Below are positions 1 to 64,000 of a stretch of DNA of 64,000 bases, piece by piece. The notes under the pieces are model-generated. The model did not search any database. It was not told the DNA's origin and was given only the letters and a program-made list of their open reading frames with translations. The position numbers were made by a program, and so were the translations under genes. The DNA lies in assembly GCF_964340395.1 (NCBI RefSeq), contig NC_135568.1, positions 2,124,001 through 2,188,000 of the forward strand, given 5' to 3'. The stretch is from Glandiceps talaboti (Eukaryota; Hemichordata; Enteropneusta; Spengelidae). Position 1 is the stretch's first letter; the number at the start of each line of letters is the position of its first letter.

Positions 1-1690
1 TTATATAGTGATTACAAATGATCTTGCTCTTCATACCACATACAATTTTAAGAGATTCACATTATTTAAAGATATCATGTTATTTTTACTAAATAGAAAC
101 CAAACATTTCTTGCCCTTGCCCAAACAATCAAGAGTTGTTCAGGAACCGTTTGTTTCCCAGAATGCCTCATACCAGTATACAGCAGACCAGATTTGCAAA
201 ATGTCACAACTCTATATTTTTTTTATAGAGGTTGCAAGTTGCAGAATTACAACCGACAAAATTTATACAAAAATGTAACATGAAGTCATTATCCAAGAAT
301 TTACATGACGAATGTACATGTATGTATATTGGTATGTACAAAATGTCGGATTGAATTAAAATTACTTTTTCACATTCTTGACAAATATTCCTGGTGATTA
401 ATTAACAGCTTGCAAATAACTCACAATTTTTGACTCATACAAATCTGATATTTGCACTGAAATAAAAAAAATTATCTAAATGAAGCTACACTAGCTGTAC
501 GTGGAACGATTTTTGAAACTGTTTTGTAAGACACGATTGCACAATATCACACAAGCTCAGTGAACTTCATTTTTGCACTTCTAATCAGATTTAGATGGAA
601 ACCTTTCACTCCTTCAATGATAACAGCTTTTGTATTTACTACTGAGATGTTGATAAGTTGATAAAAATTTGCTTCTAATGTGAGATATGGTGCTGGGTTT
701 CTGGTAGTATTTTAATGTGTTTACAATCATGTGTTTGCATTGCATCTGGTGTGACCAATACAATTTTCATCACGGTTTACATCAAATATAAATGTTTGAT
801 GTCGCACATGTGAACGTTCATTTAGGAGAGGGGGAGGGGGAGGGGAGAAGGTTTTGATCATTAACTTAACGAATGATGTTTGTTTATTGAGCTTGTTCGA
901 CACTGATATATACTCAACGACTACATGTACACTAGGTTGGGGTTATACATACAAGTAGTTTTAAAATGTCTTCACATCTGTCATGGATTTTCGGTCAGAA
1001 ATGTTATAAATCATGTCTGATAGGAAGTCAATATTTTAGGGTAAATGTTATGTCCTGACAGCATCATTTAGAGGAGACCGTGAGTTAGCTGACATAACTT
1101 GCCATCGTATAACATTTATTATAAATCAACATCTCATCATGTCTACTTTATGTTGAGTCTAAAAGTAACTTAAGGGCCAAAGTTTGAATCCCATGGGTGT
1201 GGATTTGTATTTTACATATAATAAGTCCATTCTTGTGTAAAAGCAACGTAAAGGCTGATTTAGATTAAGATTAAACAGGGGGGGGTGGGGGTAGGAGGGT
1301 GGGGGATGGATGGCGGTGGTATCAGTGGCAACTGCTGGTAGAGCCATTACTGCCAACCCCAGACTCCATTTTCATTTTAAACCTGGTTTGACCAAAAACC
1401 ACTAACACTCGATTTGCTCAGCGAATGACCATTGACTGTATATTTAAAGTCATTTTATATAATAGTACATGTATGTTCTCTCTAAGCATATTTGACATAC
1501 ATGTAGTACATGTATATACATGATGTACATGCCACTGACGACTGTAGAACATATACAAGCTTGTATAGAAACATAGGTCTGGACTAAATTATGAACGTAA
1601 CAAGTACAAATGTATATAGAACTGTCTTCCTATTTTGGATTGTTTAATACCATTGTACAACAAGCGTAGTACACTGGATTGAATGATTTT
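1..1690. other. Gene-free AT-rich stretch
   Basis: I see no convincing coding exon here on either strand. The stretch is AT-rich, has many copies of the palindromic word TACATGTA, and has G-rich runs near 828-850 and 1278-1302. Short open frames lack splice context and recognisable similarity. Confidence 0.5.
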
Positions 1691-1699
1691 GTATAAATG

Positions 1700-2145
1700 T
1701 GCTAATAGTACATGTATATATAATAGTTCTTACATTTTATCTAGGCTTGATTTCAATGCTCCAACTAGAATTTTACGGAATCAAACTGTTTTTAGGGAGA
1801 GGCAAAGTCGCATAAATATTAGTAAATACTCGCCTTTAATTAGGGGCATGAGGTGTTTTAACGAAATTGTACAGAATAATTCACTGATTGATATTTTTAG
1901 CTATGCCATGTTTTAAGACTTTATTTCATCAGATTATTTTAGATTAATGTGTTTTGACTTTTCAATTAATGAATTTAAGTGTTAATTTTGTAATGAGATA
2001 TACGTTGTTTTTATTTTAGGTGTTTATTTTTTGTCCGTCTTCCAAAAAGTGCACTTTTAGTTTGCACATGTTGTGGTGTTTGTTTTGTACAATTTTATTG
2101 TTGGAGACTGTTAATGGGACTCGACCCATAGGTCATCATTGGAAA

Positions 2146-2176
<31 letters not shown>
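1700..2176 (+). mobile_element. 3' end of a non-LTR retrotransposon (LINE)
   Basis: An open frame from about 1740 to 1914 reads as the C-terminal tail of a LINE reverse-transcriptase polyprotein. It has an arginine-rich FRERQSRIN stretch, then KYSPLIRGMRCFNE, then LIDIF. A 3' UTR of about 220 bp follows and ends in an (AAAT)n tail at 2139-2176, the microsatellite tail seen in several CR1/L2-like or Jockey-like clades. The element is strongly 5'-truncated. The clade is inferred from style only. Confidence 0.5.
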
Positions 2177-3135
2177 ACAAGTTATGAAACTAGTGCAATA
2201 CTACATGTATAATAAGAGAGTTCTTATATAATAACTCTAATATAATATACCTGCAACTCTACAGTCTACAGAGTTAACTTGTCATAAACACCCACATCTG
2301 CAGTTTTGAAATTGTTTATAACATTGCCACACTGAAAATGTAGGTCGCAGTTCATGAGAAAACAATTATGTAAACCATGTTATACCCTTGTCCAACCAAA
2401 TTTAACAAAGATGACAAAAGGGTTAATATATTGATGGAAGTCCCACAGACTGGATTGTAATTCTAGAAGGCAGATAGTACGAGTTGCTCTTCTGAAGTTT
2501 CAATGGGACTGAGCGTCTAGCAGCACGACGACCTTTACTTGACATTCATATCATTTTCTGCATGTATAATTTTGCGATCTTTATTTACAAGTATTAAACA
2601 TTATTATAATATGACAATGGTCTGGAACAGTCCCAACTCGTGCATATTTTGGGGTTTTTGGTTTCAAAATATTAATGTTTTACTACATTCTGAAACTTAA
2701 TTGCCTAAGGGTTGGTACAGTCACTGGCAGAAACCTAATATAGTAAAGGCTGGTATTTAATTTACTGGAACACAAGATAATTCCCAGAGGAATTTACTGA
2801 AGGTTACACAGCTCAAACAGAAACAAATAAATAAAAAGTAAAATCAAATAGAATTTGAGAATATAGAGGAAAACAAAATACTTTTAAGCTGGTATATTAT
2901 CACATTTACAAATTAAATCTTTCTCGTAAATGTTTTTGTCAGACACTAAAATCAAATTGTACAAGGAACTGCGGATTATTTGAATAACATGACATCATTG
3001 TAAACCCCAGCCTCTTTTAGAGCACAGTCCAAGATACATTGTCGAGATGTATTTATTTTGCAGTGTTGTGGAAGAAATATCAGCACAGGTTTGCGAGAAT
3101 GAACATATCACCACTTTGTCTACCAACAAAATATT
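2177..3135. other. Gene-free stretch
   Basis: No supported gene. On the minus strand a short open frame ends near 2440, but it has an in-frame stop and no acceptor just upstream, so I did not call an exon. Confidence 0.4.
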
Positions 3136-3238
3136 ATGTTTTAAAACAAACTAGATGTACTCAACAATGTCATGAACACCCTTAAAAGTTAAAGGTGTTT
3201 CACACATCGTTGAGTACATCCATTTTGTTTTAGAACAT
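3136..3238. repeat. Inverted repeat (hairpin MITE-like), ~48 bp arms
   Basis: The sequence starting ATGTTTTAAAACAAACTAGA at 3136 is nearly the reverse complement of the sequence ending TTTTGTTTTAGAACAT at 3238. The arms are about 48 bp with a few mismatches and almost no loop. This is the structure of a small fold-back element. No target duplication was identified. Confidence 0.65.
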
Positions 3239-3978
3239 AAAGGCTATGAAAATAAAGTGACGTTTCACACATCCCTACCTCTCCCTGTATTGCCTGAGAA
3301 TTGTGCACATCACACCATTTTCAAAACTTAATTAAGGTGAAACATGGAAGGATAACCCACTGGGTTATACTTCCATGGGTGAACACACCATTGTCGCAAA
3401 CCAGAGCACTTATTTCTGCTGTAGCAACAGGTACATGTACTTTTGGAGAGTACATCATACATGTATGTTTCAGATGGTGCAGTAAAGAGGCCTGTGGCTT
3501 ACAACATTGGCACATGGAGCGAAAATGGTATTTTTATCACATAACTCAGGGGTGTAGAAAATAGCCAGAAGGCAGGAAAAATAACCATGTGTCAGTGATA
3601 AATTTCCGGCTGAGAAAATTCTAAAACATGGAAACAGTTCAGTTAACCAAACTCTCATCGCCAGGGGCTCGAGACTACAAGACAACCCAGACAAGAGTTT
3701 TGAGAAATGTTATCACAATTGCCCACACCAGATGTCTTTCCGAGAACAGGACATGCTGCAGAATAATTCATGTCCAACATTCCAGGCTGAACAAGCTAGG
3801 TACCTTCGCGAGAGGTTACACATATGTCTCAGGCAACTGATACATCTCAATTACAACAAATAGGCTTCATAAGCCCATTTTTCATGACTTCAAAGAAATG
3901 TACTGTGTGACTTCCGGTGTGGGCAACTTTAGATTACATATCTCCTGAGTCTCATCTGGGTGGTCTTGTAGTACATGT

Positions 3979-4602
3979 ACAGCCCTCAGTGGTGGGAGTC
4001 TGGGTAACCGAGACTATATCACCACTTGACAATTCAACCTACCTGCAATGCTAGCTCTGGTTTAGCTTTTCTCCAGTTAAAACCTAGCCTGTTTACGGTA
4101 CATTGTGACTGTATAAGTCTGTAAGATATATCTTACAGCCATCAGTGGTGGGAGTCTGGGTAACCGAGACTATATCACCACTTGACAATTCAACCTACCT
4201 GCAATGCTAGCCCTGGTTTAGCTTTTCTCCAGTTAAAACCTAGCCTATTTACGGTACATTGTGACTGTATAAGTCTGTAAGATATATCTTACAGCCCTCA
4301 GTGGTGGGAGTCTGGGTAACCGAGACTATATCACCACTTGACAATTCAACCTACCTGCAATGCTAGCCCTGGTTTAGCTTTTCTCCAGTTAAAACCTAGC
4401 CTATTTACGGTACATTGTGACTGTATAAGTCTGTAAGATATATCTTACAGCCCTCAGTGGTGGGAGTCTGGGTAACCGAGACTATATCACCACTTGACAA
4501 TTCAACCTACCTGCAATGCTAGCCCTGGTTTAGCTTTTCTCCAGTTAAAACCTAGCCTGTTTACAGTACATTGTGACTGTATAAGTCTGTAAGATATATC
4601 TT
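3979..4602. repeat. 156 bp tandem satellite, 4 copies, palindromic junctions
   Basis: Four head-to-tail copies have period exactly 156 bp; the word CAGTGGTGGGAGTCTGGGTA recurs at 3987, 4143, 4299 and 4455. Copies are almost identical, implying recent amplification or homogenisation. Each monomer begins TATCTTACAG and ends CTGTAAGATA, so each junction is a perfect 20 bp palindrome (4119-4138, 4275-4294, 4431-4450). Each monomer also contains GAGTCTGGGTAACCGAGACTA, the terminal inverted repeat of the MITE at 60182-60263. The array looks like a tandemly amplified terminal-inverted-repeat element. Confidence 0.85.
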
Positions 4603-4695
4603 GTCGTTCCATCATCATCAGTCTCCACCATCACTGGTGGGAGGGGTTGACTGATGTGTGAGGGTTCCCTGTCACAGTGCCGTACCTTACAGACT
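4584..4695. mobile_element. MITE with AGTCTGTAAG termini
   Basis: The segment begins AGTCTGTAAGATATA and ends GTACCTTACAGACT, which are inverted repeats of each other. It abuts the last satellite monomer and shares that monomer's end. Inside is the word TGACTGATGTGTGAGGG, which recurs at about 26953 and, diverged, near 10950 and 60880. It is a short non-autonomous element with no coding capacity. Confidence 0.55.
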
Positions 4696-4699
4696 AAGT

Positions 4700-7235
4700 T
4701 ACATTGTAATCTGTGATTTGCTTCACTGTCTCACAAATGTAATTTTCATAATGGTAAACAGTTAAGTTAGCTACACCTCCAATAGCAGTTATCAGCATGC
4801 CTGTCTGTAGATATTTACATGGTATTCATTATATGTAAATGATGTCACCATTGCTAGCAATAAAAAGTGGTTAGTGAGACAGCAAATCAAAATCACAGAG
4901 CAGTGTAAACAGGCTAGCAGAAACCATAAGTACACAAAACTAATATATGTACATGTACATGTATTAAAGTATCCCAAACAACATGTACATTGATTTACTT
5001 ATTCATTTATCTAGGTAAAAAATCAATATGTAACTTGAAAGTGGAGCAGCTTTACATGTACAGGGCAAACAAGGGACATGGCACTTTTAACACACACTTA
5101 AAAACTTCAAAAGGCAAAATAAACAATTACAGTCATAACACTGCACAGTTGGGATGCAAAAGCAGATATTAAGTCATCATGTAATATGCTTCGTTTTTCG
5201 TACAATGTACAGTCTCTATGTCACATGTGCTAGAGGTACTTTAACCATAGACCCTCCACCCAGGAGGGTCTATGGGTGGAGGGTCTATGGTTTAACAAGG
5301 CGAACTCATACGTTGGTGTTTAACTCATGGAACATCACGTTTTTTCCATCAAGATAGAAACATTATAAATCCTGACAAACAATAACACAGACAACACATA
5401 ACAGAATCCCATTAAAAATGATAAGCATGGCTATTCTTATATACTTTAAGTCTACTTCCTCACGACGACGTGTTCCAATTCTACAATACGTTATCTTCAA
5501 TTGGATCATGGTCATCAGGAACTACTAGATACTAAGTAGATTAATATAGTGCAGTAGAAACATGCTTCTGCTAAAATGATTACACACAGACTTGTTGATT
5601 TTAATGGCTTCAATTGTTTACTTTCCTGATAGTAAGTAAAGGTTGTTTATTATAGTGACATGTGATATGCATTTTACAAATTGGCAATAACAATATCAGA
5701 AAGTAAACACATCACCCAGCCTACCGGGCTTATTAGTCACTACAAAACTGAATTGCTCGTATAAAGCACTTAAAAATAAGGGGTGCAAAGAGGACAGTCA
5801 TAACAAGTAAAGAAAAGTAACATACTACATTGTTATATAAAGATGATTACACCTTCTGGTGTAAGCTTTGTGAATAAATTTACAAGTTGCTCTAGGCATA
5901 TTGATAAGTAACAGTTCCTTATGAGTAGGAAAGTAAACAATTACTAGAGACAGAGATCCCTTTTATTGTCTACGATTGTACACAATGTCTATCCTTAAAT
6001 TCTTGTTCTTATGAATCCTCTTTCTACCAGGAGGTTATTTCTTTGTGCAAAAACAATTACAAATTAATTTTTGTTGGAACAAACATGTTAATCAAACTAG
6101 CGACATGTTGGTTACTGTACTGGTATGAGCCACCCACTCTAACCATTTAACTAGTGTTATGTTATCAGTGGAGTCATAAGAATTACATAGGATTATTCTT
6201 TTGTTGTGGACCAACTTTTCCTATAGTTTTATCCAACACTTAGTCTTTCACACCTGAAATGTTTCATTAAAGTTTAAAGTTTATATATTATAGTACATAT
6301 GTGAGAGCCTGGGATTGAAATATGGGCCTTTATTACACAAAACAACATGGAAATGACACTTTCCTCATTTTGTTGCACCTTCACTCTTTTGTTATGTGCA
6401 ATAAGCAGGTAAAATTTAACCTGAGCTACCTGAGTATTTCACCTTGGTTCCCAAACAATGGTACAATGTATAGAAATCTATGATTTACCAGCTTTCTTCT
6501 CCAAACCCACCACTTCCCACCCTCTAGTACCGGGATCCCAATACCTACCAAAAACACTAACCTTGATATTGTGACAAAGTTTGAAAACATTTTTCAGGAG
6601 CCCCCCCCCCCCCCACCCCCACCACCACCACCACCACCATCCCCACCACTCCACCCACTTTCCTCCTTCTAATATATCATGTTACATCTTATTGGCCAGT
6701 TTTTAAGTGACCAATTGGGTGGCACATACCCATATACATTTCTGTGGAAGTACCCCCCCCCCCTCCTGAGGATGCAGTGGTATATGGTATCAAATGGACA
6801 TCAATCAAGTTATTACCACAAGAGGGAGCCAGGAGGTCAAGGTATTTGTAGGAAAACAACTCAGAACTGATGCACCTTGGTGTATTTTCTTTACTTTGGA
6901 AACCAGCAAGCTTTTCAGCTCACTTTACAGACACGCCCCCCCCCCCCCTCCCCACACACACACACACTTAAAAACTATCAATTGGTTCATATGTGTATAT
7001 TACACTACTGGGTGATAGAGTAGTATTGTTATGATTTATACTTGTGGTTAGACCTCAGTTGGCATCCAGACTAGTGATAGAGGTGTGCCGTGAATTACAT
7101 TTATTGATTCATATTTTGTGTTATACATTGTTGTTGTTAACATTGTTGCCGTTTCTGATGAACTCATTATATAGTCATACGTCATACATAATCAACCAAT
7201 CAGCACACAGCCCGACGTTAAGGCAGACGATCAAA
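4700..7235. other. Gene-free, repeat-rich stretch
   Basis: No supported coding exon. It contains a hairpin at 5243-5292, a dispersed-repeat fragment near 6017-6062 (shared with 58780), another near 6148-6255 (shared with 40443 and 49857), and long C-runs near 6601, 6754 and 6937. Confidence 0.45.
5243..5292. repeat. Perfect 19 bp hairpin
   Basis: AACCATAGACCCTCCACCC at 5243-5261 is perfectly complementary to GGGTGGAGGGTCTATGGTT at 5274-5292, with a 12 base loop. The loop itself repeats part of the arm (GGAGGGTCTAT). It could be a fold-back element remnant. No promoter or gene is associated. Confidence 0.7.
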
Positions 7236-7239
7236 TCAA

Positions 7240-7420
7240 AATTTCTTGTGTGATGTAAGTTTCAGTTACAAGTTGTAGTGCGCGTGCATTCTTGTGTAAT
7301 GTAAGTTTCAGTTACAAGTTGGAGTGCGCGTGCATTCTTGTGTGATGTAAGTTTCAGTTACAAGTTGGAATGCGCGTGCATATATAAAGAACTGAGTTCC
7401 CCAGTGTATCCTACTACTTG
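7240..7420 (+). promoter_or_regulatory. Three 46 bp direct repeats followed by a TATA box
   Basis: A 46 bp unit containing ATGTAAGTTTCAGTTACAAG recurs at 7253, 7299 and 7345. It is followed at once by GCATATATAAAG (7377-7388), a strong TATA-box match. Tandem enhancer-like repeats before a TATA box are typical of a compact promoter, including that of an LTR or other mobile element. No downstream gene or flanking duplication was found, so the owner is unknown. Confidence 0.4.
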
Positions 7421-7516
7421 CTTGTATTGTCATTTCTATTACTGCTGTTTTCGGAACCCCTTTTCTATTGTGAGTCATCCACAAGGTGCTTTTGTTCTAC
7501 AGATCATATACATGTA

Positions 7517-7678
7517 ATTACCCTGTAATCAAGATGTTCAAAAAATGTACACTGCAAGGTCATGGAAGTCATCAGAAATGCCACCCTACTGTCACTATAA
7601 TTAAACCAAAGTCCTTTCAATAGCTTTAATATATCACCATGTCCAGACAATAGTTTTAGTCTGTGTATATCTTAGTCA
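7517..7678. repeat. Dispersed repeat family A, copy 1
   Basis: This segment shares a diverged but collinear series of words with 33178-33368. They are an ACCCTGTAATCA start, TACACTGCAA, GCCACCCTACTG, TTTCAATAGCTT and a TTTTAGTCTGTGTATATCTTAG end. It is probably a short interspersed element. No coding capacity was seen. Confidence 0.5.
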
Positions 7679-7944
7679 GCTCACAGCTCTATTTTCAGTG
7701 TCATATTTTATTTCACATTCCTGAATGTCTTAGTGCATTTGAGACACCAAAGTGTTCAATAAAATAATCTATAATTAATCCATGTGACGACCCTCACACT
7801 GCTATATCAATACCTAACTCATATATGCTTATGATGACAAGCTAAGTCCCATGATGCAACTGTGGACCAGCATGAGAATGATGAGACATGAAACTAAGTT
7901 TATTTCACTTTTAAATAGCATTTCTTGCCAATTAATTGAACTTC

Positions 7945-8035
7945 ATGTGACATCATGGGCATGAAATCATGAAATGACTATCAGAATCAAAAGTTTATGA
8001 AAATACAAAATGTACATCTATTTCCTGGAGACTGG
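7945..8035. repeat. Half copy of the fold-back element at 27310
   Basis: The stretch GGGCATGAAATCATGAAATG, followed by ACTATCAGAATCAAAAGTTTATGAAAATAC and then TTTCCTGGAG, matches the right arm of the element at 27310-27707. It indicates a second, truncated member of that family. Confidence 0.45.
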
Positions 8036-8039
8036 AGTG

Positions 8040-9003
8040 GTCAGCATAGTCTTGTACCACTGTACTGAATGAAACTGAGAGGTACAATAAATTGTAAACT
8101 CTCTTTTATTTCTTTTCTTTTGTTTTGGTATTATGAAAATAAATCTAACTTTAGTTTGACTATGTTTAACACTCCTAACTAAACCATTCAACTATATTAA
8201 AGTAACATAACATAATAATATTAAAATTTAACAATTTACACAAATTAACAACAGATTTCCTTGTAATTAATTATTTAGAAACTAGAATTTATCATTCACT
8301 ATTATTGGAGATTAACACTACATGGATTAGTTCACATTAATCTCAGCCGTCTCCTCTTATACCTCCATATTTAGATGTATCTGTTTGGGGTCGACGTCCT
8401 TTAGTGTTGCATGTGGCAAGTATAGTGCAATAAAACATCGCATAGTGTACAATCTCCAGTTGTCACTTCTACAGTTTTACAAAAAGTCTAACTTAACACG
8501 ATCCGTGTTTACAAAGGTGATATCGTGTTACAATTACGAACACAGCCCACTCTCCATGGAAGAAAAAACGCCTCCTTCAGTTAATCGCCTTTGTAAACCT
8601 TCTCTAGTCTGTTTTCGGGTCACGATGGTTTCTCACACCGCCGTTGCATTACTGTCAAAAACGTTACTGAACTGAATTTTACGCATTGCGACATCAATAT
8701 CGACATATTGAAAGTAGTTCATCATAGCACGCATATTAATAATTTCGATAACAACGTACGCCTTCCATGTAGAAGTTCAACATGCTCCCTGGACCCGGGG
8801 CTATACAAGGGGTCGCCCTGGGCACTTGACATCAATTTTTTTTCCGTATTGGCATATACGGAAGGAATTGAAGATATATGGAGTACTCTGTCAGGAAACG
8901 TAACTTTATATACGGTGGCAGACATGGGGATAGACGATGCAAGTAGACTGTGACCGACGTAACGTTACGTACACTACACGTACATCCTCAGTAACCAACT
9001 CAC
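8040..9003. other. Gene-free stretch, possible first intron
   Basis: No convincing exon. If the signal-peptide exon at 9004-9079 (minus) is real, this is its first intron. I could not find the next exon by eye. Confidence 0.3.
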
Positions 9004-9079
9004 CTCTTTCCGCTGAAACTTGACATAAATTAATTGATGCGATAAAAACCAAGAGCAAAATCACCCTCCTGAGCATCAT
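9004..9079 (-). CDS. Putative signal-peptide first exon, unidentified gene
   Basis: On the minus strand, ATGATG at 9079 opens a frame of 25 codons. It starts MMLRRVILLLVFIASINL, continues CQVSAER, and is followed immediately by a consensus donor (AGAG|GTGAGT at 9003). The peptide has the charge, hydrophobic core and small-residue pattern of a secretory signal peptide with a likely cleavage after VSA. The sequence just downstream is locally rich in CpG and ACGT words. The donor phase is 1. No later exon was recognised between 1 and 9000, so product and extent are unknown. It may also be a chance frame. Confidence 0.4.
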
Positions 9080-12106
<3,027 letters not shown>

Positions 12107-12290
12107 TTAGATTAGATTAGATATATTTTATTATCCAAAAACATGGAAATTCGTCTTGGCACCAGGCAAACATCAAATGTAATAAAAGACAAGATGCGTA
12201 CATACAAAACACCAATGTAATACAGCCAATTAAAAATAATTATTTAAAAAAAAACTAAATGTACGTGGTCTTAGATGGGCTGAAAAGAGA
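12107..12290 (-). mobile_element. 3' end of a retroposon with (TCTAA)n tail
   Basis: Read on the minus strand, a 3' UTR-like segment ends with CCATGTTTTTGGATAATAAA and then a short (ATCTA)n tail at 12107-12121. An AATAAA-like signal followed by a simple-sequence tail is typical of non-LTR retrotransposon or SINE 3' ends. The body upstream is not identifiable. Confidence 0.45.
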
Positions 12291-12684
12291 CAACAGATGA
12301 TCACCAAATAAAGATGATTTGTTTAGTTGCAAGATACGTACATATTGGGACGAAGAACTTGTCAGCAACAGATCTCGAGCGGTGAGAGATCTGGAAAGGT
12401 CATCACGTCGTCAATACTTTTGGGTCAAACCATAGAATAGAGGAGTTTCTACACTTATTGTTGTCAACAGGATTGTTCTATACTTAACGTTTGCAAGTCT
12501 GATGATGGTAGAATACTTTTAGTGGGGACAGAAATTGACGACGATGTGTTCACTTTGGTATTAATATCTATTCAAACTGCTTAAAAGACAGAGAATTTTA
12601 TACCAAATTGAAACAATGTTACATAGACATATTGACAGTCATTTTATCTGTGTTTTGAACCCGTTATTAGAGAGATTGGAAGTT

Positions 12685-12856
<172 letters not shown>

Positions 12857-12859
12857 TTT

Positions 12860-13420
12860 TCAAATGGAACATTTATTCGTATTTGCCTGAACTATATACA
12901 ATGAAGTGCTAAACTATGTACAAAAAGAAGACAATTAGCGAAATACGAGTGAATTGGCTTTGTAAAAGTAAATGTTCCTGGTAAAATTAAATTGAGTGAA
13001 TTTAACAACGGTGGATTATATATTTCAGTGTGAAGTAGATGTGTACAATTTGGACAATGCTGAGAATTTAAAAATGTTACAAGGATCGTTCGGCTGTCAT
13101 TTAGTTACTGATTAGGTTGTATTATTAATGGTCATATGTGAAATGTAGTTGGTTATTGATTACCTCGCATAATGCATTGTTAATGGCCCAAATAGATGTG
13201 AAAGCTACAAGGTTATGTCTGAGTCTGTAATGTTCAAATTCAAGGCTGAGTCGTGTGTGGATTCTTGTCTTGAAGATTTCGAGAGGGTCGATCGGTGTCC
13301 TGTTATCCATGGTGTTTCTTCTTGCTAGGTGTATAGACATTTTAGAGGTCGATATGGTGTATGTTGACAGTTGCATGGCGTGTTTGCTGATGAATTTGGT
13401 ACTTTTCCTTGGTGGGTTTA
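12860..13420 (-). mobile_element. Possible minus-strand LINE fragment with (ATG)n tail
   Basis: On the minus strand, 13376-13128 is open (a segment containing EFEHYRLRHNLVAFTSIW). A second frame between about 13085 and 12890 contains NSQHCPNCTHLL. Together they look like the decayed C-terminus of a non-LTR retrotransposon frame split by a frame change. The stretch then leads into the (ATG)n array. Family and even identity are tentative. Confidence 0.3.
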
Positions 13421-13548
<128 letters not shown>

Positions 13549-14716
13549 TCTTTTATTGCGTGTGTTTTACAGTGCTCTGGATCCTGCCATATCCAAAAAA
13601 ATCCGTACCTGTACAGTTTGACCTCAGAATAAACTCATTTGTATAAGATAAAATTGTCAAGACAGTGTACCTGCCAACTTACTAGCAGGGCCGCATGTCT
13701 ACTACATCATGTGGTCAATCAAGCCCTGCACTGTGACATCGAGCTCGGAGAGCGCGAGCGCAGCGGATTAGAAGTTCCTTGATATGCAAATTACTTGCAA
13801 TGGCGTTGTTGCTATGGTGCACACAAATCAACATACTGAATACGCGACATGGCTCATTTGCATATCACTACAGGCAAAACAAGCGAAGCAATCGAACGTG
13901 TCAACACATCTTCCGACTAAATTTGTCCGTATTTGAGTGAGTTTTGAAGAACATTGTGGATAAATTGAACAATTAGATACGTAAGTACATTTAAGACTCG
14001 ACCATGTTGTACGATTGTGTGTGCGATCCAAAAAATCAAAGAAAGTGCGCGTCAGCAATCGTGGACGTAACCCAGTCGCCATTGCTGTGCTAAATCTCAT
14101 GACAGACTACATAATTCAATGAAGTCGTTGCCCTCGTAGTCGTACTGTATTTCAGTTTCCATCGTTCAGTATTTCAAACAAACGGTATTTTCCTCGGATA
14201 TGTAATTTGTTTTCTTCAAATTCTCATATTTATTGGTAGCCACCCTCGATTCTGATGTTCTGAAATATATATCTTCATTCGAATATCGACTTGATAATGA
14301 TATGGGAATAAATTCTGAATACGTGATTGTGAGTGAGCATCAATGGTATTAATAAACGGTCATAATTTCAGTTGTCAAATACAAATTTTGAGTTTTGCAT
14401 TTATGATGATAGGGACCGAATTATAAATACATCGTCCTATAATTTATAACTTGAAAGTTGGACGAGATTCAAGTCCGATTAATTTTTCAAACTTGACCTT
14501 CGATTCACCTTCGCCTATAAAAAGAACGAGAACAAATCAGAACCTTTGTGTTTAGTTTTTAGAGAGTATTTTTTGAATATTGTGTATTGTTCACGGATTT
14601 CCAATCAAAATTCTGTGATGAATACGATATTTACAAAAATTATTTGTTGATGTGCTTATTTTTTTTATTTTCAGGTATTTTTAGAATTTCCAAGTTCTTT
14701 GTAGGATATAGTCACC
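13549..14716 (+). promoter_or_regulatory. Likely promoter/5' UTR region of the C7orf57 homologue
   Basis: The stretch 13735-14100 is richer in CpG than its surroundings. AATTAGATAC|GTAAGTAC at 13980/13981 is a good donor that could end a non-coding first exon. The acceptor TTTTATTTTCAG ends at 14674, and its exon carries the start codon at 14717. The promoter position is inferred; no TATA box was picked. Confidence 0.4.
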
Positions 14717-17369
14717 ATGAGTGGTATGCAAGGTAAGCACACTGATCTAGAACTTTCAAAATATCGCTCATTCTCTACTGTACCATGGAGGTAGAATATG
14801 ACAGTTGTACACATCATGGATGTATTAAGGGCATATATATGTATGTATTCATACAAATGTAGAACCCTCTAAATACAACCATTGCTGACTTAAAACAGTT
14901 AGAGTTACTACTAATTAATATGCATATGGTTGTGTTATCAGGTGCCAGACAATATGATCTTAAATACACAGTAACTGTAAAGTACATGTAATAACCAGAT
15001 TTTATAGCTCTGGCAGTAGTAGTGGTTTATTTTAGCAGACATCTAGTCAGATGTACATTGTAAATATTTTCACAATGTATATATTTGACAATATGTAAAA
15101 CATAGGTTAACCTGTTTCAGTTTGCTAGTGAAGGCTGTCAGTGTACAGTGTATACATATACTGGTACTGGGTAAATAATACTAGACATTATACGAAGGCT
15201 TTGATTTTGTACATGTATGTATTTTAATGTATTTGATGTGTTAATATTATCAATCACTGTTTACACTGTCAATCTCAGGAAACTATTATAATATAAATTG
15301 GTGAAAAAAATTGTGTTGTAGGACAGCGTAGTATTTCTACTCCATGTGTGTGTTTTCTAATAAAAGGCAAAAATATTTGTTGGTCAGTCAAAGTGGTAAT
15401 TTAAAATGTATTTTCATGTTAGCCAGGACATAGTAAGGTAACTGGTGTGGGAATATTAAAATTTAATGGGTCACAAATTATTGTTTGTCAGTAACGTGTC
15501 AAATTAGATGGCATACTCTTTGTGTACGTGTATTTGTGGAGTGGAGATAATGTTTGCATCAAACAACCAAAAGTGTACAACACAGGCATGTCCCCAAGTC
15601 ATAACCAAGATAACATATTTTTACTGCGTTAGCGTATATAACTGTAAGTGAAGTGCCGTGGAAAACATTAATAAATAGTTTTGGAATAAAAACATTTGGA
15701 GGTTTCCAAAGATACAAAAGAGATGATATTGACTTGTTGATTAAGTGACTAAAGACATTCCTGTAACAAGTACCAACAATATTGTAATTTATTCTACTTT
15801 GAAGTCCAATATTTAGATTAGAACTGTAAGTCGTCTTGGTTCTTGAACCTCAGTTTGTCCCCATTATATAGTGTTTGTGAATGTTTATACTCTAGTTTGT
15901 TGCTTGTCACCGTATCAATTTGTTTAACTGTGTTTACTGTGGTATTGTTACCCTACAACTCTCTCACCATGCAACTCAGATATTTTCCATTAAGGAATGA
16001 TTTCGTTGGGTTGGTTTTTAGAAATCATAGATCACAGTCATGACAAATGACATTTTGATAAAAAAAATCAGACATGTACATCATTGCCATATTAAACATA
16101 ATATATATTGACTAAAAACGTTCATCAACTTGGTGAATCATTAGTCTACTCTAAGGCTATCCATGGCTTCAAATCATTTCTTGTGAAGTGAAGATCATAG
16201 ATCTTGAGATTCAGAGCCACAGATATCCTCTAAACTAGTGAATCACATGAGTGACAAATTTATGCAGTTAGTATATAGTATCGTTTAAAAGACTAGTTTT
16301 TGAGCTGTGATCCCCTAACTTGGCCTAAGAATGACTTTTAACTATAGTTACAGCAAATGACTCATCAACACAGAGATGGGACATTATCAAACTATCAAAT
16401 ATCGACTCTGGGCTCAGCTTGTTATACTGCCACCTAGTGGTATGCTGTAGATATACAGCAACTGAAATTCACTCTGATTCGTTTTGACTACATTGGATCA
16501 AAAATGCAATCATGCATACTGTACAAATTTAATGTTTTATTAGCATAACTGAACTAGCCCTAGCCCAGAGATTTGTCATAATCCCACTGTTTCAGATATG
16601 CCTGTGTGATAGTGAGACCACAACAGTCTCCGGGTTGGAACTCTATAGATTCAATAACATCTCTTTCAGTTGTACTACAGTGCCATTGGCATTACTTTGT
16701 TGTAACTTCTCACTTCAATAATTTATCTTATTTCTAGATTGGTTTTACCATGCACCAGCTAAGAGGCAGGAGAAGGAAGCCATAAATTATCCGGCCGCTT
16801 CACAGATTCCGGGACTTAGTGGTGTTGTGGTTGATGAGAGGGAAGATGAATTTGGAACTAAGCGTGGCTATTTTAAAGAAAGTGATACCAAATATGTACG
16901 GCTTGCTAAAATGGGAGGTAGAAAAGGTAAGTACATTTTTAGATTCAAATTGAACTAGAAACTTGAAAGAGAGTTATTGTATATAATGGTGGCAGTAATC
17001 ATTGACAGCAGGTGTGTATATGTATGTGTATATATGTATGTGTAATTGGGCCATCTGAAATATATTAATCTTTATGCATTTACCTAGTATAGTATTTTTA
17101 CTCATTTGATTTCCATTCATAATATACAGATTTACTCCGATTCCGTAGTCCTAAAACTTTATCTGACGACCCAGTTCCTTATCCTAGACCAGATTGGCTT
17201 GATTGGGACCAGGAAGCTGGACCAGATGCAGGGTAAGTTTGTTATTAAAGCAGGCCACCGTGTATTCTGTCTTGTTAAACTTTATAGTGATTATTGTCTA
17301 GCAATGACAACGTATATAAACAGTAATGCAGAGTACATACAAGAAGAAATGCTATGTTGTATGTATGTA

Positions 17370-17431
<62 letters not shown>

Positions 17432-18967
17432 TATGTGCATGCGCGTATGTGCATACATGTATGTGTGCACACGTGTGTGCGTGCATGCGTGTATGTATGT
17501 ATGTATGTATACATTGTTAACTATGTATGCAGTTCCCAACATACATGAACATAATTTGCATGCTTCATATGTACAAATGTATGTGAGTATATAATTTATG
17601 ATTATAAGTTCAAAGGTTACAAGTTGCAAGTAATACAGTCCCTATAGCTATCAAAGTGTAAAATCACGTTTTGAATGAAATGTCTTTTTCACATATCAGA
17701 AATACATATACATGATAGATACACATCTAATTGTATTATACATTCAGATGTGGTCTGTTGAACGTATACAGTGCCTTTTGTTTAAGAAAATATACCTGAA
17801 AGGATTTTCCTTATGAAAAATTGTTGTCTTAAAGTATACTGTATAATTATTAAAAAAATAGTTTTTATTCCTAAATGAAGAAGCACACGGCTAAAGTGGG
17901 TTTGTTTTGTTTGTTTTTTTGACACAAGTTGTCAGAGAGTTAATAATGATATTTTTTATTTATTCAGAGACAGAAAAGTATACCTGCCAGAATACATGGT
18001 ATATGATGAACACCATAGTGATCCCGATGCTGAACCATACATGCCACGACGACCACCCTACTCACTCAATGATCAAGTCTCTGTATTTGAACGTGAAGGT
18101 GGTGCCAGGAAACCAATCGATAAAACAGTCAAACTACCAGAGATTAAACGTCCTGGTAGAAGACATTACTCAAAAAAAGACAACGACAGACCAGCGGGTA
18201 GTGATAAAGCAGGCAAGAAGCAAATCACATCAAACAGGTGCCGTTTTCCTCCATTGTGAGTTCAGATTTCCTTGTCCATTTATTTGTAACTGCATGTGAT
18301 GATGCATGACATGACTAAAATTAATCAGTATCCGATAAAAAAAAATATTAAGATGGTTCTTGGATCAGCATTTTTTAAATTATACTGGTAGTTCTCGAAC
18401 TTGCACATTTCTAGGTGTTCCTTTGTAGCACATAAATACTTAGATTTATAGTAAACTAGTCTGTAAGATACGACATGTTGTGCTATACCTAAAAGTCCTA
18501 TCAACCAGTCTAAAGAGAAAACTGATAGGGCTGAATTACATGTCATATCTTACAGTGTAATAATAAACTTGATAAGTGTGGAAGTTACTGTAAATATAGT
18601 GATAGTATATATAAATAATTTTTTATGATGTTATATTAATTTATATAAAATAATGTATGACAGAATAAATGCATAAATTGTAAACAGTAACTTGTTTGTA
18701 AAAGTTAGTAAATGAGATTAAGATTAAAAGATTAGTATTGAGGTGTAGAATGAATACATGTATACACATCATAATTATGAATAAATAGTGTATTTTATGT
18801 AGATAATGTAGAAGATGGGTAGATAGACAGATAGACAGGTAGATAATTAGCTAGCTAGATAGCTAGCTAGATAGATTAGCTAGCTAGATAAATAGCTAGC
18901 TAGCTAGCTAGATAGATAGTTAGATAGATAGATAGATAGATAAATAGCTAGCTAGCTAGTTAGATAG

Positions 18968-18998
<31 letters not shown>

Positions 18999-21900
18999 GA
19001 TAGATAGATATAGACAGACAGACAGACAGACAGACAGATAGATATTGATCGATAGATAGATAAATACACATAATTAGCCCAATTAGTGGATAGATAAATC
19101 CGCAGAGAGACTGATCAATACATACATACTAAAGAGAGAAAGGAACAATTTACATTGAAAAAACCCAAATAAATATTGACAATTTCATCTCATTTCCAAG
19201 GACATTAGTGATTACAGATAATCTGATTAAAACTGTTTCCTATTGTCTTGTCAGTTTGGAAATCAATCAAAACAACTAAAGAACAAGAAAGTAGATGGAT
19301 ATAGAGGAACCTTCACAAATTTTAAAGATCAAATTTTTTCATGACAAAGTTGGGAGGACTGAATCAGTATAATGAGAACTGTTGATCAAGAACGAGTTTG
19401 ACCATCTGCTTCATAAAATTCAAAAATGCATTCAGCTAGGTGTGGTTTGCAGTGATATCATGCATATAACAGCATACCCAGAACCAACTCACCCCTATGA
19501 CTTCCTTGTATTTGGTACCACCCTATTGCATTCTTGATGTGGAAGAGTCCAAATAGTGAAGTCAGGGTGGGAAGGTTACGGCTGCATGAAGTCATTCCTT
19601 TTCGTCAACGATTTCAATCATATTCCCTGCATATTCATTGGCTATTGTCACATGTCACATGCATATCACATGACTATTATGTTACAAATAAATGGACATC
19701 ATGTAAGAATGACCACTAATTATACAAAAAATACCACATGCATCTCAGCAGTATGTGAAATATGAACCAAATTTTATGATTTGCCTTCTATCATGAAACC
19801 AGTGAATTCACATGATTAAGCAACAGATCTGTGATAGACAAATCTATGAATTTATTTTTAATAATTCATGACTTTCTTATTAATCATGATTTCAAACAAT
19901 TACTGATTTAGAAAAACTGTAAATTTAATGTAAATCTGTGTTTCTGCTCATGTTTACTTCTGTGAAAAAGTACAAAATTTACATTTGATCCAAGCTGTGT
20001 TCATAGGTTCATGTGAGTAACTTCTAAACATGAAATGAAAACAATGTACAACTTTATATATGGTCATTCTTACAACTAGCACATTATCACCTTAGTAGGG
20101 GATAAAAGCTGCAAACATTGTCTGCATAATCTGACAGTGAATTTAAACTTGACATTGTACTAACAGAGTTCAAGCTTCTATCATATACCCTCCTTTCCTG
20201 GAGGGTCTATGCTTCATTTACCTACAAGCAGAATGCGCTCTTTTTGTTAGTTTTCAATTTTCAGTTCAACCTGCTCAAACAGAAAGAAGAGCTGGAAGCA
20301 TAATATTCTGCTTAGTAATGAAAATTTCTACTCACAGAGTCAAATTTTACTTACATCTCATCAATAGTAAGTATACCCCTGATGATGCTGATGTCAGCAA
20401 AAATTTGAGATTCACTTCCAAGAATTTATTTGACTCTGTGAGTAGAAATTTTCATTTCTAACCATGAACCCAGAGTTCATGAACATTCATTCTCACATAA
20501 TATTCTGCATTTGTCATTCATTCAGTGTTCACTTCTGTTGACAGGACAGACTAGAAGCTGTCTTTATTTCCCTCTAGAAAGAAAGAAAGCCTGCAAGCTT
20601 TCTTCAATTGTCTTATGATTAACCCAGGGTCATTCCTTCATTGTTCACTATACAGAGCTAAACCGCCATGGCAGATTAAAAGCTGCTAGTATAAGTAGTA
20701 CTTCTTAATTTTCCCTTCTTACTCTAGTCCTCTATAGAGAAAGAAGTAAATCCTCCAAGCATATTTAGATTTTCTTAAGATTAAATCTTGGCCATTCTGT
20801 TCAATTCTCCATCATGTTCAATCTCCTTACTGACATTATAACCTGCAAGCATGTTTTTAATTTCTGTAAATTATAACACAATGTCATTTAATAATAACTT
20901 TGATGAAAGTTTTTATAATGTTACTTTCTTTGTCCAAGATTATGATAAAATTTCCTAAACAGCTGAACTTGAAAGAAGCTTTTGTACATTTGGCTATTTT
21001 TGAACCAAAATTATGACAAAATTTCATAACTTAACTTTGAGAAGACTTTATAAATTTGTTCAATTTTGTACCAAAATTATGACATATTTCATAAATGTGG
21101 ATTATTTCTATGGCTGATCTAAAACTAAGTTGCTATGCAAAAAACAAACCAAACAACTTACCAAAGGATAATTTTGAATAAGTAAACTTAAAATAATCGT
21201 ATCCAAAAGTTTACACCCTTCAAGGAAAGGATTAAAACTCCTGGCTAATCTTATTTGTTCTTCTGTGTACACTTTTAAGCCTCAGATAGACTTTATGCTT
21301 GAAGAAGTACTCCATTGAATATCTTAACAACTAACACCTGAGCATAGCAACAAAGCCAGTCATTTACCTACTACCATAGCAACTAGCAAGTTGCCATGGG
21401 TTGTATTAGTGCCCCCAAGGCATTGCATGAAATGTTGCTACAAACACCCACCATATTTACTAAATATTTGAAACATTAATTTGTTATTTTCTGGTCTAAA
21501 TTATACTAATTCTTAAAAGTTATTGAATATCATTTTGTAGTAATTGTCAATGAACTGTATTAATTAATTGCAACTTTGCATTCCTGTATAAAACTATAAA
21601 ACTAAAAGCAATAGTTGACAAATATAGTAAGTGTTGTAGTTAGAGTGTTTGGAATTGGGCACCCCGAGATATTGATTTCAATAAATTAAATAATAAATCA
21701 CAGTGAATCGATAACTAGTGGTACAAGCATTGAACAACTCCAAGTGTTTTTGTTAGGGTTTGGTAACCCTGGTAAGAAGGGAAATGTGGGTAAACATACA
21801 TAGAGATTGTTGTACCTATTATCATCATTTTGATTTGGAAATAGTGGTTTTACTAAGGCTTATAGGGGTATCTGGTAAAAATTGCATAGATTTCTATATT

Positions 21901-23479
21901 AGTACAGTAGTTTTAAGTTAAAGTGATTAGTTTCTTTGTGATTTACCCCATAGGATTATTGGAATGCTAAACAATGTTAGGTGTGTCATAAGAAATTACT
22001 GTACATCTCAGTTTTAGCTCAACTTACCTTGGCAGGCATACTGTTCTATTCACAGCTTACCCTTACATGTACTTGTACATGGCTTGTAACTCACTAATCA
22101 TGTTAGCCAAGAGACATGACTGTTTAACATAACATACTGCGCTTTTCAGAGCCAAGACTTTTTGCTATATACTCCCTGCTCTGCAAACACATATAAACAA
22201 TGTCTTCTTGGTATTACCGTCAGACTGGACCATACAAGAATGAAACTGAAATATAGTAAATCTTAGGTAACAAACAAAGTATTCTGTTGTTCGTTTTTAC
22301 AGACCCCAGGTGAATGAAAGTGAACCAATTATGTTTGGTAAACTCCTTGGTATGGGTTATCAACAAGACTGGATGAAAGAGAGGGAAAAATATTACGACC
22401 AACATCATAAAATATTTGAAAACAGGGCAGGTTTAAGTAACCAACCCAAAGAAAAGACAAAATCAGAATATCAAGATATTTTTGGCAAGGAGGAACAAAA
22501 GAGAGGATCAGGAAAGACACACAGACATCCAGCTGCCAGGACAACGACGGAGAAAAAGGAATATGAAGCTGTAGCAATTGAAGATGAGGCATTGTTCAAA
22601 CTTAGCAAGTATGTAATATACTTTATGTTTTTGTCTCTTTCTGGGATTAATAAAGAAGGTGTGAGGGTGGGGTGGGGGGGGGGGGGCGCTTACTGAGGGA
22701 TAATACTACAGATTTTATAATGTGATCCATTTCTCATATTTTCAATCCCATTGTTACTGTGGTATCTAAAAGTTGATATGAAAATACTAGTATGTTGATT
22801 TTCATTCAAGTCATTCAGTTCATAAATTTATATGCTATTTCAAAGACATCATCTTTGCATACACAGAAGTCTCTCAAACACTTCAAATAAATTCTCAGAA
22901 TATTTTGTTGTGGTTCCTAGACAGTCAAATATAGTTACATTGGAATGGTAAATGAATGCTACTCAATTCATCTACTACAAACCTTCATCATGCAATACTC
23001 TAATATTATATTCAGCATGAATGTCTCTCTGAACGTACATCTCACTTGTTTCTGGTCGGAACGTAAAGTAAAGGAAGCCATCTACATCGGAGACCATGAT
23101 TTAATCAACTACCATCAATTTAGTATAATGGACATTGTATTCCACTAGTTTCGGAGAGACAGTAACGTATAGCGCTGAATCATATCATCATGTGATCAAG
23201 ATCCGTAGTAGACGGATTTGAACGTCGCATTCCTTTCTAATTTACCATTCCAAAGTAACTATATTTCACTCTCAACTTTTAATAAATTTAGTTCAGATAA
23301 ATTAAAATCTTGTTCCCATGATTATAGATCTAATAATGAGTAATGTCATTCTCTCTCTTTCTTTCTTAACCAGATTCAACAAAGTACCAGCCAAAGTTGA
23401 TTGTAATAGACCAAAAAGAGATAGTGCCCATAGAACAGCTGTAGAATTCCAAAGTCAGCCTCAAGCCATGGAAGCTTAA
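14717..23479 (+). CDS. C7orf57: C7orf57-like protein, six coding exons, 329 aa
   Basis: Coding exons are 14717-14732, 16738-16926, 17130-17232, 17968-18237, 22303-22608 and 23374-23479. All have GT-AG borders and compatible phases, giving 329 residues with stop TAA. The start exon encodes only MSGMQ plus one base. As I recall it, the human C7orf57 product (about 295 aa) shares a DWYYH-like motif, then ASQIPGLS, then VKLAKQGGRPDLL. Here these read [24 protein letters not shown] and [13 protein letters not shown]. Further matches are the LPEYMVYDE segment and an [18 protein letters not shown] motif near residue 205. The protein is charged and probably largely disordered, with no signal peptide or membrane span. 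Function is unknown. AATAAA at 23726 is a candidate polyadenylation signal. The donor after exon 4 (GTGCCG) is weak, and reading through it meets a stop soon after. Confidence 0.85.
17358..17514. repeat. 157 bp perfect purine-pyrimidine alternation ((TG)n and variants)
   Basis: Every step from 17358 to 17514 alternates purine and pyrimidine. (GTAT)n leads into (TG)n at about 17375-17424, then a mixed GCATGCGCGTATG and GTGCACACGTGTG part, then (GTAT)n. Such sequence favours left-handed Z-DNA. It lies in intron 3 of the C7orf57 homologue. Confidence 0.9.
18460..18556. mobile_element. Short MITE with CTGTAAGATA termini
   Basis: TGTAAGATACGACATG near the left end is matched by CATGTCATATCTTACA at the right end, an inverted repeat of 16 bp with one mismatch. 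The ends match the junction palindrome of the 4 kb satellite. The internal sequence differs from other copies. It lies in intron 4 of the C7orf57 homologue. Confidence 0.55.
18815..19055. repeat. Degenerate GATA/GCTA/GACA microsatellite
   Basis: A patchwork of GATA, GCTA and GACA tetranucleotides, with several GCTAGCTAGC self-complementary stretches that could form cruciforms. Intronic. Confidence 0.85.
20317..20456. repeat. Inverted repeat with perfect 29 bp arms
   Basis: AATGAAAATTTCTACTCACA and the following bases to 20345 are the exact reverse complement of 20428-20456. The spacer is about 82 bp. A fold-back or MITE-like element in intron 4 of the C7orf57 homologue. Confidence 0.75.
22927..23270. 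mobile_element. ~345 bp terminal-inverted-repeat element
   Basis: The left end AATATAGTTACATTGGAATG is the near-perfect inverse of the right end CATTCCAAAGTAACTATATT. Similarity continues inward for roughly 70 bp at lower identity. No transposase is encoded, so it is non-autonomous. A second, partial member lies at about 45960-46080. It sits in the last intron of the C7orf57 homologue. Confidence 0.65.
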
Positions 23480-25879
23480 CATCTCCATCATCTTCATTCA
23501 ACTTTGCGTTTGGATCAATCACAAATTGTTTCCGTCCAACTTTGGTCTACAGATGATGTATCAGTTTGGAATCTTTATTGCAATACTTGATCATAGTTCC
23601 AAGCACCCCTGTTTTATTGAATTGCTTGTTCTTACATAAACATTACTGGAAGATTGTATTTTAAATGAGGGCACAGAGGGTGAATTCAGAGGGGCAAACT
23701 GTATCTGTGAACATTTTGATTGAATAATAAAATATTTTATCAGGTATTATTTGCCAAAGAAAGTGCAACTTTTTGTTTATTGTGTAAGTCCCAAACATGG
23801 GTAGTATAATACCTGAGTGATAATTATTTGAAAAGTTATCATTTACTTTTTTTATTTTGAAAAATTTCCAGACACAAAATAAGATTAATGTAATATACCG
23901 ATAATAACAGTTTTACAGAATTAGTACATCTCACTTTTTAAATATTTTTTTGCGACAGAGCTGTTTTCAGCTTCAAGTTTTTTGAACCATCATAAGTCGG
24001 TCTTTGTTTGTTTTTGTATACAGAATAGATCTTTGTTTGCAGGCATTATATATTTAAAAATAGTGTAGTTGTTGGCATAAATGCTGTGGAATATCTTCCA
24101 AGAAATTTATTTCCATTAAAGGCAGTACTTGACTGGATTTCATCTTTCTGATACTAGGTATATAGAATCTACATACAGAGTATTTTCAGTGGAAATATAT
24201 TTTAGGAGACACAAATCAAAATGATTTTGTAGTGATACGAAGTATTCCACAGAACTTCTAGAACAATGTATAAGTTTGTAATGTTTGTGTACAAGTTTTA
24301 AATTCAAAATATGTATTAAAACCATGACATATGTTATAGAATAGTTTGTACAGAGTGTGTAACTGGTATTATTATTGAATTATGTATATATTTACTCCAA
24401 AAGAAGAAATATTGAATAAATTCAAAATTGAAGTGAATTATGTTTGACTTGTTGAATGACATTGTAGTGGAAAGTGACACTATAAATTCACTGATTGATT
24501 GATTGATTGATAGATTGATGATTTGTGTATCGTGTAATATCCCACAGTCCGGTTATCAGAGAGATATAAGATTTCTAGGTTTGGCCACTAGGAGTGCTCT
24601 TCTAAATTTGTTTTGGGGGCCAGAAGTGATGGCCAGAAATGTTGAGTATTGTAGTGTAAAGACAGCATACACAAAGTTACCTTATTGTTTTTATAGTGCT
24701 GTACATTGTATTAATAACTACCAGTAATCAAAACATACCTAATCACTACTGTTATACATTTTGAGTTTTAAGAAAACAAGTTCTTTTTCACATATTTTGT
24801 TCATGGCTAGCTTCATGCATGGCCATAGGATAAGTGGCCATGACCAAATCTTAGCCCTCACTATGCCAAAACACAGCTGCCTTCTACTTCTCTGATCAAA
24901 ATAGAACTTTATAAAAATATCAAAGCTTACTGGTATTGACCATATACAGCAAAACTGTGTTTATATTTGAAAACATTCCTGTTTGAATGCCATGGATACA
25001 AATGGCCAGGCCATCTCAAGTGCTGTATTATATGTGACACTAAGTATGTAGCATAAAAACCTTGGCAGTATTTTGTAGAATGCAGACCTCTCTCAATCCC
25101 AACACTGAGGGTGTCATCCGATACAGACTGACATGCTAGTAATATATATCGTCATGATTTCAAATCATTATAAAAATACAGATCATGAATTGGTCACACT
25201 CAAATCTAAGCAATCAGTATTTGCATCACAGAAAGCCCAGGAACCATGTTACAAACAAACAAACAAACAAACAAATAAAAATAAATAAACAAATATACAT
25301 GGTACATGGAATATCAACTATATACATGTATATATGTATATAGGGGCTTGTAAGTTGTATACTATTGAAATAATATACAATCTTTCTATATCCAGTCATC
25401 CATACAATTGTACAAACAAGTGTTGTTTGTATAGATAGCATATAAAAAATAAAGCCTCTTACCAACTCCAGTTGCCACAGGTGGTACAATAAATACAGAC
25501 ACAATATATGCTAGTAATTACGACATTTAAAATTATTTATTTTCTCTTGAGATAATCCATAACACTCACTGAACTGTTGAAAGTCTGTTAATTCAGTGTA
25601 ACAAACTCAAACACCAATAATATCAATAGGATTATACAGTATTCTCATGAGCAAGGTCACATAACAAAAACGAAAGTTTCTTTAAAAATATACATGAGGG
25701 CGCTATAACCATCATCATTTCTACTGGCTGCTGTAAAATCAATGTTAGAAAATATAAAATCATTAAAAAATTGCAATGCCCAAAGTGCTCTTTATTTAAA
25801 TATGTTCATGTTTTTTGGAAGACATAAATACATGACTGCTGATAAGTTGCTAAAAATAGTTGTTCAACCCTTTGAAATT

Positions 25880-26010
25880 CTCGGGAGTTAAAAAACACAT
25901 AGCTGCAAGTACCAAAATACACATAGCTCCAACTGCTAAAATACACATAGCTCCAACTGCTAAAATACACCTGGCTCCAACTGCTAAACTACACATAGCT
26001 GCAAGTACCC
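25880..26010. repeat. 24 bp tandem repeat, ~5 copies
   Basis: Units of the form AAAATACACATAGCTCCAAC plus TGCT recur with small changes. The period is a multiple of three, which keeps a spurious eight-residue repeat open. Confidence 0.8.
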
Positions 26011-26569
26011 TTATACATAATGTACTACCTGTACACTGCTGAACTTATTTAACACTCCCATCACTACGCAACACACACCCATCTGTATAATTTACAATAT
26101 GCAAACTACAAGCTCAGAACCAAATGCCTTCACCGTATACAATATGTCAGATATGTATGTACATTGCACGTCAGTACAGTCAATTTTAGTTATATAAGTC
26201 TTTTTAATGATAACTTAAAAACTTTTAATATACATGTACAATGATAACCTAAGTATATGTATTACAATCATGACACCCAAGTAAAATGATCTGTGGGCCA
26301 CGTATATTTATAGCATCCATATTATGTATAATATACAGTTTCAATTGCTTTAATTATAAATCTAAAACATGGCCCTTACAATGTAGTCAATTTTTACGAA
26401 CAAAGTTGTCAGCTGATGGAAAGCTGACTGATATGACTAAAGTGAATGATAGTGTTACAACAGTTACTGTAATTATAGTTAGCTCTCAATGAGATCTAGA
26501 CAAAGTTTTACATTCTCATCTTATATTTTTGTACTTGCTTCTTACTGGTAGCATTGTTTACAGATTGAT

Positions 26570-26712
26570 TACATAAACCATGAACTGGACTCAAAATAAA
26601 CCATGAACTGGACTCAAAATAAACCATGAACTGGGCTCAAAATAAACCGTGAACTGGGCTCAAAATAAACCGTGAACTGGGCTCAAAATAAACCGTTAAC
26701 TGGGCTCAAAAT
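26570..26712. repeat. 23 bp tandem repeat, ~6 copies
   Basis: The unit TGAACTGGACTCAAAATAAA plus CCA recurs with G/A changes (GGACTC to GGGCTC). Confidence 0.85.
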
Positions 26713-26897
26713 AAGTCACTGTACTTTTACACCTGATATGATTAAAACTATGAATTATTATAGCACTCAATGAAATAGCTAGACAGTAACTAAGATATGT
26801 TTTGTTGCCCTCAACGGCCTGATCTATCTAAATGGTTTGACTAATGTGTGAGGGTGTCTTGTCACGGCATACATTACAGACTACATGTACTAACCAT

Positions 26898-27002
26898 TAT
26901 GGCTGTAAGATACATCGTATCACTCCATCCTCACCTGCCTGTTCTATGAAATGGCTGACTGATGTGTGAGGGCGCCCTCTGTCATGGCATACATTACAGA
27001 CT
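26898..27002. mobile_element. MITE with CTGTAAG/CTTACAG-type termini
   Basis: It begins GGCTGTAAGATACAT and ends CATACATTACAGACTA, which are imperfect inverted repeats. Internally it has GACTGATGTGTGAGGGCGCC, shared with 4640-4690. A half copy with the same right end lies just before it (26838-26884). Confidence 0.5.
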
Positions 27003-27309
27003 ATGAAATTGCTTTTAATGTTAGAGGTTGTAAAGTAACAGTAAAATTTAGAATATGCATTTTAGTTTTCCTAATTTTAAGTTTTCAAATAGACACTAAC
27101 AGTCTTCACTTTGCACAGCATTGACTACATATTAGAAGTCACCACCAATTTCTTGAAAATGTTTACAATTTTTAAGAATTAAAAATCTTCCTTAATGGTA
27201 ACATTAACTTTTGTTAATGGCCTTCATTTGACAAACTTTATCTACAAATCTACAGTATCTCTATAAGCATTTGTGTAGTATAATTAAAACCTTTTGTCTA
27301 AAGAGAACA

Positions 27310-27707
27310 CCATTCCAGGAATTAAAGGTATTTTCAAAGATTTTGGGAGTCATTTCATATCAAATAATTTGCTAAGAAACATCAAATTGAAACACTTTTT
27401 CAACTCTATTGTTCTTTCAGTGGAACACCTTTGCCTGATGGGTCTTAGCAGACAATGAATATTTATTAGATGCACACTAAATAAGCTTTAGGAGTCCTGA
27501 ATACTAGTATTCAGTCTACAACTAATTAATATTCATGTCTGCTAAGACCCATAATGCAATGGTGTTCCACTGAAAGAACACGAGAGGTGAAAAAGAGTTT
27601 CTATTTGGTGTTTCTTAGCAACTGAGTGAAAATTATGGGATATGAAATCATGAAATGACTCAGAATCCTAAAAGTTACGAAAATACCTTTATTTCCTGGA
27701 GTGATGT
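27310..27707. mobile_element. ~400 bp fold-back element with ~160 bp arms
   Basis: The left side, from ATTCCAGGAATTAAAGGTAT through GTTCTTTCAGTGGAACACC to GGGTCTTAGCAGACA, is mirrored on the right side as reverse complement through TTTCCTGGAGTGATG. Arms are about 160 bp at roughly 80-90% identity around a short centre. No coding capacity. A partial second copy is near 7945-8035. Confidence 0.7.
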
Positions 27708-27736
27708 TCCCCAATAAATATACAACAGGAACAAAT

Positions 27737-27742
27737 TTTATT
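27737..27742 (-). terminator. Candidate polyadenylation signal of NT5C3
   Basis: AATAAA on the minus strand, about 110 bases after the NT5C3 stop codon. Confidence 0.5.
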
Positions 27743-27850
27743 TCTTAATTTCTCTGAAGATCTTCATATCATAAAGTTTCTGACTCAGCAATGCATGACT
27801 GGAAGTACACAGCATGGACGTCAACATTGCTTGACAAGTTTCTTGCAGAT

Positions 27851-30800
27851 CTACAGTATTTTCCTGAGCACAGCATTGACAATATCTACACTTTCATCAC
27901 CTACAAGCACCACATCATAATTATCTTTGTATTTGTCTAATCTTTCATCGATCTGAAAAATATGAAAATCAGAAATTAGTTGTCAAAAAACGACAAACTG
28001 CATGACGGTTATTGTGATTCCAGAGTTTTAACTACTTGATGACACTGTTAAGTTTTGTATTTGCAAATGCCAATTTCAATTTTCCTATGAGATTTACATT
28101 TATTGGCTGTCAAGGTAAAATCTGAACACCTGATAACCATGTAAGATAGTAGGAAACACCCATTTTCTGATTTCACATGTGTATGAAGAACATTTAAAAC
28201 TTCTACAGAAGGTTGCAGTGTATGTAGGATGGATACATAATGGAAACTTCAATATGTCCTTAAAGTCATCGAGACTTAGTACATTAAAAATGGAGGTCTC
28301 CTAAAACCCTCCTGACTTACGTAAGGCCTAAAAAAAAATTGTGTGGTTCTGAATACGCTCAATTTGAATAGGTGGGGTAGGTAGATTTTTTAGTTTATTT
28401 TTATCTGTTTTTATTTTTTTTCATATGTGAGTGTCTAGTTCAGGTAGTTATGTTTCCATTGTTTTCTATATGGTATCTGTGTTATTGGTTTGTTCTTATC
28501 AGATGTACAGCTATTACAGATTGGAAGAACAGTTTTATATTGTCTTTATAAGTTGATGTCAGATCCACTATTTCTTGCAAGACTTCACAATTTTTGAGAT
28601 TTCATTATTTTTTCTAGAACACCTAAAAACAAGTTTAGGGTTGGTAGTGAAAAAGTAATTGGGGTTGGCTAACTGGAACCAAACAATTTTTTTAGGCCTA
28701 ATACATGTACATTTAGAGGATGTCTCCTTACCTTGTCATTGAGATATCCTATAGTCAAACAATTCTGTATATTCTTGACACCATCAGCCATAGTTAGATC
28801 TCCTAAAGTGTCTCCTAGTAGAATGACATTGCTACGATTCTCTATCTTCTCAAAGTAATTACTTTGATGAAGTACAGTTTGATTCTTGTTGTATGTATGA
28901 ATCATGTCACCTTGAAATCCAACCAATTTACCCTGTCAACAATATCAAAATTATCATTCAAACATAATGAAGATTCATTCTTGCTAAAGTGAACAATAGC
29001 ACATAAGATGTGACCAGGTCATACACAGATATAAGCAGCAAAGCGCTATATAAGTAAATCTCATGAACCAAAGCAATGGTTCACAGCAGCTTAGGAGTAC
29101 ATTAGAGAATCTTCTGTTTCTTTAGGGTGTTGAAAGATGTTTGTGCACACGGCTCTTGAAGGACTGAGCACCATTATCACTGATCACTCCAACTACATTG
29201 TCAGGGAGTTCATTCCAGACTTCTTACATTATAAAACTACTATACAATACACTGGCTATCAAGTGACACTTACCTCTTACATTATAAAACTACTATACGA
29301 TACACTGGCTATCAAGTGACACTTACCTCTTACCTTATAAAACTACTATACTATACACTGGCTATCAAGTGACACTTACCTCTTACCTTATAAAACTACT
29401 ATACTATACACTGGCTATCAAGTGACACTTACCTCTTACCTTATAAAACTACTATACGATACACTGGCTATCAAGTGACACTTACCTCTTACCTTATAAA
29501 ACTACTATACTATACACTGGCTATCAAGTGACACTTACCTCTTACCTTATAAAACTACTATACTATACACTGGCTATCAAGTGACACTTACCTCTTACCT
29601 TATAAAACTACTATACTATACACTGGCTATCAAGTGACACTTACCTCTTACCTTATAAAACTACTATACTATACACTGGCTATCAAGTGACACTTACCTC
29701 TTACCTTATAAAACTACTATACGATACACTGGCTATCAAGTGACACTTACCTCTTACCTTATAAAACTACTATATGATACACTGGCTATCAAGTGACACT
29801 TACCTCTTACCTTATAAAACTACTATACTATACACTGGCTATCAAGTGACACTTACCTCTTACCTTATAAAACTACTATACTATACACTGGCTATCAAGT
29901 GACACTTACCTCTTACCTTATAAAACTACTATACTATACACTGGCTATCAAGTGACACTTACCTCTTACCTTATAAAACTACTATACGATACACTGGCTA
30001 TCAAGTGACACTTACCTCTTACCTTATAAAACTACTATACGATACACTGGCTATCAAGTGACACTTACCTCTTACATTATAAAACTACTATACTATACAC
30101 TGGCTATCAAGTGACACTTACCTCTTACCTTATAAAACTACTATACGATACACTGGCTATCAAGTGACACTTACCTCTTACATTATAAAACTACTATACG
30201 ATACACTGGCTATCAAGTGACACTTACCTCTTACCTTATAAAACTACTATACTATACACTGGCTATCAAGTGACACTTACCTCTTACCTTATAAAACTAC
30301 TATACTATACACTGGCTATCAAGTGACACTTACCTCTTACATTATAAAACTACTATACTATACACTGGCTATCAAGTGACACTTACCTCTTACATTATAA
30401 AACTACTATACTATACACTGGCTATCAAGTGACACTTACCTCTTACCTTATAAAACTACTATACTATACACTGGCTATCAAGTGACACTTACCTCTTCAC
30501 TAAAATCCATGTAATTGGACACGACTTGAACATTGCTATGAAAATGACCCTGTTGTTTTATTATTTCTTCTAATATATCTCCAACTCCAGCAGAAAATAT
30601 AAGAAGTGGTACACCATGTTTATGTAAATTACTAAAGAATATATCACAACCGTCCCTGAAATAAAAGAACATCAGGTTTATAACACATGATATTATCATC
30701 ATCTGTATGTGTATTTGAAAGTTGTCGAGATAAAGTGCAGGAAAACTAACCTTGGTTATTATAGGGGGAAAAAGTATTAACTTATCACTTTATGGTAGTG

Positions 30801-33800
30801 TGGATGCCAACGTGGTCAGACAGATCTGAAAGATTCACTAGACTAGAATAGACTACTTCACGGAGACTGTCTAGATAAAGTGCAGGAAAACCAACCTCTG
30901 TTATAGGGAAAAAATTATTGAGACATCACTTTATGGTAGTCTGGATGCCCACGTGGTCAGACAGATCTTAAAAATTCTCTAGAATAGACTACTTCACAGA
31001 GACTGTAACATATAGGAAGTTTTAATGACATAACAATAATTTGTCTACTCCAAGAGTATAAGCCGGCAAGTTGATGTACCACTGACACAGCATTTTCTTT
31101 GACGTAACAAAATTTGGTGTTCCTTTATCCCTTCTATCAGTATTTGGTGACCAACAATGAACCATCTAAGCCAATTTGATATATCACCAACAAACAATAA
31201 CTTATTGTGATCCATCAAAATCCCTTACGATGTGGTAACTCACAAGAAAACAGTTTTTATTATTTGAATTGACAATAAAGATGTTGTCTTTCACTTGTTG
31301 GCACTTTGCTACGGAGTGTTAGTTATCATAGGAAGGTCTTGTAAATAGTTGTACTCACCTGAGCATGGCACCTGACTTCTTTACCATGTCTTGGATATCA
31401 GTTTTATTGAGGTCACAGGTCACGAGGAGAGAATGAGATTTAGTCCACCTATAACACAGAAAAGGTCACAGGTCACAAGGAGAGAATGAGAGTTTGTCCA
31501 CCTATTGTATATGTACCAGGGAATACTTGGTGCACACATACATGTACAAGTGGTATTTGCAGTGCTTTTGGTGCACAGGAAGGTTATGGCGCATTCCCTC
31601 CTGACTCCGTCCACACAGCACATAGGACGAAGTCAAGAGGGTTTCAGGAAACCTCTTGAAGGTGTCCTAGGTCAGGATGGTTTCAGGACTGGTTCGGGAC
31701 GTGTTTGCATCTACACAGGCTTCAAATTATCCTTAGTAACTTAGTCCTGCCTCAGGTAGGACTTTTAGTGCCGTGAAGATGGGGTTACTAGGGCACTTGG
31801 GTGCTGCACAAGTAGCAATCATATCTGACTTTCTACATTACATTATAATGGACTTTAGATCTAGACTAGAATTTATGTTCTTACCATTCTATCATAAATG
31901 GTAGTTTTTCTTCCTCTGTCATATCACTAGCGATTTCTATAGCATAGTATTTCTCTTTTAACAGCTTAGCTTCATTTCTATAGAAGTCTGGAATCAGAGG
32001 ACTTGTATCTATAATACCTGGGAATAAAACAAAGAAAAAAATGCTTCATTGTACCTTTAGTTTTCATAAATCCAAAACTCTTCAAGTTTGGCCAAACAGA
32101 TAGTGACCCAATGTAGAGTAACACATTTAGAATTAAAGGGTACTGTCTGAAAATATGTCCTTTAGACTGCACCATGGGGAAGAATTTCACCGACAAGCAA
32201 AGTTCTAACAATATCTCAAAGCTTTGCAATAAGGAAGCAAGCTTGTTTCTGGTCCATTTGAAATAAGAAGAGAATTTAGGGGTCCTCCATCTTGTTTTCA
32301 TGAACTGACAATGTTTTATTTTCCCATTTGGCAGCCATATTGGATTCTAAAATGGTAGTCTGCAAATGTTTGACTATTTCTAAAACATTTTCAGTCATTT
32401 GCAATGCTAGCACTTGCTGTAGTTATTTTCAAACCACCCCACCCCTCTCACAACCTTATTTGTACTGCCCTCAATTTTTTTCCTATAGGACTCATAAAAT
32501 TAGCTTTCCAGGAGTTATTGTGTTCAATTGTGTCATCATGTTCCAAGAAAAATTTATGAGCAAAAGTACACCAAAGTCCAACCAATAAGTTTACTTGTTT
32601 GAAAGAGAATTTACAACATTTTTGGTCAATCATTTCCTTAATGACATTGTCCATAGGCTTCCAGCAGTAAAAATACATATATGCAGGACTTTCCTGATGT
32701 ATCTCACAATTCCAGACTTTATAGGAGTGAATGAACCCAGCTACCCTTATAAATCAACCTAAAAGATTCCTAGGAATAGCTTCCATGGAAAAGATGCGTC
32801 ATTGTATGGAAATGCTACTTTTCCGTGTATATTGTCACATTACTTACCATGACATGATGGGCAGCGTTTTCCATTCAAAGCAAATCTAGATAATGTCTGG
32901 TCAAAGTCTGTCACTACCTGTATGTACAGAAAACAGAGAAATTGAGTAGAATAGAAATAAATGAATAAAATGGAAAACTCATGTAGAGTGAACATAAAGT
33001 CTTGGCAAAATACTAAAGAATAAGAATGAAGTTTTAAATAAAAGACCATACATATGATACTAGTAATCCAGCCTTTGGTTTACTAAGATAGATACAAACT
33101 AAATCTATAACAGTTCTTCAATATGGTACATTTATACAAGTGGGTGATAGCCGTTCCTCTCTTCTGTGATTGTAATCACCCTGTGATCAACATAGTGTAA
33201 ACATTGGAAGTCCCAAAACAGTACACTGCAATTTCACGTAACTCTAAATAAACTAGTATTCAAAGATGCCTCCCTACTGAGACTATGATTACATCAATAT
33301 CCATTCAATAGCTTATCACTGTTGTATCAACATGTTGCAACAACGGTTTTAGTTTGTGTCTATCTTAGAAAACCGAACACGTAACTACCTGGGTAATATA
33401 TCTCACCTGTAATTTTTCTTTACCACCAGCTATCAATTGACACAATATTTGTTCTACTCTTTCTGGATTCTTGATGTGAACAGAGGTTCTCTGAAACTCA
33501 TCCATCTGAAATATGGATAGTAAAAACTCTTAGACAATCAAACAAATTTCACTTCAATTCCGCAATCATTATATCCCTGGTATATATGTATATACGCAAA
33601 TCTCAGTTTATTAGTATTGAAGTCAATTGAATTGAATGATATTTATTCACTGAAAGAAAAAATTAACATCACAAGAGTAAATATATCGAAAGGAAGGAAT
33701 ATTTTAAATGGAATAACAGGAGTCAACAAATAGCTATATGCTAATCATGTCTGACTCCTAGAAACAATAAGTAATAGTTCATGTCTTGGGTGAAAATATA

Positions 33801-35468
33801 GTTGAAATAAATGAACATGTAGCTTTGTTTTTATCTAGTAACATCGGTAAACTTGGAAATGCTTACAAAAATCCTGTGAAAGACATATGTTATAAATCTG
33901 CCAACCATCTGCCATGAAAGTCAACTTAGTTGGTGATATCACATGTTCGCCACTAAATTTTTGTGGATCAGAAAAAATTATCGACTATCCATATTTTGTT
34001 GTTCCAAAGTTGCAGATCCTGAATGAACAACTTATAATGTACAGTATACTTACTGGTTTTCTTAGAACTTGTGAAACTATCCTGACTGATGAAGTGAATA
34101 ATTTTCTCATACTAGCAGGAAAACACTAAAGTTTAAATAGGTACTTTGCACCCAACAACCTGTTAGTCTGATGACAACAACGGTCATGTACACTTAGATT
34201 CAAATCTCATTCATATCATCAGCTGACTGATCAGATGTTATATAAACATTTTATCTCCATTGTTTGCCTTCATGCTAATTAAGGTGATGCTTTAAATCTC
34301 TTTCATTCCTCATGTCATGCATGTAGGTTTGTATACAGACAAGGAAAAGGTCTTTTCCTTGCCTGTGGTTTGTGGAAAACATTTGATCCAGTCAACTGTT
34401 CCATGCTCAGATATATGAAATGACATTTCAAATTCAACCTGATTGTTTTACAAAAGAATATATTTCTTATGTAATAACAAACTTGATGAATATTTAGTAC
34501 TATCATTTAGATGCAAAGTATATGTACATGTATGTATGTATGTATGTATTGTATGTATGTATGTATGTATGTATGTATGTATGTATGTATGTATGTATGT
34601 ATGTATGTATGTATGTATGTATGTATGTATGTATGTATGTATGTATGTATGTATGTATGTATGTATGTATGTATGTATGTATGTATGTATGTATGTATGT
34701 ATGTATGTATGTATGTATGTATGTATGTATGTATGTATGTATGTATGTATGTATGTATGTATGTATGTATGTATGTATGTATGTATGTATCTATCTATAG
34801 ATGACATTATACATAAATATACATTTAGGCAAGTAAAAAAGCTATCCAAATGGGAATTATATCTCAAATCATTATCAAATTCATTTATGAAATATCCAAC
34901 TGCTACATCTAAACATTATAGTAAATTTATGTTACCATCAGTCTTTTTTCCCATTTAATTATACATTACAAAAATATATATCTGTTTTAAGTACCCATCA
35001 TTCATTTGTATCTATGGCCAGTCACACTGATTTTGTAATCCCACACTAGGTATATGTATCATGGAAATATATGCCCCATTCCCAGTTATCACACTTCCTG
35101 GCTATAATATTAGGAAGTGAGGAATAATAGATTATTACACGTCACCAGTGGTTATTCGTAAAAACACTGAGGTGCACGTTACGAGTTTAAGTTTTCTGTT
35201 CCCTATAAACCAAAGCCATCCCATATGATTCCACCGTCTGTCCCAGTATGCATGATCAGAATGGATGATGCGTCCATTCATTGACTGTGGGAATGCATGG
35301 AAAGTTCAGGACATCATATCGTGAACATGGAGTTTCTGTACTTACCACATCTATAATCTTAGTCGCTTTCTTCCTCCGCCGTCTCGTGTAAATATACCTT
35401 GCTGCAAGTGTGCCAACAGCAGCTATTCCAACACCTGCAGCGACTTTCACGGTTGTTGATCGCCACAT
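27851..35468 (-). CDS. NT5C3: Cytosolic 5'-nucleotidase III with N-terminal membrane anchor
   Basis: Eight coding exons in transcript order: 35468-35346, 33505-33407, 32917-32848, 32017-31885, 31448-31359, 30655-30493, 28932-28732 and 27952-27851. They give 326 aa with all phases consistent. This HAD-superfamily enzyme dephosphorylates pyrimidine nucleoside monophosphates such as UMP and CMP. DFDQTL (residues about 78-83) is the nucleophile/acid motif I. FSAGVGD (about 191) is motif II. GDTLGD (about 266-271) holds the metal-binding aspartates. The N-terminus has a short hydrophobic Ala/Gly-rich helix followed by [13 protein letters not shown], like the membrane-anchored long human isoform (336 aa). 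Exon 2 opens with ATG (MDEFQRTS), matching the internal start of the short cytosolic isoform. I chose MWRS at 35468; in-frame ATGs also occur at 35477 and 35537. The human GFKG site reads GFQG here. Confidence 0.93.
29224..30492. repeat. 53 bp minisatellite, ~24 copies, abutting an NT5C3 donor
   Basis: The unit (plus strand) runs TTATAAAACTACTATACTAT, then ACACTGGCTATCAAGTGACA, then CTTACCTCTTACC, with a period of 53 bp. Copies differ mainly at C/A (TACCTT/TACATT) and C-T-G substitutions (ATACTATAC/ATACGATAC). The array ends exactly at the NT5C3 exon border at 30493. Read on the minus strand, the first intronic bases GTAAGTGTCACTTGATAGCC are the start of the unit, so every copy repeats GAG|GTAAGT. 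Confidence 0.95.
30729..31015. repeat. 145 bp tandem duplication
   Basis: GATAAAGTGCAGGAAAAC recurs at 30729 and 30874, followed in both by collinear sequence through GTGGTCAGACAGATCT and ATAGACTACTTCAC. Two copies diverged by substitutions and a small deletion, in an NT5C3 intron. Confidence 0.8.
31411..31508. repeat. 53 bp duplication across an NT5C3 acceptor
   Basis: GGTCACAGGTCAC starts at 31411 inside the exon and again at 31464 in the upstream intron. The copy includes about 40 nt of exon and the AG|GTGGAC acceptor (ATAG|GTGGAC functional, AATAG|GTGGAC copy). A decoy acceptor therefore lies 53 nt upstream of the real one. Confidence 0.8.
33178..33368. repeat. Dispersed repeat family A, copy 2
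   Basis: Collinear diverged similarity to 7517-7678 in the same orientation, including ACACTGCAA, CCTCCCTACTGAGACTATGA, TTCAATAGCTTATCA and GGTTTTAGTTTGTGTCTATC. Lies in an NT5C3 intron. Confidence 0.5.
34529..34791. repeat. (GTAT)n microsatellite, ~65 units
   Basis: Nearly uninterrupted GTAT repeats, with one slip near 34549 and a (CTAT) end. Intronic in NT5C3. It creates spurious MYVC or IHTY repeat frames. Confidence 0.95.
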
Positions 35469-35537
35469 TGTGATCATCTGTCCCGGGATCAGCAGTTCTC
35501 TCCCGGTACTTCTATTGAATCCCGCGTTATCTCGCAA

Positions 35538-37778
35538 AGTATAATCCCGTCAAGAGCGAGACCATGTCCTTTTCCCAGAGTTCATAGTAAGGCCGAATAC
35601 ACATGCGCAGAATGAAAATACTTCAGCGGGAAGAAAATAATATCACTTGTAATCGGAAATAATATTTGATATAACCTTACCGGATAATCGTCATTGCGAT
35701 CAACGGGTATTTTTAGAATCTGCGAAGTATAAAGATTACCTAACGACAATAATGTCGTAATATAGGAGGATCTAGTACTTAAAAAAAGGTAAGATTTCTC
35801 ACCTGGTGTTACAGCTGATGAGAACGATGACGGAGATTGAATACCATTTTATAGTTTCCTTGACGATATATACATTTGGGAACAGTTGAATTATAATTGT
35901 TGTTTACACAAGATTTTGAGTGTAGAAGTTGCTTGAAATTTAACACTATGTTTGCAAATTTAATTGTCAGCAATAATGGAGGGAGCAACTTCTTAATCCA
36001 AAGTGCAAAGAAAAGACATGATTTAGCAAATTTAGTATTATTTAAAATACATGTCTGAGTTGTCAGTTTCCATAACGATCTGTCACTATGTCAGGGGGGA
36101 TGGGGTTAAGAATGTTTTTGTTTTTTTATTTCTGTATAGTATCACCCTTGTAGAACTGTGTATATTGTTAGCATGCATTAGCAGCAAAACCCTGTATATA
36201 ACATAACTGCATAGATTATGAAACTCATAACCCCATTCTCAATAATGCGGACATATTTTTAGTATGGGGTGTGTGTGTGTGGGGGGGGGGGGGGGTTAGA
36301 TCACCATTGTAGGAATTGATACAAGCCAATCAGTGCAACTGCCCAGACATGTGCATTCTTATTTTAATCCATAAAGTGACTGTCCCTTTCCACATAGTAT
36401 ATACTTAGTATATACACGTTGCAATTATAACATTTGTGAATTTGATTTATTTTACATATGTATGATATGATACAGAGGCATAACATATCTGGGTAACTCT
36501 ATAATATGTATATTTTGCCCATAATTCTATTATACTAAACTAAATTATTGTAACATACAGTGTGGTGGGTTTCGCCATAGACATTGGAAAGAGCCGACTC
36601 CAACATCTACATTGTACAGAAATGTACATCATGTATAGAGTGGTTCCACCCTGTAATTTCTTGAAAACAAAATAAACATATTAACATGTTCATTTGTTAT
36701 GTAAATTTACCCTAGCTCAATCTGTAGGAGAATATTAATCACCCATATACTATAGTAGAATAGAAATTATGTGAAAACTTGATAACTTTGCAGAAATAGA
36801 CGGTAGACCTGTAGATCATGTAGTATCATTTATTATGAATTCAAGGTTTTTCCCAGCCCTGTATCTCTAGAGTAGTGTTGGTTTCCTTTGAAAACAATAT
36901 TATTGTTAATTAACATGACAATACAATACATTGTTATGCAAATACAACACTTCTATCATTATTTCCAGGGATATTGTTAATTATAATTATTACTTTATTT
37001 GTTATGAAAAACAATAAATTTCCTAAATGCATCGATATGAACTACATAGGTACAATTAATACATCAACGAACAGTAGAAATTACAATACATACAAATAAA
37101 TACATTTAGCAGTGATTACTGGAAGTTAGGAAGAACCTTTTCACCCAGAGAATAGTTAATACATGGAACAACCTCCCTGAGAGTGCTATCAATGCTACAT
37201 CAGTGAACAATTTTAAGAACCGCATTGACAGTTTCCTGGACTCTCAACCCATGAAATATAATATACATGTAGACGAAACATACTACATGTAATCTGGACC
37301 GGACAAGCTACTACAACTATTGGATATTGTGAGAGCTGAACATAGAGGCTCAGAGAGCCTGCGTTCAGAATCAACACTATAACACTATTACTTGTTACTA
37401 ATGAGTTGAATTGAACTTGGCACGAAACTAAACTTTAAGCTGTTTGTACATGTATGTGGTACTCTGAGGTGATGGCCACATCGAAGTTACATTATTGTAA
37501 TCATGCATGTAGTCACAGTGGGTGTGTTGAATCTGATAATTTTTGTAATGGTGGCAGTAGTAGTAGTATTATTTTACACATATTATAGTTACAATGACTG
37601 ATGTGAGGTAAGTCCTCCCAGCCCATTCGGCATATATGTCACCTTCAACAAAAAATGTAGTCACAAATTGCAGTTTTGTATCACATTGTCCTTGTAGAAT
37701 ACAGAGTTATCAGATAGTTCGTAGATTCCTTCCTCAACTATTTTTTCTGTGATTGTAACTCTTGTCCTTTCTTCACAG
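35538..37778. promoter_or_regulatory. Head-to-head intergenic region of NT5C3 and BBS9
   Basis: About 2.3 kb between divergent genes must hold both promoters or first non-coding exons. BBS9 has an upstream acceptor (CTTTCTTCACAG ending at 37778), so its first exon is non-coding and lies in this interval or further upstream. The region also contains a G-run near 36281-36295 and a LINE tail fragment at 37105-37290. No TATA box or RFX X-box was identified with confidence. Confidence 0.4.
37105..37400 (+). mobile_element. LINE 3' end (CR1/L2-like) fragment
   Basis: The frame RKNLFTQRIVNTWNNLPES followed by AINATSVNNFKNRIDSFL (about 37126-37240) is the typical C-terminus of CR1/L2-type reverse-transcriptase polyproteins. 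The pattern is an aromatic-FTQR-V..WN.LP motif, then a V..FK.RLD helix. A stop follows near 37290. Heavily 5'-truncated, between NT5C3 and BBS9. Confidence 0.7.
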
Positions 37779-37832
37779 ACATAGCTTCATGTTATAAAAG
37801 AAGACTGTGGTCAATTTATATTCTACACCAAG
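37779..37832 (+). other. BBS9: BBS9 5' UTR, start of the coding exon
   Basis: An acceptor with a pyrimidine tract (CTTGTCCTTTCTTCACAG) ends at 37778. The 54 bases to the ATG hold no upstream start in frame. Confidence 0.6.
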
Positions 37833-40800
37833 ATGTCGTTATTTAAAGCCCGTGATTGGTGGTTTGTGAGTGCTGGTGCCGATGAAGAGTTTGACCAAGG
37901 TTGTCTGTGTGTTGCCAATATTGACAACAGTTCTAGTGGTCTGGGTAAGTACACTCTCAACTCACCAAGGTATTTCAAATTTCTTTCTACAAGACATTTT
38001 AATATTCAAGTCACAATGTTTTTGTTAATAAAAGGCTATGCAAGTGCCTACAAGGGGTGACGGTAAATAGAATCCTAGCACACATAAATTATAATGCCAT
38101 TGCTCACTAAAATCTTGAACTGGAATTTGATCTCCACTAAAATAAAAAATTTGGCCTTGTTTGTCTTGTATGTAATCTTTCTGAATTTCATTTGAATCCA
38201 TTCCTAGCTTTTTGAGATACTGTAAACACAGATGATATTTATTGCCACTAGAAATCTTTATAAATTTTACAGTCAAGTTCAACTAGTTCCCTACAAATTT
38301 CTAAGCCTGGTGTACTATGTTTTTATATACTGAAACATTTTTGCCACCACTTATTTTCATGTTTGGTTTTCCATCAAAATAAATGAAAATAAGTCCAGTG
38401 AAAATGTCCAGGTTTCCAGTATTTTGCCTGATTGACAGTCAAATAGACAAACAGCCAGGGTGAAAACTTAACCTTTGGTGGTGGTAATGATTGAGAGATA
38501 AATGAATTCTTCCAATCTCAGAGATAAATTTGGTACAAAAATAAAGCCTATAGTATATGTACAACACGTACCAAAACTTTCAGATCAATCTTCTGAAAAA
38601 TAAAGCATGCATACAACAAATATTGATTTGAATTTGTGTAATAATGCTTATTTCCCCACAAATCAAAACTAAATCAGTCATTAAATAGATAAATATGAAA
38701 TGAAAATAATACCTAAAGAATATTGACTTGAATCAGTACCTTCCATGCAACTCATTTGAATACTGTTAAAAAAATAATATACAAAGAATTTCATAACACA
38801 GGTACTTACATGCATACAGAAATAACTGCATATGTGAAGAAATTCAATATAGAAATGATGTATAATGCACAGAGTTATTTTTATTTTGAATTATTGAAGT
38901 GGTGCTGACGTGTGCAAATGAATCACAATTGAACCATACAATTATGGAGGCTGCAATGGATTGTATGTTCCCCAGGGAGTTGAAGAAATATAAAGGGCCG
39001 TTGTGTCGCTATAGATCCATGCCAGGGGCAATAATTGTAAAGCGCTTTGAGCACAAAGTGGGAAAGTGCTATATAATTTATAAAAAACAACATTATTATT
39101 ATTATCATTATTATTATTATTATCATGTAGTACAGTAGAGGAATATGACTAGATTTGAAACCTAAGCAGAAAGATGTTTTGTATAAACCACAATAAATAA
39201 CCATTCTTCTACATCCTTTTGGCAGAATTTATAACTCGGATGTCAATGTATGAAACTTAAAGTAAGTATTTTTTTACTTCCAGATAAAGTCATCATTGGC
39301 AGTTTTCATGGATTTCTAAGAATTTATCAACCAGAACATAGTAAAGATGGATCGCAACCAAATGATGTCTTGTTGGAAACACAATTTCAGTTCCCAATCC
39401 TACAGATTGAAGCTGGAAGATTTGTCTCGTAAGTCATACGCTTTGAAATTAATTGTTATCAGTAAAATATCTATTACCTGGTCTGATATTGTGTCTACCC
39501 AGTATCAGAGTTTGAACCACACCTTGTACGTAGAAAAAGATAAACGTTTAGTCTGCGTGTCTCAATAATCTGAGACAGAGAAAGAAAAATATTGGAAAAT
39601 GAATACTTGTGACTTACATTTTTGAGAAACCATTTTTAAAAAAACGGCGGTATTTTAATATGCATTGTGTATGCTTCTGTAAAGTCTGTAAATTCTCGGA
39701 ATTTCCAGTCATTCCTAGAATTTCAAGTCACTCTTGGAAAGTCATAGAACATTTACATGTACTCTTCAAAACTCCTCGAAAATAAAATGAATGAAATCAT
39801 CATAACATACGTTGTTAAAAATTACCTTGTGTTATTGGGAACATCACAATATTTCAAATAACAAATCTACCTATTGCAATTTTAAATGTATACATATGAA
39901 ATTTATTTCAATCTTATCATTACTTTTAATGTATATCTGTTATTTTTTCTGTAGTGTCAATGAAAGTATTCACCTTGCCGTGTTACATCCCAGAAAGCTA
40001 GCTGTCTACAGTATTGGAGGTATGTCTAACATAATGATCTCTAAAAGTTGCCAAAACCTCTCTGAAAGGCAAAACACACACACACACACCCATCCTATCC
40101 CCCTCCCCAAATAATCTGAAAACAATCATCACAGGTCACTGTTACATGTACGTTATAAACATATATATTGTGAGTAACACACTGTCAACAAAACCAACAC
40201 CATGAAGTGTAGGTTGAAAATTATAAAAGTTATTATTAAAACCTGTAAACAATTTAATTTTTTTTTTCAATTTTGTACAGCTGTTACTGGGGCAGTTGAA
40301 CATGGAAGTCAATATCAACTCAATTTACTATATGAACACAATTTACAAAGGACAGCATACAATATGACGTATGGACCATTTGGTAGTGTGAAAGGTGAGT
40401 ACAGCAAAGTCTGAACTTCAAGGACTTGTTTCAACCCAGGGTTATCACATCTGGGTCATCACATTAGTGTTATCTTAATAAGAGTTACGTTTGATTGTTC
40501 GTTTGTTGTGCACCAACTTTTTCTATTGCTCTGACAAAAAAATGTTGTTCACACCAAAATTTTAATCATAAGCCGAAGTGGGCCAATAAAGGTCACCGTG
40601 GAATTTGAAGTGTAAATTTTCACTTTTTACACAGAGAAGTGTGAAGTTGACGTGTCCAATGTAGATTGTGATACTTACATTATCTTCCAAGTAACATAGA
40701 TATATTCTACAAATTACTTAGAAACTCCTGAAATCTTTTCAATTTTTTGTATGCCTGCAGATCTTTACTTTTTGAAAATAGAAGCTATTTGTATTTTTAT

Positions 40801-43800
40801 GACTACAGATCAAAGACCAGTCTTTCTTATCCAAGATAGAAAATACCATAACATTTTCATGACTACAACTTTTAAGTTTTCAATGTTTTATTCATAACAG
40901 GAAAAGATTTTATATGTGTTCAAAGTATGGATGGAACAGTGTCAGTATTTGAACAGGAAAGTTTTGCATTTAGTCGATTCCTGCCAGGATTTCTACTACC
41001 AGGACCTTTGAAGTACATCAACAGAACTGATTCCTTTGTCACTGTATCATCAAGCAGACTGGTGGAATGTTACAAGTATCAAGTACTTGCTGTCGCTACA
41101 GACTCTAGCACCAAAGACGAGTCACAGAAGATTTCGAAGGGGAAGAAAATTACAGTAAGTGATCTAGAAAATTGATCAGTGGGAATTAAATGTGTACACG
41201 CCATTTTTATCTTGAACCTCCCTTTTGTCAATATTTCAAATAAACACCCTGTCCCAGTAAACAGATTTACATGATAACATTATTGTCTGTATTTTTTCAA
41301 AGTTATCTTACATGATTTTCTTCACGTCCAATACAACATGAATAAACATTGATAAAGATAATTCCACATGTAGAAATGCTGTTTATATAGGCTAGTGTCA
41401 GTAGCTGTAAAATAAGGATTTTTGTGTTTTTCTGGAAAGAAAATTAGCTGAAGGTTTTATCTCATTCTTTTCATGATTTGATAAGCACTATTATTTTACA
41501 GTAACTGAATTTAGGAAAAAATATTAAGTTTTAATGTTTAATGATGTGAGTCTGTGTGCCCTCTACTGATACTGATAGCCAAATTCTGTTGAGTCAAAAT
41601 GAGAAAAAAACTGGCATAGTAAGAGATAGGGGAACACCAAATTTTGTTGCATCACTAGAAATTGTGTACACCAGTGGCATGTCAAAGTATCTTAGAGTGC
41701 ATGCACACTGGTGGGAGTTATTAATGAGTATTTTTCTTGTTTCTCATTTGTCTCAGATGGATTGGAGTTATAACCTTGGTGAACAGGCATTGGATATAGC
41801 TGTTGTCAGTTTTGTCAATGCACCGCCCTCTATCATGATATTAGGTAGGTCAATATTTACGATATACCGCCCTCTATCATGATTTTAGGTAAGTTAATAA
41901 TATTTACCTGTCATGATATTTAATTAGGTAAGTTAATATTTACGATATACCGCCCTCTATCATGATTTTAGGTAAGTTAATATTTATGATATACCACCCT
42001 CTATCTATAACAATGTCAGCTCTTCAAAAGTGTAAAAAGTCCAACTCTGAAATAGCATATCGTTGTCTAGTAGTGTGTATGTATTCAATTTAGTTATATA
42101 TCTTACAGGTGAAAGAAATCTGTACTGCTTGAAGGAAAATGGACAATTGAGGTTTACCAAAAAATTGGATTATAATGCCAGCTGTTTTCTGCCATATACA
42201 TCAGGTGAGTCACTTTTGTAAGAAGTAGCACCCTCAAGTGTTTAAATTTAGAGTCTGTTAGAACACACGCTAGGAAATGGCATACTATTACTAATTTAGT
42301 AGACCAGGAAGATTACTGGAAAATGATGTTAGTCAACCAGAAAGACTCCTTGAAAACGATAATAGTCAACCAGGAAGACTCCTGGAAAATGATGTTAGTC
42401 AACCAGGAAGACTCCTGGAAAATGATGTTAGTCAACCAGGAAGACTCCTGGAAAATGATGTTGGTAGACCAGAAAGACTCCTGTAAAATGGGAATATCAA
42501 TAACTTTATGTGTCCTATGTACATATACTTTATCATAAGCTTCTTTTTTTTCTGTTTCCAGTGAATGAAGGTACCATTATGACTATGATATGTACACACA
42601 CCAAGTCACTACTAGTCTACGAAGACATCACATTGAAATGGGCAGCAACACTAGAACATATACCTGTATCAATCAAAGTGGGAAACTACCAGTGAGTAAA
42701 TACATACTATTAAATTTTGATGATCGTTTTGAGTGGATACATCTGAAATAACTCAGTGAACAGGTGATCTTTTATTCATTAACTAGACAGGATGAAAGTA
42801 ATTTAGACTGTCCTGAAAACAAACAAATCATGTCATTCAAATTATCAACACAGTTTAGAAAGAAAAAAAAACGATTGAAGATTGATTAAATAACTTGAAC
42901 CTTGGGCAGATGATTCTGTCAGATATGTATATGTCAGGGTAGCCTGGTTACTGGCATGTGGAGTGACTTCACTGTAAAGTACATTCAAATCTCTGTATAC
43001 AACACATTTAAATCAAGAAGGAAAAAGTGTGACTTGGCTGGGACTGAGGCCCAAGACCCCTGGAACATGAAACTGACACACTACCAACCATGCCAGCACA
43101 CATCCCCAACCCATTAACCTGGTGTTACCACACTCTTCTCCCTTCTTTTCTTTTAAAAACCCACCAAAACCACAACCAACAATGCCAGCTGCTGCATGAT
43201 TGATACATGTCCCCAATTTACCCAGTTGCCATTGTAGTAAATTGAGAAGGAGAAAGATGCAGGGAGACAACCTGCAACCTGCTGGACACTTAGATAGCAC
43301 TCTACCAGCTGCCACCAAGACCAACATCCCCAAGCTATGACATTAACCCTAATGCCCACACTATTGTGGTATACAATAACAAGCACCCACACTGTAATAT
43401 GGCGATATCTTGACTTTTTATATTCTGTCTCTACAGAGATTTAAAGGGAGTGGTGACCACCTTGAGTGAAACAGGACATTTGAGCTGTAACTACTTAGGA
43501 ACTGATCCATCACTATTTGTGGCCCCGGCACCTGAATCACGAGAAATCAACTATCCTCAGTTAGACGATGAAATGAGAGATTTACAAAGATCTATCAAAG
43601 AAGCTAATTCTAAAGGAGCAAGTAAGAATGGTGTAGATTTATACTTGTATATGCATGCCCCTTAAAGGCCAATGGTTCAATCCCAGGGTCTCACATTAGT
43701 GTTATCTTATCTTATCTTATCTTATCTTTACTTAGCATACTTGTACATGTATCTGTTTGCTAGTCTAGTTCTAAACTGGTACAGTGTATTATGTATTAAA

Positions 43801-46800
43801 AACTTCATTACACTTCTCCAGTCTAGTCAAGACCATTGTTTGAACACATATATCTGTGCTCCCCCCAACCGTGTTCATTTTAACACGATGATGTTGTCTC
43901 GTCCCCATGTGATTTTAGTTTAAACAGACTGGAGGTGGAGTCCTGGTTGGACATTTGCATATCAGTGCGGTCCTAGAAACTGCTGATACAGCTGTATCAA
44001 ATGAATATTAATGAGTGATGACGACAACCTGTCAGTTTGTGATGGATTACTACTGACATTCACCCTTTGTCCTTCCCTCACTACAGGGAGCACGACAATT
44101 TAACACCTTTCGTAACCGTCTTGACTAGACCGGAAAAGTGTAATGAAGGTTTTAATACGTAACACACCAGTTTAGAACGAGACTACTGTTCACTGAATTT
44201 AACAAGGCTTTGAATTACATTCAACATGTCAGATTCATGTTTTCTTTGTTTGTTTGCTTTATTTTTTTCATCAGATGTGGCCCCTAAAAGAGCAGAAGCT
44301 GCAGATGTTGAGATAGTTGTATCTGTTCCCTCCAATCTTGACAACACATCAGTAAGTTATAGTGATAGTGAATGTCAGGTTTATGTATGACTGGTTGTCA
44401 ATCCACCAAGATTGTGTTGGCTTAGTTTGTCAATCCACCAAGATTGTGTTGGCTTAGTTTGTCAATCCACCAAGATTGTGTTGGCTTAGTTTGTCAATCC
44501 ACCAAGATTGTGTTGGCTTAGTTTGTCTATCCACCAAGATTGTGTTGGCTTAGTTTGTCTATCCACCAAGATTGTGTTGGCTTAGTTTGTCTATCCACCA
44601 AGATTGTGTTGGCTTAGTTTGTCTATCCACCAAGATTGTGTTGGCTTAGTTTGACATCTAACAAAACCTGAAGTTCAGTCTGGTTTTGAAAAAAACAATC
44701 ATACATTTTGAAAAAAGCTTTACCAGATTACCCCGGGTAATATTATACATTGTTGAAAAATGATTGTGTATTGTACTTAGAGAAGTGAGTTAGTTTAGTT
44801 ACATAATTAATAACCTTTAGAAGGAGCTTGTCAATGAGTATTTGCATATTTCACAAGAGATTTCGTATGCTAGGAGTACAAGTTGCAAACTCTAAATTCA
44901 GTCTGATTTGGAGAAACGATGATACATTATGGAGAAGTTATTCTGTTTTGTACGCAGGGAAGTAATTTATTTTAGTTACGTAATCAAGAAACCTGTGGAA
45001 GAAGCTTGAGCATATTTGAGTACTTTCATAGAGATTTTGTATGCTAAGAGTATAAGTTGATAAAACCAGCAAATAACAAATAAAATATTTGTCATCAAGC
45101 CATGAGGTTTGAGATAGGAATTTGATTACAGTCGCTTCTCGGAGTAATTTTATGGTTCTTCATGACATACTATAAAGTATAGTGGAGCTATATTGATTTC
45201 TGAAATCTCAATTCGGAACTATTATTGAAAGGAATGAAAGATTAAATTTGGGATTAAACAGCTGTGCAGTCTTGGTGGTGACTACCAGTCATATAGTATA
45301 TGCTTTTTTTCATTTATTTTTTAATAATGTCAAATGGCCTATGTTGGAGTTAAAAATATGAACATTTCAAGATGGTTTGCCACTGAAGAGTACAGATTCT
45401 GTCGGTCCAAAATCTTTCTTTATGTTGACAGTGACACATGTTGAATATATTTATCTATATTTCCAAACACAAAATCAAGTCCAGTCATCAAAAGTTGTTC
45501 TTTCATTATTTAAAGATCACATTCTGTACATATGAAACACATGCCTATCTGTTTTTTGAAAAATCTGCAGCTGCTTGTTGTATATATGTACAAGATATGT
45601 AGTCCCTTGCAGGTTAACATTCATGTACTGCAGGAAACTCAATCATAGTGTTTGAAAGTCAAAGAATTTCAAACACGTCCTTAACAAGTCTTGGGAATCC
45701 ATAGAAGTCAAATTCCTCTGTGAATCACTTGGAGAAGTGACATTTCTGAAATCAGCTAAAATGATGAAAATTAGTACAACTTGAAAAGTAAACTTCCTTT
45801 GTGACAACATGCATCTGTTGGTGATATTATCTTGTGTACACATTCCTTGAACACAAAAATTCTGGGAAAGTGTCTCGTAGCATACTGGAAAGACGTGGAA
45901 GTTTAAACAATATTTAGTGCAAGAATCCTATGTTAGATTCAAACATATCTTGACTTCTCTTCCCAGTTTGGAGAGAAACTTTAACGCTGAATAATTAAAT
46001 CATTGTGTGATCAAGGTCTGTAGTAGATGGATCAAAAAGTCACATTTGTTTCCAATTTACAGTTCCAAAGTAACTATATTGTACAGTCCTGGACTTCTCT
46101 GATTCTTTATGGCAAACATCTTGGAACATTCTTATTCATACTGGACATACTAAATGGTGTTCCACCATATCTAACCTCAAATGTCACACAATTACACTTC
46201 ACTGTACAAAGACAATCAGATCTTCCGCGCAATATTGTATTTTGCTTCTTTCAATTTGCATAATCACCTGAGACACTGGTCACTGCTATTCTACCCAGCA
46301 TGCATTGCTGTGGATAAAAACCTGCCTCGTGCCATGCTTACAATTTACCTTGGAGGCTTAACGCTGCTAATTGTTGCTTCTCTGTGCATGACAGCTTAAT
46401 GTCTTTTATTTTCAAAGGTTTCCAAGTACTGTTCCACACCTGATACATGGGTAAGAACATTGTCATTGCATAGTCTAAAAGTTTGCAGTGTCATGCAACC
46501 CAAGTGAATAAAAAAAACCACAAAACGTCACCTTAGCTTACTGCAAAATGGTACTCTCCAAACTATTCATGATTTTTATCCGACCAACTTTTCTGTACTT
46601 CAGTAAACGGTTCTGCTAAGTTCTTCTTTCTTATTTATGCTTAAAAACAAAATAAAGTTATTAATTCGTGTTTATATTTTGTCAATTGCTAAAAAAGCAT
46701 AAGCAAATGGCAGTGAAAATTAGTAACACGTTTCCAGTGAAATCAAGGTGGAAAAAAGTACTGAAATTTGTGTCTTGAAAATAACAATAAAATGCCAGTA

Positions 46801-49800
46801 GTTTAATAATTAAATGTAACTGGGATACATTAATCTATGTCATCATGGGGTCAAGCTATATGGCTTGCTACTACCAAATATGTCTTTGTCACAGAGAATA
46901 CCTAATCAGGAATACATTAACATAATTGATGGTTTTACAAAACTTGTCAAAACATCTTTTTTTTTATGATTTAGCAATCTGCACAGCTTATTTTATTTCT
47001 GATAATGTTACTCTTACAATATAAGGCAGAAAGCCAAGGTGACATTTTGTGTTTTGTTGTTTCCATGGCAACAGTCCAGAGCTGTATATCATTTCATATC
47101 AATGCATGCGCCTTGTTACTCATAGTAACCATTGCTCACTCTACTAAACACACTTTGTTACTAACATTTTATTTTTAAGTTTTTCATAAAGTTAAAATTC
47201 TTACATGATTTCATTATGTCTGTAGTGTGTACAAACCTTTGTTACAGGGACAGTAGTCATTTCCCAATATCTCCCCTGTCATTAAGATTTGAATTATGTG
47301 TACAATGTAGGTATGTTGTCAGTCACATATACATGTACTGGTATGTACATTTGTACATGTTGTGTGTGATTTCATTTAAAGGACATCAAAAGTGATGATA
47401 TCTCTGTATTGTGTAGGATGTCATTGAAAGGACACCAAAAGTGATGACATCACTGTATTGTGTACATCATTTAAAGGACACCAAAAGTGATGACATCACT
47501 GTATTGTGTATGTGTATGATGTCATTGAAAGGACATTTTTAGTGATGACATCTCTTCCATGATGTAACACAAATTGGATGTAGGTGAAAGTGACATCACG
47601 AACACATGTAGTGATGACATCATTGATTTTGGTGTGGCAATATACAATGGAAACAACTACTGATGACATGAACACGTAGTGATGACATCATTGGTTATAG
47701 TGTGGTGAATGTAAGTGAATAGTGTGGCAACATACAATATAAACAACTACTGATGACATCACAAATGTTGTGTTTCATAAGTTGTACTTCATTGTCAAGG
47801 ATGAAAGTTTAAGTACAAACCCAGTTGTACCAAAATTACAAAGATTTTAGAGAGTGGATGTTATATAGATGATGTAAGAGAAGGAAAATGTAGATAAGAA
47901 AGACTTACTTTACAGTACTGTATCAATTCTTCATTTAGAGTGAAACTCACCCCTACCTTCCCTTCCAAGTACTTAATAATTTCAATACCCACTATCAGAT
48001 ACAAACTAAAAATTTTGTCTATAAAAAGGATAACTTTTCCATTTTTATTGAAACAGGAGATGTATGTTTAAAGCATGTTGTGTATCATCAAAGTGATGCA
48101 TGTTGATTCAGAAATAATTTGTGTTTGTAATTAAGCTTCATTTCTTTCTCATACATTGTTGTGTCCTTGTAGTGAATGACATGTTTATCCTCGGTCTTCA
48201 GTTGTTTGAAATGTCATCTTACATGTACAGTTGTTGTTAGTTTTAAACATGTGATCATCATGTGTTGTCATGTGATCATCATGTGATATGTATAGTATTG
48301 AGAATCTGATCATGTGCTGTCCATGTAATCATTATGTACTGTTCATGTGATCATATGTGTTAGTACTGAGAATGTGATCACCACATGCTGTCCATGTGAT
48401 CATCATGTCCTGTCCATGTGATCATCATGTATGTGTCAGCATTGAGAATTATGTTATCATGTGTTGTTTTTTGTTTTGCATGTGATCATCATGTGTTGTT
48501 CATGTGTCTGTGCATGATTGCTGTGTCTGTGTATTGCTATGAATACCATGACAGCAGTAACGTCACCGTCTTTGTCATGATATGTTTTCACCTACAGGAA
48601 GTGCCCCTAGAGTTCAGTATAGATGTATATTCCAAGCTAGAGGCATGGGTAATACTGAACTCAATTGTATGTTTTGTGATGTTTTGTTCAAGTGTGTTAC
48701 TCTTTTGATCACTTTCACCTTTCACTTCCTTGTTCACTGTGAAACTCTGACTTGGTGTCTGAACACTCCTGTACTGTGTGATGTGAAAAGTTATCATTCC
48801 TTGGAAATATTGACGTCATTTTCATCAAAATGTATCAAGAAATGTAAGCACCCCCCACCCCCCCTCCACCCTCACAGCAAGGCACAATGTTTTAGGATCC
48901 GTCTTTCACATGTGTATAATATGTCCAGTGGTGTACACAGTCACTGTTCTTTATGTTGTATCACTTTTATTGATGTTGAAATGCACAGGGATAGTTGTCA
49001 TACTATGTTTTTATGGTGCTGATACATCCATCCATGCATCCGTACAAATCAGTGTACGATTTTATGAGATTGATTGACATGGCATTGTATATTATTAAAA
49101 TCACATTGGTACCAAGCCCTCCTGACACAACCACTTTTATTTGGTGTAAATATCAAAATTGATAGTAAAACAATCCAATGATTCCTAAGATGGTGGGGTT
49201 AGTTTCCAAATATCAGGATTTTAGGATGGGATAGAATGAGATAGGGTGGGATAGCATGTAGAGTTGGGTATTTGAAAACTTCAACTTAACTGTGGAGAGA
49301 TATTTCAAGACTAAGCCACTAATAGCGCCCTCTAGTGGCAGTGGCTGTAGCATTGATGTCAGACTTTGTTTTCATTAAAATTGAGTGTGACTGTTGTGTT
49401 GTTTAGCTTTGATTTGCTTTCATTATAAAATGCCAAGCATTATGTTTAAAAAGTTTCATGCATTTTATAAATGTTGTTTGGCAAAAAAGGTTGACGTTAT
49501 AGTATCAACTAAACCTAAGTTTTAACCCGTATGCTATTGACTGTTGGTGTATAATGGTGTTGGTATAAAAACCCAAAGAAATCTAATTTTCAAATGTGTG
49601 GTTTTAGTAAAAAGCTTTATAGGTTTGAATTTGTAGCAGCTTCAATAGAAGACTGCTATAATACAGATATATTATGGTGTATGTTTTTGCTTTTATCAGT
49701 GTGTAGTGTAGGCCAAATCTAATTTTGATTGTGTGATCTGGTAAAAAGTGTGTAGTAGCTTGGATTATTGTAATCAAACAAATTCTTAATGTATGTATTA

Positions 49801-52800
49801 TAAAGCAAGAATTCTGTATTTACCCCAAAATTTAGGACCATGATAATTGATTTCAATTCCAGGTTCTCATTAGTATTATCTTATAAGTGGAGCCGTAAGG
49901 TTTACAATGGGTCATTCTTTTGTCATTGGCCAACTGTTCTGTAGCTTTGTCAGACAAGTGTTCTTCACTCCTAGATTTGAATCTTAATCTGAACAGGGTT
50001 AAGCTCCTCAGTACGGCATCACTAGCCATTGGAGAACAAGATTATGTACTCCTTTAGGTGCACTTTACTTTTACTGAATAAGAATAACCAAACAGATTCT
50101 TGTTATAGGATTAAAGATTTATATAAAATCCAGGATACAGACACACAAAATAAACTGTAATTGTTTGCAACATTTGACAAAAATCCAGTGAAAAATGATC
50201 ACAAAATAATACTTTAGAGTTTATGACTTGTAAAATTAACTAGAGCATAGTTCTAACAAAAGTAGTTTCTTTGTGCTCATCAAAAGATGGTGACACAGAT
50301 AATATACTTTTTGCATCAGGAAATGACATGCATGTCATATGTAAGAATTGAAAGTGAGGCTGGTGACCTCTTAGGTGAGTAATGAACTTGGAAAGTACAA
50401 CAAACAGACAGGTTAACTGAAGTCTTTTATCCATACTCAGTTTAATTGTGTAAAAGTGATTTCTTTCTTTATTTGTTTATTTTACTTTTTTCTGAAAATG
50501 AATAATTATTGATTATTGTTTACATTAAAGTATCCCAACGTTGTCATGACAATGTGTTTTTCTTCACAAGGTAATTGTAGACATGTTACAGTGTTCAAAA
50601 TTGTGGGTTATTAGATTTTAATGATTCTTTATTTTTGTTGTTTGTGTTTATAGCAAGCAAACAATGTTGAACTTGATAGTGAAGACTCCGTCCCATCCAT
50701 TACTGTCAAGGTGAGTGTCAATGTCACTGTTTTTGTTACAAATGTCAGTGTTTTTGCCAAGGTTGGGCAACCCTGGTATCAGAAAGTGGGAATATGGTAA
50801 AACTGGCATAGTTTCCAATACATCGTACCATAATGTTGGTGAGGAAACCCTGGTAAAATGACAGGGTAACTCAGGTAGATTTTACCTACTTACCGTCCTT
50901 AACAAAAATGCTGGGTGTTAAGTAGGTAAGAGCTACCTTTAATAATTCCCCAGTACTTTCACCTGGGTTCCCTCCCAGTGTTTTTGATAAGGTAGTAAGT
51001 AGGTAAAATCTACCTTAGATCCCAACACAGTTTACCAGGGTTCCATCCCAGTGTTTATGATACAGCAGTAAGTAGGTAAAATCTACCTTAGATCCCAACA
51101 CAGTTTACCAAGGTTCCATACCAGTGTTTATGTTACAGCAGTAAGTAGGTAAAATCTACTTTAGATCCCAACACAGTTTATCAGTTAGAAACTAGAAAAT
51201 CTTTGCCATCAATTTCATTCATTTTCTTTTCTGACAGGTGACGTTGAAGAGTAAACTTGCCCTACAGAATGTCAGGTTGTCTGTCTTCTCACCGTTCCCC
51301 ATTGCTGTTAATCAGGATACATTTACATTTCCTATGATAGGTAGGTTGTCTAAACTCATTGCACATAAACATCTACTGTCATTATTTAGTCTTCAACGGT
51401 TACATTGAGGGGACCATGACACATTATTCCATATATCCCCATTCATGCTTGCATGCCAATATTTCTATGTACTGACTACTTTCATTCAAACCTTGCACAA
51501 AGATGATACCAATATTAGCATATTCCCTGGTCCCAGGGATGTTGGTGATTTTAAAAGTACCACCCCCACCCATTCATCTGTACATGCCAATATTTCTTTG
51601 TAATGACGACTTTCATTCAAACCTTGCACAAAGATCAGTAAATCCTTGCACATTACAAAGTCTGTCATATAACTATAAGGTCCCCTAATTATCCTTGGTC
51701 CCCACTATGTCTTCCAACATATGATACTATATCGTTTTTTTTTTTATACTTTATCTCTCTCTGTGTAGGTGATATGTCCAACCCCACACAGTCTCTAGTG
51801 TCATTTTTCCAGAGAGGGAATAGTGTGCCATCTTCCCTGACAGCAGAGGCGTCTGTTACTTACACAACTCCGTCCGGTAAGTCCAACAAACATTATGAAG
51901 TTCTTTGGAAATTTATGCCAAAAAAAATTAATTTTCTGCTTCGGACTTTCCATCAGAAGACACTTCTACAGCTATTATTGAGATTGTAAACCACCGAATC
52001 ATCTTTATATATTTGATAGGTGCCCCAAGGATAGCTCAGACTCAGTTTGATCTACCGTTACAGTTGATATGTAAAGCCTGTCTACCAGTCAAGACTGCTG
52101 CACATAAAATAACCATAGATACCAACAAATCTCCAGTAAACTTGAATGATATATTTCCAGGTAAGTTGAACTTGTTCTGTGGCTAAGGTTTTAGTACAAT
52201 GAAATTTCAAATGACCTGCGTGAAACGAATAGACACAACTTTTGATTATCAAGATAAACTCAATTGATAAGACCCTTGTATATGTACAATTACACTCTTT
52301 TGGAAAGTTCAGTTCAAACAATCGACGCCAGACATTGATTGTCACTGTTGATTTCATTTGTAAGTTTCATTATTCTTTTGTAGAGTTACTTGGTGAGAAT
52401 GCTGGTGGTCCTGGAAATGCTTTAGGTTTTCAATTTCTCTCTGGACCTAAAGTTACTGTACTGGCATCCAAAACGTCACGTAAGTTATCATTAGCTGTAT
52501 TAGTAACTTGCTTAAAAGCAATAGAATTGTCCTTTATATGCACACATTTTCACAAAGTAAATAGACCTGTTGCTGGTTCCAAGATACATTGCGTGTCTCT
52601 CCATACAATGCCATACATTGTGTACACACTGAGGGGTTTGCATGTGCTACTCAGGGGGATAGTTGTCACTTGACCGTACCCTGGGTTCACCTCACTCTCT
52701 GTCATTGATGGTGTTTAGTCTTTGTTCAATAAAAGCACTCATCAAAAAACGACAACATGTGTTTCCATCATTTCCTGATGAATATGTTATTTCAAACGTA

Positions 52801-55800
52801 ATAAAGACAAAATAAAACAAAACGTAACAACACAAGAGAGGTCCTCTCGCACAATGCATCTTGGAACCGGAAAATTGACTATTGCCATGTCTTGATATTG
52901 TGTGGTGACAACCTTGTACTATGGTTATAAGAAAGAAACTATTAGTTAACATTCCTCAAGTTTACATCTCAATCTCCTTGCAGTGTATGATGATGTGTAA
53001 ACGTATTTTCTTTTCAACAGAACGGTACAGATTACAAACAGATACATTGGAAGCCATGTGGTTAGTAATGAAGTCATTGATAGATAGACTGTATGCTTAT
53101 CATCAAAGTATAGGTGTACAAGGATTCAAATGTTCATTCCAAGGTGCCATGCCTTTACAGGAGTATTTTGATACTATTGATATGCATTATGAGGTAAGAA
53201 AACACTATAATTAGATTTGGCTAATGTGCTGTTGTGTATGATGGGTGGGTGGATGGATGGATGGGTGGGTGGGTGGGTGGGTAGATGGATGGTTGGGTAG
53301 GTGGGCTGGTGAGATGGATGGATAGATAGGTGGATGGATGGATGGGCAAGTAATTGGTTGGATAGATGGGTGGGTGGGTGGGTAGGTAGATGGATGGTTG
53401 GGCAGGTGGGCTGGGGAGATGGATGGATAGATAGGTGGATGGATGGATGGATGGATGGGCAAGTAATTGGGTGGATAGATGGGCGGGTGGGTGGGGTAAT
53501 GGATAAATGGATGGTTCGGAGGGTGAATGGGTGGGTGGAGGGATGGGTAGGGCAGATAGATGGGGGATGAGTGGTGGATGGATGTATAGTAGTGGATGGC
53601 ATTGATGGGTGTTAGGGTGGATGAATGGGTGGGTGAATGGATGGGTGGGTGGATAAATGGTTGTATGTGTGCGTATTTTAGAATGCATGCTGTACTTTGC
53701 AAAAAGGCACAGTAAATGGCCAAAGTCAAACCAACATAAGTTTTAATTGTGAATCAATCATTACTATCCTTCATCATCTAAATGTTTATTTTATTGGTTT
53801 TAACAGTGGCGAATGAATGCAGAGAGGTATAAAGAACTTCTGTCTCAAAGAGCATCACAATTCCGCGCTATACAGAGACGGCTTTTAACCCGATTTAAAG
53901 ATAAGACTCCGGCACCCTTACAAAATTTGGACACACTGTTGGATGGTACTTATAGACAGGTAAGTTGCTGTATCCATGGCAACAGAACATAATACTTCCA
54001 TAACAGGTTGGCTCTTTGAAATTTAACACTTGAAAGTCTAACATCCTATATATAGGGTGTAATTACATAGAGTTACAGAAACCAAGTCATTAAATGGTTA
54101 AAATAGAAATGTGTGTGAAAAGGAGCCTGAAATGTTAATACTTGCAGTGTGTTGTGATAATGAAAAACTTGCATCAGTTTCACATTAAAAACAACAAGAA
54201 AAAAACTACATTGCTCCAAGGCCCTTACTGTCCTGATAATGTACAATACACTAGCATGCAATCCCAAGATTTTGATATCCATGCAGAATTAGTAATGGAA
54301 GGATTTGAATTTCTGAATTCTTTCATCGGCAAACTTTATTCAGGAGATTAGACCGACAGTTTTGTGTTCAAGTGGTCATATGGATGAGAATTTGGTATTT
54401 ATTTTCGATTTTTAATTCATAAAACAATTTTATCATGGCGTGAAATCAACTTGAAACAACATATGCCAAGTCCTTGTTTGTAACGCAATAAATTGATAAA
54501 TGTGTAAAATATGTGTCATTGTGTATGTACGATAATAAACTTTTTTACACATTGTTTAGCTAACACAAACATTTGATTTTTCAAGTAGGATGCTACAATA
54601 AAAGTTTTACAAATTAATAATCCAAATAAATACCTAATCCTCATCCATATGGCCACTTTAACTTAGCAATAAATTTTGTTTTCCAGATTCTTGCATTAGC
54701 AGATGCCATTGAGGAGAATAGACAGAAATTGGTAATATGTAGTGTTAGTTTGAGTGCAGCCACTAAGATTATCACCAGACTTATAGAACTAGCACATTCA
54801 CTCAACCCAAAGGAGTGTAAAGTGTTGGAATCTGCTATCTCCCCCAATGTTATTGTGGATGGACAACAGGTTAGTCTTCACATTTAGTAGATTTGTTGTT
54901 TAAGTAAGCCAACAAAAAAAGAATGTTTCTAGTCAGGATAGGTTGTCTAAAATGACACAATTTTTTTTTTTTTTTTTTTTAATATTCTCAACAAATCTGT
55001 CACACTCAATCTACTATTTATGGCAGTTTCTGTTCTTATTATTTAGTGTTTTTGTAGGGCTGGAAAGAGGCTGATAAATTGTATTTAGTGTTGTAGTAGG
55101 GCTGGGAAGAGGCTGATTGTCAAATATTTCATGTTTTTGTAGGGCTGGAAAGAGGCTGATTGTCAAATATTTCATGTTTTTGTAGGGCTGGAAAGAGGCT
55201 GATTGTCAAATATTTCATGTTTTTGTAGGGCTAGAAAGAGGCTGATCGTCAAATATTTGATGTTTCGTAGGGCTGGAAAGAGGCTGATTGTCAAATATTT
55301 CATGTTTTTGTAGGGCTGGAAAGAGGCTGATTGTCAAATATTTCATGTTTTATTTACAGGGCTGGGAAGAGGCTACTGATGCGGCAGTCACACATTTACT
55401 GAAGACCTGCCTAGCAAAGACAGCCAAAGACCAAACAATCAATCCATCACCATTGCAATTACCCAGAGAAACCACTAAGATCAAGAAACACATCACCCTG
55501 CTATGTGATCGCCTTAGTAAAGGTGGTAGATTGGAAATTGAAGGTCTACCAGATGGTAAGATTTAGTTATCGTCAGTCAAAGGACCATGATATGTTAATG
55601 TTTTGCATAAGTAAAGGAAGGCAAAGCAAGGCAAGGCAAGGCAAGAAAAAGTAAAATTATCAAGCCAACATTTTCATGAACACAGTCCCCAAAATGCAAC
55701 TATTTTCAAAAATACAGTGACAGATTTCATTCCTGTATATTCATAATATCTTAAGTCCAACATTAGGAGATAACAAATCTGTAATATTCTCTCAAAAGGC

Positions 55801-57227
55801 AGTTTCATAGGCACTCTGTGATCATGTTACAAAGTCAAAGTCGTTTAACATAATGAGGTTGCGTCGTCTTAATCTGACTCTATTTATACACAGAGTAGGC
55901 CTTTAGGTAAGTTCTTACTCATCCCAAGTTCTAAAATTTAAAATCCAGAATTGACTGTGAGAAACATCTTTGAGATTTCTGATCAGAAACTAAGGTTTGC
56001 TTGAGCGGCCTTACTTCTGACTTAGTGACTTGGACCCAAGGCATGCATGTATGAATTGTACCACTGGCTGTGGCTTTGTTGTACATTCTCATCTCGTAAT
56101 CTCGTTCCTTCTTTTAATCCTGTGCATGATTTACTTGATTTTACAGTAGCAGAAGACAAACCAAAACTACACATTCCACCCAGACCAACAACACATCAAT
56201 CCAAACCAGCACCCCCTCCAATGGAGTCTCCTCGTGACATGGGCTTGACCCCCAGACAAGCACCTATTCCTGAAGAGACTCCTGAACCCCCTCCAGCACA
56301 ACAATTGTATCCAGAGAAAGGACCCTTAGGTGACCTTCCCCCATTGGCTGCTGCGCCGAAAGGTTCATCTTTACCTCCCTTAACCAACAAACTTAGCTCA
56401 GGTAAGCATACTAAATGTGTGACGGACAGAGGTAAAGGGTTACTTTAGATTTGACTGTTCACCAGCAGGTAGGGGTATTGATTTGCTGTCAAACCATAAA
56501 TAATGAACTACTAATAAATACAGCTGATATAAAGGGGTTAGTGCCATAAGGGTCCAACTACAAAACAGTGATTTTGAGAAAAAGGCCAAAAATGTATTTT
56601 CGGCACAAGGTCTCCATAACCCTAACTCAAATTTAAATCACATTTTTTTCCACATGATCTGTCTTCATCCATAACAATTTTGTGTGAGACGAGAGAGAAA
56701 AAAACAGTAACCTATCGGAAACTGTCATCAGGGCTTTTGAAAACACGTCATTTTTAGAAAATAACAAAAAAGAAACATTTTTTTTTTCACAAGGCCATTT
56801 TAAGACTCTGAGCCAAATTTAATTCGCAGTCACCCAGTTATCTTCCAGAATAAAAGTTGACCTTGTCTGAGATCAAAAATTACATGTTTAGGAAGAAGTG
56901 ATAGCAAAATTTGATTCAGTGACTCTCAGATTACTACAAATATTTTGGAATGTGTTAACTGTACTCATGAACACAATCATACGAAAGTCTTTTCGGAAAA
57001 GAAAATCATTGAAATAAGTGAATTAATTAATATTCTTTATTTTTTATATTGTAGGATTGACAGCCATGGCATCAAAATCAACCCTACCAGACTTAAAAAG
57101 TCGTAGTTCTGATGATACATCCATGGAAGGCACAGTACCTGACTTGGATGAGTTGACAGCAGGCATTGACGGTCTACTTAGCAATGGTAACAAAGAACCT
57201 GACTCCCTATACAGCATGGCATCATAG
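37833..57227 (+). CDS. BBS9: BBS9 / PTHB1, BBSome subunit
   Basis: Core coding exons: 37833-37944, 39284-39428, 39955-40019, 40281-40394, 40901-41154, 41757-41844, 42109-42204, 42562-42691, 43437-43621, 44275-44351, 50654-50710, 51238-51340, 51769-51876, 52020-52160, 52384-52479, 53021-53193, 53807-53959, 54687-54869, 55360-55555, 56147-56401 and 57055-57227. Every junction keeps frame, giving about 967 aa (human 887). BBS9 is a scaffold subunit of the BBSome, which moves membrane cargo in and out of cilia. Matches to human include the start [71 protein letters not shown] and [17 protein letters not shown]. The known order is an N-terminal beta-propeller (first ~380 residues), GAE and platform domains, then a helical C-terminus. 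The last two exons add a proline-rich, probably disordered tail longer than the human one. The stop is TAG. Confidence 0.97.
38990..39128 (+). mobile_element. Retroposon 3' end with L2-like tail
   Basis: TAAAGCGCTTTGAGCAC, then GGGAAAGTGCTATATAATTT, then an (ATT)n run, is the widespread 3' end of L2-clade LINEs and SINEs that borrow it. The body starts within roughly 100 bp upstream but its edge is unclear. A shorter piece (AAAGCGCTATATAAGTAAAT) lies near 29041. In BBS9 intron 1. Confidence 0.6.
40443..40560. repeat. Dispersed repeat family B, copy 2
   Basis: CACATTAGTGTTATCTTA, followed by TTCGTTTGTTGTGCACCAAC and TTTTTCTATTGCTCTGACAA, parallels 6148-6255 and 49857-49985. The three share the order 'TTAGTGTTATCTTAT...GTGGAGTCATAAG...TTCTTTTGTTGTGGACCAAC...CTTTGTCAGACA', so this is a short interspersed family. 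Confidence 0.5.
41823..42010. repeat. 44 bp tandem repeat that copies a BBS9 exon end and donor
   Basis: CCGCCCTCTATCATGATATT begins inside the exon at 41823 and recurs at 41867, 41950 and (diverged) 41994, with an internally altered copy between. Each full copy ends in TTTTAG|GTAAGT, while the functional site is TATTAG|GTAGGT. Three intronic copies of the donor, each closer to consensus than the real one, follow within about 130 bp. Confidence 0.9.
42296..42488. repeat. 33 bp tandem repeat, ~6 copies
   Basis: The unit GTCAACCAGGAAGACTCCTG plus GAAAATGATGTTA has a 33 bp period. It stays open in one frame as an 11-residue repeat ([11 protein letters not shown]) but has no splice sites placing it in the BBS9 transcript. 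In the intron after exon 7. Confidence 0.85.
43665..43730 (+). repeat. SINE-like fragment with tRNA B-box
   Basis: GGTTCAATCCC at 43676 matches the RNA polymerase III B-box core. It is followed by CAGGGTCTCACATTAGTGTTATCTT and a (CTTAT)n tail. The segment after the B-box is the start of dispersed repeat family B, which suggests that family is tRNA-derived. Confidence 0.4.
44391..44651. repeat. 32 bp tandem repeat, 8 copies
   Basis: The unit TTAGTTTGTCAATCCACCAA plus GATTGTGTTGGC has a 32 bp period (CAATCCACC at 44399, 44431 and on). It begins about 40 bp after a BBS9 donor at 44351/44352. Later copies share TCTATCC for TCAATCC. Confidence 0.95.
45960..46082. repeat. Partial copy of the 22927-23270 element
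   Basis: GTGTGATCAAGGTCTGTAGTAGATGG, then TTTCCAATTTACAGTTCCAA and AGTAACTATATT, matches the right end of the element in the C7orf57 homologue. Only this end is recognisable. Confidence 0.55.
46418..46450 (+). CDS. BBS9: Candidate 33 nt cassette exon of BBS9
   Basis: TTTTCAAAG|GTTTCC ... GATACATGG|GTAAGA bounds 11 codons reading [11 protein letters not shown]. Both junctions are phase 0, so inclusion keeps the BBS9 frame between SNLDNTS and QANNVEL. Human BBS9 joins the corresponding flanks directly, as I recall its sequence. It may be an alternative exon or chance. Confidence 0.35.
47385..47765. repeat. Degenerate repeats rich in GTGATGACATC
   Basis: Units such as AAAGGACACCAAAAGTGATG plus ACATCACTGTATTGTGTA recur with variable spacing. 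The core TGATGACATCA resembles a CREB/AP-1-type site, but its repetition suggests a minisatellite. In the large BBS9 intron. Confidence 0.6.
48240..48510. repeat. Degenerate repeats of ATGTGATCATCATGTG
   Basis: Many copies of CATGTGATCATCATGTG/CTGTCC units with irregular spacing, just upstream of the candidate exon at 48598. Confidence 0.6.
48598..48648 (+). CDS. BBS9: Candidate 51 nt cassette exon of BBS9
   Basis: TTCACCTACAG|GAAGTG ... GAGGCATGG|GTAATA bounds 17 codons reading [17 protein letters not shown], phase 0 on both sides. Inclusion with or without the 46418 exon keeps the frame. The hydrophobic/charged pattern looks protein-like, but no homologous segment is known to me in human BBS9. 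The +4 to +6 donor bases (ATA) are weak. Confidence 0.35.
49857..49990. repeat. Dispersed repeat family B, copy 3
   Basis: TTCTCATTAGTATTATCTTA, then TAAGTGGAGCCGTAAGGTTT and CATTCTTTTGTCATTGGCCA, parallels 6148-6255 and 40443-40560. In the large BBS9 intron. Confidence 0.5.
50850..51185. repeat. Degenerate ~70 bp repeats with GTAAGTAGGTAAAATCTACC
   Basis: Three to four copies of AGCAGTAAGTAGGTAAAATC, then TACCTTAGATCCCAACACAG and TTTACCAGGGTTCCAT. GTAGGTAAAATCTACCT is an imperfect palindrome in each. Located between two BBS9 exons. Confidence 0.75.
53235..53665. repeat. GGAT/GGTG-type minisatellite
   Basis: About 430 bp of GGATGGATGGGTGGGTGG-like units, with longer-range copies of GGATAGATAGGTGGATGG. 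The plus strand is strongly G-rich and C-poor. It starts about 40 bp after a BBS9 donor. Long frames of HPSIHPP type on the minus strand are its shadow. Confidence 0.9.
55050..55359. repeat. 43 bp tandem repeat copying a BBS9 acceptor, ~7 decoys
   Basis: The unit is TTTTTGTAG|GGCTGGAAAGAGGCTGATTG followed by TCAAATATTTCATG, about 43 bp. Copies of TAG|GGCTGG(A/G)AAGAGGCT occur near 55059, 55100, 55143, 55186, 55229, 55271 and 55314. The real acceptor, TTACAG|GGCTGGGAAGAGGCT, is at 55359/55360. The first 17 nt or so of the exon are thus duplicated with the upstream intron sequence. Confidence 0.92.
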
Positions 57228-57369
57228 AGCTAGAAGGGGAATAATGAAGACTGCTGTGTTTGTGGGACTTGGCTGTGCAATATTCACACCATTCTTGAAA
57301 TATTGACGGAGATATGAGTGACATATATATTTGTACTGGTATAAAATTCTTTGTGTTGGGTCTAAGAGG

Positions 57370-57600
57370 GTTGATGTACTCCTGGAATTTCAGACTATTC
57401 CTGGAAAATCCTGGAATTCAAACCACTCCTGGAAAGTCAATTTGTTAGTCCTGAAATTTCAAACCAGTCTTCGTAAGTCCTGGAATTCCAAACCACGCCT
57501 GGAAAATTCATGTAAGTCTTGGAATTCCAACCACTCCTCAAAAATCCATGTAAGTCCTGGAATTCCAAACCATGCCTGGAAAATCCTTGAAATGTATCAC
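57370..57600. repeat. Degenerate CCTGGAATTCCAAACCA repeats in the BBS9 3' UTR
   Basis: About eight imperfect ~30 bp units built on TCCTGGAATTCCAAACCACTCCTGGAAAATC. Similar diverged words occur in BBS9 introns at 39690-39780 and 45655-45720, suggesting a dispersed source. Confidence 0.7.
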
Positions 57601-57891
57601 TTTTATACCCATTGTCTAAGATGTCAAGTTTTGGTTACTGCAAGTCAAATAGCAGTTGTTAGGAACATATACTGAATACTCTGATTACTAAACACTACCA
57701 TATATAGATATCATGGCAAGCCAAAACTAACAAGGTGCTGGATTGTGAACCAAGCTCTTTGTCAAGGTATAAATCTGTCACTACAATACACAACCTATTG
57801 ATAAAATCAACCACCAATATATGGCACAGTGTCTTTTTATAAGTACCTGAACAGTGTTTAGTAAAAAATATATATTTGGTTACTTAATGAA

Positions 57892-57897
57892 AATAAA
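57892..57897 (+). terminator. BBS9: Candidate BBS9 polyadenylation signal
   Basis: AATAAA about 665 bases after the stop codon. Confidence 0.45.
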
Positions 57898-58149
57898 ATG
57901 TCCTAGGTACAGTTAGTACAGGTTTGTAGATTATATAGACAAAAGGGTCAGTTTCAATTTATTAATTTACAATGTAAATATCAAACCTTGATGAATAAAA
58001 GTTTTCTAAAGATGTATTGATTCAAATAAGATTTTGGAAAATTTAGGATTGTTATATCTGAAAGTAGAGTGTATTTATTTTGCACAAGGTTGTAAAGTTA
58101 TCTGAAATATTACTGTTGATGGGTTTAGATAACTCACCAGAGTGGAAAC

Positions 58150-58345
58150 CACCCTGAATGATTGTCAGTGGTTAAACCACTTGCCTCTTACCCTGTGGCC
58201 AAGGTTAGAGAACCCTCTGGGTGTGATTAAATTACCAAGCTGAAAGTAAGAAGTGCGTCGTCTTTCAGTTTGATGATTACAAAATAACACAGGTTTTCCT
58301 TGGGCACTCCTGTTCCCTCCTGCATTAACACTAAACATTCATCCT
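58150..58345 (+). mobile_element. tRNA-derived SINE
   Basis: CAGTGGTTAAACCACTTGCC looks like the A-box half of a tRNA, and GGTTAGAGAACCCTCTGGG like a decayed B-box region. Downstream, GGTTTTCCTTGGGCACTCCT followed by GTTCCCTCCTGCATTAACAC resembles a conserved SINE core seen in several animal genomes. It carries several mutations in the promoter boxes and so is probably old. Confidence 0.55.
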
Positions 58346-58779
58346 ATTATAGGTTTATGCCTGTTGCAGGATTTGTGAATAAAAAACCCCAAATTTTTAA
58401 CTACTTATCAATTCAATAATAAACAAAATCTACTCCAGTGGTCACATTATCTTTTGTTTCCAAATATTTTAGAGCAAGGAGAAATGTGGAGGTAATTGTT
58501 GCACATAGTCTGAACATCTGTGATGGATCTTTCGCCAATATATTATTTTTCTGCTAGGACACTGAAAATAGACACTTGGTGGTTGAAAGCTATTGACACC
58601 TCCTTATGCCACAAGTTTTAATGTAAATAGGAGACATGTCTCATTTTATGACAATGAGATTTTACCAACTTATCTTTTTGTGGATTGAGAGCATTTTACA
58701 ACACTAGTCACAGAGGGAGGAGAAATTTGTATAAACTAAAGTGAAAATCTGGAAAACTGGCCAAATTTTAATTATTCAA

Positions 58780-58830
58780 CCTCTTTCTACCAGGAGGGTA
58801 TTTGTTTGTACACAAAAAGTACAAGTTGAG
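58780..58830. repeat. Dispersed repeat fragment shared with 6017-6062
   Basis: CCTCTTTCTACCAGGAGG followed by GTATTTGTTTGTACACAAAA matches 6017-6062 with few changes. Confidence 0.5.
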
Positions 58831-59516
58831 AAAAACAGCATTGACATCATCAATGAAAACATGGAACTCATCCTGTACATGGAAGCCTTCATATGTAAAT
58901 AACGAAGGAATAAACCACTTTTAATGTAACGGTTTCCATAGTAACCAACATTCAACTTTTTGTAATGGGCAAAAGCTGTCAAGTCAAATGCAAAAGTTTC
59001 AAGTGTTGCATGTGTTGGTAAAATATTTGTACGAAAGTAATAATTAATATTCAGAAATATTTTTTGTAAAAATTAGACAGTAACACAATTTGCCAAATTT
59101 GTAGTTTTCACCTTGTATATAAGCTAGTGTTCATGTCATGAATATTTCCTTAGAGCTTGGAGGCTATATATCAGTGCATTTTTTATCTTCATGAACCTTC
59201 AGAAGGATTGCATGTAGTACTTGGTATTTTTTTTCAGTCTGTTTGTTATTTGCATTCATTATATTCAAAAATTCACTTTCTAAGAATGGGGTAACTGTAG
59301 AGCAATGAATGACTGATCGTCAATATACACATACGGTTTATTGTACCATGTACAAACCAAGTTATTGTCTTTGAACAGAAAATATGGATCATATAACCTG
59401 GTCATTCTGCATCACAACAATTACCCATGTCTACATCACTGGTGCTTGCAATATAGTCTAAATGTTCCAAATCACTGTTATTTTTCATGATTTTTCATAA
59501 ATTATGCTGGAGGAGG

Positions 59517-59694
59517 TATAATTATATTATTCATCAATATTTTACTTCATTCAGCTGAGGAATACTCTTGACCTAAGGGTTTGTCACAACTTGTCTAGTA
59601 ACTTGTAGTGACAAGGCCCCCCACCCCCGGTCGTAGGTTTAGTTGTATTTTCCTTAGCTGAATGAAGAAAAATATCTATAATATCTAATTGTGA
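59517..59694. mobile_element. ~180 bp MITE with ~45 bp terminal inverted repeats
   Basis: TTCATTCAGCTGAGGAA (59546-59562) is inverted at 59650-59666 (TTCCTTAGCTGAATGAA), and weaker pairing extends outward to about 59517 and 59694. A half copy is in the last intron of the dermatopontin gene (63534-63620). Confidence 0.65.
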
Positions 59695-60174
59695 ACCTTT
59701 TATATTTCATTTTTATTTTTCAAAATTTGTACCATACCACACTCTCTGGTAGTGTGTGTAGTGTAATAAAGATTGATTGATTAATTGTAGGAATTTTTAT
59801 TCCTGTATATTATAACAGAACACTTTGACTCATCAGTGCAAATGTGGCATACTTGAGGGTATTTGTAAAAGTGCTTCAGGTGTTCTCAGTGGCTGTACTT
59901 TCAATAGTAAAATGATTGACTGCAGCATAAAACACCACAAGCATGAGTGTAAATACACTGAGTACACCCACATTGGTAGTCATGCATCAGGGGGTTCTGT
60001 TATTATATGTATATATTTAAAACTACAAATTTCATAAAATATAGCTGTGTTCATGTAACTGGCATGCATCCATTTGTATAAGGTATTTTTCAGTATTCAG
60101 CTGCAGTGCTATTAATAGAAATAGTATGCCCGAACACCAAGGGGGGAAGTAATGTATATGTAATAATACTTCTG

Positions 60175-60270
60175 TAATCCCTTAGTCTCGGTTACCCAGA
60201 CTCTTGCCACTGGGGGCTCTGCATACAAGACCACTCCAAGGGAGTCTGGGTAACCAAGACTAATAATCCC
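60175..60270. mobile_element. 82 bp MITE with 22 bp TIRs and TAATCCC target duplication
   Basis: TTAGTCTCGGTTACCCAGAC at 60182 is the inverse, with one mismatch, of the right end 60242-60263 (GTCTGGGTAACCAAGACTAA). TAATCCC flanks both sides (60175-60181 and 60264-60270), extendable to 8 bp with T. A 7-8 bp duplication points to a hAT- or P-like transposase source. The TIR is the same sequence found inside each monomer of the 4 kb satellite. Confidence 0.85.
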
Positions 60271-61938
60271 TCAGAACAAGGTGCCGTTGTTTTGTACATA
60301 CATTACTTTCAACTGTTTAATTGGCGTGCTACTTATTCAAAAAACGATTTTGTTTAATCTTTGTAATTTCTGTTGGTTTGACCTTTTTACTCTATCAAAC
60401 TAAGAATGTGTGTTTTTTTTCAACAAACCAATCATGTATAGAATCAGTGATTTGGTATCAATGTACATATATACAAATTATATACAGCAATATGCCTTCT
60501 ATTGATGTGTCAATTAAAAGAAACAATAGCAACAAACCTGTGTATTTGGTGCAGTTCATTAGAAGTGTGTATCGTTTTGAGATGTGATTGGCTTGTTTAC
60601 TATCATTGATAACATCAAAATGTTAATTTTCAATCCCCTTGCTGTCAGTGTCTAGACACCTCCCAACGTGTATGTCAAGCAAACATTCCCCAAAACGGCG
60701 CAAATATTTTCAAAAAATACAGTGACAGTTTTCTTTCCTGTAGAGTCCAACATTAGGAGATAAAAGGGGGCAGAGGCCGGGTGCATACATTTGTTGGAGT
60801 CAATTTAGACGCTATAAAGATACACTTACCTCGTGCCGCTCTGCCGTCACCGGCCTGCTCCCGCCTGGGGTTTCACCGATGTGTGAGGGCGCCCCATTAC
60901 GACGTACAAAACCTTATAGGCACATGCAGTATTCCGTTTCTATTGAAGCATACTTTTAAACCATCAATTGTTATATACAGCATGCAAACCTGCTGGTATT
61001 TGGGCATAGCACATAAATGTTCAAATGACAATTTCCTTTAATATGTATCCTAAACTATTGAGGAAACCTGTATGAACTATTTGTAAACAACGCTCGAAGA
61101 CAAAATTGTATTGCCGTCTATTACATGTAACATGCCTTGACAGAATCATTTAATGTTATTTTAGAATAGTTTAATCAAGCTTTTATGCAAGTATTTTTCC
61201 TTACAAATTTTGTACAACTTTCACGTTCCTTGTTTCTGTAACGCAACAATTGCTATTGAGATCACACAATTTGATCACGCACCAAAGCTACAGAAACGGG
61301 AGCATGCGCATGGAACGGCTCATCATACCGCCCTCTATAGGTCATCTGGTATTTGTCATGCTTGTGATGTTTATACTTTGAGACCATACATTGCATTTTA
61401 TTTTAAACCTGTACGAGGGTAGTAGGTCGGGATTTTATTTCATTTTATATATTATTTTACATTTTACTTTTTTAATCAATTCGACTCAAAGACAAGATAG
61501 TTGTTGGTCACAATTATACTTCCGTAACAGTTGATGAGATGTAAAAGAAGTAAATGAAGACGATTATATGTTATTTGGAGTAGACAAACACAATATACAG
61601 ACTGTACTTGTTATAGGCTAGCGTGACCTCCTTTTTTATCTCTCGAGTGTGATTTTTAAAAAGTAACATGGAAATAGAAGTAAATTGTCATAATTTTACC
61701 TTTTTGCATGTAAAAAATGTTAAAGGTCGGCGGCTTGAACTTTAACTAGGGTCGGTCGTGTTATCGGAAACATACTGGTTTTTTTTTGCTTTTTTTAGCC
61801 TAATAGATATTGTAGATTTAATTAAAAGGTCTATAACAAATCTTATCTAACATCCGTCTTATGATCTATTCTATCTGATAAACTAAATAATGATAATGCC
61901 TTGACAGCTGTCTTTTCCCATAGCTAGTCTCTATAATC
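60271..61938. other. Intergenic stretch, no gene seen
   Basis: No supported exon. 60875-60925 carries the TGTGTGAGGGCGCCCC word of the CTGTAAG MITE family. Other open frames lack splice context. Confidence 0.4.
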
Positions 61939-62009
61939 ATGTCACATAACAATCTCAAGGTGTTACCAGTGAGGCAATACGAAGAAGTTCTTCATCATCT
62001 CAAGTCCAG
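61939..62009 (+). CDS. Coding-like first exon, possibly GLYAT-like
   Basis: ATG at 61939 opens 23 codons plus two bases. They start MSHNNLKVLPVRQYEEVLHH, continue LKSR, and end at a strong donor (CCAG|GTAAGA). Composition and start look coding. The pattern resembles the N-terminus of glycine N-acyltransferase-like proteins, but that is only a guess. If spliced to the next acceptor at 62361 it would read FCHHEAHHNL and then a stop, overlapping the dermatopontin start out of frame. It may instead belong to a gene continuing past the window. Confidence 0.35.
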
Positions 62010-62290
62010 GTAAGACATCGATCTAAGTTTCATTCCAGTGAACACTTGTTGATTTAGATGTAATATGGATAATTGTTAAAGTTGCAATAGCTGCAAATGG
62101 GATGTATTTGGAACTTATATTTTTATTTTAGTTAAAATGACTTTATATCATACACCCTGCACACAGTATTGAACCACCTGTTGGGTAAATGTATTTGTTT
62201 AGCTGTACACATAGTATGACGCAAAAAAAATTAATCAAATTTGTCTATGCCTACACAGCAAATAGCTACACCTATATGCCTGCACCATAT

Positions 62291-62294
<4 letters not shown>

Positions 62295-62328
<34 letters not shown>

Positions 62329-62355
62329 TTGTTTTTTGTTTGTTTGTTTTTTGTT
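62295..62355. repeat. (TTG)n microsatellite and TG/T-rich tract
   Basis: About 30 bp of TTG repeats, then GTTTGTTT tracts, leading directly into the acceptor at 62361. It may serve as an extended pyrimidine-like tract. Confidence 0.7.
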
Positions 62356-62372
62356 TTATAGATTCTGTCATC

Positions 62373-63697
62373 ATGAAGCTCATCACAATCTTACTTGTTG
62401 CAAGCTCTGTTTTGATTGGTCAATGTGAAAGTCTTGCATCAACAAATGATCTGAAGTGGGTGAATGATTTCGAAGAGAACGTTTACTTCACTTGCCAACC
62501 CAATGAAGTTATTCACCACATTGCCAGTGTCCATTCAAATAAAGTGGAAGATCGTATGTGGGGATTCGATTGTACTGCAGCGCCCGCTAACTTCAGCCAG
62601 GTAGATATTGTTTATATATCGTGGGATATATTCTTGACCTTAGGTACAGGTTTTTTTCAAAGGGGAGGGGTACTGCCTGTCTAATGTATGAATTCCAGAA
62701 AATGATAAAAATGGTATATGTAAATTGGGGAAGTTATGTGAATGAAATTTTAGATTGTGTTTTTACAGGTGCCCATTGTTGTACACGGCATTGCCGTGGC
62801 TGACGAGTATACGATATTTTCTTCACAAGCATATAGTTTGTGTCCGCAACATTAGTTTGTATTAGTCGGTCACATGTGCAAAGTAGAGTATGCAACTGTC
62901 TATTCTATCATTTTTCTATAGTTGTATGTATAGTTCTCGAAAAACCCGGCTTTTCCTCTTTGAAATATATTGCGTATTTTCATCCATAGAAATACTAGTA
63001 TACTATATAAACTATTTACTCGCAAACAAATAGATCTGCAAATCTCCTTTCGCTGAATCTGACGCTCAATATGACGCTAGCTGAATCTGAATCTGAATCT
63101 GACGCCAACTTTATACTCGTTCACTTTCCATTTCAGTGCATGTGGAGTGGCTATGTGAACAACTACCGAGACACGTTGAATTTCCAATGTTTCTCCAACA
63201 GTATGATAGCGGGCGTTTATGCTCACCATAGTGACAGCAACGATGACAGACAATGGCAGTACTTGTGTTGTGAGCTTGAAGGACTTGCAATGACGTCATG
63301 CTTACAGACACCATACGTGAATGCATATGATGAGAACGTAGATTACATTGTACCTGATGGCCACTACTGGAGAGCTGTACATAGCACGTACAATACTAAC
63401 AACGAGTGAGTACTTCTTTACGGCAGGCATTTTCACTTTAATGCGCAATATGTTTCTCATGACTCGACCTAACCACATATACGATGACATACTACTTTTT
63501 AAATAGACGCCCTCTACGGCTGGATCAGAAAGTCTAGCAACTCGTAGTGACAAGGCCCCTTAGGTCACTCGTATTTTCATTTGCCGAATGAAGAAAATAT
63601 TGGGGCATTATATCTAATTGTTCGTTCTGTTCTTATTTGCAGGGATCGTAAATGGTCATTCAACTCATGCCAGTACACTATTCTAGACAAATGTTGA
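62373..63697 (+). CDS. DPT: Dermatopontin-like secreted protein, three exons, 183 aa
   Basis: Exons 62373-62600, 63137-63405 and 63643-63697 join in frame to a TGA stop. The first ~19 residues (MKLITILLVASSVLIGQCES) form a signal peptide. The rest is one dermatopontin domain. It has three copies of the family's D-R-x-W element (EDRMWGF, DDRQWQY, EDRKWSF), the WVNDFEE start, WSGYVNNY and paired cysteines including CC. Human dermatopontin is 201 aa and has the same spacing. It is an extracellular-matrix protein that binds proteoglycans and collagen. In invertebrates the family also includes shell-matrix and immune/lectin-like members. AATAAA at 63841 and ATAAAA near 63930 follow. Whether it is orthologous to vertebrate DPT or one of many invertebrate paralogues cannot be judged. 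Confidence 0.88.
63534..63620. repeat. Half copy of the 59517 MITE
   Basis: CTAGCAACTCGTAGTGACAA, then GGCCCC, GAATGAAGAAAATATT and TTATATCTAATTG, matches the right half of the element at 59517-59694. It sits in the last intron of the dermatopontin-like gene, just before its acceptor. Confidence 0.6.
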
Positions 63698-63840
63698 AGA
63701 GTATACAGGAAAAAATTAAATTCCACTAGAATCTAATCCAGTGCACAAAAAAATTCCCACAAAAAATTCATATCATGATTGATATCACATTTAAAGTACT
63801 AGAATTGTACATGTAATCAGGTCATGACCCACGTGGTTTC

Positions 63841-63846
63841 AATAAA
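63841..63846 (+). terminator. Candidate dermatopontin polyadenylation signal
   Basis: AATAAA about 145 bases after the stop codon. Confidence 0.5.
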
Positions 63847-64000
63847 TCAACTTTCAGAATCTACTAGAAATAACATGTATGTACATACTCCAATGTTGTT
63901 GGAATAACGCATTCGGAGTAGTCGATCGAAATAAAAGCAAAAGTAGAAGTCATTTTCAAGTGTAATTCTTTATTTTAATGTTCTCGCAGAAAAGTGAACA

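Follow-up and report, generated by a model that had tools for sequence, protein, structure and literature searches.

Exon-border minisatellites were described in lancelets under the name of mirages (PMC3087553, PMC3902484). Lancelet Adh is the original case, as cited in both of these reports, and one of them adds PGBD5 and cites troponin C (PMC3902484). The repeat units are given as 10-72 and 150-160 bp (PMC3087553), and the passages of the two reports that deal with splicing describe it as undisturbed by the mirage copies (PMC3087553, PMC3902484). Here we analyse a 64,000-nucleotide stretch of the genome of the acorn worm Glandiceps talaboti (contig NC_135568.1, positions 2,124,001 to 2,188,000; hereafter the window), in which four tandem repeats had been noticed at splice junctions of two adjacent genes, similar to NT5C3 and BBS9. 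The original prediction held that no named system of such a kind was known; the lancelet repeats carry such a name, and it is against them that the locus is compared below.

Results

Exons were sought with human probes, their borders were set to the base by AG/GT signals and phase, and PDB sequences served as a check. The BBS9 gene has 21 coding exons (37833-57227, plus strand) that read from ATG to stop without interruption. The 818 residues submitted as query, out of 967, align with PDB chain 6xt9_I as a single stretch (query 1-818, chain 1-825); the query stopped short of the last part of exon 19, and exons 20 and 21, which lay outside it, have an open frame as their sole basis. Seven coding exons of the NT5C3 gene were found on the minus strand (27854-33505), with 285 of 285 residues matched to PDB 2bdu_A (1.2e-109). 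The first exon found opens at an acceptor-like site, so NT5C3 may possess a further exon upstream. Since the exon models match these PDB chains, the borders at 30493 (donor), 31448 (acceptor), 41844 (donor) and 55360 (acceptor) are, by homology, real. They belong to NT5C3 exons at 30493..30655 and 31359..31448 (both minus strand) and to BBS9 exons 6 (41757..41844) and 19 (55360..55555; both plus strand), each modelled as an exon and matched in PDB, for most of its length in the case of exon 19. Three exons of a third gene, which we take to be C7orf57-like, were added to give a list of 59 junctions in the window; two of the three match Pfam DUF5524, one above and one below the curated cut-off.

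All four repeats lie at these borders, as had been claimed, three of them reported by TRF and the fourth recovered by self-comparison, and they involve both types of splice site, with two donors and two acceptors. The NT5C3 donor array (29222..30497, minus strand; 53 bp x 24.1, TRF) comprises 24 cores of AAGAG/GTAAGTG spaced at exactly 53 bp. The real donor is the exon-side copy, has 5 nt in common with the exon, and, like every other copy, scores 12.3 (24 of 24, the real donor counted in). At the NT5C3 acceptor there are two copies 53 bp apart on the minus strand (31410-31452 and 31463-31505), added by hand on the basis of the sequence and of an ungapped self-comparison, in which the duplication scores at offset 53; it is absent from the TRF lists. 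The duplicate consists of 39 nt of exon and 4 nt of intron, the first exon base being 31448, and its upstream copy falls below the acceptor score threshold. In BBS9, the exon 6 donor array (41822..42005, plus strand; 44 bp x 4.3, TRF) takes in the last 23 nt of the exon together with the donor at 41844, which scores 9.3, while the copies at 41888, 41927 and 41971 score 11.8 each. The exon 19 acceptor array (55040..55374, plus strand; 43 bp x 7.8, TRF) takes in the end of the intron, the acceptor and 15 nt of exon from the first exon base at 55360. It holds eight cores including the real one, which scores 14.4; four copies score 9.2, one scores 7.8, and two cores remain under the threshold. Relative to the real site, a copy may thus be stronger, equal, weaker or dead as a splice site, depending on the case.

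The units are of minisatellite size (43-53 bp) and lie head to tail, the NT5C3 acceptor having merely two copies. They span the exon-intron boundary with 39, 23 and 15 nt of exon, in agreement with the three cases in which the exon border was said to be part of the duplicated unit, and the NT5C3 donor, with its 5 nt, is borderline. The coordinates first assigned to the whole set (29224-31508) hold for the two NT5C3 repeats, which lie inside them; the two BBS9 repeats lie outside. Judged as repeats alone, the arrays lie far outside what chance would produce. Other arrays of the window come near a border without crossing it, for example those at 44395-44653 and 50961-51184.

Whether the additional copies could serve in splicing was addressed by translating 13 alternative junctions. 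For BBS9 these were the three donor copies and five of the seven other acceptor cores; for NT5C3 they were the upstream acceptor and four of the 41 donor-like sites that the array holds besides the real one. A stop codon was met in all 13. Any inner NT5C3 donor reads into the same intron start, with a stop after five codons. As all 13 junctions run into stops, a useful redundancy of splice sites appears unlikely.

We then asked how often repeats would coincide with junctions by chance. A local duplication with a score of at least 30 crosses 4 of the 59 junctions, compared with 199 of 1500 random positions within gene spans, and arrays cover 3 of 52 intron-edge bases compared with 14.0% of intron bases (2,976/21,288), so that borders are covered less than interiors. 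Because arrays cannot extend far into exons, a stricter null limited them to 45 exon nt. Under this null, the 10 TRF arrays of the two genes give three crossings where 1.15 are expected (P 0.10), and with the two-copy repeat four where 1.26 are expected (P 0.028), a value biased by the addition of that repeat solely for its border position. With a founder-unit null, the window has four where 1.14 are expected (P 0.021; P 0.077 for 3 of 10). Given that the window was picked for these arrays, none of the window nulls is an independent test. The same founder-unit null was applied to a second gene, described below, which is importin-13-like and has 15 junctions; with the array that led to its discovery left out, 2 of 14 arrays are border-derived where 1.13 are expected (P 0.32), and the two gene sets joined give 6 against 2.28 (P 0.022). 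Taken together, the coincidence of arrays with junctions is in no clear excess over chance and a preference for borders is not established, although a mild preference would be compatible with these counts.

The background against which these numbers stand is a genome with a heavy load of minisatellites. We sampled 10 kb from position 3,000,001 of 20 contigs and obtained 19 such loci, one contig being too short. Minisatellites (period of at least 20) account for 32,878 of 170,741 non-N bases, or 19.3%, whereas their share of the window itself is 6.7%; in a 40-kb stretch with 5,000 N they reach 25,727 bp. Of the 55 arrays in the 19 loci, 26 have units of 30-60 bp, and the median period is 46 bp. 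In a genome so rich in minisatellites, similar periods are the norm. For the first five junction arrays the period lies between 43 and 53 bp, and five random draws fall within 10 bp in 0.6% of cases (P 0.006); a common period as the mark of a junction-specific mechanism was nevertheless rejected in view of the 19-locus median and of a further junction array with a unit of 68 bp.

Array units were also searched for donor motifs, with expectations taken from matched single-copy sequence. In the window, 3 of 17 array units carry a donor motif at score 10 against 0.30 expected, these being two of the junction arrays and a 156-bp array at 3978. Among the 55 arrays of the 19 loci donor motifs are not in excess (at score 9 there are 3 where 2.28 are expected, and at score 10 there is 1 where 1.1 are expected), and these counts led us to reject the notion that array units are generally splice-motif-rich sequence.

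Further cases were found in the same sample. A de novo search of the 19 loci listed 43 coding segments, of which six simple-repeat rows and eight rows of a single locus (L027) were passed over. Among the 29 that remain, an array lies no more than 150 bp away from six, and for one of the six, in locus L014, it lies at a border; no Pfam family was matched at E <=0.001 by five of the ten segments tested. The L014 exon is importin-13-like (PDB 2x19_B, 1.8e-8). A 49-bp array leads up to this exon, and its final unit is the acceptor. CAG is kept in 41 of 55 cores (with the real one counted), and the array reaches about 143 copies in the 30 kb around the locus. A human probe recovered eight exons of this gene in the correct order, three of them through one weak match each (E 0.015 to 0.02). 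One donor carries a 68 bp x 3 repeat, at 15800 of the joined stretch. The 3' end of the first exon (exon A), whose donor was placed by eye, is found again in a 53-bp x 30.8 array that is separated from the exon by an apparent insertion and in which the donor motif has decayed in the copies inspected. An additional exon in a further 10 kb upstream has no array across its donor, while its acceptor could not be placed. In all, seven border-derived arrays were found, in three genes.

The assembly also contains a mitochondrial contig (C40) of 51,222 bp, made up of copies of a 15,435-bp circle whose C content is 35%. Its minus strand carries nad6, the frame of which was assigned by eye, and tRNAs for Ala, Cys, Asn, Pro, Gln, Ser and Tyr; two further minus-strand ARAGORN calls (Arg and Lys) were taken as false and left out. 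The description of the acorn worm Glossobalanus weii mitogenome gives 15,835 bp, 31.7% C and the same minus-strand gene set (PMC11148506). An adjacency of nad5 and cob is reported for two other hemichordates (PMC2697986); it was not seen in C40, where the cob frame, by eye, follows atp6. On balance, the mitochondrial sequence makes an enteropneust hemichordate the likely host.

Discussion

Very probably, the repeats at these junctions are minisatellites of the mirage type, that is, the products of ordinary minisatellite birth, which at times takes place across an exon border and is tolerated there. A short tandem duplication, arising from slippage or mispaired repair, would by chance span the border, and the array would then extend into the intron through more slippage or unequal exchange. 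Selection would continue to act on the copy attached to the remaining exon, both as a splice site and as coding sequence, whereas the other copies would lie within the intron and be spliced out along with it. Slippage or local duplication had been among the mechanisms proposed at the outset, and it provides the best explanation. With a very high rate of array formation in the genome, some arrays could be expected to fall on borders. The exon is indicated as the probable source of the repeat, since the similarity to vertebrate BBS9 and NT5C3 lies in the exon part, and we infer that splicing uses the outermost copy, the frame of which is conserved.

The idea that the mutations are directed to junctions, with splice sites or transcription-linked structures there being favoured as starting points of duplication, can draw on an approximately threefold excess in the window under the two strict nulls (P 0.021 to 0.10), on the count obtained once the importin-13-like gene is added (6 where 2.28 are expected, P 0.022), on the narrow 43-53 bp range of the first five junction arrays (P 0.006) and on the donor-like motifs in 3 of the 17 window arrays, where 0.30 were expected. 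The window, however, was selected for its arrays, and the second gene, once its discovery array is set aside, yields 2 of 14 against 1.13 (P 0.32). Moreover, arrays lie over 3 of 52 intron-edge bases as compared with 14.0% of intron bases, the donor-motif excess does not recur in the 19 other loci with their 55 arrays, and the cluster of sizes is broken by the 68-bp unit. We therefore regard directed mutation as unlikely. The similarity of periods had been read as a sign of a mechanism shared by junctions; it does not carry that weight where 19 other loci have a median of 46 bp and a later junction array has a unit of 68 bp. A bolder proposal, which we consider about as doubtful, is that splice junctions are the favoured starting places of tandem duplication in this genome, owing perhaps to structures linked to transcription there, and that exon-border arrays are a regular by-product of expression. 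If this were true, such arrays would be a standing source of intron growth and of new splice sites.

Selection on splice-site redundancy had also been suggested, and spare sites might be retained as back-ups, as decoys or as poison-exon regulators. In favour of such selection, the motif is intact in all 24 NT5C3 donors, and in the acceptor array of the importin-13-like gene 41 of 55 cores keep CAG, the real one counted. The stop codons at all 13 translated junctions speak against it, even though a regulated role in nonsense decay would be compatible with them, as does the way in which the strength of the copies varies from case to case: BBS9 donor copies are stronger than the real site, BBS9 acceptor copies are weaker, the NT5C3 acceptor copy lies below the threshold, and the donor is lost in the inspected array copies of importin-13-like exon A. 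Selection for spare sites is accordingly very improbable in our judgement. We give least credence of all to repeats that were collapsed or inflated in assembly. The copy number of an array is uncertain in any assembly, but the NT5C3 copies form a patchwork of variants, the exon-side copies of BBS9 are unlike the inner ones, and the 590 Mb assembly consists of 47 contigs, with a mitochondrial contig of 3.3 head-to-tail circles that seems typical of a long-read assembler.

Mirage-type minisatellites, common here since minisatellites are common, are thus enough as an explanation. They extend a feature of lancelets to a hemichordate, in which it recurs within one genome, and they tie exon-border duplication to a very high general load of minisatellites. 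Among the matches listed in the open-licence literature, no report of such exon-border repeats in a hemichordate was found. The arrays offer good material for asking whether introns lengthen or new introns arise.

Related systems set these arrays in perspective. A tandem duplication of an exon segment containing AGGT has been described as a route of intron gain (PMC2891723), and the portion of that report concerned with it has in common with our cases that exon sequence with splice-like motifs is tandemly duplicated; here, by contrast, the duplication straddles the border of an existing intron. Internal tandem repeats that alter exon/intron structure in human segmental duplications (PMC2812944) likewise have minisatellite units, some of them at exon-intron borders in the cases set out there. 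Those repeats belong to recent human paralogues in which gene structure is altered, whereas the coding sequence here looks unchanged. The closest likeness is to the lancelet mirages: a unit on the scale of minisatellites includes the end of an exon with its splice site, donors and acceptors are both involved, and the copies run into the intron with AG or GT signals retained in many of them. The differences are that the host is an enteropneust hemichordate instead of a lancelet, that one intron holds as many as about 143 copies, and that the arrays are known here from the sequence of one assembly.

Exon-border arrays and minisatellites around an importin-13-like gene

Three additional exon-border arrays, that is, minisatellites whose unit copies an exon edge together with its splice signal, are present in the importin-13-like gene on contig C7, one of them with a copy number of ~143. 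In the sampled 10-kb locus L014 and the further stretches fetched around this gene (L053–L056), they lie at L054 6176-10000 joined with L014 1-3141, at L053 47-2035 and at L054 5737-5936. A GC-rich stretch at L053 ~150-350 (CCCCGCCGGACG...), possibly a mobile element, separates a border array from its exon. The surroundings of the gene (L056, L053, L054, L014 and L055) consist for the most part of minisatellite, which, over 40 kb of sequence that includes 5,000 N, takes up 25,727 bp; within the 10 kb of L056, arrays occupy 1-847, 849-5833, 6437-9250 and 9388-9824.

Several arrays end ~42-56 nt away from a splice site (one donor and three acceptors), both in the window (44395-44653 and 50961-51184) and in the importin-13-like stretch (L014 5436-9167; L053 3062 to L054 914), as if splicing signals limited their extent.

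Other repeats and gene content

Contig C40 (51,222 bp) comprises the mitochondrial circle of 15,435 bp 3.3 times, head to tail, a repetition that is probably an assembly artefact. The window also carries a 156-bp x 4 array (3978-4602), whose unit contains a strong donor-like motif (score 11.9), and long, almost pure tri- and tetranucleotide repeats (10265-10543, 12686-12856, 13421-13547 and 34528-34798). Two dermatopontin-domain frames (Pfam PF14704) lie at 62235-62681 and 63011-63406. Three genes of the window stand in a row, with a C7orf57-like gene (16738-22608) followed by NT5C3 (27854-33505) and BBS9 (37833-57227); in human, C7orf57, NT5C3 and BBS9 are all located on chromosome 7.
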